Assembly: GCF_036250735.1 (NCBI RefSeq)
Contig: NZ_CP109431.1
Span: 62,001 to 126,000 of the forward strand
Length of the DNA stretch: 64,000 bases
DNA from: Streptosporangium sp. NBC_01495
GTDB taxonomy: Bacteria; Actinomycetota; Actinomycetes; Streptosporangiales; Streptosporangiaceae
Reading direction: 5' to 3'
The translations under genes and the position numbers were made by a program. Below the pieces are notes generated by a model, which was given only the letters and a program-made list of their open reading frames with translations, made no database searches and had not been told where the DNA came from. Position 1 is the first letter of the stretch. Each line of letters begins with the position of its first letter. Below are positions 1 to 64,000 of this stretch, piece after piece.

Positions 1-1
1 G

Positions 2-121
2 CAGTGGCGTCGCGTCCAGGAGTACTACCTGGCCGCCATGCGGGATGGAACCTACCCCGAGCACCGGGCCGCGGAGTTTTGGGCCGCGCTGGATGCCGTC
101 GACGCCCGGCCCCCGCGCTGA
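2..121 (+). CDS. C-terminal end of an unidentified gene (partial)
   Basis: An open frame enters from the left edge and stops at 119-121 (TGA). It encodes 39 residues with natural-looking composition (QWRRVQEYYLAAMRDG then a short helix-like AEFWAALDAV stretch). No family can be recognised from so short a tail. It runs in the same direction as the operon that begins at 183, 61 bases downstream, and could be an upstream member of it. Confidence 0.5.
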   Translation, partial: QWRRVQEYYLAAMRDGTYPEHRAAEFWAALDAVDARPPR

Positions 122-182
122 GCCGACCTGAGCCCGTCGCCGACAACGATCGTGTCCTGTTCGAACGTCGAAGGAGCCTTTC

Positions 183-659
183 ATGCGCGCCTACATCGCC
201 GCCCCGCTGTTCAGCGAGGCGGAAAAGGACTACAACCTGCGCCTGGACCACCTGCTGCGCGAGCTCGGCCTGGAGACCTACCTGCCCCAACGCGACGGCG
301 GCGAAGCCGCACCCCTGATCCGGCAGGGACTGGACGAAGACGCCGTGCGCCGCCGCCTCTACGACGCCGACCGGGCCGCCATCGACGAGTGCGACCTGCT
401 GGTGTTCCTGCTGGACGGACGCGTCCCGGACGAGGGCGCCTGCGTCGAGCTCGGCATCGCCCACGCCCTGGGAAAGCCGTGTGTCGGCCTGCAGACCGAC
501 TGCCGACGCTTCGGCGGAACCGACTCCAACAACCTGATGATCGACTACACCCTCGTCTGGACCGCCCACTCCTTGGCGGAGTTCACCCAGCGCCTGAGCA
601 ACTGGCTCGCCCGCAACGCCGTCCCGCTCACCGCCACCAGCCAACCCCGCAACGGGTAA
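183..659 (+). CDS. Nucleoside 2-deoxyribosyltransferase-family protein
   Basis: 158 aa. It shows the features of the nucleoside 2-deoxyribosyltransferase fold: an N-terminal YIAAPLFSEAEKDYN segment (residues 4-18), then D78-G-R and VPDEGACVELGIA (81-93). In characterised enzymes the Glu of the xELGxA segment (here E89) is the nucleophile that forms the glycosyl-enzyme intermediate, so N-glycosidic cleavage or transfer is possible. The family also contains nucleotide N-glycosidases, so the exact substrate is open. AAGGAG lies seven bases before the ATG. The next gene follows after nine bases. It opens a run of sugar-phosphate genes, which fits release or exchange of a base on a pentose. Confidence 0.85.
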   Translation: MRAYIAAPLFSEAEKDYNLRLDHLLRELGLETYLPQRDGGEAAPLIRQGLDEDAVRRRLYDADRAAIDECDLLVFLLDGRVPDEGACVELGIAHALGKPCVGLQTDCRRFGGTDSNNLMIDYTLVWTAHSLAEFTQRLSNWLARNAVPLTATSQPRNG

Positions 660-668
660 GGAGCGACG

Positions 669-1583
669 ATGAATCTCGGCATCAACCTGTGTTTCGCGGT
701 CAAGCGCATGCCAGACCCCGAGGCGTGGGCGGCCTTCGTCCGCGACGACCTCGGCCTGGGCAGCGTCCAGCTCACCTTCGACCTCCTCGACCCCTGGTGG
801 TCTGAGCCCGAGCGCGGCCGCGTCATCTCCCGGATCCGCCAGGCCGCCGAGCGCCAGGACCTGAGCATCCACAGCGCCTGCGTAGGGCTGGCGCACTACG
901 TGCCCGCCGGGCTGCTCGATCCCGACCCTGACGCGCGCACCATGGCGCGCACCTGGTGGCTGCGCGCCATCGACGTGGCCGCCGAACTCGGCACCCGCGC
1001 GGTCGGCGGGCCACTGGGCAGCATGAGCGCCGATGACGCCACCCACCCCGGCCACGCCCGGGCCCGGTATGAGGACCTGGTGGAGTCGGTCGCGGTCTTG
1101 TGCCAGCGGGCACACCACGCCGGTCTGGGACACTTCCTGATCGAACCCACCCCGATAGTGCGGGAGATCCCCTCCACCATCGCCCAATGCACTCAGCTGA
1201 TCGCTGACCTGGACGCGGCCGGCGCCGCCAATGCCGCCTACACCCTCGATATCGGCCACACCGTGTACGAGCCGCTGTACGGGCCGGACGCCACCGTCCA
1301 GGAGTGGATCACCGGATTGGGTCGGCATATCGCCCTGGTGCACCTGGACAACACCGACCGCCACGGCGACCCGCACTGGGGATGGCCCGACCCCCGCGGA
1401 TGCGTGGACGTCACCGAGGTGGGAAGGCACCTGGCTGACGCGGGCCTGGCCGAGGTCCCGGTCATGCTGGAGGTCTTCCCCCGCTTCGAAGACGACGACG
1501 AAACCGTCCGGAATCTGATCGTCAGCTCCGTCACCCACTGCCGGCAAGCCCTGGCCACCGCGGCCACGGCGCCCGGAGCGTGA
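669..1583 (+). CDS. Sugar-phosphate isomerase/epimerase (AP-endonuclease-2-type TIM barrel)
   Basis: 304 aa. The translation matches the xylose-isomerase-like TIM barrel of sugar-phosphate isomerases and epimerases. Expected metal and substrate ligands are visible: E159 in FLIEPTP, D194 and H197 in YTLDIGH, H225 in LVHLDNTD, H236 in PHWGWP, and E268 near the C terminus in VMLEVF. Such enzymes interconvert ketoses or their phosphates using a divalent metal. TAAGGAGCGACG precedes the ATG. The stop codon overlaps the GTG start of a ribulose-phosphate 3-epimerase homologue, so the two probably act on the same sugar series. The specific substrate cannot be read from sequence. Confidence 0.8.
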   Translation: MNLGINLCFAVKRMPDPEAWAAFVRDDLGLGSVQLTFDLLDPWWSEPERGRVISRIRQAAERQDLSIHSACVGLAHYVPAGLLDPDPDARTMARTWWLRAIDVAAELGTRAVGGPLGSMSADDATHPGHARARYEDLVESVAVLCQRAHHAGLGHFLIEPTPIVREIPSTIAQCTQLIADLDAAGAANAAYTLDIGHTVYEPLYGPDATVQEWITGLGRHIALVHLDNTDRHGDPHWGWPDPRGCVDVTEVGRHLADAGLAEVPVMLEVFPRFEDDDETVRNLIVSSVTHCRQALATAATAPGA

Positions 1584-2311
1584 GCGCGATGCCACCTTCC
1601 CACCCACGGACCGTGTGGGCGAACAGCGCTCCGGGCAGGCTCCTCATCGAGGCCTCCCTGTGGTCGGCCGACCTGGGCGCCCTGGCGGCGGAGGTCGACC
1701 GGATGCAGCCACACGCCGACCTGTTCCACCTCGACGCCTCCGACAGCCGGTTCGTGCCCGAACCGCTGTTCTTTCCCGCGCTGCTCGCCCAGCTCAAGCC
1801 ACGCACCTGCGTGCCGTTCCACGTGCACCTGATGGCCTGCGAGCCCGTCACCCACATCGGCCGGTGGATCGAGGCGGGCGCCGATCTGATCTCCGTGCAC
1901 CTGGAAGCGGAAGATGCCCGGCACGCCCTGACGATGATCCGCGACCAGGACAAGGCCGCAGGGATAGCGCTGCGCCTGGACAGCGATCCCGCCCAGATCC
2001 TTCCCCTCCTGGACGTGGTCGACGTGATCGTGATGGTCGGCACGGCGCTGGGTACCAAGGGCACGGCCATGGACCCGGCCGCCCCGCGGCGCATCAGCGC
2101 GGTACGCGACCTGCTCACCTCTCAGCCCGCGGGCCGCACGGTGAGCGTGCTGGCCGATGGAGGAATCCGGACCGGCACCGTCCCGGCGCTGGTCGCCGCC
2201 GGCGCCGACGGTGTCGTCGCCGGATCGCTGTTGTTCGCCAGCGCCGATGCCGCTCAAACGGTCGCCTGGCTGCACGGGCACACCGGCCAGGCACGGCTGG
2301 CGGAGCAATGA
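1580..2311 (+). CDS. Ribulose-phosphate 3-epimerase homologue
   Basis: 243 aa starting at GTG 1580 (GTGA overlap with the previous stop). RPE-family features are visible: FHLDASD near residues 49-55 (H and D metal ligands), PFHVHLMACEP around 79-89, the ISVHLEAED strand at 104-112 and VLADGGIRTGTVPALVAAGADGVV near the C terminus, whose Asp is the usual catalytic acid. Family members epimerise D-ribulose-5-phosphate or related ketose phosphates such as allulose-6-phosphate. It is probably not the housekeeping copy because it sits inside a tightly coupled accessory operon. Confidence 0.85.
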   Translation: MSAMPPSHPRTVWANSAPGRLLIEASLWSADLGALAAEVDRMQPHADLFHLDASDSRFVPEPLFFPALLAQLKPRTCVPFHVHLMACEPVTHIGRWIEAGADLISVHLEAEDARHALTMIRDQDKAAGIALRLDSDPAQILPLLDVVDVIVMVGTALGTKGTAMDPAAPRRISAVRDLLTSQPAGRTVSVLADGGIRTGTVPALVAAGADGVVAGSLLFASADAAQTVAWLHGHTGQARLAEQ

Positions 2312-3108
2312 CGGGCCGCTGGGTGCTCAGCGTCGACCTGTGGGGCACCCTGATCACCTACGGCGACCGAGACGCCGAGGCGCGCTGGCGTATCCGCGAG
2401 TTCCACACCGCCATCACCGACTTCGGATACGTCCGCACCCCCGAGCAGGTCGAGGTGAGCGTCCGTCAGGCGCGCGCGGAGACCTTGGATCACCAGCGCA
2501 CCACCGGCCAGCAGCTCCCGGTGCGCGAACAGGTCAAGCAGCTGCTGAGCGGGCTCGGCTTAGCCGATGACGAACCTCTCGTTGACGTGCTCGTCATCCC
2601 GCACACCCACGCCGTGCTGCGGGCCTGCCCGGATGTGATCACCGGCGCGCACGCCGCGCTGCGCCAGGCCAAAAAGCGCGGCGCCTACCTGACCCTGACC
2701 TCCAACACCCTGGCCACCCCCGCCCAGGTGACGCAGCAGATCCTGGAGGGCCACCATCTGAGTGAACTGCTGGATGATGCCGTCTACTCCAGTGCCCTGG
2801 GCATCGCCAAACCCCGCCGCGAGGTCTTCGAAGCCGTCGCCGCACGCGCCGGCGTGCCGATCGAGTACGTCGTGCACGTGGGCAACGACTGGAGAACCGA
2901 CGTGCTCGGCGCGCTGGAGGCCGGGTGCCGCGCGGTGTGGTTCAACCCCAGAAAACGCCCCTCGCGGCCGCAGGCTCCCGACATCTGGGATCTGTCCCAG
3001 CTCGCCGAGGCCGCCGCCGACGCCCTGGGAATCCCCGCCGTCACCCCCCACGCCGCCGCGCAGGGCGGCGGCGGTAACGCGCATCCCGCGAAGGAAACAC
3101 CACCATGA
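2308..3108 (+). CDS. HAD-superfamily hydrolase with altered motif I
   Basis: 266 aa, coupled to the previous gene by ATGA. Motif I reads VDLWGTLITYGD (residues 9-20): the nucleophile D10 is present but the usual second Asp (general acid/base of phosphatases) is W12. Motif II is TLTSNT near 130, motif III is the Lys of IAKPRREVFE and motif IV is HVGNDWRTDVLGALEAG near 190. A helical cap lies between motifs I and II. HAD enzymes without the second Asp include haloacid dehalogenases, so simple phosphatase activity should not be assumed. By context it may act on a sugar phosphate or nucleotide of this operon. Confidence 0.8.
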   Translation: MTGRWVLSVDLWGTLITYGDRDAEARWRIREFHTAITDFGYVRTPEQVEVSVRQARAETLDHQRTTGQQLPVREQVKQLLSGLGLADDEPLVDVLVIPHTHAVLRACPDVITGAHAALRQAKKRGAYLTLTSNTLATPAQVTQQILEGHHLSELLDDAVYSSALGIAKPRREVFEAVAARAGVPIEYVVHVGNDWRTDVLGALEAGCRAVWFNPRKRPSRPQAPDIWDLSQLAEAAADALGIPAVTPHAAAQGGGGNAHPAKETPP

Positions 3109-4118
3109 TCGCCCCCGCTGCGGCAGGGCCCGCCGGGCACCGGCCGGACCTAGCCCTCGCACCAGGCCGGTTTCCGGTAGGGCCAGACCATCGGCCCACC
3201 GTGCGGTATATGTCGGATCTGCTGCGAGCCGCCCGCGACACCGCGATCGTCGTGCCCGACGCCGACAGCTTGGGCCGCGCCCTGGAGGCCGGTGAGGACC
3301 GGGTCCTGTACGCCGCCTACCGCGACATCCAACCGCCGCGCCGCGCGCTATCGCCTCCCGGCCCATCCGGGCCCGCAGGTGGAGGGGAGTTCGTCTACGC
3401 CGATCTAGTCCTCTATAGCGGTGGATCATTACCCGGTGGGGAGCCGGTGCGCTCGCTGGGCCACTGGAACACTCCTGCTCAGCTGGAGATCTTCCAGGTC
3501 ATCAGCGGCCAGGTGCTGATGATGACCGCCTGGCACGATACGCGAGGCCCTCACCTGTGTCATCAGATCGCCGGGCCGGGCGAGCTGATGAGTGTGCCGC
3601 TCGGCGCCGCGCACGTCACCTACGTCCTCAGCGAAGAAGGGGCCGCGGTCTTCAACATCTACACCGACCTGCCCGACCTGCCCGACTTGTCTGGTCGTGG
3701 GGGCGGGTCAGAGGGATCGGCGGCGGGCCGATCGGGTCACAGCAGCCGGCAGGCCGCATTGTCGCCCGAGCTGAAATATCGCGCCGAGCATCCCGTCCCG
3801 GCCCTCACCGGCATCCGGACACCGAACCCGCAGCCCGTCAGCCCCGCCGCTCAACCACGCGGGTGGGGTGAGCCGGTCGCCGCCGGCCCACCCCTCTGGC
3901 TCACCGAGCACTTCGCCGCCCGCGACGCCCGCGACCTGGCCGACTGGCACCTGCACGCGACGTGCGCAGACATCACGCTCCTGCGACAGGCAGCCGTACA
4001 CGCCGGGCCAGAGGCGTGGTTTTCCCGCCATCGCTCACCCGCCGAGCCCGTCCCTGTCACCCTTGACTCCGACGCCCTGCTCGGATCAGCGCCGCCGCCG
4101 AAGGAGAGCCGTTCGTGA
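3105..4118 (+). CDS. Cupin-fold protein
   Basis: 337 aa, ATGA-coupled on both sides. A single cupin core lies around residues 119-180: GHWNTPAQLEIFQVISG, then PGELMSVPLGAAHVTYVLSEEG. This arrangement resembles glucose-6-phosphate-isomerase-type and sugar-binding cupins, where the metal is held by His and Glu of the first motif and His of the second (H120, E128 and H170 are candidates). About 40 N-terminal residues and 140 C-terminal residues lie outside the core; the latter contains a low-complexity Ser/Gly stretch and an unrecognised region near the end. An isomerase or a sensor role is possible; the context suggests sugar-phosphate chemistry. Confidence 0.65.
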   Translation: MIAPAAAGPAGHRPDLALAPGRFPVGPDHRPTVRYMSDLLRAARDTAIVVPDADSLGRALEAGEDRVLYAAYRDIQPPRRALSPPGPSGPAGGGEFVYADLVLYSGGSLPGGEPVRSLGHWNTPAQLEIFQVISGQVLMMTAWHDTRGPHLCHQIAGPGELMSVPLGAAHVTYVLSEEGAAVFNIYTDLPDLPDLSGRGGGSEGSAAGRSGHSSRQAALSPELKYRAEHPVPALTGIRTPNPQPVSPAAQPRGWGEPVAAGPPLWLTEHFAARDARDLADWHLHATCADITLLRQAAVHAGPEAWFSRHRSPAEPVPVTLDSDALLGSAPPPKESRS

Positions 4119-5266
4119 GCGAGCCCACCGTCTTGAGCGACCTCGCCGCGACCCTGCAGCCCACCGACGGCGCGGCCCTCATCAGCGACACCTTCACCCA
4201 AGCCGCCGCCTCGGTACAGCTGCGCACCAACGTCGCCGAAGCCGCCGCGCACGCCCGCGACCTGCTGTGGTGCTACGCCCGCCCGCGAAAGTCGCGCACC
4301 CCCGCCTCCCGGCAACTGAGCGTGCACCGCACCCCGCACCTGAACACCCAGCGGCTGAACGCCCTGTTTTCCGCGGCCCCGCACCAGGAGATCGGCCCGG
4401 ACCTCACCGCCGCCGTCCTGCCCGCCGAACACGGCGCCACCCTGTACTGGGTCAAAGCCCACACGACACTCATCTGCGCCTCCGCCGACCTCGGCGAGGT
4501 GAACGCCTACTGCGCGAGCACCCAGGCGGCCACCTACTGGTGCTCGCGGCTGACCCGCCAAGCCATGACCGGACAACTTCTGGCCCACGGCGCGGTGTAC
4601 GCCCACGCCGCCGCCCTGTCCATCACCGGGCACGGCGTGCTCATCTGCGGGCCACGCGGCGCGGGCAAGACCACCACGCTGCTGGCGGCGCTACGCCACC
4701 TGGGCGCCGACTACGTCACCAACGACCGCCTGCTCATCTGGCCCGGCGCCGAACCCGGCGCCCAGCTCACCGCCTACCCCTGGCCTGACCGGATGCGCGC
4801 CGGTGTCGGCATGCTTAGCGCCATTCCCGACCTGGCCGACCTCGTCCCCGCCTCGGCCCAGCACCTGAGCACCGAGCAGTTGTGGGCGGTGCGAGAGAAG
4901 GTCAGCATCGCGCCGGGGGACTTTCCGCGGCTGCTGCACGGCGGAACTCTCGCCCCCTCGTGCCGCCCGCGCCTGATGGTGTGGCCGCACCTGGATCCCG
5001 CCCACGCCGGGGTGCGTGCCACCCCCGTGCCGCCGCACGAGGTAGCACGCACCCTCACCGCCACCCGCCTGTTCATGCGCGACCCCACCGGAGCTGTCAG
5101 CTCCCGCATCAACCACTGGCTGTTTCCCGCACCCGGCGACCCTCAGCACCTGAAAGTCGCCATCTCCGCGCTGGCCGAGCAGGTGCCCTGCTACCGAATC
5201 CAGACCACAGGAGAGCGGCGCGTCCTCGCCGAGCAGATCGCCACTTTGCTGGCGGCGATCCGATGA
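4115..5266 (+). CDS. HprK-like P-loop kinase
   Basis: 383 aa from GTG 4115 (GTGA overlap). A Walker A motif GPRGAGKT occupies residues 179-186, preceded by HGAVYAHAAALSITGHGVLI, which is the characteristic His-rich lead-in of HPr-kinase/phosphorylase-like domains, and followed by DYVTNDRLLIW. The N-terminal half lacks a recognisable domain. Homologues of this type occur next to NTP_transf_5 proteins in several lasso-peptide loci, where the kinase phosphorylates the peptide. Exactly that neighbour follows here (ATGA overlap at 5263). No peptide precursor or PqqD/protease gene is visible nearby, so the substrate may instead be a sugar or nucleoside. Confidence 0.75.
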   Translation: MSEPTVLSDLAATLQPTDGAALISDTFTQAAASVQLRTNVAEAAAHARDLLWCYARPRKSRTPASRQLSVHRTPHLNTQRLNALFSAAPHQEIGPDLTAAVLPAEHGATLYWVKAHTTLICASADLGEVNAYCASTQAATYWCSRLTRQAMTGQLLAHGAVYAHAAALSITGHGVLICGPRGAGKTTTLLAALRHLGADYVTNDRLLIWPGAEPGAQLTAYPWPDRMRAGVGMLSAIPDLADLVPASAQHLSTEQLWAVREKVSIAPGDFPRLLHGGTLAPSCRPRLMVWPHLDPAHAGVRATPVPPHEVARTLTATRLFMRDPTGAVSSRINHWLFPAPGDPQHLKVAISALAEQVPCYRIQTTGERRVLAEQIATLLAAIR

Positions 5267-6252
5267 CCGCCGAACATCACCCGGCACCCGCCACTGCCCC
5301 CACCGCCGCCCCCGCAGCCTCCGGGCTCACCTCCGCGGCCTCCGGTAACCGTGCCGCCGGCGACGCAGCGGCGGCGCGCGCCCTGTTGACTCTGCTGTGC
5401 CGTCCTCGGCGGCGCCGCATCGACCGATCCCAGCTCGCGCCCCTGCTCCCGCCACGTACCGGCTGGGGAAGCCTGCTGCATCACGCCATCGAGCACAAAC
5501 TCGTGTGCGTCCTGGCCGAAGCCCTCACCCACGCCGACCTGACGAAGCACGTGCCCACCCGGGTGATGCGTCACCTGCACGGCGTCTGGCGCGCCAATCA
5601 GCACAAGACGCACCTGTACCGGGCCGAAGCCGCGAAGATCACCCACGCCTGCCGAGGGATCCAGTTCGCCGCCTGTGGCGGCATCGCCGCCGAAAGCACC
5701 CTGTACGGCGGCAGCGGGACACGCCAGCTCAGCGACATCGACCTGCTCGTCACCGGCGCCGACCTCGACCGCACCCGCGACCTGCTCACCGAACTCGGCT
5801 ACCGGGCCGGTGCGCGAGGCACCCTGATCCGCCCCACCGGCGACCTCGTCCTCCCAGCTGTTCACGTCGATGTGACCAGCCGGCTGCCCGGCGATCCACG
5901 CGTCGACGACCCGGCCAGTCACCACCTCATGCAGGCCCTGCTGAGCCGCCGGGCCCGCCAGCCCATCCCCGGCCATCCCACGCCGCTACCGGTCCTCACA
6001 CCAGCCGACGCCTACCCCGCGGCGCTCCTGCGCCTGGCAGCGCCCCCGAAAACCGCCGCCGGACACCCGCTGAGCCTCTTCGCCGACACCGCCCACCTCC
6101 ACCCGCACACCGCTACCACCCCCCGCGCCGAGGCCGGGTGGACTCACCTCGCCGACCCCCTCTGGGCCCTCCTGCACGACGTCCTCGAACAAGGCTCGGC
6201 CGCGCTAGGCCAAACGCTCTTCGATCAGCCCGCGCAGGCAACCCGGACATGA
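5263..6252 (+). CDS. Nucleotidyltransferase of the NTP_transf_5 type
   Basis: 329 aa, start fixed by the ATGA overlap with the HprK-like gene. The polymerase-beta-like nucleotidyltransferase signature is clear: GGSGTRQLSDIDLLV at residues 149-163, with GGSG followed by D158-x-D160, then a helix and LGYRAGARG. A third carboxylate is probably in VHVDVTS. The N-terminal 30 residues are Ala/Pro-rich and disordered. The family is described as uncharacterised nucleotidyltransferases and often sits beside HprK-like kinases. It may nucleotidylate the product of the upstream kinase. An alternative in-frame start lies further upstream but would overlap the kinase extensively. Confidence 0.75.
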   Translation: MTAEHHPAPATAPTAAPAASGLTSAASGNRAAGDAAAARALLTLLCRPRRRRIDRSQLAPLLPPRTGWGSLLHHAIEHKLVCVLAEALTHADLTKHVPTRVMRHLHGVWRANQHKTHLYRAEAAKITHACRGIQFAACGGIAAESTLYGGSGTRQLSDIDLLVTGADLDRTRDLLTELGYRAGARGTLIRPTGDLVLPAVHVDVTSRLPGDPRVDDPASHHLMQALLSRRARQPIPGHPTPLPVLTPADAYPAALLRLAAPPKTAAGHPLSLFADTAHLHPHTATTPRAEAGWTHLADPLWALLHDVLEQGSAALGQTLFDQPAQATRT

Positions 6253-6289
6253 ACCCGGTACCCGAAAGACGACCCGCCAGGAACCTTCA

Positions 6290-6826
6290 ATGATCATTCA
6301 GATGGCCGGACTCCCCGCGACCGGCAAGAGCACCCTGGCCAACCACCTCGGCCGTGAACTCAACGCCCTGGTCTTGGACAAAGACCGCATACGCCACGCC
6401 CTGTTCGGCCCCGGCCACATCACCTACACCCGCGACCAGGACGACACCTGCGTCACCATGATGCTCCAGGCCGCGCAATTCGCCCTGACCACCGGCCTGT
6501 GCACCACGGTGATCATGGATGGCCGCACCTGCCTGCGCCGCTACCAAGTCGACCAGATCAGACAATTCGCCACCCGCACCGGTCAAGCGCTGACCTTCAT
6601 CGAATGCGTGTGCGCCGCCACCACCGCCCGCCGCCGCCTGGATCGCGACCGCGAACATGGCACCCACCTCGCCGCTAACCGTGACTACACCCTCTACCGG
6701 CATCTGCGCGCCACCGCCGAGCCGATCCCCGGCCCCAAGCTGCGAATCTGCACCGACGAACCCCTTGCCGACTGCCTGGCCCAGTGCCGCGACCATCTGT
6801 CGGGCCTTCTGGCCCCCGCCCGCTAG
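6290..6826 (+). CDS. P-loop kinase (AAA_33 / zeta-toxin-like small-molecule kinase)
   Basis: 178 aa. Walker A GLPATGKS occupies residues 7-14, followed by the LDKDRIRHALFG segment typical of this kinase group, and a lid-like ARRRLDRDREHG stretch near residue 115. The size and architecture match the APS-kinase/gluconokinase-like small-molecule kinases. The ATG is preceded by CAGGAACCTTCA. It lies 37 bases after the nucleotidyltransferase and 10 bases before the IMPase-like gene. The phosphate acceptor is unknown; a sugar or nucleoside of the operon is likely. Confidence 0.8.
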   Translation: MIIQMAGLPATGKSTLANHLGRELNALVLDKDRIRHALFGPGHITYTRDQDDTCVTMMLQAAQFALTTGLCTTVIMDGRTCLRRYQVDQIRQFATRTGQALTFIECVCAATTARRRLDRDREHGTHLAANRDYTLYRHLRATAEPIPGPKLRICTDEPLADCLAQCRDHLSGLLAPAR

Positions 6827-6836
6827 GAGACGCCCC

Positions 6837-7655
6837 GTGCACGCCCCCCTTCCCCCCATTGACCACCTGCTCGGCATCGGCCTGCACGCGGTGGCCCTGG
6901 CCGAAGCCCACCTGCTCACTCACCCACCCACGACGATCACCGACAAATCGGCCAAAGATCCTGTCACCGACGTTGACATCGCCATCGAACACCTGATCCG
7001 CGACCGCCTCCACCAGGCCATCCCGCAGGTGGCCTTCCTCGGTGAGGAAGAAGGCGGCAACCCCGACGCACCAACCCTGTGGGTGCTGGACCCGGTCGAC
7101 GGCACCGTCAACTACCACCGCGGCCTTCCCCTGTGTGGCATCTCCCTGGCGCTGATCCACCACGGCCGCGCCGTCCTGGGGATCATCTGCCTGCCGATGC
7201 TGAATCACCGCTACTGGGCCGCCGACGGCCACGGCGCCTGGCGGGACGGCGCCCCTATCGCCGCCTCCACCACCACCGACATGGATCAGGCGATCGTGGC
7301 CGTCGGCGACTACGGCTTCGGCGACGACGTCGCCGACCACAACGACGCCAGCTTCGCCCTCCACCGACACCTGGCCGCCAGTGCCCGGCGCGTGCGTATG
7401 CTCGGCTCGGCCGCCGTCGATCTCGCCCTGGTCGCCGACGGCACCCTGGACGCCTCCATCACGCTGTCCAACAAGCTGTGGGACATGGCCGCCGGATCCG
7501 TCATCGCCCGCGAAGCCGGCGCGCTCGTCATCGACCACGACGGTAGCGCGCATGGCCCCACCTCCCAGATGACCATCGCGACCGCACCCGCCCTGCGCGA
7601 GCCGATCCTCGCCGCCACCCGCCAGGCCACCGACGGAATTCTCCTGCGCACCTGA
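6837..7655 (+). CDS. Inositol-monophosphatase-family phosphatase
   Basis: 272 aa from GTG 6837, which has TAGGAGAC seven bases upstream; a longer in-frame start would run into the previous kinase. All metal-site motifs are present: DPVTDVD (41-47), FLGEEEG (68-73), LDPVDGTVNY (84-93) and KLWDMAAG with D216. The family removes phosphate from inositol, histidinol, fructose-1,6-bisphosphate or 3'-phosphonucleotides using Mg2+. Its place among kinases and epimerases suggests a late dephosphorylation step on a sugar or nucleoside phosphate. Confidence 0.88.
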   Translation: MHAPLPPIDHLLGIGLHAVALAEAHLLTHPPTTITDKSAKDPVTDVDIAIEHLIRDRLHQAIPQVAFLGEEEGGNPDAPTLWVLDPVDGTVNYHRGLPLCGISLALIHHGRAVLGIICLPMLNHRYWAADGHGAWRDGAPIAASTTTDMDQAIVAVGDYGFGDDVADHNDASFALHRHLAASARRVRMLGSAAVDLALVADGTLDASITLSNKLWDMAAGSVIAREAGALVIDHDGSAHGPTSQMTIATAPALREPILAATRQATDGILLRT

Positions 7656-7689
7656 GGGCCCGCCCGATCACCACCCAGGAGCCCCACCT

Positions 7690-8397
7690 ATGTTGATCAG
7701 CCTCGAAGGCCTCCCCGGATCCGGCAAAAGCACCCAGGCCGCCCTGCTGGCCGCGCACCTGCGCGCGAGCGGGCAAACGGTGGCGCACCTACCGGACCTG
7801 GCGACCCTGAACACCGACCCCCTCGGCGACGTCTTGTTCGACCTGTTCTCCTCCTGCGGCGATGTCTTCAAACGCCACGGCGATGTGATCACCGACACTC
7901 ACCTGGCCGCCGCGATCCGCGCCAACATCACCGCCACCCTCATCACCCCGGCGCTCGGCGACCACGACACCGTCATCGAAGACCGCGGCATCCACACCAT
8001 GTACTCCTACAGCCTGGCCTCCCTGCTGCACAACGAGCCACAGGACGGCGTCGACGGCGTCGAGGCCGTCATCGCCTGGCTCACCACCATCGGCTCTCTC
8101 ACCGGCCGTCAACCGGACCTGGCGATCTGGTTGCGACTCCCACCACCGCAGGCCATTCGGCGGGCTGTCGCTCGCGACGCCCGTCCCTTCACCGTGGAAC
8201 AACAGACCTACCTGCGCCACGTCGATACCGCCTATCGCGAACTGGCCGCCCGCGACGCCCGTTTGACCATCCTGGAGATCGACATCTCAGAATCGCCGCA
8301 GAGCGTCCACCAGCGCGTCTGTGCCGCCGTTCACGCCGCCAGCAGATCCTTACTCTCTGACACGGAAACCTCCTGCGCCCCCAGCGGCGCCCCGTAG
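7690..8397 (+). CDS. Thymidylate-kinase-like P-loop protein
   Basis: 235 aa. Walker A GLPGSGKST lies at residues 7-15, followed by a deoxynucleoside-kinase-like core with VIEDRGIHTMYSYS near residue 97-110 and a lid segment RAVARDARPFTVEQQ. Authentic Tmk has a DRY/DRYxxS motif at the same place; here it is EDRGIHTMYS, as in two paralogue-like genes at 26022 and 28859. It is therefore more likely a specialised nucleoside or nucleotide kinase than housekeeping dTMP kinase. CCACCT precedes the ATG with only a weak ribosome site. Confidence 0.75.
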   Translation: MLISLEGLPGSGKSTQAALLAAHLRASGQTVAHLPDLATLNTDPLGDVLFDLFSSCGDVFKRHGDVITDTHLAAAIRANITATLITPALGDHDTVIEDRGIHTMYSYSLASLLHNEPQDGVDGVEAVIAWLTTIGSLTGRQPDLAIWLRLPPPQAIRRAVARDARPFTVEQQTYLRHVDTAYRELAARDARLTILEIDISESPQSVHQRVCAAVHAASRSLLSDTETSCAPSGAP

Positions 8398-8451
8398 GCT
8401 GAGCTTTGCCTCATTGCCCGCACCGCACACCGCATCCCCTTTGGAGCCTTG

Positions 8452-9393
8452 ATGCGCGCCCAGCCTCCCACCGCACTGCTGTCCCAGCTGCGCGCAGCCC
8501 ACGCCACCGGCCCAGATCATGGAGCCCGCGCCGCCACGCAGTGGGGGATGCGTCCGCTCAGCGGAGGCCGTAACAACTTCGTCTACGGCTGGAGGGATCC
8601 GTCATCGGGCACCGAGATATGCATCAAGCTGTACAAGATCGACGAACGAAGACGCGCCGAGCGCGAATGGCACGCCCTTACCTTGGTGGCCGGCACGGGC
8701 ATCGAGGAGGTGCCCGCACCCGTGTGGTATGACCCCGCCGGACCCTATCCGGCGATCGCGATGACGCTGCTGCCCGGCGAGCCGCTCTCCGCCACCCATC
8801 TGCCTGAGACCCAGACACCGGCGCTGAAAGCCCTCGCCGCCCTGCACGGGCGCCTCACCGAGGTCCCTCTCACTGGCCTGCTCGCCGAGCTCCCCAGAAT
8901 CGACTCCGCCCCCCACTACATCACCCGGCTCACTCAGTTGTGGCCAGACCAGCTCGCCGACGCAGCAGATGAACCACTCACCGCCGACATGCTTGCCCTG
9001 CTGCGCATGTGGGAAGAATCAGGCGACCGGGAACTCCTGCTGAAACCCGCGCCTGCGGTGTTCAGCCGCGGAGACTCCAACCTGCTGAACTGGTTATGGG
9101 ACGGCGAAATTCGCTGCGTCGACTTCGAGTTCGCGGGTTACTCCGATACCGCGTTCGACGCCGCCGACCTTTGTGAGCACATCAGTGCCCGCGATATTGA
9201 CGACGAGGTCTGGGAAAGCCTGCATGCCGATCTGGGAATCACCGCAGCGCTGACGCCGCGTTTTCGGGCCGCGCAGCGCACCTGCGCACTGCGCTGGCTG
9301 GCTGTCCTGTGGCGTCAGCGATTTACTCGCGAACCCGAGTTCGCCACCCAGAAAGAACGCGCCCACCGTCTCCTACGGACGATCGGCTCATAG
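8452..9393 (+). CDS. APH/choline-kinase-fold phosphotransferase
   Basis: 313 aa; ATG 8452 is chosen over the adjacent TTG because TTGGAGCC lies at a good distance. Kinase features: GGRNNFVY in the glycine loop, CIKLYK with the ATP-binding Lys, and a catalytic loop FSRGDSNLLN (about 202-211) in which the usual His of HGDxxxxN is Arg, followed by CVDFEFAGYSDTAFDAADL with the metal-binding Asp. It ends the plus-strand run and converges on the glycosyltransferase at 9442. A decayed relative of its last third lies at 20039-20335. The substrate is unknown; small-molecule hydroxyls are typical. Confidence 0.8.
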   Translation: MRAQPPTALLSQLRAAHATGPDHGARAATQWGMRPLSGGRNNFVYGWRDPSSGTEICIKLYKIDERRRAEREWHALTLVAGTGIEEVPAPVWYDPAGPYPAIAMTLLPGEPLSATHLPETQTPALKALAALHGRLTEVPLTGLLAELPRIDSAPHYITRLTQLWPDQLADAADEPLTADMLALLRMWEESGDRELLLKPAPAVFSRGDSNLLNWLWDGEIRCVDFEFAGYSDTAFDAADLCEHISARDIDDEVWESLHADLGITAALTPRFRAAQRTCALRWLAVLWRQRFTREPEFATQKERAHRLLRTIGS

Positions 9394-9441
9394 ATATCGC
9401 TCGGTCAATAACCTACTGGGAGGCGTTGCCCCTATCGGCCG

Positions 9442-10503
9442 TTAGAGTAGGCGGGCGAAGGAGTCTTCCCAGGTGGTCAGAACGCTGGTGTAGTCGTGGG
9501 TGTGGGCCAGAATACGGGCTTCGGTCGCCAGACGAGTCAGTAGATCGCGATCATTCAGCACACGGACTGTTTCGGTCGCGAAGCGGTCACGAACATCCGG
9601 ATCAGTAGGGTCTCCGGAGATGAGCAGGCCGGTGACGCCATGATGCACCCGGTCGGGTAGCGCACCAGACGGCGAGCAAATGATCACTTCGCTAGCCGCC
9701 GCAGCTTCTAAGGCGGCGATGCAGCAGGTCTCCTCATATGTTGTCGGATACAGGTAGACCTGCGCCGACAGCTGATGACGAATCAATTCAGGTTTGGGTA
9801 GCCGTCCCAGGTACGCCACTCCCAATTCCGACATGCGGCGTGCACGCTCATACAGGTGCCCTCCTTTTTGTAAATCTTCTTCTGCGCTTATTCCGCGCAG
9901 CAGGTAGCTTGAGGCGATGGTCAATGTGGCTTCGGGGTGACGCTGCCGGATGGCTGGCCATACGTCGAGCACAAGCTTGAGTCCGCGGTCGGGGTTGGCA
10001 GCGTGTAACACTTTTCCGGGCTGCTTGGCCGGGCCGGGTGGATAATAGGAAATATCCAGCCCGTCGGCGGTGACCACCCAGTTCGCCTCGGCTGGGAAGT
10101 GGTAACGCTGGCAATACCTATCCCGTTGGAAGGGGGAGAAAGCCAGCAGTAAATTGATCTCGCCACGCTGGACCTGCGGCAACAGTTCTATATTCGGTTT
10201 CTTCAGGCCAAGCTTGGCCACACGTACCGGTGCGTTGAACTGGCTGGCATCGATTCTGCGGGTGCGCACCCAGAAAATCACCACGTCACGGTGTTCTCTG
10301 GGATACAAGTCATGGAGGTTAAGCCAGGTGACGCCCTGATCGGTATGCGGGTCACAGTGGGCAAAGACTCTAACTTGGTGGCCGCGTCTGGCTAATCCGC
10401 GAGCGGCTAGGACCATTCCGGTGTCGTTACCGCCAAGACCGACGCTGTCGAAGTCTGTGGCGTGTAAGGGATAGTAGCCGGGGTGAACAATGTCGATTTT
10501 CAT
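9442..10503 (-). CDS. Family 4 glycosyltransferase (GT-B fold)
   Basis: 353 aa. N-terminal half: GYYPLHATDFDSVGLGGND with the GlyGly acceptor-side loop, then MVLAARGLARRGHQVRVF. C-terminal half: donor-site elements LGRLPKPELIRHQLSAQVYLYPT and the EETCCIAALEAAAASEVIICSPSGALPD segment, corresponding to the E-x7-E region of GT4 retaining transferases, followed by DRVHHGVTGLL. It transfers a sugar from an activated nucleotide donor. It is convergent with the APH gene (48 bases between stops) and is transcribed from the 10504-11161 interval. Base composition is somewhat lower in GC than its neighbours, hinting at separate origin. Confidence 0.85.
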   Translation of the reverse strand: MKIDIVHPGYYPLHATDFDSVGLGGNDTGMVLAARGLARRGHQVRVFAHCDPHTDQGVTWLNLHDLYPREHRDVVIFWVRTRRIDASQFNAPVRVAKLGLKKPNIELLPQVQRGEINLLLAFSPFQRDRYCQRYHFPAEANWVVTADGLDISYYPPGPAKQPGKVLHAANPDRGLKLVLDVWPAIRQRHPEATLTIASSYLLRGISAEEDLQKGGHLYERARRMSELGVAYLGRLPKPELIRHQLSAQVYLYPTTYEETCCIAALEAAAASEVIICSPSGALPDRVHHGVTGLLISGDPTDPDVRDRFATETVRVLNDRDLLTRLATEARILAHTHDYTSVLTTWEDSFARLL

Positions 10504-11161
10504 CGCAATTCCTGGAGAAGGGCGGCCAATAAGTGGACATGGACATCACACTGTCGTTGTTGGTGTGTGGCCAGAGAACTCGTTGTTACTAGAGCAAGCG
10601 GACCTGCTCCAGCACGGGGAAGGGCTTCCCTGTGTTCGGGATGCGATACTGACTACGCACCCGACTCGGTCTGTCCCAGGCTGTATACGCGAAAGAACTG
10701 GACGGTGTACATCGAGGGCTCGACCTCGGAGGACTAGCGCACCAGTGGCAGAAGATTTACCGCTGGGAATCTGGCAAGGTCGTTTCGCAACCGTTGGCCC
10801 AGCGAGCACTCGGTGGACCGGCGAGACTTTTTGACCATGACATCGAAGGTGTACTTCTTGCCGATGCGCACCCTCATCCCCGCACCGATGGCTTCCGCGG
10901 TCATGACAGCGCCGTCCTCTCCTGGGCTCAGCCGCCCTCGCTCGGGGCGCCCCAGCCTCCCGAGGCGCAGCTTCGACAATGCGCGCAGCGCGACCGATCG
11001 CCAACAGAAGACAGCACAGCCGATACGAGCCACGAACCCGCATGCCGGCCCGCAATCGACCCGCAGGATTACCCGGAGACTTCACCAACGGCTTCCCCAG
11101 CCGTTGAAGCGCGGCCTACGCTCAAAACTCAACGCTGACGCGACGGCGATGAGGGGCCACG
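10504..11161. other. Intergenic region without a supported gene
   Basis: This 658-base interval separates the minus-strand glycosyltransferase from the plus-strand XRE regulator, so it must hold promoters for both. Open frames here have atypical composition. The only one with a plausible local sequence is a minus-strand frame near 10734-10900, containing GAGMRVRIGKKYTFDVMVKK, but it has no convincing ribosome site or family and could be a relic. Confidence 0.5.
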
Positions 11162-12499
11162 ATGAGAAAGGTCCGCAACGAACGGCTGACGGCGGCCCGG
11201 CTCGCCCTCGCCCCCGGCATCAACACCCAGCAAGCGGTCGCCGAGGCCATCAGCGACCTGGTCCACGCCGCAACCGGCAAACACCCCCCGATCGACGCCG
11301 ACTACATCTCCAAACTCGAACGCGGGGAAATCACCTGGCCCGGCGCCGACTACCGGACCGCCTTTCGCCGCCACTTCGGCGTATCCACCGACGCCGACCT
11401 GGGCTTCTACAGCAGCCGCACCAGCCCTGCCCACCCGCCGACCCCCTCCAGCGAGCTAGCCGTCGACGACGGCGCTCTCACCCGTGACCTGGTACCGCTG
11501 GCCAGCCTGGCATCCTTCGGAGCCCTCCAAACGCGCGCGGGAAACATCCTGTCCGGGATACGGCCGGACACCACCGTGCCCGACCGGGTGGGCCACGACG
11601 ACGTCCAGCACATCAACCAGACCACCGATCTGTTCGAGCACTGGGACTTCCTCGTTGGAGGCGGCCTGAACCGCAACGCGGTCATCGCCCAACTGCAATG
11701 GACCCGGCAACTCCACCAGACCTCCTCCATCACCCCGCAGGTCCGACGGGCCCTGCAATCGGCCATCGCCCGGCTCGGCGAGGTCGCCGGGTGGATGTCC
11801 TTCGACGCCGGAGACAACGCCACCGCGCGGCGCTGCTGGCTGTTCGCCCTGGACATGGCGGCCGAAGCCGACGACTGGCCCACCCGCGTCAACATCTTGA
11901 TGGACATGGCCAGACAAGCCACCTACACCAACCGGCCCAACGACGGCCTCAACCTCATGCGCCTGGCCAACAGCGCCGGCGACCAGCTGAGCGCGACCGT
12001 TCAAACCGCCGTCCACGTCGTTACCGCGCGCGCTCACGGCGCACTGGGGCACCGAACCGACTGCCTGCGCCACATCGGCCAGGCCGAGACCCTGTTCGGC
12101 CATCGCGACACCGCCCAAGACCCACCCTGGATCTGGTACTACACCGCGGCACAACTCGCCGGTGACTGCGGCCACGCGTTGTTCGACCTGGCCATGCACG
12201 GACAATGCCTCGATCGCGCCATCAGCCTGTTCGACGCCTCCTCTCGGCTTCATGGGCCCGAAGCGGCACGCTCTCACGCTTTCGACCTGACTAAGCTGGC
12301 TACCTTGCAGCTCCTGCACGGCGATCTCGACGAAGCGGCTACCACCATCGGCCCGGTTCTAGAGGCAGTGCCGCGGATCCGCTCGCGCCGGCTCACCGAC
12401 GACCTCCGCGTACTGAGGAACGCCTCGACCGGCCGTCCTGGTCCCCAAGCCGAGCTGTTGCGCCGCCGGGTCGGCGCTATTTTGCGAACGTCCGCCTGA
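11162..12499 (+). CDS. XRE-family regulator with C-terminal TPR-like region
   Basis: 445 aa. An N-terminal helix-turn-helix of about 80 residues contains NTQQAVAEAISDL and DADYISKLERGEITWPG, the latter being the recognition and wing area of XRE proteins. The remaining ~350 residues are helical repeats such as DDWPTRVNILMDMARQATYTN-type TPR pairs, as in many actinobacterial regulators that sense a peptide or small molecule. ATGAGGGGCCACG precedes the start. It stops 23 bases before the convergent APH gene. Four further regulators of this architecture occur in the window, each near a metabolic block. Confidence 0.85.
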   Translation: MRKVRNERLTAARLALAPGINTQQAVAEAISDLVHAATGKHPPIDADYISKLERGEITWPGADYRTAFRRHFGVSTDADLGFYSSRTSPAHPPTPSSELAVDDGALTRDLVPLASLASFGALQTRAGNILSGIRPDTTVPDRVGHDDVQHINQTTDLFEHWDFLVGGGLNRNAVIAQLQWTRQLHQTSSITPQVRRALQSAIARLGEVAGWMSFDAGDNATARRCWLFALDMAAEADDWPTRVNILMDMARQATYTNRPNDGLNLMRLANSAGDQLSATVQTAVHVVTARAHGALGHRTDCLRHIGQAETLFGHRDTAQDPPWIWYYTAAQLAGDCGHALFDLAMHGQCLDRAISLFDASSRLHGPEAARSHAFDLTKLATLQLLHGDLDEAATTIGPVLEAVPRIRSRRLTDDLRVLRNASTGRPGPQAELLRRRVGAILRTSA

Positions 12500-12522
12500 C
12501 CCGCCTTCTGAGCGGCGGCATC

Positions 12523-13404
12523 TCAGTAGGCATTCCAGCTGAGCTCCACCTGATCAGTCTGTAATGTCTGGATCCGATGACGGACCTCGGCCAGCACTTC
12601 GGCCGACTCCGCCGCCTTCTGCGCCAGCCAGCTGGTCATCCTCAACAACCGCACCCGCCGTAACACCTCATACCCTGGCGAGGTGGTTACGTCATAGCCG
12701 TAAGCGCGACTGAACTGCTCGTACTGCTCGGCAGTGACCCAGCCGCAATCACGCTCGATCGCGGTTAGCACCAGATCCCACTCCGGCTGGCCGTAGGCAC
12801 ATTCCTCCAGGTCAACGAACGCCAAGCGGCCATTGGACCCACGCACCAGGTTGTCCACATGCCCATCCCCGTGCACCATGCTCATCTCCAGATCGAAGAC
12901 AGCATGAGCGAACTCCTGCCCGACAACCGCGGCATAGCCGATCAACGCATCACGTTCCGCAGTGCTCAAGGCCCGCGCGGCGGCGATCCGCTCCTCCACC
13001 CGCGCCAGCGGATCGATACGCGGCAATCCTAGCTCGGCCGAAGGAGACAGGGCGTGAAATCGGCGTAGGGCCGCCCCCAGTTCCTCGGGGGTGGAAGCGC
13101 GCGGGCCGGGGATCTCCTCCCAGAACGTCACGAGCCTGCCATCTGCTTCGACCACATTCGGGACCACGGGACGTGCGACGGGAATGTCATGGGCCGCCAG
13201 CCAGTCGGCCAAGCGCAGCTCACGCTGCACATCGGTACGCTGTTTCGCCGAACGGGCCACCCGGGCCACCACCGCTTGGCCTACGAGCCGAAATACCGCG
13301 TTTTCCCCCAGCCGTACCAGTTGCGCATCATCGGCGTTGATCCCCGCCAGTGATGCGGCCATGCGCATGGTGACTTGAGTGCTTTCGACGTCGAACTGCC
13401 TCAC
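12523..13404 (-). CDS. APH-fold phosphotransferase
   Basis: 293 aa from GTG 13404; ATG 13368 is an alternative. Motifs: RLGENAVFRL loop, VVARVAR with the ATP Lys position occupied by Arg, catalytic MVHGDGHVDNLVRGSNGRLAFVDLEECAYGQPEWDL with intact HGDxxxxN and the metal-binding Asp. Length fits aminoglycoside/homoserine-kinase-like enzymes. It is convergent with the XRE gene. Such proteins confer resistance by phosphorylating an antibiotic or act as pathway kinases; the sequence does not discriminate. Confidence 0.85.
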   Translation of the reverse strand: MRQFDVESTQVTMRMAASLAGINADDAQLVRLGENAVFRLVGQAVVARVARSAKQRTDVQRELRLADWLAAHDIPVARPVVPNVVEADGRLVTFWEEIPGPRASTPEELGAALRRFHALSPSAELGLPRIDPLARVEERIAAARALSTAERDALIGYAAVVGQEFAHAVFDLEMSMVHGDGHVDNLVRGSNGRLAFVDLEECAYGQPEWDLVLTAIERDCGWVTAEQYEQFSRAYGYDVTTSPGYEVLRRVRLLRMTSWLAQKAAESAEVLAEVRHRIQTLQTDQVELSWNAY

Positions 13405-13707
13405 ACTTACTCATCCTGCCGTAGTACGACAGGTAGGCGGCAGCCTGTCCCCTGTTGAGGGGCACGGGGCTCGCCGCAGGTCGCCATTAACACAGCGGCC
13501 AGTGGTCCACGTCGCCGTCATCATGGTCACGGAAAGACTAGACATGCCATGAACGCTTCCTTCCCCCGGTGGCGCCATCACCATCGCCGGTCTCCACATG
13601 CGCGCCGCGACGATCTGGATCAAAGCCCTCACCCGAACCATTCCTTGATCAAAACCTGGTAGACGCCCTACCGGGCCCCTGGAGAGTCGACTGGTTGTGA
13701 GAGCGCC
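13405..13707. other. Intergenic region, no gene seen
   Basis: The 303 bases between two minus-strand genes contain no frame with natural composition and no clear palindrome. It must contain the promoter of the APH gene at 12523-13404. Confidence 0.5.
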
Positions 13708-14505
13708 TCACCGGTCCCGCGTGCGGGTGATGAGCTGAAAGAGCCTGGCAGTGTGCATGTAGGGGTGCCGGTGGGTGACGGCCAACTCGAGGCGTTCGAG
13801 GTCAGCGTAGAACGCCGACTCGTCCTTGCGATCATCATCGATGATGTAATCGCAGAAGCTCCGAATCCCGAAGTGGTCGACGCGTCCGCAACCGAGCTCC
13901 TCCAGGATGGCGATGATCTTCTCGGCGGTGTGCAAGGTGAGGGCAGAGTCGAAGGTCTGCGTCCTGGCCTGATCCGATGCGAGCGCGGCCAGCGCGGCCG
14001 CGGGATCCATCTCACGAACAGCGACGTTCAAAGCCGCGGAATACTGGTTGGTCGCAATAACGGAGAGAAGACCGCCGGGTGCGAGCGGGGTCAGGGCGGC
14101 GCGGAGGGTCGCGGTGACATCGTCGGTGTAGGCCAGGAGGTTGTGGCAGAGCACGACATCGAACCTCGCGGCGGTGATGTCCCGGGGCAGGGCGCTCACG
14201 TCGGCTTCGACGCAGACGATCCTGTCCGTCAAGCCAGCTGCGGCGGCCCGCTGATCGGCTGCGGCCAGCATGGCCGGCGCGTGATCGACGATGGTGATGT
14301 GGTGACCTTGAGCGGCCAGGCGGATCGCGTCACCGCCGTCTCCACCGGCCAGATCGAGAATCCGCAAGCGTTCTTCGCCGAGAGATTCAAGGTGGCTAAC
14401 CAAGTTGGCCTCGGCGACGGTGTACCGGATCCGGCCCCAGGGAGCCTCTTGCCACTGCTGCCAAGCGGCCAACCCGACGCTGAATCTCTCCGGTGTTTCA
14501 GCCAT
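13708..14505 (-). CDS. Class I SAM-dependent methyltransferase
   Basis: 265 aa if started at ATG 14505 (MAETPERFS); the longer frame to 14607 adds an Arg-rich non-conserved leader. The SAM-binding motif I is RILDLAGGDGGDAIRLAAQG, motif II ends in the acidic VDHAPAMLA, followed by EADVSALP and FDVVLCHNLLAYTDD. This pattern resembles CmoM-like and other small-molecule methyltransferases. It is flanked by a VOC relic, so its partner genes are not obvious. Confidence 0.82.
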   Translation of the reverse strand: MAETPERFSVGLAAWQQWQEAPWGRIRYTVAEANLVSHLESLGEERLRILDLAGGDGGDAIRLAAQGHHITIVDHAPAMLAAADQRAAAAGLTDRIVCVEADVSALPRDITAARFDVVLCHNLLAYTDDVTATLRAALTPLAPGGLLSVIATNQYSAALNVAVREMDPAAALAALASDQARTQTFDSALTLHTAEKIIAILEELGCGRVDHFGIRSFCDYIIDDDRKDESAFYADLERLELAVTHRHPYMHTARLFQLITRTRDR

Positions 14506-14618
14506 CTGGCAACGATAGCTGCGCGGCTCAGCCCGCACCATGATCAGGCACATGGAGGTGCCGGGTACGCAGCTCGGCACCCTGCGTCTAAATCGCCGCA
14601 CCCACACCTACTACAGCG

Positions 14619-14945
14619 ATGGCAGCGCCGACGTCGACACCAATAGCTCAGTGCGTCTCTACAGTCGCGCTGAACTGCACACCGCGCCTTGAGCAAAGCG
14701 TGCTTAGCCCTCGACGCCGAATTCGGCGGCTATCTGCGGACACCATCCCCGGGGACATGGTCACTCAATGGCATGTCGACGACGTACAAGCCATCTTGGA
14801 CCGGCTGCTGGCCATGGGAGCCACACCGTACATGCGGCTCACCGAGCACGGCCCCGGTTTCGTCGCCGCGTCCGTAGTCGACCCGTTCGGCAACCTGCTG
14901 GGCATCATGTACAACAAGCATTCCTTGGAAATCCTGGGCCGATGA
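14619..14945 (+). pseudogene. Truncated VOC (glyoxalase/bleomycin-resistance fold) gene
   Basis: Only the second half of a VOC protein is recognisable: TQWHVDDVQAILDRLLAMG, then GPGFVAASVVDPFGNLLGIM and a typical IMYNKHSLEIL ending. The preceding ~45 codons do not resemble the first beta-alpha module, and short VOC-like peptides appear in another frame (near 14689-14760), so the N-terminal half has been lost or frameshifted. A functional protein is unlikely. Confidence 0.6.
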
Positions 14946-15053
14946 TGGACGATGCGGCCGTCAGACAGCGCAGCGTCGTTGCTCTGCGCGAGCGCAGCTC
15001 CCCCGGCGGTGCCCCGAGGGAAGGGGCGGGAAGGCCTGCCCCCAGTGTGGTGA

Positions 15054-15168
15054 AACCGGTCACGGTAGCGGCAGGCCTCCATCATGATCATGAGTCAATG
15101 CCCATACTCGGGCGCCCCTCACCATCACGTCCAAGCCTTCATCGCCGAGAAGGGACGGACCGATCAAG
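15054..15168. repeat. 115-bp duplicated segment, copy 1
   Basis: Identical to 36468-36582 at 108 of 115 positions with no gaps (constant offset 21,414). It covers the stop codon and last ~35 codons of the minus-strand frameshifted gene at 15060-15880. The seven differences fall mainly at second and third positions of the minus-strand reading frame and give mild changes there, which supports the minus strand as the ancestral coding strand. Confidence 0.85.
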
Positions 15169-15880
15169 ATAGCGTGCTCATCGAGGAGGGACCCAACCAG
15201 CGGCCAGGCCAGCCACGTGTACGTGCGCATTGTCTCGGCGAACGATTCAGCGGCTCCAGGCAGATGCGCGAGGTCGTCCGTGATTGACGAGACGATGTCG
15301 TGGGCCGACCACAGCAGGCTCGGCTGGTCGGCGTGGGTGAACACCGGGTACAGCCCGTCCCGAAGTCCAGCAGGAGCCGCAGCTCGGTGCGGCCGGCGTC
15401 CTTGTCGTACTCCAGGTGGATGTAAGAGCCGTAGAGCCAGGAGCCAGTGTGCTCGACCGGCATGGAGAACGGCGTGACCAGGTAGTGACAGGCCGCGCCG
15501 AGCTCGGACAGCAGCCGGTCGCGGGGAATGGCCATCTCCATCGTGTCGACGTCGTGAAAGTAGCCGGGGATGCCGGGCTCAGCGCTCCTGACCACCTCCG
15601 CGCTGGGGATCACGATGCTGCGGCTGTGCAGCTTCCACTGGCCAACGGCGGCCAGCCGGGCGGCATCGGCCAAATCGCGCATGCCGCGTTGCTGCACGAT
15701 CGTGGCGGCGGCTCCCATGGGAAGCCAGCACCAGTCAGGCCATTCGAACACTGGCTTCTGCCCGCGGCTGGCGTGCAGGACTTTTCAGGTCACCCAGGCC
15801 GGCGGGGTAGAGCTTGCGCAATTCCCGGACGTGGCCCGCGATCCGGGCGGCAGCCTGCAATGTCAGGTCGGTCTGGGTCA
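15060..15880 (-). pseudogene. Conserved hypothetical gene with two frameshifts
   Basis: A start at 15880 has CAGGAGC upstream and gives MTQTDLTLQAAARIAGHVR. The frame is lost at an A4 run near 15785-15788; with one base less it continues DLKVLHASRGQKPVFEWPDW into the long frame MGAAATIVQQRG. A second shift near 15358 is needed to pass from ELRLLLDF to DGLYPVFTHADQP. The restored product would be about 273 aa, ending in LTHDHDGGLPLP. No family is recognised. Either the gene is dead or two sequencing errors are present. Its 3' end is duplicated at 36468-36582. Confidence 0.6.
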
Positions 15881-16112
15881 TTCTTGCTCCTGGTGAGGTT
15901 CCTGTGGCGTGTGGCCAGGAGATGTACGCGCATGCGCCATCGCGTCATTGGAATCCTCAGCCGGCAGGCTGCTTACGGCCGGTCATACTGCCGTGTGCCG
16001 ATTTTAGCTCAGCCTGTGAGCGCTGCCTGTGGCGGCGCCCAGGGGGTGTGCCAGAACCAGCAGGCCCCATCCGGTCAGCTGGTCACAGCCGGAGAAACGA
16101 CCGCGTTCACGA

Positions 16113-17216
16113 TCAGGGGCGGTTGGTCGCGAACGGTAGCCGTTCCAAGCGCTCAGCAACGAAACAGGCCAAGGGGCCCGCGAACAGGTGAGACACCAGT
16201 GCGGAGAACTCCTCGCGGACCGTGCCGTGCAGCGGCAACACCACGTTGGCGGCCTCGGCCAGACCGCGGTCGCCGTCGCCGGCCACGGCGATGACCGTGC
16301 GCCCGTAGCCGTGGGCGCGGGTGGCCACCTGCAGGGCACGGTCGCGGCTGCGGCCCGGCGCGGCGATCACCACGGTCGGCATGTCGCGGGGGCGCGCCAG
16401 GACCTCGACGTGCTCCCACTCCTCCAGGTCCTGCCCGGCGGCGAACACGCCGGCGGCTTCGATGAGTTTCGCGGCTGCGAACAGGGCACTGCCGTAGCCC
16501 GGGCCGCTGCCGAGAGCCATCGTCACCGGTGCGCCGGCGATCCGGTCGGCGAGGAGATCGCACCGCGGCCGCAGTGCCGCGGTGGTGGCCTCGATGGCGT
16601 CGGCGGTGGCCAGCACCTCCCGATTGAGTACCTCGGCGTGCGCCGATGGGTGGCCGCGTTGCCGGCCCAGTTCGATGGCGGTCAGCAACAGGCCGAGCAG
16701 GCTGGCCTGGTAGGTGCGGATCCCGGGGCAGGGCTTCAGGTCCGACAGGGGAAGGGTCACGGTGTGGTCGCTTGCCCGGGTGAGCGGGCTGTGCGCGGTG
16801 GCGGTGATGGCCAGGGTGCGGGCGCCCTGCTCGCCGGCTCGCTCCAGCGCCTGGATAAGGCGCTGGTTACCGCCGGAGGCGGAGATCCCGATCACCAAGG
16901 TTCCCGAGGGGAGGGCGTCGTCGTACTCCCAGGCGGCGCCGTATTCCAGCATGCGCAGCGCGCTCAACGGCTCACACGCCACCCCCGCCAGCCGATGGAA
17001 GGCCATCTGCGTGGCCAAGGCGGCGTGATAGGAGTCGCCGCTGCCCACCAAGTAGACCCGGGAGATCACCGACTGCTCCCCCACGAAGGGAAGGCCGCGG
17101 ACCTGCTGCAGGGCCGGGCCGTGCCCGGTGCGCAGGTCCTCGGCCAAAGCATCGGCCTGGCGCAGCATCTCGGCCAGGGCGTAGGAGGGAGGAGTTGGCG
17201 GCGCCGGGGCGGTCAT
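16113..17216 (-). CDS. SIS-domain sugar isomerase/deaminase-like protein
   Basis: 367 aa from ATG 17216, which has AGGAAGAACACG upstream; the longer frame to 17294 overlaps the BtpA-like gene. Two SIS domains are visible: VYLVGSGDSYHAALATQ and VIGISASGGNQRLIQAL in the first half, and MALGSGPGYGSALFAAAKLIEA plus DLEEWEHVE in the second. This is the layout of the GlmS isomerase domain, AgaS and related phosphosugar isomerases. There is no glutaminase domain, so it would deaminate or isomerise a phosphosugar. It follows the BtpA-like gene after 46 bases in the same operon. Confidence 0.85.
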   Translation of the reverse strand: MTAPAPPTPPSYALAEMLRQADALAEDLRTGHGPALQQVRGLPFVGEQSVISRVYLVGSGDSYHAALATQMAFHRLAGVACEPLSALRMLEYGAAWEYDDALPSGTLVIGISASGGNQRLIQALERAGEQGARTLAITATAHSPLTRASDHTVTLPLSDLKPCPGIRTYQASLLGLLLTAIELGRQRGHPSAHAEVLNREVLATADAIEATTAALRPRCDLLADRIAGAPVTMALGSGPGYGSALFAAAKLIEAAGVFAAGQDLEEWEHVEVLARPRDMPTVVIAAPGRSRDRALQVATRAHGYGRTVIAVAGDGDRGLAEAANVVLPLHGTVREEFSALVSHLFAGPLACFVAERLERLPFATNRP

Positions 17217-17262
17217 CGTGTTCTTCCTGACTGTGTGCCGCTCGCAACGCCGGGCGTCGGGC

Positions 17263-18129
17263 TCACCGCGCTGCCCCGCGCACGATGTCGACATACGCCT
17301 TGACCTTGTCGGCGACGATGGCGCTGCCCCAGCCCTCGCCTTCCAGGCAAGTGCCGACGAACGCGCCGTCGGCGCCCTCGGCTGAGGCCAGCAGCCGGGC
17401 GGCGTTGCCGTGGTGGGTGTGACCGGCCAGGATGATCGGCAGATCCGGTACGGCGGCGCGCACCGAGGCGATCATCGCCAGCACGCGTTCCTCATCGGGG
17501 TGGCATAGCGACACCGCGTCCGCGCCGACCTGCCGGGCCGCCCGGGCGACGTCGGCGACCGTCTTGCCGCCGCCGAACCACGTGTAATGCATGGACTCGA
17601 TCTCGGCGATAATTTTCACGTCCCGGGCGTCGATCTTCTTGCGGTACTCCATCACCGCCAGCGGATCGGCTTCGACCATGCCGTGACTGGTGAGCGTCGC
17701 CCCCACAATCGCGCCCACGCGCACGAAAGCCCCACCAGCGACCTTGGCGATGGCCAGCGATGCCTGCACGCTGTTCCGCATTACCTGCACCCCCACCTGG
17801 AAGTCGGGGCCGACGGCGTCGGCGACAGCGCGGGTGATGAGACTGAGCGCGGCGATTCGCGCCGGATCGCACTCCTCGCCGGGGGGATACACCCGATCCA
17901 CTGTCTGGATGAGACCGCCGTCCGCGCCACCTTCGTGCAAGGCGCGCGCCGAGTCCACCGCCGTACGCAGGATCCGCGGGAAGCTGCCCTCCTGGTGGAA
18001 CGGGGTGCCAGGTAGCGGCTGCAGGTGGATCATCCCGAGTATCACCGGGCCGCGGCCCAGCCATGGCGCATCGTCCTTATCCAGCACACCGGCCTCCCTG
18101 AGGCTGCACGCGACCGCCCTATCCCGCAT
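17263..18129 (-). CDS. BtpA/SgcQ-family TIM-barrel protein
   Basis: 288 aa from ATG 18129 (a TTG at 18147 would add six residues). The family signature VILGMIHLQPLPGTP is near residues 28-42, with GADGGLIQTVDRVYPPGEE, VGVQVMRNSVQASLAIAKVAGGAFVRV and a final barrel strand IILAGHTHHGNAARLLA and GAFVGTCLEGEG. BtpA-like proteins are associated with photosystem I assembly in cyanobacteria, while SgcQ is encoded among sugar-utilisation genes; their chemistry is poorly defined. Coupling here to a SIS protein supports a role in phosphosugar or nucleoside metabolism. Confidence 0.85.
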   Translation of the reverse strand: MRDRAVACSLREAGVLDKDDAPWLGRGPVILGMIHLQPLPGTPFHQEGSFPRILRTAVDSARALHEGGADGGLIQTVDRVYPPGEECDPARIAALSLITRAVADAVGPDFQVGVQVMRNSVQASLAIAKVAGGAFVRVGAIVGATLTSHGMVEADPLAVMEYRKKIDARDVKIIAEIESMHYTWFGGGKTVADVARAARQVGADAVSLCHPDEERVLAMIASVRAAVPDLPIILAGHTHHGNAARLLASAEGADGAFVGTCLEGEGWGSAIVADKVKAYVDIVRGAAR

Positions 18130-18247
18130 CACCCGCGTCAAGATCAATGCAGCACTTCCACGCTCTCATCTTCTCCTCGATCACGACAGAGCGCGGCTAT
18201 GACGATGTCCGCAACCGGCCACGCCGGGGCGGCGTACCCTCCCCAGG

Positions 18248-19303
18248 GTGACCGGTCAGACGGCAGATACTCAGGCCCTCGATGAAGGAGGGATCCCCCG
18301 TGGTGATCTCGCGCGCCTTGCGGAGGCGTTTGAGCTGGGAAAGATCGTTCGGGTGATGTTTCTGCCGGCCGGGATGATGAACCGAAACTGGCAGCTGGAG
18401 ACCTCGCGGGGCGTGTTCGCGCTCAAGCAGATCATCGATGTTCCGGTGAGTCAGGCCCGGCGGAGCCTGCGGGTTCAGGGGGCGTTGGCGGCCGGTGGCC
18501 TGCCGGTGTGTGCGCCCCGGTTCACCACCTGCGGGCAGGCGGTGGCGGAGATCGGCGGCCACGCCTACTGCCTGCTGCCCTGGGCGGGTGGCGAGCACCG
18601 TACCGGCCTTGACCTGGGTCCGGGCGAGGCCGGTGCTCTCGGAGTGCTCGTCGGGCGCATCCACCGCGCGCTGGCCTCTCCCGCCGCGGGCCTGGAACCC
18701 GTGACCGGAGCACTGAGGCCGAAGGTATGCACGCCTGCGGACGGCTTGGCCGAAGCGGATCGGTTCCTGGCGATCATCGCCGACCGCACCGAGCCGGATG
18801 CGTTCGACACGGTGGCGGCCGAGGCGTTGGAGCGGCGCAAGGCGCTGATCGCCGCCCACGGCGATCAGCGTCCCAGCGATGAGGGCGTGTGGGGGCCCGT
18901 GGGGTGGACGCACGGCGATGTTCAGCCGCTGAACCTGTTGTGGGAGAACGGGGTGGTCACCGCGGTGCTCGATTGGGACCGGCTTCGGATCCGCCCCTAC
19001 GGGGAGGAGGTCGTGCGGACGGCGCGGGTGCAGTTCGCCGCCGACGACGGGCGCTGGGACCTGAAGCGGGTGGAGGCGTTCACCGTCGGATACCGGTCCG
19101 TGATACCTATCTCCGACACGGATCTGGTGGACGCGGTTGAGCGCCAATGTTGGGATTGCATGACCGAGTTTTGGCAGCTCAAACGGCACTATGCCAAGCA
19201 TGATCACAGCTCCGATCACCTATGGTCATCAGGGGAACGGCTGCTGCACTGGTGGAATGCACGCCGAGACCAGGTCCGGGCCGCGTTCATGAAAAACCCG
19301 TAG
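18248..19303 (+). CDS. APH-fold phosphotransferase
   Basis: 351 aa from GTG 18248 just after CCCCAGG. Motifs: FLPAGMMNRNWQLET loop, VFALKQI with the ATP Lys, catalytic WTHGDVQPLNLLWENGVVTAVLDWDRLRIRPYGEEV with HGD, N and the metal Asp. C-terminal helices are rich in Trp/His. It is divergent from the BtpA-SIS pair (about 120 bases apart), so the three may form one divergently controlled module for uptake or salvage of a phosphorylated sugar or nucleoside. Confidence 0.85.
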   Translation: MTGQTADTQALDEGGIPRGDLARLAEAFELGKIVRVMFLPAGMMNRNWQLETSRGVFALKQIIDVPVSQARRSLRVQGALAAGGLPVCAPRFTTCGQAVAEIGGHAYCLLPWAGGEHRTGLDLGPGEAGALGVLVGRIHRALASPAAGLEPVTGALRPKVCTPADGLAEADRFLAIIADRTEPDAFDTVAAEALERRKALIAAHGDQRPSDEGVWGPVGWTHGDVQPLNLLWENGVVTAVLDWDRLRIRPYGEEVVRTARVQFAADDGRWDLKRVEAFTVGYRSVIPISDTDLVDAVERQCWDCMTEFWQLKRHYAKHDHSSDHLWSSGERLLHWWNARRDQVRAAFMKNP

Positions 19304-19387
19304 GTCCCGCGTGGTTGCGCTCCGCGCTCCACGTGCAGCACACATCCGGTTTGGTCGGCTGGCGCCGCAGGCGGATGAGTGTGCGGA

Positions 19388-20032
19388 TCAGCCTGGCCGT
19401 CCTGGCTGCCGGAGCCCACGATGAGATGCGCCCCTCATGGACGCCTCGGGGTCGAGGAGGATCGTGAGTTTGTCCAGGAAGCGCTCGAGGGCCGGGTCGA
19501 AGACACCCTCCGGCCAGGATGCTCGGTCATCGAGCGGCACCCACCGTACCTCACGGAACTCGCCCAGGTCAGGGACGACCGCTTCGTCTCGGTCGGCCAG
19601 GAACAAAAACCACATGGTGACGTCGGTGTGGGTGCCGGGGCCTCGTGTTTGGGTGACAGTCAGGAAGATCGGGTCATCACCGCGCACCGGATGGAAGGGG
19701 GGTTGGATCTGCAGTTCCTCCGCCAGCTCACGCCAAGCTGTGGATCTTGGGTTTTCAAGATCGTCCGAGTGGCCGCCCGGGAAGAGCCATGCTTGGGCGA
19801 GCAGGTGGTAGACGATCATGATTGAGCGGGTCGGCTCATCGAACAAGATGGTGTAGACGACCAGGTGGTGGGGTGGCGTTGCCGGTTTTTCCACGCGCCA
19901 CAACTGTGCCCCCGAGTCGATCCAAGCAAGTATCCATGCCTGGTCGGCGGCTTCTTGAGGGTCGTGTGGTTGCACTGAGACCACCAGCTCACGTACGGCT
20001 GAGCGGGTCTGATCATCTGCCAACAAGCTCAT
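19388..20032 (-). CDS. Nudix hydrolase
   Basis: 214 aa; AAGGAAGAGG directly precedes the ATG at 20032. The Nudix box is GGHSDDLENPRSTAWREL followed by AEEL, conforming to Gx5Ex7REUxEE except that the last Gly is Leu. Surrounding strands (HLVVYTILFDE, MWFLFLAD, FREVRWVPLDD) fit the fold. Likely hydrolyses a nucleoside diphosphate derivative. The last ~20 residues are Arg/Gly-rich and probably disordered. Confidence 0.85.
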   Translation of the reverse strand: MSLLADDQTRSAVRELVVSVQPHDPQEAADQAWILAWIDSGAQLWRVEKPATPPHHLVVYTILFDEPTRSIMIVYHLLAQAWLFPGGHSDDLENPRSTAWRELAEELQIQPPFHPVRGDDPIFLTVTQTRGPGTHTDVTMWFLFLADRDEAVVPDLGEFREVRWVPLDDRASWPEGVFDPALERFLDKLTILLDPEASMRGASHRGLRQPGRPG

Positions 20033-20038
20033 CCTCTT

Positions 20039-20335
20039 CCTTTTCGATCATCGAAGCGGCGTGTCACCCTTGGCCGGTGGGCCAGCAGGCGGGTGAGGTG
20101 TTCGCACGGTGGTGAACTCCTGTGTCCGCGTGGCCCGCGGACGCCGACAAGGGCGCCAGCCACCGCAGTGGCGCAGGTGCGCTGTGCTGCGCGAAAGCGC
20201 AGCATCGCCCGGTGGAAGGCCACGATCGGGTCATGGATTCTCCTGGGTCTCATCAGTGATGTCGCGGGCGCTGATGTGCTCGATGAGGTCAGTGGCGTCG
20301 AACGCGGTCGGTCCCGGCTTGATGTGTCATTGACC
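20039..20335 (-). pseudogene. Decayed C-terminal remnant of an APH-like gene
   Basis: In three minus-strand frames this stretch encodes pieces matching the end of the APH protein at 8452-9393: TAFDATDLIEHISARDITDE (there TAFDAADLCEHISARDIDDE), then FRAAQRTCA (identical there), then CEHLTRLLAHRP (there KERAHRLLRTIG). The frame changes between the pieces and a stop after RDITDETQENP show it is non-functional. A G7 run marks its upstream break. It lies between the Nudix gene and an XRE regulator. Confidence 0.7.
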
Positions 20336-20396
20336 CCCCCCAGAGTGCTGCCTTCGCGGCAGGGGGCACCGTGAGCTGCGCTTGCCTTCCCGCGCA

Positions 20397-21779
20397 TTAC
20401 GCGGCAGTTATACGCTCGCGTAGTTCCGCGATGACGGGTTCGACCGCATATGGTGCGGTCTCGGCGTATAGCTCGCCCAGCCGGTCACGGACCCGGGTGG
20501 AGGCGACCTCACATAGTAAGCCCAGCGCGGTCTCGGTGGCGGCGGCAGCCTCGTCAAGGTGACCCGCACCCAGGTAAGCGCGGCCCAGGGCGATGTGGTC
20601 GAAAGCTCGGCTGCGGGCGCGTTCCGGCGGGCGCCGGGCGGCCGCGTCAGCGATCATGGTGATGGCGGTGTCGGCATGGTGGGGCTGGTGGCACGCGGCG
20701 ATGGCGTGACATACCCCGAGGGTGGCGTCACACTCGGGCGCGTCGAAGAACGCGACCCAGGGCGGGTCGGTCTCCGGGCTGCTGTGGGCGAAGTCGTCAG
20801 CCGCTAGTCCGGCGGCTCGGTCGAATTCCCGCAGCCGCCCCATCTGGGCATAGCTGCGCGCTTCCAGGGCGTGCAGCATCGCGGTCATGGTGGGAGTGGC
20901 TGCCTGGCCGACCCCGTACAGGGCCAGCTGGACCAGGTTCAGAGCGTCGGCGGGCCGTTTGAGGTGGTTGGCCTGACGGGCCAGGCAGTTGAGGGCGTGG
21001 GCGCCGAGCGCGCGGTCGCCGGCTTCTTTCGCGGCGCGTAGGGCGAGCATCAGGTAGTGCTGGGCGTGGGTGTGCAGGCCGACGTCGTGGCTGGTCCATC
21101 CGGCCACGGTGGCCAGGTCGCCGGCGGCGGCGAACAAGGCCCGGCCGACGCTTTCGGTGTAGGAGGCCTCATTGAGCAGTCGGGTGACCGCACCCAGTTG
21201 TCCGATGATCGCTTCTCGGGCCAGCGCGCCGCCGGTGCGGTTGTCCAGCAGGCGGAAGTGTTCGGTGACCTCGCGTAGCTGTTCCACATCACGCATGCCG
21301 ACGGTGCGCGGGATGCGGCCCGGTCCGCTGATGGTGGCGGGGCCGCCGATGAGCCAGGGCTGCAGGGCTTGCAGCAGCTGAGTTCCGGTGAGGATGGCGT
21401 CGCTGCCCTCGGGGGTTGCGGGCGGGCTGGTTGACGGGCCGAGCATGAGGTCGCTCCTGGACAGATGGATAAGTTCTTCGATGGTAGATGCGGATGCCCA
21501 GGGCGAGCCGGGTGGCGCGGCGACGTCTGCTGCAGCCAGACCGAGGTCGGCCGCCGTCACCGGGCGGCCGGCGTGCTGGGTGAAGATCTCACACAACAGG
21601 TCGGGGACGGGCGGGCGGGGGTGTGCGCCGTTGCGCCAGTCGTGCACCCGCCGGGCATCGGGGGCAACCTGGTGATGTCCGCGGACTGGCGCGATAGCGC
21701 GCACAGTGCGGGCCAAGCTGGTGTTGGTGTAGCCGTAGCAGGTCATCCAGGCAGAAAGCCTGACGTTCGGGGTGCCCAA
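20397..21779 (-). CDS. XRE-like regulator with TPR-like region
   Basis: 460 aa from TTG 21779 (weakly supported start). The N terminus contains NVRLSAWMTCYGYTNTSLARTV and VHDWRNGAHPRPPVPDLLCEIF, matching the helix-turn-helix of actinobacterial regulators that have a long helical C terminus. The rest is TPR-like: ALGAHALNCLARQANHLKR, LHALEARSYAQMGRL, AFDHIALGRAYLGAGHLDEA. It is the last gene before the deazaguanine operon and is transcribed away from it, so it may regulate divergent transcription across the 21780-22629 interval. Confidence 0.8.
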   Translation of the reverse strand: MGTPNVRLSAWMTCYGYTNTSLARTVRAIAPVRGHHQVAPDARRVHDWRNGAHPRPPVPDLLCEIFTQHAGRPVTAADLGLAAADVAAPPGSPWASASTIEELIHLSRSDLMLGPSTSPPATPEGSDAILTGTQLLQALQPWLIGGPATISGPGRIPRTVGMRDVEQLREVTEHFRLLDNRTGGALAREAIIGQLGAVTRLLNEASYTESVGRALFAAAGDLATVAGWTSHDVGLHTHAQHYLMLALRAAKEAGDRALGAHALNCLARQANHLKRPADALNLVQLALYGVGQAATPTMTAMLHALEARSYAQMGRLREFDRAAGLAADDFAHSSPETDPPWVAFFDAPECDATLGVCHAIAACHQPHHADTAITMIADAAARRPPERARSRAFDHIALGRAYLGAGHLDEAAAATETALGLLCEVASTRVRDRLGELYAETAPYAVEPVIAELRERITAA

Positions 21780-22629
21780 TCGTCCACCTCCGCTACCGGC
21801 TGCGCGGTCGCCTTGAGTGTAGATCCGTGGTCGGCTGCTGTCGTTGCGTGATGGTATTTCGCTCGTTTTTCGCTCGGGGGCGTGCCCGGGGTGTGGTGTT
21901 CACCGCGCCGGGGTTGAGACCGGGAATGCGCTCTGGTGGCGGAGGTTGTGGCGCCTGGCATCCGCATACTGCCGCCGGGCGCGTGGGCGGGGTTTGCTGA
22001 ACGCGGTGAGTACGTCGGTTCCCCGGCGCGCCAATGAAGAAGGGAGCGCGATGTCCGTCTTCGAGCTTGATCTGGCCGGCGTCTCGGTGACCACCGCCAG
22101 TGTGCGGGTGCGCAGTGCGAGCAGGGGTGAGGTACTGCTGGGCTTGCTGCCCACCTGACAAGAAGCATCCAAAGGGCCGGTCACCGCGTTGGCCGCGCTG
22201 TAGACGCTGAGGCCTCTGCATAGGGCGCGGTCTGGGCCGTGCCAAGCCCGCAGGTCCAGCACATGCTCTGCGGCGGGCTGAGATTGGCGAATCTTCCGCA
22301 GCCTGTGACTACCGGAGATAACCCCTTGAGCGCGCAATCAGTTCTTCTCCAACGTCTGGTTTCAAGGGCGGCCAGCCGGGCCCGTCTGCCCCCTGCGGGC
22401 TCCGGCCGTTCAGCTCTGACGAATCCTTTTGCACGCTGACCGGACACTACGCCGACGTGCGATCGGGTGATGTCTGATCACCACATGCTGCGCTTCAGCA
22501 TGGCCATCGCCCCTTAGCCAACATCCTCAACCAGAATCCCGGCACATCCGCGTATCGGCCGTTGGTCTGTCCGCTCACCTGTTGTGCGGCCGCCGGCCGC
22601 CCACACCCCGACCCTCGAGGGGAAGATCC
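21780..22629. other. Intergenic region upstream of the deazaguanine operon
   Basis: This 850-base interval separates the XRE regulator (minus) from queD (plus). Apart from the short frame at 22051-22158 no gene is supported. Composition drops in GC around 22280-22360 and 22490-22540, which is where a promoter for the operon would be expected. I see no recognisable preQ1 riboswitch fold. Confidence 0.5.
22051..22158 (+). CDS. Possible 35-residue peptide
   Basis: An ATG at 22051 is preceded by GAAGGGAGCGCG, a good ribosome site, and the frame stops at 22156-22158. The product starts MSVFELDLAGVSV and ends LLGLLPT; it has six Ser/Thr but no Cys. The FELDL segment recalls the FNLD box of class I lanthipeptide leaders and similar leader peptides, but no modifying enzyme is nearby and the core would be very short. 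It may be a truncated precursor, a regulatory leader or chance. Confidence 0.3.
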   Translation: MSVFELDLAGVSVTTASVRVRSASRGEVLLGLLPT

Positions 22630-23040
22630 ATGGATTTCCGTTCGGTGTCGCTCCCGTCCGGCACCTTCATCATCGGCAAGGCCTTCGATTTCGAGGCCGG
22701 GCACCGGCTGCCCGGCCTCCCGCCTGGGCACAAGTGCTCGCGGCAGCACGGACACAGCTATCAGGTCGAGGTCATCCTCACCGCCCCCGCCCTGCAGGCC
22801 CCGGGCTTCGTCACCGACTTCGGGGATCTCGCGCCGTTCAAGAAGTTCCTGGACGCCGAGCTCGACCACCACAACCTCCACGAGATCTTGCCCTTCGAGC
22901 CGACCTCGGAGCGCCTGGCCCAGTTCCTGGCCGGATGGTTCATCCAGAACGTCGAGCCGGAGATCCCCGGTCGGCTGGTCGCGGTCCGGGTCTGTGAGAC
23001 GCCGCGCAGCTGGGCTCGCTTCGAGGTGGAGCGGCGATGA
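22630..23040 (+). CDS. queD: 6-carboxy-5,6,7,8-tetrahydropterin synthase
   Basis: 136 aa from ATG 22630, with GAGGGGAAG upstream (a longer frame from 22582 adds an Arg/Pro-rich leader). Zinc ligands and catalytic residues are in place: FEAGH with H25, C36 in GHKCSRQHGHSY with H40 and H42, TDFGDL, LDHHNLHE with H80/H81 and PTSERLAQFL with E94. It converts dihydroneopterin triphosphate to CPH4, the second step of 7-deazaguanine synthesis. The stop overlaps the queE start (ATGA). Confidence 0.93.
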   Translation: MDFRSVSLPSGTFIIGKAFDFEAGHRLPGLPPGHKCSRQHGHSYQVEVILTAPALQAPGFVTDFGDLAPFKKFLDAELDHHNLHEILPFEPTSERLAQFLAGWFIQNVEPEIPGRLVAVRVCETPRSWARFEVERR

Positions 23041-23783
23041 GGTCCGCAGGCACCGGCGCGGGGACGCTCATCGGCGGCGATGAGGAGTTCCAGCTGATCG
23101 TCGCCGAACGCTTCGGTGTCGAGAAGCCGACCTTTCAAGGGGAGGGCCCCAGCTGCGGTGTCCCGGCCCTGTTCATCCGCTTGTCAAGGTGTAATTTAAC
23201 GTGTAGCTGGTGCGACACCACGTACACATGGGACTGGTCTCGCTTCGACCCGCGCACGGAGTCGACGCGACAGACGGTGGCCAACCTTCTGGCGTGGGCG
23301 CTCGGGTCGGCCGTGGAGTTGGTCGTCATCACCGGCGGCGAGCCGCTGATCCAGCAGCCGTCCCTGATCCCGCTGGTGCGAGGACTGCTGGCCGCAGGCA
23401 AGCGGGTGGAGGTCGAGACGAACGGCACCATCGCCCCCGATCCGGCGCTGCTGGTCGACGGAGTCTGCTTCAACGTCTCCCCCAAGCTCGCCAACTCCGA
23501 TGTCGAGCAGGACAGGCGGATCAAACCGGCCGCGCTGGAGGCGTTCGCCTCCAGCGGCCGGGCCGTGTTCAAGTTCGTCACCCGCACCGTGGCGGAGCTG
23601 GATGAGATCGGCGCCCTGGTGGAGCGGTACGGCCTGGATCCGGTGTACGTGATGCCCGAGGGCACCACACCGGAGGGCCTGATCGCGATCACCCGGGTGC
23701 TCGCGGACGCTGTCGCGGCCCGCCGCTGGCACCTCACCCAGCGCCTGCACGTCCTTGCGTTCACCGACAAGCGCGGACGCTGA
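23037..23783 (+). CDS. queE: 7-carboxy-7-deazaguanine synthase (radical SAM)
   Basis: 248 aa. QueE landmarks: TFQGEGPSCGVPALFIRL (32-49), the cluster motif C52-NLT-C56-SW-C59-D, VVITGGEPL near 95-103, VEVETNGT and FNVSPKLANSD. It ring-contracts CPH4 to 7-carboxy-7-deazaguanine (CDG) using SAM and Mg2+. It is ATGA-coupled to queD and followed after 58 bases by folE. QueC, which would turn CDG into preQ0, is not found anywhere in the window. Confidence 0.93.
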   Translation: MRSAGTGAGTLIGGDEEFQLIVAERFGVEKPTFQGEGPSCGVPALFIRLSRCNLTCSWCDTTYTWDWSRFDPRTESTRQTVANLLAWALGSAVELVVITGGEPLIQQPSLIPLVRGLLAAGKRVEVETNGTIAPDPALLVDGVCFNVSPKLANSDVEQDRRIKPAALEAFASSGRAVFKFVTRTVAELDEIGALVERYGLDPVYVMPEGTTPEGLIAITRVLADAVAARRWHLTQRLHVLAFTDKRGR

Positions 23784-23841
23784 CCCGCCCCGTCCTTGCT
23801 CACCCCCTGTTTCCCCAGTTCCTGGATGCGAGGCGCAGTTC

Positions 23842-24489
23842 ATGACCCACACCCTCTACAACCCGGCGCCTGGTGAGAGCACGGCCCTGCCGCCGCAGGC
23901 CGGCCCTGCCGCGCCGAGACCGGTCGATGCCGAGCGCGTCGCTGATCTGATCGGCCAACTCCTAACCGCGCTCGGCGAGGACCCCGCCCGGAAAGGATTG
24001 GCGGGCACACCGGCTCGCGTCGCGGCCTGGTGGCGCGACTTCCTGACGCCGGACCCCTCGGCGATGGCGACGTGCTTCACCGAGACCCACGCCAGTGACC
24101 AGCTGGTCGTGGTCGGAGGACTGAACGTGTGGTCGCTGTGTGAGCACCACATGCTGCCCATGAAGCTGGACGCGCACGTCGGCTACCTCGCTGACGGCAC
24201 TGTCTTGGGGCTGTCGAAGTTCGGTCGGATCGCGCAGCGCTACGCCGGGCGCCTCCAGGTGCAGGAGCGCTTCACCCGCCAGCTCGCCGACGAGGTAGCC
24301 GCAGCCATCGGCCACCAGGACGTGGCCGTCACGGTGCACGGCGAGCACCTGTGCATGAGCATGCGCGGCGTCCGGATGGAGAGGGCCCGCACATCCACCG
24401 TGCAGGCCGGCGGACGGCTCAAGACTGATCCGCTGCTCTCCCAGCAGTTCCTCACCCTCACCACCGCCGACCAGCGGGGGACAGCGTGA
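23842..24489 (+). CDS. folE: GTP cyclohydrolase I
   Basis: 215 aa from ATG 23842. Zinc ligands C100, H103 and C171 lie in SLCEHHMLPM and HGEHLCMSMRGV; other family blocks are LGLSKFGRIAQRYAGRLQVQE and MERARTSTVQAGG. It supplies dihydroneopterin triphosphate from GTP, the first step of both folate and 7-deazaguanine synthesis. Its position directly after queD and queE indicates a dedicated copy for the deazaguanine pathway, as in toyocamycin and related clusters. Confidence 0.93.
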   Translation: MTHTLYNPAPGESTALPPQAGPAAPRPVDAERVADLIGQLLTALGEDPARKGLAGTPARVAAWWRDFLTPDPSAMATCFTETHASDQLVVVGGLNVWSLCEHHMLPMKLDAHVGYLADGTVLGLSKFGRIAQRYAGRLQVQERFTRQLADEVAAAIGHQDVAVTVHGEHLCMSMRGVRMERARTSTVQAGGRLKTDPLLSQQFLTLTTADQRGTA

Positions 24490-24623
24490 TGACGCCCAGC
24501 CCCTCAGCGGTGGCGGCTTCCACCGTCCCCAGCGCCTGCACGTACCGGCGTTCGCCGACGCCCGCGGACGAGGACCACCGCTGGTCAATACCCCGAGGGT
24601 CACCAGGAAGCGAGGCACTTTTC

Positions 24624-25211
24624 ATGGCCGACGCATCACCCCCGCACAGCGCCGTTTCCGAACTGCATGCCGCCGCAGTCCTGCCGGCGACGGCGACTGG
24701 GAGCGGCAATCGAGAGGTCACGGTCACGCACCTGGCGTGGCCTCGATTGGAAGAGCTGGTCAGCCAGATCGCCGAGGCGATAAGAGATGACGGTGCTCCC
24801 CAGACCCTGGTAGCAGTCCTGCGCGGTGGTGGCATACCGGCCGTCTGGCTCTCCCACAAACTCCGGCTGCGAGATGTCCGGGGGGTCGAGGTAACCCACA
24901 CCGCCGACGACAGCACCAACGCCGCGAAGACCCCGCAGCCAGTGGCCATCAACCCGGCCTCGCTGGGCGACCTCACCGGCCGAGACGTCCTGATCGTCGA
25001 CGACGTCGCCGGCACCGGACACACCCTCGCCGCCGCGGCGCGACTGGCCGCCGACGCAGGAGCCAGCCGGGTTCGGACCGCGGTGTGCGTGGTGAACGAG
25101 GACAACTGGACCGGCCGCCCCCCAGCTGAGGCTGCCGTCACCTATATCGGCACGATCACCCACGGGTGGGTGGTCTTCCCCTGGGAGGGCAACGATGAGC
25201 ACGAGCACTGA
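24624..25211 (+). CDS. Purine-type phosphoribosyltransferase
   Basis: 195 aa from ATG 24624 (AGGAAGCGAGG upstream); a GTG at 24486 overlapping the folE stop would add 46 unstructured residues. PRTase hallmarks: VLRGGG (66-71, PPi loop) and LIVDDVAGTGHTL (123-135, PRPP-binding acidic pair). Downstream VVFPWE resembles gpt/ToyH-type enzymes. In toyocamycin biosynthesis a PRTase adds ribose-5-phosphate to preQ0; with QueC missing here, CDG is the likely acceptor. It overlaps the methyltransferase by 17 bases. Confidence 0.85.
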   Translation: MADASPPHSAVSELHAAAVLPATATGSGNREVTVTHLAWPRLEELVSQIAEAIRDDGAPQTLVAVLRGGGIPAVWLSHKLRLRDVRGVEVTHTADDSTNAAKTPQPVAINPASLGDLTGRDVLIVDDVAGTGHTLAAAARLAADAGASRVRTAVCVVNEDNWTGRPPAEAAVTYIGTITHGWVVFPWEGNDEHEH

Positions 25212-26025
25212 TCAGCTTCCCGAGCAGTTTCGCACCCGGCCCGAGACTCCGATGATCGGCCCGTACAGCACCAACCAGATGGATGACTTCTACGCGGCGC
25301 TGCACCGCGGGGAGGTTAAGGCATCGGGGCTGATGAACCTGATGCAGCACCTCATCGTCGCCGAGCGGTGCGCGCCGGGCGCGAAGGTGCTGGACGTGTG
25401 CTGCGGCCGCGGGCTGGCGCTGCCGCTGCTGCGCCGGTACATGCCGGAGATCGAACGCTACGTTGGGCTGGACATCAGCTCCGACAACTTGAACGAGGCC
25501 CGAGAGCGGATCGCGTTCTTGCGCGAGACCTACGAAGGAGGGCTCTTCCCGGTCGAGCTCGTCGAGTGCGATGTGGCCAAGCCCTGGCCGCCGCTACCTG
25601 CTTTCGACGTGGCGCTGTACACCTCGGCGCTGGAGCACCTGCCCTTCGAACTCGGTGTGCGCAGCCTGCGCAGCACGGCTCAAGCACTCGCGCCCGGCGG
25701 GGTGCTGTTGCTGTCCACACCGCAGGGGTTCGGGCCACCGCCGCGGCCTCTGCAGTACCGCGTCCACGTCTATGAGTGGTCGCGGCAGGAGGTGGAGCAC
25801 GTCGTCGGCGAGGCGGGCCTAGTCGTCGAGGACGTGATGGGCTTATTGTCGCCTGAGCCGGACGTGGTGGCCGATGAGCTCACCGAACGGTACGGGCGGG
25901 GCGCGGCCGACTGGTACCGTGACCTGACCGCGCGCGTCCCGGGGGCGCTGCTGAACACGGTCTCGGCGGTGTCGGTACCGATGAGGGCGACCGAGCTGCT
26001 GTATGTGTGCCGGAGGCCTGCGTGA
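25195..26025 (+). CDS. Class I SAM-dependent methyltransferase
   Basis: 276 aa. Motif I KVLDVCCGRGLALPLLRR near 63-80, acidic end of beta2 in YVGLDISSDN, VECDVAKPW and FDVALYTSALEHLPF, then the beta5 region ALAPGGVLLLSTPQGFG. The C-terminal 80 residues are less typical. It is embedded in the deazaguanine operon, so O- or N-methylation of the nucleoside or of an attached group is inferred. Confidence 0.85.
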   Translation: MSTSTDQLPEQFRTRPETPMIGPYSTNQMDDFYAALHRGEVKASGLMNLMQHLIVAERCAPGAKVLDVCCGRGLALPLLRRYMPEIERYVGLDISSDNLNEARERIAFLRETYEGGLFPVELVECDVAKPWPPLPAFDVALYTSALEHLPFELGVRSLRSTAQALAPGGVLLLSTPQGFGPPPRPLQYRVHVYEWSRQEVEHVVGEAGLVVEDVMGLLSPEPDVVADELTERYGRGAADWYRDLTARVPGALLNTVSAVSVPMRATELLYVCRRPA

Positions 26026-26738
26026 GTGCCGCCGCCCTCCCCGCCCCGAGCCGCGGGCCCGTCCCTGCCCGGCCGCTGTGGGTGAGCGTCGAGGGCATCA
26101 ACGGCGTCGGAAAAACCACCGTGGCCCGAGCGCTCGCCGCCTGGCTTGGCGAGCGGTGCCTGCTGCTGGCCGAACTCACCGACCAGCCCGGCGACACCCT
26201 GCCCGGACGTGTGATCTCCGCCTTGGCCGCGAACGACGACGTGTGTCTGCGCACCGGGCACCCGGTCGTCGAGACGTTGGCCCTGCTCGCGCTGAAGGTC
26301 CGCGAAGTCGAACGCCTCGCAGCCTACCCGGCTACGTGCCAGGTGGTCATCGAGGACCGCGGCATCGACACCGTCGCCGTCTGCCAGGCCGCGATCTTGT
26401 GCGCGCAGGTGCCGGACGCCGATCCTGCGCACGTCGCGCGGCACGTGCTCTCCTCGGTGTCGCGGTGGCTGCCCCTGCCCGACGCCACCGTCTTGCTGAC
26501 CGGCGACCGGGAGGTGTGCATGCGGCGCTTCGCCGAACGGATCGGGCGGACGCTGGCGCCACAAGACCTGCGGGTGATCGAGCAGGCCGCCGCGCTCTAC
26601 ACCGGGCTGGCCGCCGCTGAGCCCCACCGCTACACCGTGATCGACACCGCCGGGCGATCTGCTGAGGCTGTCGCCGACGCGGTGGGCGCGCTCGTGCAAG
26701 ACCTCGTGAAGCAACGGGAGGCTGATTATGGCGCGTGA
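26022..26738 (+). CDS. Thymidylate-kinase-like protein 1 of the deazaguanine operon
   Basis: 238 aa from GTG 26022 (GTGA overlap). Walker A EGINGVGKTT at 24-33, VVIEDRGIDTVAVCQAAIL near 108-127, and a lid-like stretch FAERIGRTLAPQDLR. It is clearly related to the protein at 28859 (shared VEGI-GVGKT, VIE-R--DT-AVCQA, PLPD-T-L-T-D, ALY--LAA--P-RY--ID). Canonical dTMP kinase residues around DRY are replaced, so a specialised nucleoside or nucleotide substrate is likely. Confidence 0.8.
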   Translation: MSAAALPAPSRGPVPARPLWVSVEGINGVGKTTVARALAAWLGERCLLLAELTDQPGDTLPGRVISALAANDDVCLRTGHPVVETLALLALKVREVERLAAYPATCQVVIEDRGIDTVAVCQAAILCAQVPDADPAHVARHVLSSVSRWLPLPDATVLLTGDREVCMRRFAERIGRTLAPQDLRVIEQAAALYTGLAAAEPHRYTVIDTAGRSAEAVADAVGALVQDLVKQREADYGA

Positions 26739-27765
26739 TGTGACTCTGCTCTGGGGGCTTCGCTCGCCGTGTGGGTTCGCCTGCCCGCACTGCTACTTCG
26801 GCACGATCGAGGAGCACAAGCAGGCCCTGCCCAGCGAGGCCGGTGTCTTGTCGCACCTGTCGCGCACCGACCTGCCGCCCCGGGCGCTCAAAGCGTTCGC
26901 ACAGACCCTGGCCGGCTCACCGATCGAGCGGGTGGTCATCGCCGGCGGCGAACCGCTGGACTGGCCCCCCACCATGGAGGTGATCAAAATCATCAAGGAG
27001 GCCGGCTGCCAGGTCGTGATCGCTACCAACGGGATTGCGCTCACTCGCCCGCCGGTGGTCGAACGGCTCATCGCGCTCGGTGTCGACGGCGTTTCGGTCT
27101 CCCTGGACAGTGCGGACGCGCAGACCAACGACCGGCTGCGCCCTTCGCGCTCAGGCCGTTTCGGCTACGACGATGTCCTGGCCGGTATCGGCGCCCTGCT
27201 GGCCGCCCGAGGCGACCGGCACGCGCTGCGGGTGGGGATCTACACCGTGGTGATGCGAGAACGCCCACAGGAGATCACCGACATGGCTCATCTGGCCCAG
27301 GAGCTCGGCGTGGACTACTACGTCCCCCAGCCGATCTCCCTGGCGCCCGAGCACACGCTGTTTGAGAAGCTGACCCACCGCCGCGAAGACGTGCAGGCCG
27401 TGGCCGAGCAACTGGATCGTCTCTATGACGAGCCGGGCAGGGTGGCGCTGCCGGACCTCTCCTACGCGCGGCGTTTTGTCACCGCGATCTCCACTCAAGC
27501 CAGCGGGCAGGTGCCCGACTGCTTCGGTGGCGCCCGCCTGTTCTTCATCCAGCCCGACGGCTCGGTCTGGGACTGCCCGTCCGACCGCCGGATCGCCGCC
27601 ACCGCCCCCGAGCAGCGCCGCACCATCCGCGGCGGTGACGCGCGCACGCTTTTCGCGGCGAGGCCCGCGTGCACGAACTGCTCGCTGTTCAGCCGGGACT
27701 GCGTGAACATGTGGCCGCTCGTGCTGGACATGCCGCGGCTGCTGAACGCGGAGGCCATCCAATGA
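26728..27765 (+). CDS. Radical SAM protein with SPASM-like C terminus
   Basis: 345 aa, start overlapping the previous gene by 11 bases. The [4Fe-4S]/SAM motif is C15-GFA-C19-PH-C22-Y; GGEPLDW, VIATNG and VSLDSADAQTNDRLR follow as in PqqE/MoaA-like enzymes. The C terminus carries further cysteines in CFGGARLFFIQPDGSVWDC and CTNCSLFSRDC, the pattern of auxiliary-cluster (SPASM or twitch) proteins. Such enzymes oxidise, epimerise or crosslink substrates. No precursor peptide is evident, so a small-molecule substrate such as the sugar or an amino alcohol is favoured. Confidence 0.88.
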   Translation: MARDVTLLWGLRSPCGFACPHCYFGTIEEHKQALPSEAGVLSHLSRTDLPPRALKAFAQTLAGSPIERVVIAGGEPLDWPPTMEVIKIIKEAGCQVVIATNGIALTRPPVVERLIALGVDGVSVSLDSADAQTNDRLRPSRSGRFGYDDVLAGIGALLAARGDRHALRVGIYTVVMRERPQEITDMAHLAQELGVDYYVPQPISLAPEHTLFEKLTHRREDVQAVAEQLDRLYDEPGRVALPDLSYARRFVTAISTQASGQVPDCFGGARLFFIQPDGSVWDCPSDRRIAATAPEQRRTIRGGDARTLFAARPACTNCSLFSRDCVNMWPLVLDMPRLLNAEAIQ

Positions 27766-28871
27766 CCCTGCCTGCACTCCCCGGCGGTGCACAGCTGCTC
27801 GCAGATCAGCTCGCCGTCGCGCTCGAGCAGATGCCCGACCCGGGCGGCGGCCCGGCCGCCGCACACCTGGAGCGCGAGTTGGCCGAGGCGTTCGGCGTCC
27901 CATACGCCGTCGCGGTCGCCTCCGGCACCGCGGCCCTGCACGCCGCGCTGTCGGCCTGCGGTGTCGGCCCCGGCGACGAAGTCCTCGTGCCGGCGCTGAC
28001 CGTCGTCATGACCGTGGCGCCCCTGGGAGCCCTCGGGGCAACACCGGTGTTCATCGACAGCGACCCGGCCACCTTGGACCTGGACTACGACGACGCGGCC
28101 CGCAAGGTCACCGCACGGACCCGGGCGATCATCCCGGTGCACCTGTGGGGCCGGATGGGAGACCCGGCGGCCCTGGCGGTGTTCGCATCCGAGCACGGGC
28201 TCGCCGTCATCGAGGACGCCGCCCAAGCCGCCGGTACCGCGCGCGACGGGCAGCGAGCCGGCACGGCCGGCACCGTCGGCTGCCTCAGCATGAAGGACGG
28301 CAAGATCCTGTGGAGCGGCGAGGGCGGCTTTCTGCTCACCGCCCGCCGCGAGATAGCAGAGCACGCGGCCGCGTTCCGCAGCCACTGGCAGCCGGCTCCT
28401 CCCGGTGAGGCCCCGCTGAGCCGCCTGGCAACCAACTCTCGCCTGGCTGCCCCCCTCGCCGCGATCGCCCTGGCCAACCTCCGCCGCCTGGCAAGCCTGG
28501 TGCAACTGCGCCGCGCACAGACCCGCCACCTGCTGCACGCGCTGGAGCAGACACCCGGCCTCCTCGCCCTCACAGCGGCTACCCGCGAGGAATGGAACGG
28601 CTTCGCCCCCCTCCTTCACATCGATCTGCCGAACCCCCGGGCGTTCGCCGAACACCTCGCGCAGCAGGCAGTGCCGAACTCCACCGGCAGCTTCCGGCTC
28701 ATTCCCTGCGACGCCCGGCCCATGTTCATCGGCCGCGACCAGCCGTGCCGCGGCGCCGCCCAGATCCTCGACCACACGCTCGCCGTCATCCTCACCGAAC
28801 GCGACACCGAGACCACACTTGACCGCTACGCCGCCGTCATCGCCACAGAGGCCACCGCATGGGCCACGTAA
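27762..28871 (+). CDS. DegT/DnrJ/EryC1/StrS-type PLP aminotransferase
   Basis: 369 aa from ATG 27762 (ATGA overlap). Family features: FGVPYAVAVASGTAALHAAL, GPGDEVLVPALTVVMTVAP, PVHLWGRMGDP, IEDAAQAAG and the PLP-binding region SMKDGKILWSGEGGFL, in which K181 stands four residues before GEGG as expected for the Schiff-base Lys. These enzymes transaminate keto-sugars or keto-cyclitols. Together with the radical SAM protein immediately upstream it could oxidise and then aminate a hydroxyl, as in BtrN-type dehydrogenation followed by transamination. Confidence 0.9.
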   Translation: MTLPALPGGAQLLADQLAVALEQMPDPGGGPAAAHLERELAEAFGVPYAVAVASGTAALHAALSACGVGPGDEVLVPALTVVMTVAPLGALGATPVFIDSDPATLDLDYDDAARKVTARTRAIIPVHLWGRMGDPAALAVFASEHGLAVIEDAAQAAGTARDGQRAGTAGTVGCLSMKDGKILWSGEGGFLLTARREIAEHAAAFRSHWQPAPPGEAPLSRLATNSRLAAPLAAIALANLRRLASLVQLRRAQTRHLLHALEQTPGLLALTAATREEWNGFAPLLHIDLPNPRAFAEHLAQQAVPNSTGSFRLIPCDARPMFIGRDQPCRGAAQILDHTLAVILTERDTETTLDRYAAVIATEATAWAT

Positions 28872-29704
28872 CCGATGACTCGCACCGCAACGGCCCCTCT
28901 GGCGGTGCCCGCTCCTCGCCCCTGAACGGATCCTGCCGCATGACGATCACACCGGTACGCCCTTGCACCCGTGGCCCGCTGATCTCCGTCGAAGGCATCA
29001 CCGGAGTCGGCAAGACGTATCTGACCAACCGCGCCGTCGAAGTCCTCGACGACAAGCCACTGAAGCTCGAGGGGTTCTCCCAGCGGGAGAGCGGGCGCCC
29101 GGGACTGGGCGAAGCCCTGCTGTGCTCCCTGCGCGAAGCCAGCGCAGGGCACCCGTTCCTACACGGGGGCACCCCCATCGCCGAGGCTCTGATCCTGCTG
29201 GCCATCAAACGGTATGACCTGGACACCGTCATCGCCGAGCTGTCCAGCGGGCGAGCCGTCATCGAGGGCCGCAGCGTGGACACCACAGCGGTGTGCCAGG
29301 CATTGCTGCTACACCCCGACGCCCCGGACGCTGCCCTTGAGACGGCAACCGCCCTGCGGGAATTCGCGTCCTCCTACCGGCCCCTTCCCGACCTCACCAT
29401 CCTGGTCACCGACGACGCCGTCGAGGCCGTCGAGCGCGCGCAACGGCGCGATCGGCGCGTCTTCACGACCGAGCAGGCCACGTTCATGCGTGAGGCGTGC
29501 GCGCTTTATGAGCGGCTCGCCGCCACCGATCCGGCACGCTACCGAGTCGTGGACCGGCGCAACGTCGGTGAGCACGAGGCGGCCGAGCTGATCCAGGCGT
29601 GGATCAGCGCTGCCAGGACCGGCCTGGGCTGCGTGCGCGAGCCGTGGCAGGGCCCAAAAGCCCGGTGCATGTACTGCGGCCGCGCGGAATCGGCGCCGGC
29701 ATGA
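28859..29704 (+). CDS. Thymidylate-kinase-like protein 2 of the deazaguanine operon
   Basis: 281 aa; start 28859 overlaps the aminotransferase by 13 bases, while ATG 28940 is a plausible shorter start. Walker A EGITGVGKT at 45-53, AVIEGRSVDTTAVCQALLL, lid RAQRRDRRVFTTEQ. Paralogue of the 26022 protein. The C terminus ends in a small CMYCGRAESAPA tail with a CxxC. Two related kinases in one operon suggest consecutive phosphorylations or two different acceptors. Confidence 0.78.
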   Translation: MGHVTDDSHRNGPSGGARSSPLNGSCRMTITPVRPCTRGPLISVEGITGVGKTYLTNRAVEVLDDKPLKLEGFSQRESGRPGLGEALLCSLREASAGHPFLHGGTPIAEALILLAIKRYDLDTVIAELSSGRAVIEGRSVDTTAVCQALLLHPDAPDAALETATALREFASSYRPLPDLTILVTDDAVEAVERAQRRDRRVFTTEQATFMREACALYERLAATDPARYRVVDRRNVGEHEAAELIQAWISAARTGLGCVREPWQGPKARCMYCGRAESAPA

Positions 29705-30456
29705 ACGAGGCGGCCCATCCCTCGATCTGCCGGAGCCCGGCTTCAGCGAGAAGCTGCACACCTACCGTCCCCGACGGCATCGAGGCTCTCCTGCTCGACT
29801 TCGACGGAACCCTCGCCGACACGACGCCCGGCCATGAGCAGGCTCTGCGAGCGGCGCTGCAGCCACACGGCCTCGACCTGGACCACGACTGGTATAGCCG
29901 ACACGTCGGCCTGTCCATCCACGATCTGCTGGCCACGCTACCGGGCGGCCGGCAGCTGCCTCACGCCCAGATCATCCAACAGAGCCGAACCCACCTGCTG
30001 GCAGGTGTGCACAGCATCACCCCCATCGCATGCGTCGTCTGGCTCTTGCACGCCGCACGCCGTGCTGGACTGCCCTGCGCCGTGGCCTCAGGCGCCAGCC
30101 GACTTCTCGTCCATCCCGGCCTCGACGCTCTGGGCCTGAGGCGGGAGTTCGCCGCCGTCGTCACGCGAGAAGACGTCACGCATGGCAAGCCGGCCCCCGA
30201 CCTGTACCTCGCGGCTGCCCGCCGCCTCGACGTCGCGCCGCAGGGCTGCCTCGCCGTCGACGACGCTCCTGAGGGCATCACCGCCGCCCGCGCCGCCGGC
30301 ATGCACGTAATCACGGTGGCCGACGGCCACCTGGCCCTCACCGACGAAGACGCTGGGGAAGCCGCACGCCACTTCGCTTCAAGCGCCGGGGCATCGACGC
30401 AGCCCGCCACGGCAGGCCCGGGCCCGGGTCCGCGAGACGGCGGCCGCACCGCATGA
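29701..30456 (+). CDS. HAD-superfamily phosphatase
   Basis: 251 aa, ATGA-coupled. Motif I LLLDFDGTLADT has both Asp residues (D33, D35); motif II VASGAS, motif III Lys in HGKPAPDLYLAAARRL and motif IV CLAVDDAPEGITAARAAG. This is the beta-phosphoglucomutase/phosphoglycolate-phosphatase subgroup with a helical cap. In this operon it is a good candidate for removing the 5'-phosphate of the deazaguanine ribotide. The last 40 residues are disordered. Confidence 0.87.
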   Translation: MNEAAHPSICRSPASARSCTPTVPDGIEALLLDFDGTLADTTPGHEQALRAALQPHGLDLDHDWYSRHVGLSIHDLLATLPGGRQLPHAQIIQQSRTHLLAGVHSITPIACVVWLLHAARRAGLPCAVASGASRLLVHPGLDALGLRREFAAVVTREDVTHGKPAPDLYLAAARRLDVAPQGCLAVDDAPEGITAARAAGMHVITVADGHLALTDEDAGEAARHFASSAGASTQPATAGPGPGPRDGGRTA

Positions 30457-30536
30457 CGCTGCCCCAGCCGCCACACCGCCACGATCAGCAAATCCCGCCA
30501 AATGACGGCGTGAGGCCGTCGCGCCAGGAGAGCATG

Positions 30537-31502
30537 ATGCCCGTCCTCCACTCGACCAAGAACCTGCAGATCATCGAACCTCCCACGACCACGAGGGAGG
30601 GCGTCGGAACCTTCGAGTACACCGACAACTACACGGTGTTTCACTACGGCAGGATGCCGGACCTGATCCCCGGGAAAGGTGAGGCGATCTGCCGCATGGC
30701 CGTCTTCAACTTCACGATGTTGGAGGCAGCGGGCGTTCGAACCCATTTCCGCCGGTTCATCGCCCCGAATCGAATCGAGTTCGATCTCGCGCGTGTCCCG
30801 GACCCGGACGCTGGGCCACTCCCCCCGGGCGCGGGAAACTACCTCATTCCCGTACAAGTCCTCTTCCGCAACGAGCTCCCTCAAGGAAGCTCCGTTCACC
30901 GCCGACTCGCAGCCGGCACGCTGACCCTGAGCGAGATCGGGCTCGACGCCATTCCCGCGGTCGGCGAGAAGCTGCCCCATCCGCTCATCGAGTACGCCAC
31001 GATGCTGGAAGAGGTCAACCGGTTCATCGGCGGGCCCGAGGCCCAGCGCCTCGCCGCTCTGAGCGACGAGCAGTTCCAGGCGATGCGCGACACCACCATC
31101 ACGGTCAACGAGGTGCTGACCGGGCACGCACACGAGCTCGGGCTGAACCACTGCGACGGCAAGCTCGAGTTCCTGGTGTCGAGCGACGCGCGCATCGTGC
31201 TTGCCGACAGTCCCGGGACACCTGACGAAAGCCGCCTGATGTTCAACGCAGTGCACTGCGGCAAGCAGGTCCTCCGCAACTGGTACGCAGACAATGGGCT
31301 CGAGATGCCCATCAGCAAACTGATCGCCGAGGGCGTGCCCAGGAGCCAGTGGTCGCAGCCGACACCCCTGCCGCCCGAGTTCTTGCCGGTGATGTCGGAC
31401 CTGTACCGGTCCCTGAGCGAGACCTGGACGGGCGAGCGCCTCTGGAACGCGCCGGACCTACCGGCCGCCACGCAGGCCGTTGCCCGCCTCATCGGTCAAT
31501 AA
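30537..31502 (+). CDS. SAICAR synthetase (PurC) homologue
   Basis: 321 aa from ATG 30537 after CCAGGAG; ATG 30453 (ATGA overlap with the HAD gene) and ATG 30534 are alternatives. PurC landmarks: EYTDNYTVFHYGRMPDLIPG (27-46), KGEAICRMAVFNF, signature IPVQVLFRNELPQGSS (104-119), LNHCDGKLEFLV and IVLADSPGTPDESR. PurC joins the carboxylate of CAIR to aspartate using ATP. CDG ribotide is a close structural mimic of CAIR (five-membered-ring carboxylate on ribose-5-phosphate), so amide formation at the deazaguanine carboxylate is an attractive inference. Confidence 0.88.
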   Translation: MPVLHSTKNLQIIEPPTTTREGVGTFEYTDNYTVFHYGRMPDLIPGKGEAICRMAVFNFTMLEAAGVRTHFRRFIAPNRIEFDLARVPDPDAGPLPPGAGNYLIPVQVLFRNELPQGSSVHRRLAAGTLTLSEIGLDAIPAVGEKLPHPLIEYATMLEEVNRFIGGPEAQRLAALSDEQFQAMRDTTITVNEVLTGHAHELGLNHCDGKLEFLVSSDARIVLADSPGTPDESRLMFNAVHCGKQVLRNWYADNGLEMPISKLIAEGVPRSQWSQPTPLPPEFLPVMSDLYRSLSETWTGERLWNAPDLPAATQAVARLIGQ

Positions 31503-31593
31503 CGCCACACAACGGCGGGCACTGAGGCATGCTCTGCTCGATGGGGCGGGCGTGGGCCGGCAACGCCACGGAAGCGACGAGAGCGGTGGGTAC

Positions 31594-32292
31594 ATGGGTG
31601 GCTTGACACAAGACCCCGCCTTCCTGGCGACGACGTTCGTGGTCATCGACTTCGAGGCGACGACCCCCACCGGCTACCCGGCCCAGCCCATCGAGGTCGC
31701 CGCTCTGGCACTTCGCTACGAGAAAAGCGCGTGGACAGTGGTCGGCAGGAGCGCCTCTCTCATCCGGCCGCCCGCGTTCGCTCCGGTGACGCCAGCCGTT
31801 ACAGCCCAAACCGGCCTGACCCCCGAGCAGGTCAAGCAAGCCCCTGATCCGGCCGAAGCACTGGGCGCACTGGATCGGCGATTCACGGCCGACAAACGGT
31901 ACCTGCTGGTGGCTCAACACGCCGCCACCGAGGCCAACCTAATCCACAACCAGCGCAAGCACTGCCCAGCCCTGGCCCGCGTTGACCTTCTTGACACGAT
32001 TCCGCTGGCCAAACACCTCGTCCCAGGTCTGGCGAACTACAAACTCGACACGCTGCTGGCGCATTTCGCCATCACGCAGCCGGCAGATCGCCACCGGGCC
32101 TGCGCCGACGTCGAGGTCACCGCGCAAGTGTTCTTCCGGCTCATCAGCGCCGCGGACGAGGATGTTCAGCTCAGCGATCTCGCGGCCCTGGTGAAAATCG
32201 CGGGGCGCACGGCCAAGTGCAACATGCCCACCCAAGGTGGCTTGTTCGACATCCAGCCTTCCGACGGAGAAAGCGCATACGAACCGGTTTGA
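31594..32292 (+). CDS. DnaQ-like 3'-5' exonuclease
   Basis: 232 aa from ATG 31594 (GGTGGG upstream). DEDDh pattern: VVIDFEATTPTG with D19 and E21, a middle segment LVAQHAATEANLI where the usual NxxFD Asp is replaced or shifted, and HRACADVEVTAQVF with His and Asp. The C-terminal 50 residues are unassigned. It probably cleaves single-stranded DNA or RNA. Ninety bases separate it from the PurC homologue; whether it belongs to the pathway is doubtful. Confidence 0.75.
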   Translation: MGGLTQDPAFLATTFVVIDFEATTPTGYPAQPIEVAALALRYEKSAWTVVGRSASLIRPPAFAPVTPAVTAQTGLTPEQVKQAPDPAEALGALDRRFTADKRYLLVAQHAATEANLIHNQRKHCPALARVDLLDTIPLAKHLVPGLANYKLDTLLAHFAITQPADRHRACADVEVTAQVFFRLISAADEDVQLSDLAALVKIAGRTAKCNMPTQGGLFDIQPSDGESAYEPV

Positions 32293-32313
32293 GTTAGGAC
32301 GGTGCTCATTTTG

Positions 32314-32961
32314 ATGATCACGGAACAGACAGAATTGTTGGACCGCGACGAGGTCCCCTTCTGGTTCGATCCGCTGTGCCCCTGGGCATGGATCACCTCG
32401 CGTTGGCTCTTGGAGGTCGAGCAGGTTCGGCCGGTGCGCGCCGACTGGCGGATCATGTCGCTGGCCTACCTGAACCTCATCCAGCGCGAGGGCAAGGGAC
32501 TCAGCGAGGACTACCGGGACCTGATGACGAAGGCCTGGGGGCCGGTGCGGGTCTGCGCGGCGGCCGCTGAGCACGGTGGCCGCGCCATCCTCGGACCGCT
32601 GTACACCGCCATCGGCACCCGGTTTCACACCCAAAGACGTCGCGACGATCCCAGCGTGATCACCGAAGCTCTCGCAGAAGCGAGCCTGCCTGATTCGCTG
32701 GCCGCAGCCGCCACAAGCGCGGAGTTCGATCAGCTCATCAAAACCTCGCACGACGAGGCGTTCAACGAAGTCGGCCTCGATGTCGGGACGCCCGTTCTCC
32801 GCATCGGCGGCACGGCCCTGTTCGGCCCCGTGCTCAGGCAGGCCCCCCGCGGTGAAGCTGCCGGACGGCTCTGGGACGGCCTGGTCATAGTCGCCGGCAC
32901 GGACGGCTTCTTCGAGCTCAAGCGGAGCCGGGACCGGACCGTCAAACCGTCCTTTGCGTGA
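32314..32961 (+). CDS. DsbA-fold reductase of the mycothiol-dependent Rv2466c type
   Basis: 215 aa from ATG 32314 (a GTG at 32302 is an alternative). The N terminus FWFDPLCPWAWITSRWLLEV corresponds to the CPWC region of the Mycobacterium Rv2466c reductase, but the second Cys is Ala here (C22-P-W-A25). AWGPVRV, LGPLYTAIG, DVGTPVLRIGGTALFGPV and FFELKR also match that family. Mycothiol-linked proteins support an actinobacterial host. A monothiol mechanism is implied. It may protect against, or chemically modify, a pathway product. Confidence 0.85.
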   Translation: MITEQTELLDRDEVPFWFDPLCPWAWITSRWLLEVEQVRPVRADWRIMSLAYLNLIQREGKGLSEDYRDLMTKAWGPVRVCAAAAEHGGRAILGPLYTAIGTRFHTQRRRDDPSVITEALAEASLPDSLAAAATSAEFDQLIKTSHDEAFNEVGLDVGTPVLRIGGTALFGPVLRQAPRGEAAGRLWDGLVIVAGTDGFFELKRSRDRTVKPSFA

Positions 32962-33113
32962 GTGGACACCACAGCTCGGCTGACGTCAGCCGAGGCTCTC
33001 TCGTTCGACTCGTCAAGGAGGCGAACACCGACTGCAAAACCTCGACCGGTACGCACCCGGTACGCACGGTGATCCGGTGTCGCTGCCGACCGGAAGCCTT
33101 CGACGAGTCCGGG

Positions 33114-33671
33114 TCAGCCGATCCGGGCCGGTGCGCTGACCGCTCGCGCAATGCGATGACCGACAAGGCGCTCAGCCTCGGCGAGCGGGTACCAGGCGGC
33201 ACCCTTCACCTCAGACTCCTGGATGCGCCCCACGTCCGCATCGGTCACGAAGGAGTATCCGAAGTCGAGATGGTGATGCTCCGGTTCGTTCTTCTCCGCT
33301 CGTGCCGGAACCCTGCCGTACTCGATGTAGACGGGGGTTTGTGACGTTGAAACGATCTTGTTGAGGTCCACACCGGTTTCCTCCGTCAACTCGCGTACTG
33401 CCGCGTCGATCAGTGTGGTGTCGCTCGGCTCGAGGTGACCTCCAGGCTGCAACGGGATCCCGTACGCGAGGTGCTCGACAAGCAGAATCTCGGCGTCACC
33501 GCGGACCAGGAGCGCACCGACAGTCACGTGCATCCGAAAATTCCGCCGCGAGGCGAAACCCCCTCCCTGAGACAGCAATTGCACCGGCTCAGATAGCAGC
33601 GCCGCCTCCTCTGGGTAGCGCTTGAGGTAGGCCGAAAGCGCGCCCAGGATGTCTGCGTCACTGATCGCCAC
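33114..33671 (-). CDS. Nudix hydrolase
   Basis: 185 aa from GTG 33671, which has GGGGGTGTC upstream; the frame can extend to 33734. Nudix box GGHLEPSDTTLIDAAVREL then TEETGV is complete. The flanking FRMHVTVGALLV and HHHLDFGYSFV fit the fold, and an N-terminal helical region SDADILGALSAYLKRYPEEAALL resembles that of NTP-pyrophosphohydrolase Nudix proteins in actinobacteria. It ends next to an intergenic stretch and is convergent with the DsbA-like gene. Confidence 0.85.
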   Translation of the reverse strand: MAISDADILGALSAYLKRYPEEAALLSEPVQLLSQGGGFASRRNFRMHVTVGALLVRGDAEILLVEHLAYGIPLQPGGHLEPSDTTLIDAAVRELTEETGVDLNKIVSTSQTPVYIEYGRVPARAEKNEPEHHHLDFGYSFVTDADVGRIQESEVKGAAWYPLAEAERLVGHRIARAVSAPARIG

Positions 33672-33775
33672 GAGACACCCCCACACCAGCGCGAGAGCAA
33701 AGTTCTCCGTGACCAACTGCTTGGAGGTGAGCAACGAGCCCTGACACAGTCAGCTCCTTAGAAAGTGCGTGGCGT

Positions 33776-35004
33776 ATGAGGAAGTTCGCACGTTACAGGT
33801 TGGGCCCGACCGGCGCGCGGCAGACACGGCAGGTGCTCACACTCCATTCAGGGCGTGATCAAGACAGGGGTCGCCAGCCGCCGGAGACCTTGCCAAGCGA
33901 ACGGGTGACGGTGCAGGGCTCAGCAATATCGGGGAATGCCAGCGTGCCGAAACCAATGGTGGTCGCGCGGCGGGCCCGCTCGTCGGGCTGGGCGAGCTTG
34001 CCTTCGGCGGCGGTGGAGTTCTCGCTGCGACACACCGCCGCGGTGCGCGCTGTCATCGACGCGGCCCGCGACGGTCACCGACGGGGCATCCGCGGCCCCT
34101 CCGTCGCGGTGCTCGGTGACCCCGAGCACCGCCCGCACCTTCGACCCGGCGCCCCCGCCCGGGCCGAACCCGCCGGGCCGGTTCCACAACCGGCGCTCTT
34201 CCCCGCACCCGCGCCCTACCCCAGCGACCTGGCCGACTGGTGGGCGCGCATCCAGGAAGCGGCGGCCTTCGAAAGCGCCCTGTGGGCATCGCTGCACCAT
34301 CGGCCGGATGAGGACCTGAAAAGCTGCCTGGCCGACGCCGCCACCCACCGCACCCGTGCCGCCGACGCGGTACTGGCCGCCCTGCGCCGGCCTGGCCCCA
34401 GCGATGCCCGAACCCTTCAGAGGGCGTCTTCGGCGTGGGAACAGGCGGTGCTGGCCATCACTCACCGCACCCGCACAGGGGCGTTCGCCCGCCAACTGGC
34501 CGCCGCGCAAGCCCACCACCACAGTGAGCACAGCGATTTCATCGCCTCCCCCTGCCCCTACTGCGCGGCCCCGCGCATCCGAACACACCTCATCAGCCCG
34601 CTGGGCCACACCCCCCGCACAACGATCACCTGTCCCCGCTGCGGACCCGCGCTCAGCCTCCGCGCCGACATGCCCGCCGTGCGGATCCGCGCCCCTCGCG
34701 CCCTGCACGGCGGCCATCGAACACGCGTCGAGATCATCCACCCGAGAAAACGACCGGGCTGCTCACCGTGCACCTTCGCCCGCGCACCACCCGCCTCAGC
34801 CCCTACGGCCACCAGAGGCTCCCGGCCACCGCGGGCACCCACGTCATCACCTTCACCGTGCCACACGATCTGCTGCCCGAACTGGACCGGCTCTGGGTCA
34901 TCCACGCCGACCGCTTCGCCTTGAGCTTTCACCAGCAGCGCATCCCAGCCCTGCCCGGTGACTGCGATACTGAGCCCCCACCGCTGCGACCTGCCCGAAC
35001 ATGA
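33776..35004 (+). pseudogene. Zinc-ribbon hypothetical protein, frameshifted near its C terminus
   Basis: The frame from 33776 gives a helical middle (SDLADWWARIQEAAAFESALW) and a clear zinc ribbon SPCPYCAAPRIRT / TTITCPRCGPALSL around residues 260-302. Near 34742-34750 the natural reading passes to another frame: KTTGLLTVHLRPRTTRLSPYG and FTVPHDLLPELDRLWVIHADRF, ending at 35002-35004. A one-base indel therefore splits the gene. The first ~80 codons also look unnatural, so the true start may be nearer 34200. Function unknown; the ribbon suggests nucleic-acid or protein binding. Confidence 0.5.
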
Positions 35005-35071
35005 AACACCGACCAGCTCACAGCCCTACTGGCCTCACCTGACATGCTCCGCGACCCCTCAAGGAACCATC

Positions 35072-35629
35072 GTGATCATCTGGATTAACGGGCCGTTTGG
35101 TGGCGGCAAGTCCACCACCGCCGACTTGCTGCACCATGCGCTCCCCGGCAGCATCCTGTTCGACCCCGAGGACGTCGGATCCCTACTACGCGGCTGTGTG
35201 CCCGCCGACCACCCCAAGCGGCACAAAGACTTCCAGGACTATCCGATGTGGCGCCCTCTGGTCGCTGAGACCGCCGTCCACCTGGACCGCTACGTCGACC
35301 CGCACCCAGTGATCGCCCCGATGACACTGCTGCACCCCCACTACGCCAAGGAGATCTTCGATGCCATCCACGCGGCCGGCGTCGAACTGCGCCACCTGCT
35401 CCTGCACGCCGACCCCGGCGTCCTCACCGCACGCATCGACTCCAGCATCGAATTTCCCGACGACGAGAACCGCAGCGAGAAGGTCCGTGCGTTCCGTCGC
35501 CTCAAGACCGCGGCTTACCGCGAGGCGTACCAGACATGGCTCCCGAACAACGCCGAGGTCATCGATACCACCATTTTGACCCCGCGGGAAGTCGCCGATC
35601 AGGCCCTGAAACTCATACGTCTCCCATGA
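35072..35629 (+). CDS. TmrB-like P-loop kinase
   Basis: 185 aa from GTG 35072 with AAGGAACC upstream. Walker A is NGPFGGGKST (6-15) within VIIWINGPFGGGKSTTA, the hallmark of proteins related to the tunicamycin-resistance ATP-binding protein TmrB and similar small-molecule kinases. LLHADPGVLTARID and the lid RSEKVRAFRR follow. Related proteins act as self-resistance kinases or binders of nucleoside antibiotics, which fits the nucleoside theme. It is ATGA-coupled to the following APH gene. Confidence 0.8.
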   Translation: MIIWINGPFGGGKSTTADLLHHALPGSILFDPEDVGSLLRGCVPADHPKRHKDFQDYPMWRPLVAETAVHLDRYVDPHPVIAPMTLLHPHYAKEIFDAIHAAGVELRHLLLHADPGVLTARIDSSIEFPDDENRSEKVRAFRRLKTAAYREAYQTWLPNNAEVIDTTILTPREVADQALKLIRLP

Positions 35630-36465
35630 CCGACCGACTGACCACCGCCATAAGACATCTGGTCGGAGCCGCCGAGCCGATCGCCGACCACAGTTGGCCG
35701 CATACCTCAACCACGGTGCTGCGGCTATGCAAGCCAGACGGCCGCCAGGTGATCGTCAAAGCCAACGCCAGCATCGACAGTTTTCATCGCGAACACCACG
35801 CTCTGGCCCAGTGGACGCCTGCTTTGGCAGAACTTGCCCCCCAGCTCCTCGACGTCGACGAACACCGCCAGATCCTGGTGATGACCACGGTCGCCGGGCA
35901 CCCGCTGTCCAGCCTGACCCTGCCCGCTCACCAGGAGCAAGACGCCTATCGGCAAGCCGGTCAGATCATGCGGGCGCTGCACACAGCCGGGCCACGCCGG
36001 ATACTGCCGTCCTTTGGACGTGACCGCGCCGCCTACATCCGCGCTCAGTTCACCAACGGGATGAGCCCCCTCACCAGCGATGAGATCGAACTGACCCATC
36101 ACGCCTTAAGCCTGCTGGAGGCCATGGCACCTCAGCAGGCCCACCCCGCCCACCTTGACTTCACCAGCCGCAACCTGCTGTGGGACGGCGAAAAGACCTC
36201 CGTGATCGACTTCGAGACCAGCCGCTACGAAGCCGCCGGACGCGACTTCCTGCGCCTCACCCAGCGCATCCTGCATGAGCGCGAGGACCTGCGAGACGCC
36301 TTCTACGACGGGTACGGCCGAGCACCCGACACCCAGGAGAGCACCCTCATGCATATCTGCGGAATCACCGACGCCGCAGCCATCGTCGTCACCGCGACCG
36401 CCAGCGGACACAAGGCATTCGCAGCCGAAGCCCACCACTTCCTTCGCAAGACGATGCGCTCCTAG
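35626..36465 (+). CDS. APH-fold phosphotransferase
   Basis: 279 aa, ATG at 35626 overlapping the upstream stop. Features: TTVLRLCKPDGRQVIVKAN with the ATP Lys, REHHALAQW, catalytic PAHLDFTSRNLLWDGEKTSVIDFETSRYE (about 174-202), in which Gly of HGD is Leu but Asp and Asn are kept, plus the metal Asp. Paired with the TmrB-like kinase it may form a two-gene resistance or activation module. It ends four bases before the duplicated 115-bp segment. Confidence 0.82.
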   Translation: MTDRLTTAIRHLVGAAEPIADHSWPHTSTTVLRLCKPDGRQVIVKANASIDSFHREHHALAQWTPALAELAPQLLDVDEHRQILVMTTVAGHPLSSLTLPAHQEQDAYRQAGQIMRALHTAGPRRILPSFGRDRAAYIRAQFTNGMSPLTSDEIELTHHALSLLEAMAPQQAHPAHLDFTSRNLLWDGEKTSVIDFETSRYEAAGRDFLRLTQRILHEREDLRDAFYDGYGRAPDTQESTLMHICGITDAAAIVVTATASGHKAFAAEAHHFLRKTMRS

Positions 36466-36467
36466 CC

Positions 36468-36582
36468 AACCGGTCACGGTAGCGGCAGGCCCCCATCATG
36501 ATCATGAGTCAATACCCATACTCGGGCACCCTTCACGATCACGTCCAAGCCTTCATCGTCGAGGAGGGACGGACCGATCAAG
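36468..36582. repeat. 115-bp duplicated segment, copy 2
   Basis: Ungapped copy of 15054-15168 with seven substitutions. Here it lacks the rest of the parental minus-strand gene: only its last ~35 codons and stop remain. On the plus strand it is read as the start of a 68-codon frame (36498-36704, MIMSQYPYSGTLHDHVQAF), whose second half, FTARPGLESAWLRFLHQLQ, has natural composition and may be the tail of an unrelated gene fused by the rearrangement. Confidence 0.8.
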
Positions 36583-36724
36583 CCAGCGAGCAGGAGTTCA
36601 CCGCGCGGCCCGGCCTGGAGTCGGCCTGGCTCCGCTTCCTGCACCAACTGCAGTTCGTGACGATGCCCGACGACACCTTGAACCTGGTCGACACGGTCAT
36701 CTGACCGACCTTCACCGGCAGGGC

Positions 36725-37187
36725 TCAGTGCGTCCCGACCCAGTGCCCGGCCGCCAGCCGACGCACATGCGCGCGGATGCGGCCGCGGTCCTCGGGAAAG
36801 GCGCTCTGCCACTCCTCCTCAAGATCGATCCACGCCGGTGGTTGGCCACGCTCCCCGCCGAGCGGCACCTCACGACCGATGACGGCGGCGTACGACAGGC
36901 CCAGCGTCGGGCACGGTAGGCACGAACAGAGACCGCCGCCGGCACGGGCAGCAGCTCACCGCGCAGACCGGTCTCCTCTACGAGTTCAAGGGCCGCGGCC
37001 GACCTCGGCATCTCACCTGGCTCGACCTTGCCGCCGGGCGGCACCCAGCCGCGCCGGCGGCCCCAGGCCGAAACGACCACGCACACCACGGAGGCAGCCC
37101 CACCCTTGAGGCCGTCTCGTGGTGTGCGTGGTCGTACCTCTTGGCCAGATCCGCCTTGACCTCCCGAACCGACATCGTGCGCTCCAT
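36725..37187 (-). pseudogene. Frameshifted Nudix gene
   Basis: Three minus-strand frames carry consecutive parts: MERTMSVREVKADLAKRYD (start 37187), then ASVVCVVVSAWGRRRGWVPP and the Nudix box GGKVEPGEMPRSAAALEL-VEETGL, then SYAAVIGREVPLGGERGQP and WIDLEEEWQSAFPEDRGRI ending at 36725. At least two indels are needed. In the box the Arg of REL is Leu. The gene is therefore probably dead. Confidence 0.65.
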
Positions 37188-37585
37188 CCCCGGGGAGTAC
37201 AGCAGCGAGCTGATGATCGCTGCCGAGGCGCCCGCCCGCGTAAACGCCTGCGCGGCGTGCCCCGACGACCCGGTACAGATCAGAAACCCACACCGGTATC
37301 GCCGAACCCGCGTGTTTTCAACGTCGGCGAGCGGCGCGAGCCGTCGCCGCAAAGCGCATCACCTTCCGGTGAGCGCACCGGTCGGCGACTTGTGCCCAAT
37401 GGTTTCGGTCTTCGAGTTCGGTGCCGCGCTGCTCGCCTTCGCCAGGTCCTTCCCTCGATGGCAGTCCGCGAGGAGCAGGGCCAGATCCTCTCAGGCCAAG
37501 ACCGTCCGCGTGGGCCGGAGGCGATGACGCAATCCGTGCGGACAGGTCGAGGTGGCCGCCAGTCGGCGCTCGTCGGCGGCGGCCG
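37188..37585. other. Intergenic region, no gene seen
   Basis: The 398 bases between the broken Nudix gene and the RibD-like gene show several overlapping open frames, none with natural composition, ribosome site or family. It is probably further decayed coding DNA. Confidence 0.4.
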
Positions 37586-38266
37586 TCACGGCTCGCGCGG
37601 CAAGTAGCGGATCAAGACGATGTCACCGATCTGGCGGGTCTCAGCGACGTGCATTCGCCGCTGTGGACCCTGGGGGAAAGATCCGGCGTTGATGAACCGC
37701 GGCGCGCCGGGATCACCCACGAAGAACGGTGCCATGGCCAGGTGGATCTCATCAGCGAGGTCTTGGGTGAGGAACTGGGTGTGGATCTGGCCGCCACCTT
37801 CGACCATGAGGCGCTTAATACCGCGCCTGCCCAGGTCGTCCAGTAGAGCGGGCAGCGAGATCGGCTCGCCCGCATCGACCACCTCGGCCAGGCCGTCGAA
37901 CCGGGCGCGTAGCGGGCCGCAGGCGGCCGAGGAGGCGTAGACGATCTTCTCGCCGCCGGTGTGGAAGAACTTCAGGTCCGCCTCAAGGTCACCGCTGGCA
38001 CTGATCGTTATCTTCACCGGGTAGGGCGCTAGTCCGCGCTGGACGCGCGCGGCGCGACGCGACTCGGAGTTGACCAGTAGGCGGGGGTTGTCGCGCCGGA
38101 TGGTGTTGGCACCAATCAAGATCGCGTCGCAGTGCGCGCGGACCTCGTCGACGCGGGCGAAGTCCTCGGGATTGGACAGCAGCAGCCGATCAGGGGTGGT
38201 GTCGTCGATGTGACCGTCGATGGACATCGCGACGCTGAGCAGCACGTGCGGGCGGGGGGCGTTCAT
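37586..38266 (-). CDS. RibD C-terminal-type pyrimidine reductase
   Basis: 226 aa. Fold landmarks: HVLLSVAMSIDGHIDD, then CDAILIGANTIRRDNPRL, KITISASGDLE and the NADPH-side GIKRLMVEGGGQIHTQFL, followed by DEIHLAMAPFFVGDPGAPRF. The family reduces 5-amino-6-ribosylaminouracil phosphate in riboflavin synthesis and related substrates; there is no deaminase domain. Its start overlaps the stop of the XRE regulator (ATGA), so the two form an operon. It may reduce a pathway intermediate or a pterin/pyrimidine. Confidence 0.87.
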   Translation of the reverse strand: MNAPRPHVLLSVAMSIDGHIDDTTPDRLLLSNPEDFARVDEVRAHCDAILIGANTIRRDNPRLLVNSESRRAARVQRGLAPYPVKITISASGDLEADLKFFHTGGEKIVYASSAACGPLRARFDGLAEVVDAGEPISLPALLDDLGRRGIKRLMVEGGGQIHTQFLTQDLADEIHLAMAPFFVGDPGAPRFINAGSFPQGPQRRMHVAETRQIGDIVLIRYLPREP

Positions 38267-39696
38267 GCGCAGGGTGGTCCATTCTCAGTGCCTAAAGTGA
38301 CGTGGGTCAGTTCGTCGGTGAACTCGCTCACCCGCGGGTTGTCCCGCCACGGGGTGAGCGCTTTGCGCACGGGGGCCAGTTCGGCCAGGATGCGCGCCGA
38401 GCGGGTGCCGCAGGCGATGGCCAGCGCCGTGCGAGCAGTGTGGGTGGCCTGTTCGGGTGCGCCGGTCAGCGCCTGGGAATGGGCCAGGCGGCTCAGGTAC
38501 AGGCCCCGGTCACGGTGAAACTCGGCCGGCCATCCGCGCAGAGCGTGCTGGTAGGACTCCACAGCCCTGTCGTGGCGGCCCAGGTGGGCCCACCCTCGGG
38601 CCTCGTGCGCGGCGATGTAGGCGGGTGTGCACCAGGAAGCCCACTCTCCGGCGGTGGGCGGGGGCGCCTGCGCGGCCAGATCGCGGGCCAGTGCGACGGT
38701 GGTGGTGAATCCTCTCTCGTCGCCGCTCAGTGCGTGCCCGCCCGCCTCGGCTTGGGCGGCCGCGGCGCGCATCCGGGCGGTGAGTTCGCCCCGGCGCTGG
38801 GCGGCCTGGGCCAGCGCGACGGCCGCGGCGGTGTCGCCGGTCTCGGCTGCCCGCTGGGACTGGCGCAGCAGGATGTAGGCGATCAGCAGTTCGTTGTCGG
38901 CCTCGTGGGCCCATAGCAGCGCGTTGTTGATCCATTGCTGGCCCGCCCCGCGATGTCCCAGGTCGTCATTCAGCCAGCCGGCGAACTCGGCGTAGGCCGC
39001 TTGCAGGTCCATCACGGCGTGCCGGGTGGTGCCGGTGGCGGTGCGGCTCAACTCACGCAGGATGCTCACCTGCTGGATGGCGCTCGGTATCACGGCGCCT
39101 GAGCCCAGCATGTTGTCCTGGCAAGCCAGGATGGTGCGCAGACGGCGCATGGTGTCCAGCAGATCGGCAAGATCGCCGTCGGGGCGCAGGAGCGGGGCAC
39201 TGCCCGCCCCTCGTTCCTCCTGGCCGGGCCATCCGGTCATGGACAGACCGGTGGGCGCCGACGCTTCGCGCGGACCGGCCAGGAACGGCAGGCTGTCGAA
39301 GCCGGGACCGGTTGAGCGCACCTGCTCTGTGATCAGGGCAGGAGTGGTGGCTTCCTCTGCGTTGCCCGTGCTGATCTGATGCTCGGCCTTAGGCGATGCC
39401 AGCAGGGCCGAAGGAGCCGGGGCGGAGGCCGGTGAGACCGGGCCACCGAACAACTCCTCGCTCGAGATATTCAGGACACGAGTGATCAGTGCCTTGTACA
39501 TCGCCCTCGGTTCGGTCCCCGATTCCCAAAGGCGCAGCATCCGTACCAAACTGGTTGATTTAGGCAGTTCAATGTCTGTGTCGGCGACCTCTCTGAGCCG
39601 GGCGGCGAAAGCCTTGGGGGGCAGGAGTCGCTCTTCTCGGAGGGAGCGCAGGCGTCGCGCCCATTGGGGGATCTGCTCGCCCATCGTCACCACCAT
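38263..39696 (-). CDS. XRE-like regulator with TPR-like region
   Basis: 477 aa from ATG 39696 (ATG 39684 is an alternative). N terminus: IPQWARRLRSLREERLLPPKAF, then STSLVRMLRLWESGTEPRAM, a variant helix-turn-helix. The long C terminus has helical repeats (ILLRQSQRAAETGDTAAAVAL, EARGWAHLGRHDRAVESYQHAL). It is divergent from the XRE gene at 39941 across 244 bases and ATGA-coupled to the RibD-like reductase. Confidence 0.82.
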   Translation of the reverse strand: MVVTMGEQIPQWARRLRSLREERLLPPKAFAARLREVADTDIELPKSTSLVRMLRLWESGTEPRAMYKALITRVLNISSEELFGGPVSPASAPAPSALLASPKAEHQISTGNAEEATTPALITEQVRSTGPGFDSLPFLAGPREASAPTGLSMTGWPGQEERGAGSAPLLRPDGDLADLLDTMRRLRTILACQDNMLGSGAVIPSAIQQVSILRELSRTATGTTRHAVMDLQAAYAEFAGWLNDDLGHRGAGQQWINNALLWAHEADNELLIAYILLRQSQRAAETGDTAAAVALAQAAQRRGELTARMRAAAAQAEAGGHALSGDERGFTTTVALARDLAAQAPPPTAGEWASWCTPAYIAAHEARGWAHLGRHDRAVESYQHALRGWPAEFHRDRGLYLSRLAHSQALTGAPEQATHTARTALAIACGTRSARILAELAPVRKALTPWRDNPRVSEFTDELTHVTLGTENGPPCA

Positions 39697-39940
39697 CGGG
39701 CTGGGGGAAGGAAGGATGAGGAAGATACTCCTTCAGTTTCTCCCGTGCCTGTTGCCGTGCGGCACGACATGAAGAAATCCATGGCCACCAAGATTACGAG
39801 ATGAAGCCATCTTCGGCTCGGATGGAAGATCATATCTGAATTCCCGCGCCCGTTATTAGGGCATTCGGGTAGCGCCACCCGGTTAGGTTGTGGTCGTGTA
39901 GATCACGCCAGAGCCGATCGCGCAGGAAGAGGGCTTGAAC

Positions 39941-41356
39941 ATGGAGAAGCATTCATCCCGCCGCGAGGTAGCCGGTCAGCACTCCGGCGCGGCCTGGCCG
40001 ACCACCATCGGGCCTCTGATCACCCGGCTGCGCCAAGGTCAGGGGTGGAGCCAGGACACGCTGGCAGCCCACCTGCGCAAGCAGTCAAGGAACTCCGCCG
40101 CCTCCCAACACCAGGTCTCCCGCTGGGAGAGCGGGCGCCGCATCCCGGGCCCGTTCTGGCGCCAGCAGCTGGCCGCTGTGTTCGATGTTTCCGTCGCCGT
40201 CTTCTCCGAGGCTGCGACCGCCGCTGTCGCCGCACGGCGGCAACGGCATATGCCGCCCCCCGCGCCACGGCATACGGCCATTTCCGTTGCGGAGGTGGTG
40301 CCGGTCGATGTGGCGGCTATGGTGGCGGTGTCAGCGAGGCAATCGGCTCGGCTGGGTGAGCACGTGGACAACACTCCTTTCGGCGCGTACACGATGGAGG
40401 AGGTCGTCGAGGAACTGCGACGCCTCGCCGCCGCCTACCCCTACAGTTCCACGGTGGACTCGCTCACGGCTGCGGGCGCCCTGCGTGACCGCGCCTATGA
40501 GCTGGCCGGCAGCTCTCGCCGCCCCTCCTACACCCGCGGCCTGTACCTGGTCACCGCGTGGAGTTGCGCGATCTTGGCGAACGCCAGCTTCGACCTGGGC
40601 GCGCTGCGCCCGGCGAACGTGCACGCGCGCACCGCGTTGCATTTCGGTGATCTGTGCGAGCACCGCGGCGTGCAGGTCTGGGTCCGCGGCCTGCAGGCAC
40701 TGATGGCCTTTTGGGACGGGCGACCGCACCACGCCGTCGCCGCCATCGAACCGGTGCTGAGCTGGCCGTCCGCCAGCGGCACGGCCGGGGTACGCGCCGA
40801 GGCGATCCACGCCAGGGCGCTGGCCCGGCTCGGCCGCGCCTCCGAGGCCGATCAGGCGCTGGCCCGGGCCGAGCGGGCCCGCGAGCACATGCGCGACAGC
40901 GATGACGTGCTGGACGATCCCGGCGGGATGGCCGACTTCCCCTTGGCCAAGCAGTTGTACTGGCAGGCCAACACCCACCTGCGGCTGGGGGGGCCGACCC
41001 GGCTGCGAGCGGCGCACCAGGCGGCCGAGGAGTCGGTCGAGCTGTATCTGGCCGCGCCGGTCGACCAGCAGCGCATCGGGGAGTTGTGCCATGCCCGGCT
41101 GGACCTGGCTTCGGCCCGCTGGGAGCAGGGCCACCCCGAAGGCGCCGAACAACAGGTCAGCGCCGCGAGCGACACGTTGCGCCTGCGCTATGTCGAAAGC
41201 GTCCTGCGCCGCATGGACGACTTCGGTGACCTGATCAGCGCTCAGGCCGCGACCAGCGGCCCGGCCCGGCAGGTGCTCGCGCAGATCGCCGCCGCTCATA
41301 CCATCACCCCGCCGATGGCCCGTGAGGTCGCGGCGCTGCCGCCGCCCACCGAATGA
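39941..41356 (+). CDS. XRE-family regulator with TPR-like region
   Basis: 471 aa from ATG 39941, with AGGAAGAGGG upstream. HTH: LITRLRQGQGWSQDTLAAHL and SQHQVSRWESGRRIPGPFW, a classic XRE recognition helix. The rest is TPR-like. It is divergent from the regulator at 38263 and ATGA-coupled to a 6-phosphogluconate-dehydrogenase-like gene. The mirror-image arrangement (regulator plus oxidoreductase on each side) suggests a paired control module. Confidence 0.87.
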   Translation: MEKHSSRREVAGQHSGAAWPTTIGPLITRLRQGQGWSQDTLAAHLRKQSRNSAASQHQVSRWESGRRIPGPFWRQQLAAVFDVSVAVFSEAATAAVAARRQRHMPPPAPRHTAISVAEVVPVDVAAMVAVSARQSARLGEHVDNTPFGAYTMEEVVEELRRLAAAYPYSSTVDSLTAAGALRDRAYELAGSSRRPSYTRGLYLVTAWSCAILANASFDLGALRPANVHARTALHFGDLCEHRGVQVWVRGLQALMAFWDGRPHHAVAAIEPVLSWPSASGTAGVRAEAIHARALARLGRASEADQALARAERAREHMRDSDDVLDDPGGMADFPLAKQLYWQANTHLRLGGPTRLRAAHQAAEESVELYLAAPVDQQRIGELCHARLDLASARWEQGHPEGAEQQVSAASDTLRLRYVESVLRRMDDFGDLISAQAATSGPARQVLAQIAAAHTITPPMAREVAALPPPTE

Positions 41357-42219
41357 CCCCGCCGGCCAGGGCGCAGACGATCGCCGTGCTGCACCCGGGG
41401 GCGATGGGCTCGGCCCTGGCCCGCGCCCTGGCCGCCCCTGGGCGCCGGCTGGTGTGCTGCCTGCAGGGTCGCTCGGCGCCGAGCAGGCGCCGCGCCCGCG
41501 ACGCCGGACTGATCGATCTTTCGTGGGGTGAGCTGGCCGGCCACGCCGATGTCGCGATCTCGGTCGTCGCCCCGTATGCCGCCGCGCGTGTCGCCGATGA
41601 CCTCCTGGCCGCGGGGTTCACCGGGGTGCTGATCGAGGCCAACGCGGTCCGCCCCGGGCAGGTGCGGGCCTTGGCCGAGCGGGTGCGCGCGGCCGGTGGC
41701 CAGCTCGTGGACGCCTGCATCATGGGGCCACCCCCCGCCCCTGCCCCGGCTGAGCCGACCCGGGTCTATCTGTCCGGGCCGCAGCCCGCGCTGGCGGTGG
41801 CCACCACACTGCTGGAGCAGACCACCTGGCTGCGGGTGGCCGTGCTGGGCGACGACCTCGGACACGCCTCAGCGCTGAAGCTCGCCCAGAGCACCGTTCA
41901 AAAGGCCGGGCGGGCGTTGGCGCTGCTCGGGCACGCGCTGGCCGACCAGTACGGGGTGTCGGACCAACTGGCTCGCGAGGTGAGCCGGTGGCCGAACCCC
42001 GCGGCCAACCCCGCCGACTTCCCCAGCGTCGCCGGCCGGGCCTGGCGGTGGGGCGACGAACTACGCGACGCCGCGGCCGAACTGACCGAGGCAGGCCTTC
42101 CCAGCGACATCGTCGCCGACGCCGCAGCGCTGTTCGACATGCTGGCGTCGTTCAAAGACACCCCGCCAGACCAAAAAGCCATCTACCGGATATTGAAAGA
42201 CATACCAGGCGATCGATAA
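41353..42219 (+). CDS. NAD(P)-binding 6-phosphogluconate-dehydrogenase-like oxidoreductase
   Basis: 288 aa. N-terminal Rossmann motif IAVLHPGAMGSALARAL (10-26), VAISVVAPYAAARVAD, then GGQLVDACIMGPPP and a helical C-terminal domain starting near HASALKLAQSTVQKAG, matching the DUF1932-type dehydrogenases. The catalytic Lys is probably the one in LKLAQS. It would oxidise a hydroxy acid or reduce an imine. Start overlaps the regulator stop. Confidence 0.85.
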   Translation: MTPPARAQTIAVLHPGAMGSALARALAAPGRRLVCCLQGRSAPSRRRARDAGLIDLSWGELAGHADVAISVVAPYAAARVADDLLAAGFTGVLIEANAVRPGQVRALAERVRAAGGQLVDACIMGPPPAPAPAEPTRVYLSGPQPALAVATTLLEQTTWLRVAVLGDDLGHASALKLAQSTVQKAGRALALLGHALADQYGVSDQLAREVSRWPNPAANPADFPSVAGRAWRWGDELRDAAAELTEAGLPSDIVADAAALFDMLASFKDTPPDQKAIYRILKDIPGDR

Positions 42220-42725
42220 GCGTCGCCGCATGAGCCCATGCCGTGTTGCCGGGGTATGTTCTGGCCCTTGCCCATTTCCTGGTCGGCATGACCTGGCCAT
42301 TGCCTCACCTGCTCATCATGGCCTTCCATGAGGGCCGCAACGACGCGCTGCAGCCGGACGCGGCCTCATGCCGTCACCGGCCCCCATCCGAGGAAGGGAG
42401 GAAACATCAGGAGGAAATTACTCCTCATTACTCCTCATTACTCCTCGGGCGGCTTCTTCCGTCCGGCGCGTTCACCGCGATGAGATGGAACACAGACATT
42501 TCCTGGTAAAAAACGAGCTCACGCACGCGTTCGTCGCGGCGTGCGGCAAGCCCTTGACCGGATTCGAGGTCCGACCCATGAACACGGTAGCCGCAAGAGC
42601 CGCTCCCGTACGGCACGGTCCTCGGGATCTGCCGGCACTCCCGGGGCGCCAGGACAATGCACCGCCCGGCCGTACCGTGATCCCAACTATGGCGATAAAC
42701 ACCTTGTTTCACAAAATGTCCGCCT
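42220..42725. other. Intergenic region with a triple 10-bp repeat
   Basis: No supported gene in these 506 bases. GC falls in the second half. Three tandem ATTACTCCTC units lie at 42417-42446, preceded by GAGGAA in inverted orientation. The promoter of the DUF574 operon should lie here. Confidence 0.5.
42417..42446. repeat. Three tandem copies of a 10-bp unit
   Basis: ATTACTCCTC occurs three times head to tail without mismatch, 280 bases before the DUF574 gene. The CTCCTC part is the complement of the GAGGA just upstream (42411-42415), giving a potential short hairpin. Helical-turn spacing of 10 bp suits cooperative binding by a regulator. Confidence 0.7.
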
Positions 42726-43577
42726 TTGCCAATATATGACCGAAAGATGCTCTCGATGATGAGTGAGTCCGAGGCCCCTGCCGTCCTATACCGCCAGCCG
42801 GCCCCCAATGTGGCTCGCATGTACGACTACCTCCTGGACGGCAAGGACAACTACGCGGTCGACCAGGAAGCGGCCGATCGGCTGATCAAGCTCGTTCCCG
42901 ATCTGCGAAACCAGGTCCGGAACAATCGGGAGTTTCTCCGCCGCGGCGTCGAGGCCCTTGCGCAGCGGGGAGTGCGCCGGTTTCTCGACCTGGGGTCGGG
43001 TCTGCCCACGCAGGAGAACGTCCACCAGGTCGTCCACCGGATCGCTCCCGAGGCCCAGGTCGTCTACGTGGACATGGACCGAGTCGCCGCTACGCACGGT
43101 CATGCGTTGCTCGCCAGCAATGATGGGCTCGTCCGCATGGTCGAGGCCGACGTGCGAGAGACGGCCGCGCTTCTCCAGCATCCCGATGTGGCCGCTTTGC
43201 GGCCCAGTACCGAGCCGGCCGAGCCGATCGCCGTCAGCGCGGTCGCGTTGCTGCACTTCATGCCCGAGCCCCAGCGGATCTTGGACTCTTTTCGGGAGTG
43301 GTTGCCGGTGGGGAGTTATCTGATGCTCTCCCACGCGACCCCGGGCACCATGAGCTCGGAGGCCGTGCAGGAGGCGCTGGAGGTCTATGAGAGGGCGGGC
43401 ATGCGGATGTACCTGCGCTCGCCGGAGGAGATCGCCGACTTGTTCGCCGGATTCGAGTTGTTGGATGAGGGTGTGGCCCCGGTGTCGCGCTGGGGGCTCA
43501 CCGAGGTCGTCGTCCCGACTCCCACGCCGACCGGCGGGCACTTCCTCGGCGGCATCGCCGTGCTGAGGCACCGGTGA
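42726..43577 (+). CDS. DUF574-type SAM-dependent methyltransferase
   Basis: 283 aa; a shorter start at 42759 (MSESEAPAV) is possible. The conserved actinobacterial block APNVARMYDYLLDGKDNYAV is near residues 26-45, followed by FLDLGSGLPTQENVHQV (SAM-binding) and VVYVDMDRVAATHGHALL. These proteins are very common in streptomycetes and their relatives, often beside regulators, and their substrates are unknown. Two small hypothetical genes follow. Confidence 0.88.
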   Translation: MPIYDRKMLSMMSESEAPAVLYRQPAPNVARMYDYLLDGKDNYAVDQEAADRLIKLVPDLRNQVRNNREFLRRGVEALAQRGVRRFLDLGSGLPTQENVHQVVHRIAPEAQVVYVDMDRVAATHGHALLASNDGLVRMVEADVRETAALLQHPDVAALRPSTEPAEPIAVSAVALLHFMPEPQRILDSFREWLPVGSYLMLSHATPGTMSSEAVQEALEVYERAGMRMYLRSPEEIADLFAGFELLDEGVAPVSRWGLTEVVVPTPTPTGGHFLGGIAVLRHR

Positions 43578-43721
43578 CACGCACTGCCCTCATCGCTCTT
43601 GAGGATGTCCGCTCCGTGCTGTTCCTGCACAGCGGCGATGTCCCGGGCCGGCCGCGAGCACCGCCCGCTTTCAGCTCAGCGATACCTGTCGATCTCATGA
43701 TGAAAACCGGAGGTGATCACC

Positions 43722-44054
43722 GTGGCGGTCATGCCCGGCGAGGAGACCGTCCTGCGCGTCCTGCGCGAGGCCTTGGAGGACCGGGGACTGAAGGCGACCA
43801 TCACCACGCGATTGCCCTTGTCTCTTGTTGTCGTCAGGCACGACAGCGCTGCCCTCGGTGGGCGAATCACGGTGAGGCCCTGGCAGGGTGAACAATGGTT
43901 GTGGCGGAGCTGGGGAGCGCCCATCGTCCCCGCTGAGGAGATCAAGGCCGCCAGCTGGCAGATCGCGCGAGCCCTGGCGCCCCCGGCCGTTTCCCCTTTG
44001 TCTCACCGTACGGCTTCGCCCGGCCCTCTCATCCGGCTGGGGACGTCATCGTGA
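43722..44054 (+). CDS. Hypothetical protein
   Basis: 110 aa from GTG 43722, placed seven bases after GGAGGTGAT. Composition is natural in the first 75 residues (GEETVLRVLREALEDRGLKA, SLVVVRHDSAALGGRITVRP, EQWLWRSWGAPI), with a weakly conserved-looking tail. It overlaps the next gene by GTGA. No family recognised; it resembles the small partner proteins often found after DUF574 genes. Confidence 0.6.
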   Translation: MAVMPGEETVLRVLREALEDRGLKATITTRLPLSLVVVRHDSAALGGRITVRPWQGEQWLWRSWGAPIVPAEEIKAASWQIARALAPPAVSPLSHRTASPGPLIRLGTSS

Positions 44055-44644
44055 TGCGCTTTGGATACGACGCTGAGGCGGCCAGGACCGCGCAGCTAAT
44101 GCAGGCCTTTGTGCCCGGCTGGATGGTCTTGTGGAGCCTGCGGTACCGGCGGTTCGAGGGGTGGAAGCGCAGCGCCCCCGGGCAGGGCCACATGGTCCAC
44201 GCGAGCAACGCCGCCAGATTGTGGGACTTCATGGAACAGCAGCCGGAGCTCCATCAGATCGATGCGAACCAGTCCTACCTTCCGCTTCTCTTCGAAGAAA
44301 AGGAGGCGGTCGTGATTCCATCCCACGCACCACCGGCAGGCGAGCAGTTGAACGCCGCCACCTGGTGTTTCGGTGCCATCGAAGCGTTGGAGCGGTTGCG
44401 CATCGAGCTCCAGGCGTATTGGATCCGTTCGGAGATCTCCTACGCCGAGGGACAGCATCGCCTCGTGCTCGAAGAGGGACTGACGGTGTGGGCCGACGAC
44501 GCGGGCACGGTCTTTTGCTGGGGTGGCGCCTCCAGAGAGGAGCCCGCCGACCATGCTCCGGTGCACACCCTGCCGGAGGCCGCGCGCCGGATCGCCGAGC
44601 GGCTCGGGTGGGCGCCTGACGCCGCTGGGGCCGCGGCGGACTAA
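44051..44644 (+). CDS. Hypothetical protein
   Basis: 197 aa from GTG 44051 (or ATG 44054), coupled to the previous gene. Natural composition throughout: VPGWMVLWSLRYRRFEGWKR, WCFGAIEALERLRIELQAYW, a central acidic stretch and a C-terminal EAARRIAERLGW helix. No domain recognised. It is the third gene of the DUF574 operon. Confidence 0.65.
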   Translation: MMRFGYDAEAARTAQLMQAFVPGWMVLWSLRYRRFEGWKRSAPGQGHMVHASNAARLWDFMEQQPELHQIDANQSYLPLLFEEKEAVVIPSHAPPAGEQLNAATWCFGAIEALERLRIELQAYWIRSEISYAEGQHRLVLEEGLTVWADDAGTVFCWGGASREEPADHAPVHTLPEAARRIAERLGWAPDAAGAAAD

Positions 44645-44874
44645 GACCTGCTCGGTGCTCTGCGCCGTCGATCACCGGGCTGCAAGATCCGTGCGTCTGC
44701 CGGTGCGGCGATGGATGTGCGGCTGGTGCAGGCCCGTCGGCACGGTGCGCGGCGGGCCCGCATCGAGATCAACACCGGTGAAGCTCTTCCGACTTTGAGC
44801 GGGGAACGCGCTCCAGGGCGCGAGCTAGCCATGACCTCTTTCATTAACCGACTAACCAGTTTGTGTGGAATATC

Positions 44875-45867
44875 ATGAAACGAATACGTACTGCACTTGC
44901 TCTCTGTCTCTGCGTTGCCCTTACGGCCTGTGGAGCATTCGAGAGCGAAACCCCGGCCACCACCGAGCGTGCCCTGACCCAGATCAAGGTCGGGGCACTG
45001 CTGGTCCCAGACGCCGCCCCGGCCCACATCGCGTTGAAGCGCGGCTTCTTCCGTGACGAAGGCCTCGACGTCACGATGGAGCCGATCCAGGCCGCCAGCA
45101 TGGCACTCCCCGCGCTCGACGGCGGCAGCCTGCAATTCGCGCTGCTCAACTACGTCACCGTCGTCCTGTCGACAGCAGAAGGCGACGCCAAGCTCGTCAT
45201 GGTCGCCGACAGCTACGAGGCGGCCGAGGACACCTTCGTCGTCATGGTCCGTAAGAACTCCTCGCACAAGACCATGTTGGATCTGAAGGGCAAGAAGGTA
45301 GGCGTCGCATCTCGCAAAAGCATCGGCTCCCTCACCGTGGCCTCAGCGCTCAAAACGGTCGGCTTGAAGGAGAGCGACGTCGAGCTCGTGGAGTTCCCGC
45401 TGCCCGAGATGGCCGCTCAGCTCATCGGGGGCACCGTCGACGCCGCCTGGATGACCCAGCCGTACATCCAGGACATCAGCAAGAAGCACGGGGCTCGCAA
45501 GCTGCAGGACATGGCCAAGGACGCGATGGCTAACATCCCTGTCGCCGGGTGGGGAACCACCACCGCCTACGCCAAGGCAAACCCGCACGTCGTCGCCGCA
45601 TTCCAGCGGGCCATCGGCAAGGCCCAGCAGATCGCTGCCAAAGACCGCAAAGCCGTCGAGGAGGTCCTGCCGACCTACACCAAGATCGACGCCGCGACGG
45701 CCGCCACCATCGCCCTCGGCAATTTCCCCACCACCATGGACCCGAACCGGCTGCAGCGCATCCCCGACGCAATGCTGGAGCACGACTACCTGACCAAACC
45801 GTTCATAGTGAAAGAACTGTTGGCCCCCGCGCCCGCCTTAGCCCCAACCCCCATCAGAGACCAATGA
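44875..45867 (+). CDS. ABC-type solute-binding lipoprotein (NMT1/SsuA-like)
   Basis: 330 aa from ATG 44875. Lipoprotein signal peptide: KRIRTALALCLCVALTACG with the lipobox Cys at about residue 20. The mature part is a class II periplasmic-binding fold of the nitrate/sulfonate/thiamine-precursor group: ALKRGFFRDEGLDVTMEP, LQFALLNYVTVV, LKGKKVGVASRKSIG and GTVDAAWMTQPYIQD. No permease or ATPase gene lies in the window, so it is an orphan binding protein or uses components encoded elsewhere. It sits directly upstream of O-methyltransferases. Confidence 0.85.
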   Translation: MKRIRTALALCLCVALTACGAFESETPATTERALTQIKVGALLVPDAAPAHIALKRGFFRDEGLDVTMEPIQAASMALPALDGGSLQFALLNYVTVVLSTAEGDAKLVMVADSYEAAEDTFVVMVRKNSSHKTMLDLKGKKVGVASRKSIGSLTVASALKTVGLKESDVELVEFPLPEMAAQLIGGTVDAAWMTQPYIQDISKKHGARKLQDMAKDAMANIPVAGWGTTTAYAKANPHVVAAFQRAIGKAQQIAAKDRKAVEEVLPTYTKIDAATAATIALGNFPTTMDPNRLQRIPDAMLEHDYLTKPFIVKELLAPAPALAPTPIRDQ

Positions 45868-46010
45868 TGGCCAACACGACCCCGAGCGGTCTGCCGATCC
45901 GGCCGCGCGACACCACACCAGCGGCCAGCAGCAGTCAGGTCGGCCAGGCTCCTCACGAGACCGTCCAGGCGCTGGCGACACCGACACCGACCTCAACACC
46001 GAAGGGATGA
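45864..46010 (+). CDS. Short Thr/Pro-rich open frame
   Basis: 48 codons from ATG 45864 (ATGA overlap with the lipoprotein stop), ending 10 bases before the O-methyltransferase start. The product is rich in Thr, Pro, Ser and Ala. The tight fit between two genes favours translation, but composition is close to random GC-rich sequence. No function can be assigned. Confidence 0.35.
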   Translation: MMANTTPSGLPIRPRDTTPAASSSQVGQAPHETVQALATPTPTSTPKG

Positions 46011-46020
46011 CTGCGCCGCC

Positions 46021-47094
46021 ATGAGCGAGACCAAATTGCCCCGGCGTATTCGCGCTACTCCCCCATCCGGCATCGGCCAGGTGAGTGCTCGGCAGCAGGA
46101 GTACATCCAGGACATCATCGACGGCGTCCCGCTCTTCGGCGTGTTGAACGCCTTCTGCGAGCTCGGCGTCGCCGACATCCTGGACGCGGCCGGCGAGAAG
46201 ATCCTGACGGTGGCCGAGGTGGCCGAGCAGTGCGGCGCCATCCCGGACCTGCTGGAGCGGATCTTGCTCCCCTTGGCCGGCGCGGGCATCGTCACCCTGA
46301 CTCCTGCGGGTGTCACCTTGACCGAACTGGGGGCCGCGGTGCGCCGCGGCGTCCCGGGCTCTATGCGGGACACGGTGACCTGGGCCGCCACTGCTGTCAG
46401 CTGGGGCGCCGTGCCCAAGCTGAGTGAGGTCCTTCGCACCGGCCAGCCGATTCTGCCCGGCGGCAAGCGCTCGCTGTATGAGTACTTGGAAGCCCACCCT
46501 CAGCAAAGAGCGGCGTTCGGCGAGTCCATGGCCTCTCGTTCCCGCCCGGTCGCGAGAGCGCTCGCCGCTCAGGACTTCTCCGATGTGCGCACCGTTGTGG
46601 ACGTGGGTGGCGGCATCGGCATGATGCTCGCAACCGTCCTGGAGGCTCACCCGCACCTGAGCGGAGTCCTGCAGGAGTTGTCGTCGGTCGCCGAACGCGC
46701 CGAGGCCGCCATGGCCGCCCGCGGGATGGCCGACCGCTGGCAGGTGTTGCCCGGTGACTTCTTCGAGGGCGTCCCCTGCTTCGAGCAGGTGCCTGGAAAA
46801 GTGGTGTACCTGCTGAGCAGGGTCCTGCGCACCTTGGGTGATGAGGACGCGCGGCGGCTCCTCGCCCGGTTCCATGCCGTCATGGCCATGTCCAAATGCC
46901 CGACCGAGCTGTGGTGCGTCGACCAGCTGACGCTCAACGCCCTCCCGGACGTGACCATGATGCAGTTCTTCCCCGGCGGCCGGGAGCGCACCAGCGATCA
47001 GTACAGCGAGCTGCTGAACAAGGCTGGATTCGCGCTGCGACGCAACACGCCCTTGGCCGGCGGCCTGAACCTGGTGGTCGCAACCCTCACGTGA
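46021..47094 (+). CDS. Small-molecule O-methyltransferase
   Basis: 357 aa. N-terminal winged-helix dimerisation domain (FGVLNAFCELGVADILDAAG, LTVAEVAEQCGAIPDLLERI) and a C-terminal SAM domain with TVVDVGGGIGMMLATVLE near 192-210 and VLPGDFFEGVP. It belongs to the acetylserotonin/hydroxyneurosporene-type family. In the usual catalytic region the His of the family (HxWxD) is replaced: YLLSRVLRTLGDEDA. Altered catalysis, or a non-methylating role, is possible. It converges with no gene; the next is a small hypothetical. Confidence 0.88.
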   Translation: MSETKLPRRIRATPPSGIGQVSARQQEYIQDIIDGVPLFGVLNAFCELGVADILDAAGEKILTVAEVAEQCGAIPDLLERILLPLAGAGIVTLTPAGVTLTELGAAVRRGVPGSMRDTVTWAATAVSWGAVPKLSEVLRTGQPILPGGKRSLYEYLEAHPQQRAAFGESMASRSRPVARALAAQDFSDVRTVVDVGGGIGMMLATVLEAHPHLSGVLQELSSVAERAEAAMAARGMADRWQVLPGDFFEGVPCFEQVPGKVVYLLSRVLRTLGDEDARRLLARFHAVMAMSKCPTELWCVDQLTLNALPDVTMMQFFPGGRERTSDQYSELLNKAGFALRRNTPLAGGLNLVVATLT

Positions 47095-47096
47095 AC

Positions 47097-47155
47097 TTGG
47101 CAACGCCAAGTGGGCGCGCGGACCCTACCACCGTTCCCACCGCTGGCGTTGCCAA
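47097..47155. repeat. 12-bp inverted repeat after the O-methyltransferase
   Basis: TTGGCAACGCCA at 47097-47108 is the exact reverse complement of TGGCGTTGCCAA at 47144-47155, starting two bases after the O-methyltransferase stop. It could act as a weak terminator or a binding site. There is no T tract. Confidence 0.5.
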
Positions 47156-47313
47156 CAACTCTGGCGCACCCGCGATGACCGGACGGCTCGCTCCCCATGG
47201 TGAGCCCCGGTCCGCAGGATGCAGCCAGAGCGCTCTGCGCCCTGGGTCGCCTTCCGGGGTAGGCCGGCCCGGGCGCGGACCCGCATCGTCATCACAACTG
47301 GAGATGATCATGG

Positions 47314-47826
47314 ATGACTCACAGGTGTTCGGCGTGCCCGACAGGTGCTGCGGTGACCGCCCAACGCCGTAAGGCTGGATGGCCTATACGGCCGCCGCGT
47401 GGTGGCGACCAGGTCACGGTCATCCAACTGCTTCACAGCCACGTTGCCACGCAGAGCTGTGGGCATGCGCTGCTCGGCCAAACAGGCGTGATCATGTGGT
47501 TGCTGCGAGGTGGCTCCTACGCCTTGGTCGAGCTGGAGGAGAAGGTCCGGGCTGCCGGTGGATGGGTGGGGCGGCTGAGTTTTCACCTCGACGACCTCAA
47601 CATCAGGGTGAATGCTCAGCCGCCGCGCGAGCCGTACGGCACCGGGTTGGGCCCAGACCGCCGCGGGCACGCGATCACCGCTCGGCCTCCCCCACGCCCC
47701 GTACCGGCCCTGTGCGGGGTGATGGCGAACCCGCTGCTGATCGGCGACTGGTGCCTGCCATTCGCTGCGGACATGACCCGCACCTGCGGTGAGTGTGCCC
47801 GCATCGTCACCAGCACCCCCGTCTGA
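47314..47826 (+). CDS. Hypothetical protein with C-terminal Cys-rich segment
   Basis: 170 aa at most. The end, MANPLLIGDWCLPFAADMTRTCGECARIV, has the look of a short actinobacterial zinc-binding domain (His/Cys upstream in RPVPALCG). The N-terminal half is less natural, so the true start may be at a later GTG or ATG. ATGACTCACAGG begins the frame after a possible GAGATGATC site. Confidence 0.4.
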   Translation: MTHRCSACPTGAAVTAQRRKAGWPIRPPRGGDQVTVIQLLHSHVATQSCGHALLGQTGVIMWLLRGGSYALVELEEKVRAAGGWVGRLSFHLDDLNIRVNAQPPREPYGTGLGPDRRGHAITARPPPRPVPALCGVMANPLLIGDWCLPFAADMTRTCGECARIVTSTPV

Positions 47827-48085
47827 AGCCACCCCGCCCCTTCCCGCCGCGGGCCACCCCTCACCGCCCGCGGATCGCCGCCCCGTCCCCGCCGCTCACC
47901 CCGCATCTTTTCCTCTCACTCTTTGGCAGGAGGCAGCACCCGTTGACCCCCCCGTACCGACGTCGACCTTTCTTCATCCCGCTCGCCCTCTCCATCCTCG
48001 GCCGGCTCGTTCTCGCCCGCCGATACGAGTACGGCCGTCAGCCAAAGCCGATCCAGCTCTTCGTAGCAGCCGAAGGAGGTACCCG

Positions 48086-49669
48086 ATGAGGTCGGCCCCG
48101 CCCCCCTTCCCCACCTCCACGCCAGCCACCCCTGCGGCAACCGCCCATCCCCGAGAGGTAATTCAGACCATCATCGGCCGCTACTGGCTGGCCTGCGGCC
48201 TGCGGGCCCTTGTCGAGGTAGGCGTCGCCAACGTCCTGTTCGGCAGGCGTACGGGCATGGGTATTTCGGAGCTGGCCGCAGCCTGTCATGCCCATCCGCA
48301 GTCGCTGGCCTGGCTGCTGCGGGCCTTGGCTCCGGCCGGACTGGTCACGGCTAAGGCGGATGGCTGGCATCTCCTGCCCGCCGGAGAACTGCTGGCCCGC
48401 AACCACCCCGACTCCCTGCAATCAGTCGTGTGGAACTGCGGGAAGCCCGCCTATGGGCAGATGCTGCGGAACCTGCCCGACCTGGTCGTCTCCACCTCCT
48501 CAGCCGTGCCCGCGTTCTACCCCGCCCTGCCCGCCGAAAGCACGCTCGGCGATGCTCTCTCCCCTTCGTGGTCGCCGGCTCCGACAACCGCCGACGCGAT
48601 GGCCACCACCTCCGAGGCGCCGCAGGCGCGTCGCAGCATCCTCACCATGCTGGAGGCCTTCGGTGACCTCGGCGCCCTCCTCGTCGCCGCAAAACACCGC
48701 TGGGCCGACCAACTGAGCGACGGCCCGCTCAGCCTCATCACTTTGGCCACCCGCCTCAACGCTTCCCCCAGCGCCGTCGCGGTGATCGCGCACGCCCTGA
48801 GCAGGCTGGGCATCATCGAGTCGGTGCCCGGTGAGCGCTACGCGCTCACCGACGCAGGGCACACCCTGCGCTACGACCGCCCCGACTCCATGCGCACAGC
48901 GGTGCTGATGTGCGCTGATCCGGTGTGGTGGGAGGCGATGTGGCACCTGGTCACGGTAGTGCGTACCGGCAAACCGTGCCTGCCCTACCCCTACCAGTCG
49001 GGGTATGCCTACCTGGCGGCCGACCCCGACGCTCAGAACTTGTTCGATCGGTTCATGGTGCACCGCAGCGCGCCGGTCGCCGACCAGCTCGGCGCCTGGG
49101 CCACCACGGCGACGGTGCCTGATGGGAGCACCATCGTCGATGTCGGCGGCGGCCGCGGCACGCTGCTGGCCGCCATCCTGGCGCGCCGCAGCAGTTGCCG
49201 AGGAGTACTGCTGGAGCGCGACGTGGTCCTCCCCCAGGCGCGCACCTACCTCATCGACCGCAACGTCGCCGACCGGTGCCAGCTCATCGCCGGCGACTTT
49301 TTCACCGACCTCCCGCCCGGTCACGCCACCTACCTGCTCGGCAGTGTCGTGCACAACTGGGGCGACCTGGATGCTTCACGTCTTTTGGGGGCCGCGTACT
49401 CGGCGATGAGCAGCACCCCCGGCCCGGCCCAGCTGGTCTGCGTGGAGGCGTTACTGCCCGATGAGTCGCAGCCCATCATCGGCCACAACCATCTCCTGTA
49501 CGGCTACATCCTGCGGATGATGAGCCTGTTTCCCCAAGGCCATGAGCGCACCGTCACCGAATACACCGCCCTGCTGGGCGAGGCGGGCTTCGAGATCTCT
49601 TCCACCACGGCCCTGCCCCACGGGCTCTCCCTCATCATCGCTGTCCCTATCACCGAACCCACCCCATAA
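48086..49669 (+). CDS. O-methyltransferase with duplicated N-terminal domain
   Basis: 527 aa; AAGGAGGT six bases before ATG 48086 fixes the start. Residues 23-150 form one dimerisation/winged-helix unit (IIGRYWLACGLRALVEVGVA, LAAACHAHPQSLAWLLRALA). Residues 185-300 form a second (MLEAFGDLGALLVAAKHRWA, LATRLNASPSAVAVIAHALS). The SAM domain follows with IVDVGGGRGTL (350-360), LIAGDFFTDLP and VVHNWGDLDASRLL, which keeps the catalytic His. Normal family length is about 340 aa, so the extra ~170 residues are an unusual feature. It precedes two P450 genes. Confidence 0.88.
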   Translation: MRSAPPPFPTSTPATPAATAHPREVIQTIIGRYWLACGLRALVEVGVANVLFGRRTGMGISELAAACHAHPQSLAWLLRALAPAGLVTAKADGWHLLPAGELLARNHPDSLQSVVWNCGKPAYGQMLRNLPDLVVSTSSAVPAFYPALPAESTLGDALSPSWSPAPTTADAMATTSEAPQARRSILTMLEAFGDLGALLVAAKHRWADQLSDGPLSLITLATRLNASPSAVAVIAHALSRLGIIESVPGERYALTDAGHTLRYDRPDSMRTAVLMCADPVWWEAMWHLVTVVRTGKPCLPYPYQSGYAYLAADPDAQNLFDRFMVHRSAPVADQLGAWATTATVPDGSTIVDVGGGRGTLLAAILARRSSCRGVLLERDVVLPQARTYLIDRNVADRCQLIAGDFFTDLPPGHATYLLGSVVHNWGDLDASRLLGAAYSAMSSTPGPAQLVCVEALLPDESQPIIGHNHLLYGYILRMMSLFPQGHERTVTEYTALLGEAGFEISSTTALPHGLSLIIAVPITEPTP

Positions 49670-49849
49670 CCCCTGAGCGCCCTGCCCCCGTGAACCGGGG
49701 CGCTCAGGTTCCAGCTCTCGCCGGTAGGCCGACCGGCACATCGGTCGGCCTGGCGGCGAGACCTCTCGCCGGTTGCTGCCGCCGGTCTCCCCCTACCCGG
49801 CGCCGCGCACACCGCCGCCACCCCACCCTCGTTACCTGGAGCCCGTCCG

Positions 49850-51226
49850 ATGCCTCGCCCCCCTTCTCCCCATCCTCCAACACCCCCCAGCCGCTGTCCG
49901 GTTCAGCCGCTGTTCGGGCCGGAGTTCTCCGCCAACCCCGTCGAGGTGTTTCGCCGCCTGCGCGCCGACGGAGACGTTGTCGCCCCCGTGTGGCTGGCCG
50001 AAGGGGTGCTCGCCTACGCCGTCGTGGACCTGCAGACGATTTTCGCCATCAACCGCGCGCCGGACATCTGGTCGCGTGACTCGCGGTGGTGGCCTCTCTT
50101 GTCCCAGGGGGCGATACCCGATGACTTCGAGCTTGGGCCCATGATGAGCTGGCGCAAAAACCTGCTCTTCGCCGACGGCGCCGACCACGCGCGTCTGCGT
50201 GCAGCCGTCGAGGAAGCTTTGGCCGACGTGAACGAGGACGCCCTGATTCGGCAGGTCCAGCAGGAAGCCACCGGGCTCATTCACGCTTTCGCCTCTCACG
50301 GCCGCGCCGATCTGGTCTCCCAGTACGCCGCCTTGGTGCCGCTGCGTATCGTCATGAGGTTGTTCGGTCTCGACGCCGCCGACGTCAACATGCTCCTGCC
50401 GATCCTGCAGCGCATCTGGGACGGCACCGACGCGGTAGCGGCCAACTTCGCCTATGAGCGCATCTTGCGCAGGCTCATCCACCGCCAGCGCGTCTGGCCG
50501 GGCAAGACCATCACCGCGTTCCTCGACGCCCATTCCGCCGATCTCACCGAGGCTGAACTCCTCCAGCACCTGGTGCTGCTCATCGGCGCCGCCGGCGGCC
50601 CCACCGGCAACCTGATCGCCAACGCGCTCGGCCTGCTGCTGTGCGACGGGCCCCTGGGCCGTGACGTCCAGGCAAAACGGACCACCATCACTGAGGCGAT
50701 CCACCAGGTGCTCTGGCGGGAAAACCCCATGCAGTTGTATCCGTTCGTCTTCCCGGTCATCGACGTCACCCTGGGCCGCCACACCATCCCCGCCGGCACG
50801 CCGGTCGGTATGGCCATCACCGCGGCGAACATGGGCGTAACCGATGACCGAGACGGGCAACTGCACGGCAACCGCGCACACGCCAGCTTCGGCGCCGGCC
50901 CCCACCGCTGCCCCGGCCGCACAATGGCGCTGGATATCGCCGCCCACGCCATCACCCAGCTGTTTGACCTGCTGCCCGATCTGCGCCTCGAAAAGCCGGG
51001 GACACCTCTGACTCGGCGCCCTTCCCTGTTCGCCTACGCCGTCGAGTCGCTGCCTGTCGTCTTCACCGCCCCCTCCCCCTCTCGTGCGCAGAAAGGATCC
51101 TCATGGACACCCCCCGCCCCCTCCTTCTCACCCCAGAACCACCCCACGAGCAAGCAGCCCGCCTCCACGCCCTCGGCCCGGCGTTCCCGGTGGAACTCCC
51201 TGGCGGCGTGGTTGCGTGGGCGGTGA
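49850..51226 (+). CDS. Cytochrome P450 lacking the ExxR motif
   Basis: 458 aa. The heme loop FGAGPHRCPGR (347-357, thiolate C354) is intact. The I-helix reads LIGAAGGPTGN without the usual acid-alcohol pair. In the K helix the aligned segment is AIHQVLWRENP, so the expected E-x-x-R is Q286-x-x-W289. CYP157 enzymes of streptomycetes are the known P450 family missing ExxR and are often encoded beside a normal P450, as here. The last ~45 residues overlap the next P450 by 124 bases and look non-conserved, probably because an earlier stop was lost. Confidence 0.85.
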   Translation: MPRPPSPHPPTPPSRCPVQPLFGPEFSANPVEVFRRLRADGDVVAPVWLAEGVLAYAVVDLQTIFAINRAPDIWSRDSRWWPLLSQGAIPDDFELGPMMSWRKNLLFADGADHARLRAAVEEALADVNEDALIRQVQQEATGLIHAFASHGRADLVSQYAALVPLRIVMRLFGLDAADVNMLLPILQRIWDGTDAVAANFAYERILRRLIHRQRVWPGKTITAFLDAHSADLTEAELLQHLVLLIGAAGGPTGNLIANALGLLLCDGPLGRDVQAKRTTITEAIHQVLWRENPMQLYPFVFPVIDVTLGRHTIPAGTPVGMAITAANMGVTDDRDGQLHGNRAHASFGAGPHRCPGRTMALDIAAHAITQLFDLLPDLRLEKPGTPLTRRPSLFAYAVESLPVVFTAPSPSRAQKGSSWTPPAPSFSPQNHPTSKQPASTPSARRSRWNSLAAWLRGR

Positions 51227-52368
51227 CCCGGCACACCCTGTTGAAGCGCATCTCCACCGATGCGCGCTTCGCCAAGAACCCTCGACACTGGCGCCTGTGG
51301 GCCAGCGGCCAGATCCCGTCGAACTGGCCGTTGATCTCCTGGGTCGCCGTCCAGAACATGCTCACCGCTGATGCCCCCGACCACCCCAGGCTGCGTCACC
51401 TGGTCGACCAAGCCTTCACCCGACCTCAGGTGGAGCGGCTCGCACCACGCATCACCGCGATCACCGGTGAGCTGCTGCGGGACATGGCCACCGGCGCCAC
51501 CCACACCGGCAGTGGCACCAGCCCGGTGACCGACCTGAAGGCCGCCCTCGCGCTGCCGCTGCCCCTGACGGTGATCAGCGAGTTGTTCGGCGTCCCCGAC
51601 CGCCAACGCGAGCGGCTCCAGCCCCTGTGCCGCGCGGTGTTCGACCAGAGCATCACCCCCGACCAAGCCCAACGCGCCCACGAAGGACTCCAACACGAAC
51701 TGGCCGAACTCGTGCGACACAAACGCGCCGAGCCGGGCCCCGACATGACCAGCGCCCTCGTCGCCGCCCGAGACGGAGATGACCGCCTCACCGAACCCGA
51801 ACTGATCTGGACCCTGATCCTGATGATCGGCGCCGGATATGAGACGACCACCAACTTGATCACCAACGCCGTCCGCGCCCTGCTCACCCACCCCGACCAG
51901 CTCGCCCTCATCACCCGCGGCGACGCCACCTGGGCGGCGGCGGTGGAGGAAACACTGCGCCTGCATCCCAGCATCGCCGCCCTGCCTTTCCGCTACACCC
52001 GCGTACCTGTCCGCATCGCCGGCATCACCATTCCCGCGGGCGAGGCCGTGCTGATGTGCTACGCCGCAGCGGGCCGTGACCCCGCCCAGCACGGAGCCAA
52101 CGCCGACCGCTTCGACCTCACCCGCCGCCAGCGCCGCCACCTGGCCTTCAGCCACGGCCCGCACCACTGCCTGGGCGCCGAACTGGCCCGGCGAGAGGCG
52201 ACCACCGCGCTGGAGATGCTCTTCACCCGCTTCCCCGACCTACAGCTGGCCCCCGTCACCCCGCCGACGTGGCTACCGTCGATCGTCGCCACCGCCCTGG
52301 CCTCACTGCCGGTCGTGCTGGGCCCGCGCGCGGCTCCCGCCACCACGATCCCCGCACCCGCCGCATGA
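51103..52368 (+). CDS. Cytochrome P450
   Basis: 421 aa from ATG 51103 with GAAAGGATCC upstream. All core motifs are present: I-helix MIGAGYETTTN, K-helix E283-TL-R286, FRYTR, and the heme loop FSHGPHHCLGAELARRE with C356. It resembles bacterial CYP154/CYP105-like monooxygenases. It needs ferredoxin partners not encoded here. Pairing with the ExxR-less P450 and two O-methyltransferases suggests oxidative tailoring of a secondary metabolite. Confidence 0.92.
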   Translation: MDTPRPLLLTPEPPHEQAARLHALGPAFPVELPGGVVAWAVTRHTLLKRISTDARFAKNPRHWRLWASGQIPSNWPLISWVAVQNMLTADAPDHPRLRHLVDQAFTRPQVERLAPRITAITGELLRDMATGATHTGSGTSPVTDLKAALALPLPLTVISELFGVPDRQRERLQPLCRAVFDQSITPDQAQRAHEGLQHELAELVRHKRAEPGPDMTSALVAARDGDDRLTEPELIWTLILMIGAGYETTTNLITNAVRALLTHPDQLALITRGDATWAAAVEETLRLHPSIAALPFRYTRVPVRIAGITIPAGEAVLMCYAAAGRDPAQHGANADRFDLTRRQRRHLAFSHGPHHCLGAELARREATTALEMLFTRFPDLQLAPVTPPTWLPSIVATALASLPVVLGPRAAPATTIPAPAA

Positions 52369-52739
52369 ACACCCGCCCCGTCCCCGCCCGCGGGCGTAGC
52401 CCCTGCTCGAACAGGTGAACATCCACCCCCTGTCCCGGGACGCCGGCGTCCCGGCCCACCGCCGGAGAGCGAGCGCGTTCCCACTCGCAAGACCAACACG
52501 GCGGCACCCACCCACACGTGCCGCCGCACTCCCCCGGACAGAGGCCGGTCCGACAACACCGACACCCCGGCCTCACATCGGCACGACACGATCACAACGA
52601 CCGATGCACCTCTGCCCGCCCCTGCCCACGGTGAGCTCTGCTCCGCGCGGCCAGAGGAACGTCCGCACCCTGCCTCCATCCGGCTCCCACAGGACGCACC
52701 TCGGGTGCGGAAACATCATCGACACAAGGTGAAAGTGAC
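52369..52739. other. Intergenic region containing a perfect palindrome
   Basis: No gene is supported in these 371 bases after the second P450. A 20-bp perfect palindrome lies at 52435-52454. The promoter for the short gene at 52740 must lie towards its right end. Confidence 0.5.
52435..52454. promoter_or_regulatory. 20-bp perfect palindrome (possible operator)
   Basis: CCGGGACGCCGGCGTCCCGG equals its own reverse complement and has no loop, so it suits a dimeric repressor better than a hairpin terminator. It lies 67 bases after the P450 stop and 285 bases before the next start. GC-rich DNA produces such palindromes by chance less often at this length. Confidence 0.45.
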
Positions 52740-53006
52740 ATGACGCAACTCACCGCACTGCAGGTAAAACAGCTCGCGGTGCTGCAACGGGACTACCCCG
52801 GATGGCACATCGCCTATGACCCGGGCCGGGCGTGCTGGATCGCCACACGGCCTGAGCCTCCCACCTCGCGCGAACACGCAGCCGGGATCAGGCGCTACCT
52901 CATCCGGTTCTCCCCCGAACGTCTCGTAGCCCGGCTCGGCGAGTACATCGAGCAGACACACCAGCTGCGCGGCGGCCGCCACACCTTCACCACCTCTAAA
53001 CATTGA
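52740..53006 (+). CDS. Small hypothetical protein
   Basis: 88 aa. Natural composition: LTALQVKQLAVLQRDYPGWH, CWIATRPEPPTSREHAAG, SPERLVARLGEYIEQTHQL. It resembles short actinobacterial proteins found beside regulators and P450s, but no function is known to me. A related but shorter frame lies at 53253-53387 (MAETFPAWEIRLSGL). Confidence 0.7.
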   Translation: MTQLTALQVKQLAVLQRDYPGWHIAYDPGRACWIATRPEPPTSREHAAGIRRYLIRFSPERLVARLGEYIEQTHQLRGGRHTFTTSKH

Positions 53007-53115
53007 CCGCTCTATTTCAAAGGACAGGCACGCGTGGATCTCGTGGATCTCGCAGCGTGAAGAATCCGGGGACCGCTCGCGAGGGTGGCGTCCCGAAGCA
53101 TCACCTGCGATAAGC

Positions 53116-53177
53116 CCTGGTGGGGCTGAGTGATCGGCCCGTTCCCCACGGCGAGCCGATCACCCAGCCCCACCAGG
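53116..53177. terminator. Long stem-loop
   Basis: The arm at 53116-53138 (starting CCTGGTGGGGCTG) pairs with 53155-53177 at 22 of 23 positions, with a G.T-compatible mismatch and a 16-base loop. It lies 110 bases after the small gene and 76 bases before the next start. There is no T run, so it may be a terminator of the actinobacterial I-shaped type or an RNA element controlling the helicase genes. Confidence 0.55.
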
Positions 53178-53252
53178 TGGACACGCACCGGGGCGCGCAC
53201 CTTCACCTCCGCTGCGCGGCAGCGAAATCACCCCCACCTCGGGAGTAGGTAC

Positions 53253-53387
53253 ATGACCGGCCTGCAGACCGAGCAGCGCGCCGTGATGGTGATGGCTGAG
53301 ACGTTTCCCGCCTGGGAGATCCGCCTTTCCGGCCTGGCTGAGGTATTCCCCCTAGTGGGGCATCGACTACGACGAAAAGGAGCATGA
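53253..53387 (+). CDS. Possible 44-residue protein overlapping the helicase start
   Basis: ATG 53253 follows GGGAGTAGG and the stop overlaps the helicase ATG (ATGA at 53384-53387), which favours translational coupling. The product contains TEQRAVMVMAETFPAWEIRL, related in style to the 88-residue protein upstream. It may be a truncated homologue retained as a leader cistron. Confidence 0.5.
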   Translation: MTGLQTEQRAVMVMAETFPAWEIRLSGLAEVFPLVGHRLRRKGA

Positions 53388-56101
53388 GCAGGGTGTTGTG
53401 GCCCCACCAGGAACAGGCGGTGCAGGCCGTCGTCGCCGAAGTCGCCCACGGCGGCCGGTGCAATGTCGTGATGGCCTGCGGCACCGGGAAGACCATCGTC
53501 GGCGCGGAGGTGTCGCGACAGCTCGCGCAGGCGGGCCGGGTTCTGATCGTGGTCCCCACCATCGCCCTGGCCAACCAGATGGCCAACAACTACGCCGACT
53601 ACCTCGGCTCCGGGGTAGGGCGAGTGATCGCGGTCTGCTCCGATAACACAGCCGCGTCCCTGGCGCTCGAGGAACTGGACGCAGACCTCGCCCGGGTCGA
53701 CGGGGTGGCCACGACCGATCCCGGCAGGCTCGTCGAACTGCTCGCGGCGTCCGGCCGCGCCACCGGCATCACCACCTACCAGTCGCTGGGCGTCATCGCC
53801 GAAGTCCACCGGGCAGGCATCGGCTCGTGGGACCTGATGGTGATCGACGAGGCGCACCGCAGCGCTGGCCGCGTAGGGCGGGCGTGGTCGATCCTCCATG
53901 ACAACGCACAGATCCCAGCCAAACGCCGCCTATATATGACGGCGACGGCGCGGATGATGTCCTCGAAGCGGTACGAGACGTTCAGCATGGACGACCCCGC
54001 GGTGTTCGGCTCGACCGTGTCCCGGCTGGAGTTCGGTAAGGCCATCGCCCAGAGGTTGCTGGCCGACTACCACGTCGCTGTGGTCGTGGTAAGCGACCAG
54101 GAGATCGCCTCCCTCATCGCCAGCGGTGACCTGCTGGCCGTCGACGGGCACACGGTGCCGGCCGACATGCTCGCCAAGCAGATCGCGTTGCTGCGAGCCT
54201 GCGCCGAGCACGGCCTGAAGCGAGTCATCACCTACCACCACCGTGTGCTGTCGGCGAAGCGGTTCGCCGAGACGCTGCCCAACGCCGCCACCCTGGAGGG
54301 GCGGGTGCCGCTGCATCTCCTGCACGCCGACCACGTATCGGGAGATATGACACTGGAGGCCCGCCGCACGGTGCTGCGGATGCTCGACCCGACCAGCCGC
54401 AAGACGGTGGTGGTGGCCAACGCGCGGGTACTGACCGAGGGCGTGGACGTCCCGGAGCTGGACGCGGTGATGTTCGCCGATCCCCGCGACTCGGGCACCG
54501 ACGTGGTGCAGGCGATCGGGCGGGCCCTTCGCCGCGGCACCTCAGAAAACAAGATCGCCACGATCATCGTGCCGATCGTCCTCAACCCCGGGCAGAGCGC
54601 TGAGGCCGCACTGGAAGGCTCGCAGTTCGACATGGTGTGGCGGGTGGTTCGAGCGCTGCGCGCCCACGATGAGCGGCTGGCCGACTGGCTGGACGAAAAT
54701 CGGGTGCGCTTCACCACCCTCAACAGGGACCCGGAACAGAGAGCACCGCACGAGCCGCCGGCGTGGCTGACGCTGTCGGGCGCCGCGGTGCCAGATGGCT
54801 TCGCCTCCGCGCTCACCCTGCGCATGTTGCAGACCACTACATCAGAGTGGCTGGACCACTACGCCGCCGCTCGCGCTTTCCACGCCGAGCACGGTCACCT
54901 AAGAGTGCCGCGCTCCTACGACACCAATAACGGGCTCCGGCTCCATTTCTGGCTGACCGACCAGCGCTACCAACACAAGATAAACCGCCTGTCTCGCGAG
55001 CGGTTCCAACTGCTGGACGCGCTCGGCATGGAATGGGACCTCGCCGAGGCCAAATGGCAAGAAGGCTTCAGGCAAGCGAAGGCGTACGTCGCCGAACACG
55101 GCCACCTGTGGGTTCCCACAGCGTATGTGACAGCCGATGGCTATCCGCTCGACACCTGGTTGCAAACCCAGCGGGCCTTGCGCCGTAAAAAGCTCCTCGC
55201 CCCGGAGCGCGAGGCAGCCCTAACCGAACTCGGTATCGTATGGGAGCCCAGGAAAAGCCGAGCCCAGCAGTTGCTGGATCGGCTGGCTGCCTACGCCGCC
55301 AAACACGGCCACGCCAACGTCCCCTCCCACTACACCAGCCCAGACGGGTACACACTCGGCTCGGCGCTCATCGCACGACGGAGGGCGTGGAAAGACGGCA
55401 CGCTACCGGCCAACGAAGTGGCCGCGCTGCAGCGTCTCGGCGTCCACATCAACCCCCTCCAAGTGAACGCAGACCAGGCGTTCCAAGACTCGCTGCAGCG
55501 GCTGCGGACCTACGCCACCAAACACGGCGATCACAACCCTCCGCGCAAGTACATCACGCCGGACGGTTACGCGCTCGGCATCTGGCTCGCCGGCATACGC
55601 TACAAATACCGCGAAGGCCAACTCGCCGCAGAACAGATCGCCGAGCTTGAGAAACTCGGCGTGAAATTGAACCCGCGGGCCTCCGCCTGGCAGGCCGGCA
55701 TCGACCACCTGCGCGCCTTCGTCGCCGAGCACGACCACGGCGACGTGCCCACCCTCTACGTCTGCCCCGACGGATACCCGCTGGGGAGGTGGCTGGAGAC
55801 TGTGCGAACCCAGCAAGGGCGAGGGCGGGTGCTCGCCGCCCGGGTGGAAGAACTTCGTGAGCTGGGGGCCCGACTCAACCCAGACGCCCCACCGCCGCCG
55901 CAGCAGCTTTCACGCGTCGACCGTCGCGACCTCACCGAAGACGAGATCGCGAAGCTACGGGCGCTGCCACGCGAGCAGCTTCGAGAGCCGATCTTGGCGC
56001 TCATCGCCGACCGCGTACCGCAACGTCAGATCTATCGCGCCCTCGGCGTCGGACCCAACGTAATGGCACGCATCCTTAGTGACGACAACGGCAGCCCGTA
56101 A
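53384..56101 (+). CDS. DEAD/DEAH-box helicase with five helicase-associated repeats
   Basis: 905 aa. The SF2 motor has Walker A ACGTGKT (31-37), VIDEAHRS near 155, YMTATARM near 185 and motif VI QAIGRALRRG near 375. From about residue 485 to 835 come five ~68-residue helicase-associated repeats, each with a Y/F-x-AEHGH-x-VP core and a W-L or Y-LG segment (HAEHGHLRVPRSY, VAEHGHLWVPTAY, AAKHGHANVPSHY, ATKHGDHNPPRKY, VAEHDHGDVPTLY). A C-terminal HTH-like tail RVPQRQIYRALGVGPNVMARI follows. Similar helicases occur on actinobacterial plasmids and chromosome arms; a role in replicon-end maintenance, transfer or defence is possible. Confidence 0.9.
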   Translation: MSRVLWPHQEQAVQAVVAEVAHGGRCNVVMACGTGKTIVGAEVSRQLAQAGRVLIVVPTIALANQMANNYADYLGSGVGRVIAVCSDNTAASLALEELDADLARVDGVATTDPGRLVELLAASGRATGITTYQSLGVIAEVHRAGIGSWDLMVIDEAHRSAGRVGRAWSILHDNAQIPAKRRLYMTATARMMSSKRYETFSMDDPAVFGSTVSRLEFGKAIAQRLLADYHVAVVVVSDQEIASLIASGDLLAVDGHTVPADMLAKQIALLRACAEHGLKRVITYHHRVLSAKRFAETLPNAATLEGRVPLHLLHADHVSGDMTLEARRTVLRMLDPTSRKTVVVANARVLTEGVDVPELDAVMFADPRDSGTDVVQAIGRALRRGTSENKIATIIVPIVLNPGQSAEAALEGSQFDMVWRVVRALRAHDERLADWLDENRVRFTTLNRDPEQRAPHEPPAWLTLSGAAVPDGFASALTLRMLQTTTSEWLDHYAAARAFHAEHGHLRVPRSYDTNNGLRLHFWLTDQRYQHKINRLSRERFQLLDALGMEWDLAEAKWQEGFRQAKAYVAEHGHLWVPTAYVTADGYPLDTWLQTQRALRRKKLLAPEREAALTELGIVWEPRKSRAQQLLDRLAAYAAKHGHANVPSHYTSPDGYTLGSALIARRRAWKDGTLPANEVAALQRLGVHINPLQVNADQAFQDSLQRLRTYATKHGDHNPPRKYITPDGYALGIWLAGIRYKYREGQLAAEQIAELEKLGVKLNPRASAWQAGIDHLRAFVAEHDHGDVPTLYVCPDGYPLGRWLETVRTQQGRGRVLAARVEELRELGARLNPDAPPPPQQLSRVDRRDLTEDEIAKLRALPREQLREPILALIADRVPQRQIYRALGVGPNVMARILSDDNGSP

Positions 56102-56387
56102 TCCGTCGTCCGGACGGCGCGGTAGCGCCGGGCGAGACCGACGACCACGCGCCCGGTCCTGATGCCTGCCCGGCAGAGGGCGAGCACACCCCGCCGGGCA
56201 GCGGCGCGGAGCGCTGCCGGGCCGCTAGATAGCCAATAAGACCAATCCGGCAAATTCTGCGTCACAGGAGTGCGGGGGAAGTCGTGATGAATAGTCGTGA
56301 GAACGGTGCTCGCGCTACCCCAACGTCCGCTGGGGAGAGCACCGTCCCTTGGCCGCAAGACGTTGCTATCAGAAGCAGTGCGGCCAC

Positions 56388-57143
56388 ATGGATCTGAAAG
56401 TCGGAACTTACAATCTCCGCGATGGTGGCATCGACAACGGGGTGGACGCCCGGCTCGGCCTCCAGTTGGAAATGCTCAAAAACCAGGGCTTCGACGTGTT
56501 GGCTCTGCTGGAGGCCAAGCGGTGGAACCGCGACCGCAGACGGCTCCTGTACCGAGCCGAGGCCGCCCTGAACATGCGGGCCACGCTGGTGAAGTCCTCA
56601 CACCACGGCTGCCACCTGGTCTTGTGCGTCAACACCGACCGGGTGCAGATAGTCGATGACCGTCACGAGCGGGGGCATCCGTACTGGCACGGCGTGGTCG
56701 GCCATCGGATCGTCGTTGACGGCCGCGTAGAAGCGGACGTGGTGGCCGTGCATCAGGCACCGTCCAGCCCGCAGATCCGGCTCGCGGAGGCGGAGAGCCT
56801 GCAACTCGTGGCCAAGGCCGCCGCGGGGCGCCCGCTGGTTCTCATGGGCGATTTCAACGCGGTCCCGTCCAATCACATCGGTACCTCCGGCAGCGCCCGT
56901 AAACGGGACCGCCGTCCCGCGCTGGCGCTGGAGGAGAAGCTGTTCGACGTGGGAGCGGTGTGGGGAGATCACACACCGACTGTGGGACACGAACCGGGCT
57001 CCATGGCGTATCGGGCTGACCGGATCTACACCAACCTCCTGCCGGAGGCCGTCATCGACTACGCGGTGGTGCCCGAAGAGGCACCTCTGTCTGATCACCT
57101 GCTGGTGAGGGCCACGTTTTCGCTCGGGTCTGGTGCCGCATGA
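56388..57143 (+). CDS. Endonuclease/exonuclease/phosphatase-fold nuclease
   Basis: 251 aa from ATG 56388 (an in-frame ATG at 56349 lacks a ribosome site). EEP motifs: VGTYNLRDGG, LLEAKRW with the metal Glu, LMGDFNAVPSNH with the Asp/Asn pair, YRADRIY, and LSDHLLVRATF with the catalytic Asp-His. Substrates in the family include DNA, phosphoinositides and nucleotides. It is ATGA-coupled to a HAD gene and lies 286 bases after the helicase. Confidence 0.87.
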   Translation: MDLKVGTYNLRDGGIDNGVDARLGLQLEMLKNQGFDVLALLEAKRWNRDRRRLLYRAEAALNMRATLVKSSHHGCHLVLCVNTDRVQIVDDRHERGHPYWHGVVGHRIVVDGRVEADVVAVHQAPSSPQIRLAEAESLQLVAKAAAGRPLVLMGDFNAVPSNHIGTSGSARKRDRRPALALEEKLFDVGAVWGDHTPTVGHEPGSMAYRADRIYTNLLPEAVIDYAVVPEEAPLSDHLLVRATFSLGSGAA

Positions 57144-57628
57144 GGTGGGTGGCGCTGGACTACGGCGGCACCCTGACCGATCCAGACGCGCCGATCGATC
57201 TCAACCTCGGCATGCGGCCGGTCTGCCCCCTCGTTGCGGAAACCCTGCACGAACTCCACGAAAGTGGATATGGACTGATTCTCGCCTCCAACACCGCTGC
57301 GGATCTCAGGCAGGACCGACAGGCCGCACTGCGGGCAGCGGGGGTCCTGGACTTGTTCACCGCGACCCTGACCTCCGCGGACCTACTCATCGCCAAACCC
57401 TCTGCGGCGTTCTACCGGCTGGTGCTGGCCGCGGCCGGCTGCCCTCCCGACCAGGTGACGTTCGTAGGAAACAACCTGCTTAAGGACGTCGTCCAACCGA
57501 TGGCCCATGGCATGAGAGCGGTGTTCCTGACGAGAAGCCCCCGGATGGCCGAAGAACTTCCCAAGGGCGTTTCAGTGATCTCACACCTGAAGGAACTACC
57601 CCCGCTCCTCATGGCAGGCGCAACCTGA
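57140..57628 (+). CDS. HAD-superfamily protein with altered motif I
   Basis: 162 aa, coupled to the nuclease gene. Motif I is VALDYGGTLTDPD (4-16): the nucleophile is present but the second Asp is Gly. Motif II ILASNT, motif III Lys in IAKPSAAFYRLVL and motif IV TFVGNNLLKDVVQP, in which the usual Asp-Asp is Asn-Asn. Three altered catalytic positions suggest reduced or different activity. It is relatively small with a minimal cap. Confidence 0.82.
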   Translation: MRWVALDYGGTLTDPDAPIDLNLGMRPVCPLVAETLHELHESGYGLILASNTAADLRQDRQAALRAAGVLDLFTATLTSADLLIAKPSAAFYRLVLAAAGCPPDQVTFVGNNLLKDVVQPMAHGMRAVFLTRSPRMAEELPKGVSVISHLKELPPLLMAGAT

Positions 57629-57647
57629 CCCCGGGGTTGATCCGGCC

Positions 57648-57689
57648 GCTGGCGAGCGTACTGACCCGGTCATCGCGACGCTCGCCAGC
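57648..57689. terminator. Stem-loop between convergent genes
   Basis: GCTGGCGAGCGT (57648-57659) pairs perfectly with ACGCTCGCCAGC (57678-57689), leaving an 18-base loop, 20 bases after the HAD stop and before the end of the minus-strand XRE gene at 57846. Its place between convergent genes suits a bidirectional terminator; no T tract follows. Confidence 0.65.
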
Positions 57690-57845
57690 AAGTTCTTAAG
57701 AAGACGCACCGTTTGCGTGGCAACCGTCACAACTTGCGAGAGGTTCCGCCGCATTACAACAACTGCGGCCAAAGAAATAATCGCAGCGGAAGCACTCCTG
57801 TTGACCCCGAAAAAACAGCAGGAGCGTCACTCCTCATACGGCCAG

Positions 57846-59132
57846 CTACCCCACGGCTGCTACAGCCTGCTGGTAGGCCTCTACACTGCCTGGCCGATCA
57901 CCGATCCGCTCCAGCACCGAGGCCACGATCAGCCACCCGCGGGCGCTACGGCGCGTCGCTGGTTCCTGCAGAAGCCAGTCACGCGCTGTCCTCACATCCA
58001 GCGCTGCCTCCTGATGCCTTCCCAGCGACACCATGATCTCCGCGGCCAGCAAACGGCTACGCAACTGCAGCGACCGAGGCAACAACTCTATCCTCGCCAA
58101 AACCGCGTACAGGTGCTCCAAGGCCCGCTTCGGCGACCCAAGCATGAGCTCCGATCGCGCAAGGTAATGTGCGCACTCAGCCCGCTCGATCGTGGCGCCG
58201 GCAACCTCCTGCAGGTCATCATTCAACTTCACCAGCATGTCGCGACACTCGGCTACCTCGACCGGCTGCGCGGCCAGCACAATCTGGGCGTGAGTGAGCA
58301 CGAGCCGAGCTCGATCTCTGGGCTCCCCGGCGCCCGTATCAGCAGCCAAGGCTCTAGCCGCCAGCTCGATCGCGTCGTTAACACGCCCGTCCTCCGCCGC
58401 GATGGATGCCTGCATCCAGTAAACGCACATCACGACTCCAGGCCTGCCCACCGTGCTCGCCCCGGCTTGTACCTCCTCGCCGACGTACCAAGCCCGAAGC
58501 AGATCGCCGCGCTCTGCGTAGACGGCCATCAACACCACCCCGAGCTCTACCATCGCCTCACTCCACTCAGGCATCACACAGTCGAAGATCTCCTCCGCGA
58601 CCCGAGTCGCCTGGTGCAGATCATGACGCCCGCGATGACAACGCGACAGCGCCACCGCGATCTCAATGCGCCGCTGTGGATCCTTCCCCCATTCACTCTC
58701 GCCCAGCGACATCAGCCCTGCGATCGCATCCTCCACGTCGCCCAGGGCCTCAGCCGCCAGCGCGAGCCCAAACTCCGCGACGCGACGCTGCTCGGGCAAG
58801 CGAGTCAGTTCAGAAGCAGCAAGCAGCTCGCTGTAGCGGCCGCGGGCTTCGGCTGGATCACCGTGCTCCAGCGCCAGCCGCGCTTGTTTCAGGCCGAGCT
58901 CGATCTCTTCGACCTGTTCGCTCGTCACCCCGTCGACCAGATACTTCCGCGAGCACCCCAGCCGGGCGGCGAGCAGCTCGAGAACACCGGGCGCCGGGGT
59001 GCGTTTACCGGACTCGATGAGCGAGATGTAGCTGTCGGACAACTCCGGACCAGCCAGTTGCGCCTGGCTCAGCCCTCGCCGTTGGCGCATCTCCTTGATC
59101 CGGAGCCCGCACGATTCGTCGTAGTCACTCAC
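57846..59132 (-). CDS. XRE-family regulator with TPR-like region
   Basis: 428 aa from GTG 59132. HTH: LRIKEMRQRRGLSQAQLAG and LSDSYISLIESGKRTPAPGVL, a textbook XRE sequence, then a long TPR-like region (EIELGLKQARLALEHGDPAEA, LALAAEALGDVEDAIAGL, LLAAEIMVSLGRHQEAALDV). A perfect 14-bp palindrome lies 30 bases upstream and is a likely autoregulatory operator. The gene separates the helicase block from the mobilisation genes. Confidence 0.9.
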   Translation of the reverse strand: MSDYDESCGLRIKEMRQRRGLSQAQLAGPELSDSYISLIESGKRTPAPGVLELLAARLGCSRKYLVDGVTSEQVEEIELGLKQARLALEHGDPAEARGRYSELLAASELTRLPEQRRVAEFGLALAAEALGDVEDAIAGLMSLGESEWGKDPQRRIEIAVALSRCHRGRHDLHQATRVAEEIFDCVMPEWSEAMVELGVVLMAVYAERGDLLRAWYVGEEVQAGASTVGRPGVVMCVYWMQASIAAEDGRVNDAIELAARALAADTGAGEPRDRARLVLTHAQIVLAAQPVEVAECRDMLVKLNDDLQEVAGATIERAECAHYLARSELMLGSPKRALEHLYAVLARIELLPRSLQLRSRLLAAEIMVSLGRHQEAALDVRTARDWLLQEPATRRSARGWLIVASVLERIGDRPGSVEAYQQAVAAVG

Positions 59133-59161
59133 TGTGCTCTGCCCCCGCGCGGCGACATCAT

Positions 59162-59175
59162 ATGCTGTTCAGCAT
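59162..59175. promoter_or_regulatory. 14-bp palindromic operator candidate
   Basis: ATGCTGTTCAGCAT is a perfect palindrome in an AT-richer stretch 30 bases before the XRE start codon, where the promoter is expected. XRE dimers typically bind such sites, so negative autoregulation is the simplest reading. Confidence 0.6.
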
Positions 59176-59378
59176 GCTACGGCCGAATTGACCGATCTTC
59201 GCGTCGCACCCCACAAAACGGCTTCTTGCCGCTGCCCAGCCGTTCTCCCCCATCGCCGGGTTCTCCTTTCGGGGCTGCTTTTTATTTGCCATCACAGACC
59301 TCGTTGACCGATGGTAAAAAGTTCTGTAGCGGACTCGCCTTTACAATGTAGATTCGCACTAGCGGGAGGCTCGCTCGC

Positions 59379-61556
59379 CTACCGACCTCGGCGTGGCGGC
59401 TTGGTCCCCTGGGGCGAGGAAGCCGCCAACGGACCTGAGCGTGAGGAAACGGGCGGTGCTACGGAAGCCGTCGCTGACGTCAGCCGCACCGCTTGCCCAC
59501 GGGCCGCAGCCACCTCTCGCAACGCGGGCAACGCCTCCCGTGAGACCAGCACCACCTCGCCCTTCCCGTTCGGCGCCGGAGCGACAAACCCGCGGCGTCG
59601 CAGCTCTCTCAGTAACTCTCGCGCTTTACCCTCGTTGACCCACACCTTCTGCTGGATCATCGCGATGGAGCACCTCTGAGTCTCCACCACGGCGACAGCG
59701 GCACGGGCGACGAACTGCTCTTGGCGGGCTGCGGCCCGCGCGGCCGCCGTTCCCGCCGAAGGCGGTCGGCTCGCTGTTGCCACACCCGACGGCGCTGATC
59801 GCGCCGGGCGGTCGGCCACTACCGGCTCCTCACCCCGCGTCGCCGTGCTGTGAGAGCCTGCGGCAGCCCAGTGCTGCAGGCGCCACACCAGCACGCGAGC
59901 GACACTGCGCGCCGTACTGGAGGAGCCCTCGCGCAGCGGACGCTGGGCGACCACTTCGCGTAGCACGACGGCGGGGTCGGCTCCCATCGCCTCGATTCGG
60001 GCCAGCATCCCCGCCAGGGCGGGCCACGCCGGATCGGCCAGCACCTGAGCGGGATCAGCCTGGCCGGCTACCGCTTGGCACACCGCATACCGCAGATCCG
60101 GCCGCGTCGCGGCATGGTAGTCGGCCCGGGCCCGAGGTCGCGCGCCCAGGCGCTCGGCGGCGCTTTGCAGGTGCGCGGCCGCCAGGCGCGCCGCGCGGGC
60201 GTGAGCCTGCATCTGCGCGGCCTGATGACGGGCTGATACCGCGCGTACCGCAGCCACGGCGGCGACGATCAACTTCAGGACGGCAACGCCCTCATGTCCC
60301 GATGACAATGCCCGTCCGGCGTCCAGGAGCGCCCACATCGCCCCTCGTATCTGCCGCGACGCCTGCGTCTGGCGCCAGGGCATCCGCCCGGCCTGCTCGA
60401 ACGCCCGAGCGGCCAGCACCAGTTCCCGGCGCACCACGCTGGGGGCCTGGCTGGCGGCCGCGGTCAGCAGATCAGCCAGCGCCGCAGCCGCTGCGGCGCT
60501 TCGTGGATCCCCGGCCGAGCTCAATACCGCGCGAGCCTGTTCCACCGCCTCGCCGGCCTGCTGCCAGGCTGCGGCGCGCCGCTGGGCACGGGTGAGCGGC
60601 CGCGACGGCACCGGGGATTGCGACTGCGGTGCGGCAGCGGCGTGTTCTTCGACCCGCTCACCGCCGGCTACGTCGCCCCAGCGCTGCCGGACCCGTGGCA
60701 GCGACAGATCCGGTGCCAGACGCGAGCCACCAAACCAGATCGGTGTATCGTCACCCGCCCGGTCACCGGGCATGTTAACCGAGTAGCCGACGATGTCCCC
60801 GGACAGCAGACGCCGCAGCTTGACGTTCAGCCCGGCCGCGCGCAGCCCGCTGAAAAAATCATCATCGCTACCGGCGGCGACAGCGGCTTGGCGCACCGCC
60901 GCGGCGAGCGTCTCCCGAGCGGTGAGCACCTCGGCGCGTCCCGCTTCGGCCGACGCGTGTGGCCCGGCGGCCGGGGTGAGACGGCGGGCTTTTTCTTGCT
61001 CACCGCGAGTGGGCCGGGAGGCGGAGCTGCGATCGGCGGCAGCCGTGATGCGCAGTCCGAGCTCGCGCTCGATCGCTCGGCATTCCTCACGCAGCCGATA
61101 AAAGTCACCGCGTAAATTCGGGCGCTTGCGGTCTTGGCGCACCAAGGTGGCAACGATGTGGATGTGGTCGTCGGCGTGCCGGATCGCTACCCACCTGCAG
61201 CCGCCGGCATCTCCCTCTGAGGCGACACCGGCTGCCGCTACCAGGCGCCGTGCGATCAGGCCCCACTGCGCATCATCTAAGGTGCCGTCTTCAGGGGCGC
61301 ATCGTACCGAGGTGTGCCAAACATGCTGCGTCACCGTCCCGGTGTAGCCGTGCACGGGCCGATCTAGACGTCGAGCCAACCGCCACAGTGCGGCCTCACG
61401 CGCTGTCGTCTCCTCCGGTGCGTGTGCCGGTTCCGGCGTTCTGCTCTCCCACGCCGCCACTAGGTGCGGATTGCGATGTTCTTCGCGCTTTCCCGGCCCA
61501 TACAGGTAATGCAACAACCCAACGGTCCGGCTGCCGTACAAAACCTTGGCGATCAT
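59379..61556 (-). CDS. MobA/VirD2-type relaxase
   Basis: 725 aa. N-terminal relaxase domain: MIAKVLYGSRTVGLLHYLYG, the His-rich catalytic site AIRHADDHIHIVATLVR with H127, H131 and H133, and upstream HVWHTS. The nucleophilic Tyr is probably one of Y7, Y17, Y19. The following ~550 residues are Ala/Arg-rich and helical, ending in a winged-helix-like segment (IAMIQQKVWVNEGKARELLREL). It nicks oriT DNA and stays bound during transfer. Start overlaps the mobC-like stop (ATGA). Confidence 0.9.
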   Translation of the reverse strand: MIAKVLYGSRTVGLLHYLYGPGKREEHRNPHLVAAWESRTPEPAHAPEETTAREAALWRLARRLDRPVHGYTGTVTQHVWHTSVRCAPEDGTLDDAQWGLIARRLVAAAGVASEGDAGGCRWVAIRHADDHIHIVATLVRQDRKRPNLRGDFYRLREECRAIERELGLRITAAADRSSASRPTRGEQEKARRLTPAAGPHASAEAGRAEVLTARETLAAAVRQAAVAAGSDDDFFSGLRAAGLNVKLRRLLSGDIVGYSVNMPGDRAGDDTPIWFGGSRLAPDLSLPRVRQRWGDVAGGERVEEHAAAAPQSQSPVPSRPLTRAQRRAAAWQQAGEAVEQARAVLSSAGDPRSAAAAAALADLLTAAASQAPSVVRRELVLAARAFEQAGRMPWRQTQASRQIRGAMWALLDAGRALSSGHEGVAVLKLIVAAVAAVRAVSARHQAAQMQAHARAARLAAAHLQSAAERLGARPRARADYHAATRPDLRYAVCQAVAGQADPAQVLADPAWPALAGMLARIEAMGADPAVVLREVVAQRPLREGSSSTARSVARVLVWRLQHWAAAGSHSTATRGEEPVVADRPARSAPSGVATASRPPSAGTAAARAAARQEQFVARAAVAVVETQRCSIAMIQQKVWVNEGKARELLRELRRRGFVAPAPNGKGEVVLVSREALPALREVAAARGQAVRLTSATASVAPPVSSRSGPLAASSPQGTKPPRRGR

Positions 61557-61942
61557 CGGTATGACCCCGGGACATCGAAGGCGTCCGCCGCCTCCTCCAC
61601 CCGCTGCGCCGCCCGGTGGATCAAACGCAGCACCGCCTCCAGTTGGGCTGCCTGCTCTTCGGAATTCAGCGTCCCTGCCACCTGGGTGAGGTTGTTACCG
61701 ATCCGGTTGAGCACGACCCGTGCCGTCACGAATTCCGCCATCTGAGCCCGGTAGTCCAGCGGAATTTCCTGTAGTTGCTGATGGGCGACTGCCACGGCGG
61801 CTCGCGCCATAAACGCCCCTACGCTGAGCCCTTCCCGCTCGGCTGCGATCTTCAGGGCGGCGAGTTCGGCGTCGGAGAACTTCGGTGACCCGACGCGATG
61901 CGAACGGCGCCCACTCTGCCGTCCACGCCGTCCCGCCCCCAT
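61553..61942 (-). CDS. MobC-like relaxosome accessory protein
   Basis: 129 aa from ATG 61942 (AAAGGGGTGCTGC upstream). It has a basic N terminus, SPKFSDAELAALKIAAEREG (ribbon-helix-helix-like), LSVGAFMARAAV and the MobC core LNRIGNNLTQVAGTLNSEEQ. MobC proteins help the relaxase melt oriT. Adjacent to the relaxase and to two perfect hairpins upstream. Confidence 0.88.
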   Translation of the reverse strand: MGAGRRGRQSGRRSHRVGSPKFSDAELAALKIAAEREGLSVGAFMARAAVAVAHQQLQEIPLDYRAQMAEFVTARVVLNRIGNNLTQVAGTLNSEEQAAQLEAVLRLIHRAAQRVEEAADAFDVPGSYR

Positions 61943-62015
61943 GCAGCACCCCTTTCGTTCCCCGCGTCTTACGTGACTCCGATCGTCTCCGATCGAGATC
62001 ATGTCAAGCGGAGCG

Positions 62016-62045
62016 TAACGGGCGAATCCCCCGATTCGCCCGTTA
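62016..62045. repeat. Perfect 13-bp inverted repeat, candidate oriT element
   Basis: TAACGGGCGAATC (62016-62028) and GATTCGCCCGTTA (62033-62045) flank a CCCC loop, 74 bases upstream of the mobC start. Inverted repeats at this place relative to mobC and the relaxase are typical of oriT, where the relaxase recognises one arm. Confidence 0.65.
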
Positions 62046-62074
62046 AGGTGGTCTTATCTACTAACTTGCTCCGC

Positions 62075-62109
62075 AGAGCGGCTTTTTGATCATGAAAAAA
62101 AGCCGCTCT
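62075..62109. repeat. Perfect 13-bp inverted repeat with A/T tracts
   Basis: AGAGCGGCTTTTT (62075-62087) and AAAAAGCCGCTCT (62097-62109) enclose a nine-base spacer. On the plus strand the stem is not followed by T residues but the T5 and A5 tracts are within the arms, so it could be part of oriT or a bidirectional terminator. It lies 30 bases from the previous hairpin. Confidence 0.65.
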
Positions 62110-62448
62110 TACGTCAATGCGGGTTGACATTTGTCGACTGTTGCGCGCCGAGATGATGCGAAGTCGTCGGTAGAGCAGGATCAGCGTGCGGTGAGCAGGG
62201 GTTCCGCGGTATTTCTTCCCGCGGCCGGCCTGTGCCCGCTGTCAAGGCAGAAGCCGGCCACGGTAGGCGCCCTTCCGGGCAGGGTGGCTCAGGCGTCGAT
62301 GAGGCGGCGAGCGACTCGATCGCGGATACCGTGCAGTGCGTAGGTCTGAGGTGTCTTTCAGCCAGCGGGAACCGCGTGTGACGAACGGTTCCCGATGGCG
62401 GATGGGGTGACGGGATTACGTGGTGGAGCGCTGCTCGTCCTCGGAGAC
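62110..62448. other. Non-coding interval
   Basis: These 339 bases between the candidate oriT and the hypothetical gene ending at 62449 contain short open frames only, none with natural composition. Confidence 0.45.
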
Positions 62449-63228
62449 CTAGGGGGCGCGCTGCTCGTCCTCGCGGGCCCAGGCATAGCGCTCTGCATCC
62501 TCCTCGCCGTCTCCCCAGTAGCCGTGGGCGTGGCTGTCGTAGCGGTAGGCGGCGCAGCCGGGCCGGTCGGCGCAGGAGGGCGACTCGCAGAAGTGCTCGT
62601 TGTTCGCGTCTTCATCTTCATCGGAGATGCGCATCGGTAGAGAGCGACGCCACAGGCATGCGGCTGTGAAGAACTCCGGCTGTGAGTGCGTCGGGTGATC
62701 GCAGCAATATCGAGCCTGATTCTCAGCTTCGCTACAAAGGTAGCGAATTGCGGTGCGGTTGCTGCATAGGGGACAGCAGAGCGCGCCCCAGCCGGCGAAC
62801 TGATCCGTCACCTTCCGGCCGTCAGCGCTCCACACGCGGATGTTGAAGACGCCGTTGTGCTGGGTCAGTGTGGCGGCCAGGGCTTCGATGCCCTCGCCGG
62901 ACATCACCTGGGTGACGTCCCCCTGCGCGGTGGTGTAGATGAGACGAAATTTCTCCTGATGCTGGTCGGAGGAAGACGGCGGGAAAGGAGACGGGGACGT
63001 TGGCGTCGTGGTGAGCTGCTGCCAACTCTCGGGCTGGTCAGTGGCCGGCAAATCATTGACCGCTTCAACGAGCCTTCGTGCGGAGAAAATGGCTAGTTGC
63101 GCTTCACGCTCGAAGCTGGCGCGGGAGAAGGAGGGGTTGCCTGCGCTCTGGTTGGCGGTCTCCTGCCATCGCTGCATCTCCTCGCCCAGGGCGGTAAGCC
63201 AGTATTTGACGCTCGGAGTGACGTTCAC
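62449..63228 (-). CDS. Hypothetical Cys-rich protein
   Basis: 259 aa from GTG 63228 (AAAGGACGTGCC upstream). N-terminal helix WLTALGEEMQRWQETANQ, a Ser/Thr/Pro linker near 75-95, a beta-rich middle (FRLIYTTAQGDVTQVMSG, FNIRVWSADGRKVTDQFAGW) and a Cys/His cluster CCPLCSNRTAIRYLC, ARYCCDHPTH, then an acidic tail with CESPSCADRPGC. Zinc binding is likely. No family recognised. It lies between the mobilisation genes and the large palindrome. Confidence 0.7.
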   Translation of the reverse strand: MNVTPSVKYWLTALGEEMQRWQETANQSAGNPSFSRASFEREAQLAIFSARRLVEAVNDLPATDQPESWQQLTTTPTSPSPFPPSSSDQHQEKFRLIYTTAQGDVTQVMSGEGIEALAATLTQHNGVFNIRVWSADGRKVTDQFAGWGALCCPLCSNRTAIRYLCSEAENQARYCCDHPTHSQPEFFTAACLWRRSLPMRISDEDEDANNEHFCESPSCADRPGCAAYRYDSHAHGYWGDGEEDAERYAWAREDEQRAP

Positions 63229-63263
63229 GGCACGTCCTTTCCGCCTGCACCTAGCTGTGCCGG

Positions 63264-63423
63264 TGCGCGGTCTGAGGAGGTGGATCGGTTGAGCCGTCTC
63301 GGGCAGACGTCCGTGGAGCAGACCAGGTGGAGCGCCCGCAGCGAAGCGAGGACGAACGACCTGGTCTGCTCCACGGACGTCTGCCAGGCTCAATCAACCG
63401 ATCCACCTCCTCAGACCGCGCAC
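63264..63423. repeat. 160-bp interrupted palindrome
   Basis: Arms 63264-63328 and 63360-63423 pair perfectly over 30 bp (outer, beginning GTGCGCGGTCTGAGG) and 26 bp (inner, ending GAGCAGACCAGG), with an unpaired 8-9 base bulge between and a 31-base loop containing GCGAAGCGAG. It lies between two minus-strand genes. A structure of this size is compatible with a palindromic MITE, a replication or transfer origin, or a very long RNA hairpin. Confidence 0.85.
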
Positions 63424-63433
63424 CCCCGCCCCC

Positions 63434-63880
63434 TCACTCGAAGACATCTTGTCCGACGGCCAGGCGCAGGGTGGGACACGGTGCGGGCAGGCCGCATCGG
63501 CATTGCAGTGAGCCATGCTCAGCCTGGTGATGGAGGGCGATCGCGATGAGACGGGACAAGGCGTCATCGCTCTCGCAGCGGTAGCGGTAGCGGTAGCGGT
63601 AGAAGCCGAGCTCATATGCGTTAACGGTACGAATCGCGTTCGCTAGCACCTTCGCCTGGTATTCGTCGGCGTCGATCGGTGTGGCATTCGGAGCCGGAAC
63701 GAGTGCACTGTGCGACCGGGGCTCGCGGTCGCGGGGGTCGATGAAGGTGTAGACGATGTAATGCTCACGAAAGAGGGGCCGGTCAGGGTTTCTGTCCCAT
63801 TGCGGATGGTCGTCGAGATAGGCGATCACCGTAGCGGCGTCGGCGTCCAGGGGCAGGAACGTCAGCGACCGGGGTCTCAC
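63434..63880 (-). CDS. Hypothetical protein with a YR repeat
   Basis: 148 aa from GTG 63880 (GTGA overlap with the upstream gene). N-terminal half TVIAYLDDHPQWDRNPDRPL and REHYIVYTFIDPRDREP; residues ~93-100 are YRYRYRYR, coded by four CGGTAG units (63579-63602 on the plus strand); C-terminal CRCGLPAPCPTL may bind metal. No family recognised. Confidence 0.7.
   Translation of the reverse strand: MRPRSLTFLPLDADAATVIAYLDDHPQWDRNPDRPLFREHYIVYTFIDPRDREPRSHSALVPAPNATPIDADEYQAKVLANAIRTVNAYELGFYRYRYRYRCESDDALSRLIAIALHHQAEHGSLQCRCGLPAPCPTLRLAVGQDVFE
63579..63602. repeat. Four tandem 6-bp units inside a gene
   Basis: CGGTAG repeated four times without error; length changes by whole units would add or remove Tyr-Arg pairs without a frameshift. 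Confidence 0.8.
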
Positions 63881-64000
63881 GGGGATCTCGTCGTCGTGAG
63901 CGCATCGATGACCGTTTGCTGGTCGGTTCCGTCTTGAGAGGTGATGATGAGGCCTTCGATCTGATCGGTACGCCCCCAGGTAGCGACGAGTCCAGCGGCG
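63877..64000 (-). CDS. C-terminal end of an unidentified gene (partial)
   Basis: A minus-strand frame enters from the right edge and ends at 63877-63879, overlapping the next start by GTGA. The 40 visible residues include TDQIEGLIITSQDGTDQQTV. The overlap and natural composition support a real gene in the same operon as the 63434 gene. Family unknown. Confidence 0.6.
   Translation of the reverse strand, partial: AAGLVATWGRTDQIEGLIITSQDGTDQQTVIDALTTTRSP

Follow-up and report, generated by a model that had tools for sequence, protein, structure and literature searches.

A conserved actinobacterial deazaguanine operon with a PurC-like ligase and a putative sugar-modifying module on a plasmid-sized replicon of Streptosporangium sp. 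NBC_01495

The window analyzed here, a stretch of 64,000 nucleotides from Streptosporangium sp. NBC_01495 (NZ_CP109431.1, positions 62,001 to 126,000), carries an operon of eleven genes between positions 22630 and 31502 (Table 1). Gene content and place agree with an earlier note made from the sequence alone: all eleven genes are intact open frames, with Pfam families in the order PTPS, Radical_SAM (QueE), GTP_cyclohydroI, Pribosyltran, Methyltransf, Thymidylate_kin, Radical_SAM, DegT, Thymidylate_kin, HAD and SAICAR_synt. The description of these genes as nearly all overlapping was retained in part. An overlap of 4 to 19 bases is possible at eight of the ten junctions, of which three (Tmk1, Tmk2 and PurC) would shrink or vanish with later start codons, but queE/folE and folE/PRTase do not overlap. 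By conservation, the unit comprises 14 genes and runs beyond position 31502 to 33734; the three genes added at the 3′ end code for a DEDDh exonuclease, an Rv2466c-like protein and, in convergent orientation, a NUDIX protein. The replicon is called a plasmid here because it is a separate, plasmid-sized contig (358,303 bases) of a two-contig assembly; a comparison of its two outermost 12 kb gave no terminal inverted repeats. In another genome of the genus (G142), the PurC gene is located on a 4.9 Mb contig.

Table 1. Features of the operon and its surroundings, with their occurrence in 33 related loci.
Feature	Position	Strand	Family match and remarks	Related loci
QueC-like gene, 3′ end (second deazaguanine cluster, outside the operon)	1..121	+	starts 578 bases left of the window	
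Rest of second (type C) deazaguanine cluster	183..9372	+	Pfam for part	
Possible divergent regulator (weak assignment)	20397..21779	-	upstream of queD; no Pfam family	
queD-like, 6-carboxytetrahydropterin synthase	22630..23040	+	PF01242 1.8e-28	31/33 (query: operon queD or second cluster's queD)
queE, radical SAM	23037..23783	+	Radical_SAM Pfam; TIGR03365 8.7e-26, under that model's cut-off	32/33
folE, GTP cyclohydrolase I	23842..24489	+	PF01227 5.8e-50	29/33
Type I phosphoribosyltransferase (PRTase), proposed CDG:PRPP transferase	24624..25211	+	PF00156 4.3e-19	32/33 (operon family or second PRTase family)
SAM-dependent methyltransferase, family MT	25195..26025	+	PF13489 3.6e-13	21/33
Tmk-like kinase 1	26007..26738	+	PF02223 1.1e-12; GTG 26007 or 26022	32/33
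Radical SAM enzyme, putative twitch-type auxiliary cluster, nearest BlsE	26728..27765	+	PF04055 5.4e-19	32/33
DegT-family aminotransferase	27762..28871	+	PF01041 3.5e-68	32/33
Tmk-like kinase 2	28859..29704	+	PF02223 2.6e-10; ATG 28859 or 28940	32/33
HAD phosphatase	29701..30456	+	PF13419 4.1e-28	31/33
PurC/SAICAR-synthetase-like ligase	30453..31502	+	PF01259 3.3e-22; ATG 30453, or 30534/30537 after AGGAGAG	33/33 (by construction)
DEDDh 3′-5′ exonuclease, proposed self-protection	31594..32292	+	PF00929 2.4e-18; PADLOC DEDDh model 7.5e-21	33/33
Rv2466c/DsbA-like protein	32302..32961	+	PF22234 5.6e-82; active-site motif CPWA	32/33
Convergent NUDIX hydrolase	33114..33734	-	PF00293 2.4e-15	31/33 (other two loci end short of its position)

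The related loci (6 plasmid, 27 genome) were collected by genome, plasmid and GTDB-contig searches, mostly via PurC, and their distribution is a lower bound. The operon is nearly whole in 32 of them; the remaining locus holds the 3′ end only. Its gene order is repeated in plasmid records and genomes of more than 12 other actinobacterial genera, so the arrangement is not due to chance. In an independent PRTase search of 392 Streptomyces-group genomes, PurC was found in the same place in six of the seven genomes with the closest PRTases.

The CNL.C..CD motif of QueE is conserved. Distant relatives of the PRTase adjoin queD-queE-folE in tubercidin- and toyocamycin-type clusters, and this kinship makes ribosylation of the 7-carboxylated deazaguanine base CDG, proposed in the earlier note, the natural reading. 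CDG ribosylation as such is already published: according to the passages cited from PMC6112128, TubE of the tubercidin pathway couples CDG and PRPP directly, without QueC. The novelty of this operon lies in its PurC-like ligase and in the putative sugar module. The tubercidin cluster likewise combines queD-queE-folE with a PRTase and lacks QueC (PMC6112128). It differs by a GMP reductase and by a decarboxylase, UbiD, for which removal of the carboxyl group has been proposed. Both were found in the tubercidin-type loci L133 and L134; the operon has neither, and instead carries PurC, radical SAM, DegT, kinase and exonuclease genes. Toyocamycin/sangivamycin clusters share queD-queE-folE and a related PRTase with the operon, but the toyocamycin-type loci L131 and L132 also contain QueC, PurA and GMP reductase. 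The huimycin cluster shares the CDG genes and a methyltransferase; it has QueC and a glycosyltransferase, and no PRTase or PurC is named among huiA-G in the passages cited from PMC7439116. No glycosyltransferase is among the Pfam matches of the operon.

QueC, UbiD, GMP reductase, PurA and beta-RFAP synthase were searched by tblastn in the available stretches of the 33 related loci and found in none; all but QueC, which is treated below, are likewise without a match in the 64-kb window, in line with the claim that a GMP-reductase-like gene is missing. As positive controls, the Pfam-confirmed GMP reductase, UbiD, PurA and QueC queries matched in the tubercidin- and toyocamycin-type loci. Among 25 whole genomes of relatives, one has a full-length QueC and one more a QueC-like gene, which agrees with a pathway that stops at CDG. 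The TGT family (PF01702), whose base exchange marks queuosine and dpd DNA modification, is absent from the own whole genome and from 23 of the 25 others. Nitrile hydratase is not among the families matched by the operon proteins (Pfam, 13 plus-strand proteins; NCBIfam, 10).

The absence of QueC holds for the operon and its relatives but not for the replicon, on which a QueC-like gene lies 22.5 kb upstream, at the left edge of the window. A queC and tgt pair just outside the window had been named as evidence against the reading; the QueC-like gene found there weakens the reading to that extent, but it is without a TGT and belongs to a separately conserved cluster. Following it are genes for an NDT, a TIM barrel, an Rpe-like and a HAD protein, two hypotheticals, an NTase, an AAA kinase, an IMPase-like and an APH/Tmk-like protein, in synteny with a plasmid of Amycolatopsis sp. 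AA4. Clusters of this type C (L021 and the own replicon) and of a type B on Streptomyces plasmids (L020, L022, L023) share queD-queE(-folE) with the operon, type B also the PRTase, radical SAM, DegT and HAD genes. Unlike the operon, they carry a QueC-like protein, in type B also an A-PCP NRPS protein, and contain no PurC-like ligase in the stretches available.

Between the PRTase and PurC genes lies the putative sugar module, made up of the second radical SAM enzyme and DegT. The methyltransferase is of family MT or, in 11 of the 33 loci, of family MT2, and the two never occur together. The P-loop of Tmk-like kinase 1 and the PLP lysine region of the DegT protein (KDGK...EGG) are conserved. 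In the second radical SAM enzyme, which is proposed to carry out a sugar-oxidizing step, C15/C19/C22 and C265/C283/C318/C325 are invariant (16 rows each). Its best match by sequence and by fold is BlsE of blasticidin S biosynthesis, with DesII among the next. BlsE, too, is a radical SAM enzyme that takes part in making a nucleoside antibiotic, although base and pathway differ, and it is followed by an aminotransferase. The fold match is supportive only, since the model, with a mean pLDDT of 79.6, drops below 50 in the SAM-cluster loop (residues 13-29) and again at residues 40-46. With an identity to BlsE of about 20%, the reaction could also be a dehydration, epimerization or decarboxylation. 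An identification as viperin was rejected: the match to pVip (63.6 bits) covers residues 9-182 only, the NF038283 score of 51.4 is under the cut-off of 180 bits, and beyond the core the enzyme continues into a C-terminal part of its own that contains cysteines.

The operon-characteristic PurC-like ligase pointed out in the earlier note has the SAICAR synthetase fold (PF01259, 79.8 bits against a cut-off of 20), and a canonical PurC is encoded elsewhere in the genome (C1:8228418). The operon PurCs form one clade (100/100), sister to Lentzea L049 (95/91) and nested in a group of bacterial PurCs of C-nucleoside type (formycin/pyrazofurin-like; 97/100). Each of the eight remaining bacterial rows in the tree has a beta-RFAP synthase homologue nearby; no such homologue is present in the short stretches of three further bacterial relatives outside the tree (L060, L086, L097; 30-35%). 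Matches in five phage records are only partial (24-28%), and a phage origin was therefore rejected. In the passages cited from PMC8724604, PrfC of pyrazofurin biosynthesis amidates the ring carboxylate of a ribotide.

The active site was compared in human PAICS numbering, transferred via motifs and canonical PurC alignments rather than by aligning the human protein. The equivalents of the aspartate contacts T40, K191, K228 and R232 are kept (T/S in 34/34, K in 33/34, K in 34/34 and R in 34/34), as are those of DxKxE, D207, D212 and R215. The Mg ligand D137 is replaced by N in all 34 operon PurCs and the ATP-contacting K131 by M (18) or T (16), while all 18 outgroup rows have D and Lys, respectively. 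The second Mg ligand E97 is Q in 33 and H in one, and N43 is His in all 34. Judged by these residues, the enzyme lacks the Mg-binding Asp and Glu and the ATP-contacting Lys of a purine-pathway SAICAR synthetase, and the K131 and D137 changes also set it apart from the C-nucleoside type. The operon further differs from C-nucleoside clusters in having no beta-RFAP synthase and in its proposed N-glycosidic deazaguanine product. A related cluster (L146/L148) lacks both PurC and the Rv2466c-like gene, so the ligase is not a requirement throughout the wider family. There is no exporter in the conserved core of the operon.

We propose, with chances that we judge to be balanced, that the operon makes a 7-deazaguanosine antimetabolite in which a CDG ribotide is amidated at its carboxylate and the sugar is aminated. 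We infer the following steps. FolE, QueD and QueE would convert GTP to CDG, and the PRTase would couple CDG itself with PRPP to the ribotide. The PurC-like enzyme would activate the 7-carboxylate with ATP for amide formation, the likeliest partner being aspartate or some other amino dicarboxylate. A sugar carbon would be oxidized (or dehydrated) by the radical SAM enzyme and aminated by DegT; the two kinases and the HAD phosphatase would set the phosphorylation state, the methyltransferase would add a methyl group, and the exonuclease and NUDIX proteins may protect the host from the nucleotide. A more detailed form is unlikely to hold as a whole: an amino-sugar 7-deazaguanosine amide-linked to an amino acid at its 7-carboxyl, made by a PurC lineage derived from C-nucleoside pathways whose metal site would have changed because the deazaguanine ring has no ring nitrogen beside the carboxylate, with a chain-ending triphosphate in DNA or RNA that the DEDDh exonuclease trims as self-immunity. 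Cadeguomycin, mentioned in the earlier note, was rejected as the product, being too simple for the gene set, since it would leave the majority of the genes without a role.

The retained aspartate-binding residues, the PurC ancestry among C-nucleoside-type loci and the PrfC + PrfB precedent in the cited passages on pyrazofurin (PMC8724604) would also suit a plain carboxamide made without QueC, with PurC adding aspartate to the CDG ribotide and host PurB removing fumarate to give 7-amido-7-deazaguanosine with a modified sugar. We consider this improbable: in the four annotated plasmid relatives L008-L011, whose gene table is incomplete, the 16 kb around PurC include no gene annotated as adenylosuccinate-lyase-like, so PurB would have to be borrowed. 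The loss of the ATP-contacting Lys and the Mg ligands could also signal a different reaction. If the enzyme were a kinase or joined another acid, the 7-carboxylate would stay free as in a cadeguomycin-like base, which the altered Mg, Lys and N43 positions in 34/34 and the PurC-less relative would fit; the kept aspartate contacts (K191 with one exception), the kept DxKxE, D207, D212 and R215 equivalents and the same place of PurC in six of the seven genomes with the closest PRTases make this quite doubtful.

An operon for nucleic-acid modification or anti-phage defence, yielding a viperin-like nucleotide or a deazaguanine in DNA or RNA, would account for the pVip-like core, the kinases, exonuclease and NUDIX genes and the plasmid location of several relatives, but is very unlikely given the near-general absence of TGT and the distinct C-terminal part of the radical SAM enzyme. 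A supply of QueC in trans from the neighboring type C cluster, with preQ0 or its amide as true base, appears extremely unlikely from the rarity of QueC in loci and genomes, despite the QueC-like gene on the same replicon and a MAG (L026) that combines the operon with a cluster resembling type C, or at least with the queE-Tmk-QueC part of one.

If the amide reading is right, CDG is a branch point, with amide ligation as a third fate in addition to the decarboxylation that leads to tubercidin and the nitrile formation that leads to toyocamycin and huimycin. A purine-pathway-type ligase would then feed a widely spread nucleoside family, one recruited ligase would link the C-nucleoside and 7-deazapurine antibiotics, and self-resistance might be of a proofreading type. 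The operon would also offer an easily spotted signature for genome mining in more than 12 genera, and the PurC residues would be clear test targets. In the open-licence literature no paper on this cluster was found, which does not establish novelty in print.

The earlier note covers neither the full extent of the operon nor its BlsE-like and DegT module, the second deazaguanine cluster, the ancestry of PurC or the changes in the PurC active site. Furthermore, frames similar to the possible regulator lie directly before queD in L014, L015 and L031 (27-29%) and in the type B loci L020 and L022 (23-26%). In other relatives this position is taken by a gene annotated as XRE or deformylase, with an HTH domain in L008.

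The genome of Streptosporangium sp. NBC_01495 comprises 11.1 Mb in two contigs, and the operon (type A) is located on the smaller one, C2 (358,303 bases), of which the window covers positions 62001-126000. All eleven genes named in the earlier note, from queD to the gene of the PurC-like ligase, were found intact and tightly packed at window positions 22630-31502. The end of the operon proposed there at 31502 had to be moved, as the comparison with related loci extends the operon by three further genes (see the table). The Rv2466c-like protein has the motif CPWA, which is largely kept among its relatives. As this replaces the CPWC of Rv2466c itself, it may be a one-cysteine enzyme.

Features of the operon and its surroundings (window positions, unless contig C2 or the compared locus L002 is named)
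Feature	Position	Remarks
Second, separate deazaguanine cluster	C2:59428-62121 (L002:13428-16100 and on) to window 9372	
QueC-like gene	C2:61423-62121	across the left edge of the window; Pfam QueC 38.5 bits, residues 109-177; PADLOC QueC 58.2 bits
SIS-domain gene adjoining BtpA-family gene	16113-18147	
3'-5' exonuclease gene	31594-32292	beyond the span first proposed; comparison with relatives
Rv2466c/DsbA-like protein gene	32302-32961	comparison with relatives
NUDIX gene, convergent, operon end	33114-33734	comparison with relatives

The spread of the PurC-like protein in the genome samples is sporadic, with matches in two of 200 genomes sampled from the family (E ≤ 1e-20) and three of 394 from the class (E ≤ 1e-15), the own genome included in both cases. 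A GTDB contig scan resulted in 148 PurC relatives, and among the best 80 of these, 25 loci (L024-L048) with a PurC identity of at least 59% were identified in Nonomuraea, Kibdelosporangium, Kitasatospora, Frankia, Streptomyces, Nocardia, Paractinoplanes, Nocardiopsis, Streptacidiphilus, Kineosporia, Microlunatus, Actinomadura, Amycolatopsis and a Streptomycetaceae MAG. Six further plasmid records, from Streptomyces sp. NBC_00582, Streptomyces sp. FR1 (pFRL3), S. alboflavus, S. globisporus, Kitasatospora and Micromonospora, carry the operon. Together with two loci that entered via the PRTase (phosphoribosyltransferase) search (L145, L147), this gives 33 loci, which include close relatives and are not 33 independent cases. 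Outside this count are the plasmid of Nonomuraea sp. NBC_00507, with only a PurC end fragment and the exonuclease gene (L016:14001-15024), the short loci L005-L007 and loci with more distant PurCs.

Gene content was counted by tblastn (1e-8, at least 40% of the query covered). PurC, through which 31 of the loci had been found, and the exonuclease are present in all 33 loci; queE, the Tmk-like kinases Tmk1 and Tmk2, the radical SAM enzyme (rSAM), DegT and the Rv2466c-like gene in 32; queD (either of two queries), HAD and NUDIX in 31; and folE in 29, with no tblastn match in L046 and L048. One of two PRTase families was detected in 32 loci, namely PRT in 27, five of which show a weak cross-match (35-37%) to PRT2, and PRT2 alone in five (L010, L028, L031, L044, L047). 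Likewise, 32 loci have one of two methyltransferase families (MT 21, MT2 11), never both together; in the annotated loci L008, L009 and L011, MT2 follows the Rv2466c-like gene. The mutual replacement of the two families of either enzyme within type A suggests two chemotypes. The locus lacking both pairs of families, L043, shows only PurC-exonuclease-Dsb-NUDIX. Apart from contig cuts (before queD in L026, before the NUDIX place in L024 and L147), the gene order is constant, with the exceptions of L047 (queD-queE downstream), L039 and L040 (folE at another place), L040 (Tmk1 after DegT) and L048 (second exonuclease copy).

QueC had no match in the examined stretches of the 33 loci (12-33 kb per locus, some ending at contig ends; filter 30% of the query), as searched with the QueC-like protein of this replicon, a toyocamycin-type QueC and the QueC of genome G574. 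GMP reductase (GMPR), UbiD, PurA and beta-RFAP synthase had no match in these stretches either, and all marker queries together gave a single hit, a NUDIX match of 54 residues in L009. The identities of the GMPR, UbiD, PurA and QueC queries were confirmed by Pfam; the beta-RFAP synthase query is named after its RefSeq record and has a GHMP-kinase-type domain in Pfam. Among the 25 whole genomes of L024-L048, TGT was found in two and PF06508 exceeded the cut-off in 13. Of these 13, one has a full-length QueC (G574, Kineosporia) and one a QueC-like protein (G579, the MAG); in the other 11, the matches are confined to model positions 1-76 and lie in frames of 400-703 aa, which probably encode other PP-loop enzymes.

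The whole-genome search for queC suggested in the earlier note agreed with an operon without QueC, but the genome itself is not free of QueC-like sequences, since PF06508 matched once (C2:61741-61953). Of the queC and tgt pair just outside the window that, according to the note, would refute its reading, the QueC-like gene is present at the left edge, whereas TGT (PF01702) has no match in the genome. Immediately upstream of the QueC-like gene, another queD, another queE and the gene of a Tmk-like kinase are located. The genes downstream of it (NDT, TIM-barrel, Rpe-like, HAD, NTase, AAA, IMPase-like and kinase) are in synteny with a plasmid of Amycolatopsis sp. AA4 (37-68% identity). The replicon thus carries two deazaguanine clusters. 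In the MAG of L026, a 70% identical QueC-like gene is adjoined by queE and Tmk. The only PDB sequence relative of the QueC-like protein (L001:1183-1881) at E 0.01 is Cap9 (9nto), a protein linked to CBASS.

The PRTase was matched at 1e-12 in 21 of 392 Streptomyces-group genomes, four of which are type A genomes already in the locus set. Among the other 17 neighborhoods, 12 (28-39% identity) adjoin queD-queE-folE, two are type A, one is a PurC-less form and two (L140, L144) are free of CDG (7-carboxy-7-deazaguanine) genes. One neighborhood (L133) contains IMPDH/GMPR (385 aa), PRTase, UbiD, Nudix (168 aa) and PfkB kinase genes, the architecture of the published tubercidin cluster, and another (L131) GMPR, PurA, PRTase and QueC; they were labeled "tub-type" and "toy-type" here by gene architecture. 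TubE is described as using CDG and PRPP, not deazaguanine (PMC6112128). Because of the kinship of the PRTase to TubE-type clusters and the missing QueC, the PRTase of the operon would be expected to ribosylate CDG. The operon is thus like that of tubercidin in its first steps (CDG genes, PRTase, no QueC). By the features tested, it falls outside the tubercidin, toyocamycin, huimycin and C-nucleoside families, and it poses a specific enzyme question, that of PurC acting on a CDG ribotide.

The PurC-like ligase is a clear SAICAR-synthetase homolog, and a canonical PurC is encoded separately on contig C1. An ML tree was built from 28 sequences, of which 11 are type A, 8 other bacterial, 8 archaeal and one canonical. 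Type A forms a single clade in it (100/100), and the sister of this clade is Lentzea L049 (95/91). Both lie inside the bacterial group (97/100), a nesting that requires the archaea outside, as the tree is rooted at its midpoint and the branch of the canonical row is very long. Each of the eight other bacterial rows belongs to a locus that also encodes a beta-RFAP synthase homolog, and such loci resemble formycin/pyrazofurin C-nucleoside loci; no beta-RFAP synthase was found within 3.7-16 kb in three bacterial MAG loci outside the tree (L060, L086, L097; PurC 30-35%). In pyrazofurin biosynthesis, PrfC and PrfB are described as amidating the pyrazole carboxylate of a ribotide (PMC8724604). A formycin/pyrazofurin-like C-nucleoside locus, with genes for PurC, PurH and beta-RFAP synthase, is also present in Alphaproteobacteria, on plasmids of Lotus-associated Mesorhizobium and Aminobacter (L012, L013). 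Homologs of the BtpA-family gene that adjoins a SIS-domain gene in the window are present in L012 and L059, both PurC loci of the C-nucleoside type.

According to a study of human PAICS (PMC9376930), aspartate is contacted by T40, K191, K228 and R232, ATP is contacted by K19, N43 and K131, and E97 and D137 coordinate a Mg to which the carboxylate and ring N3 of CAIR also bind. The equivalents of these residues were mapped via motifs in 34 type A sequences and in an outgroup of 18 rows (9 of the C-nucleoside type, 8 from archaea and the canonical PurC). The aspartate contacts are kept in type A (T40 as T/S 34/34, K191 33/34 with T in L047, K228 and R232 34/34), as are DxKxE (save the K in L047), D207, D212 and R215. 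The K131 equivalent is M (18) or T (16), against K in 18/18 outgroup rows, and D137 is replaced by N in 34/34, against D in 18/18. At E97, type A has Q (33) or H (1), the C-nucleoside-type rows Q (9/9), and archaea and the canonical PurC E; at N43, H was found in 34/34 type A sequences, H (4) or D (5) in the C-nucleoside type and D elsewhere. In 7-deazaguanine, both ring atoms flanking the carboxyl-bearing carbon are carbon, therefore such a substrate cannot bind Mg via a ring nitrogen like CAIR. The changed metal site of the type A PurC would fit this lack.

The rSAM enzyme keeps CX3CX2C and four invariant C-terminal cysteines in the pattern CX12GX4C...C...C, similar to that of twitch domains. 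By sequence, the only PDB relative of the enzyme at E 0.001 is BlsE (two chains), which also ranks first by fold (E 8.6e-12, 20% identity), with DesII third and viperins from rank 30 on. In DegT, the lysine motif is kept, and solved relatives include 2-deoxy-scyllo-inosose aminotransferases. The simplest reading is that the rSAM enzyme would oxidize a sugar carbon that DegT then transaminates, as in BtrN/BtrS. The Tmk-like kinases could phosphorylate the nucleotide to the level that the sugar enzymes use, as in puromycin biosynthesis.

In five Streptomyces plasmid records, a QueC-like gene is followed about 10 kb on by an rSAM gene 45-46% related to that of the operon. The three that were examined in detail (L020, L022, L023) represent type B, in which queD-queE-folE is joined by the genes of an A-PCP protein, a HAD protein, a protein of 685 aa that has no Pfam family, a PRTase and the QueC-like protein, and far downstream by an rSAM-DegT-HAD trio (45-48% identity). 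These clusters sit on Streptomyces linear plasmids, the A-PCP protein is an NRPS protein, and the rSAM cysteine spacing in L020 and L022 is CX4CX2C. A fourth form (L146, L148) is arranged queD-queE-PRT-MT-Tmk-rSAM-DegT-exonuclease-Tmk-HAD; PurC and the Rv2466c-like gene were not found in its 23 kb stretch at 1e-3. As both type B and this PurC-less form have rSAM-DegT, the sugar module is more widely distributed than the ligase. The exonuclease is well conserved, with distant homologs at 28% in type B and at 42% in the PurC-less form, and since it has no obvious biosynthetic role, protection against an analog that becomes incorporated is proposed. Two QueE proteins (L002:13844-14569, of the second cluster, and L146:8160-8918) have CX3CX9C instead of CX3CX2C, a cluster-loop insertion.
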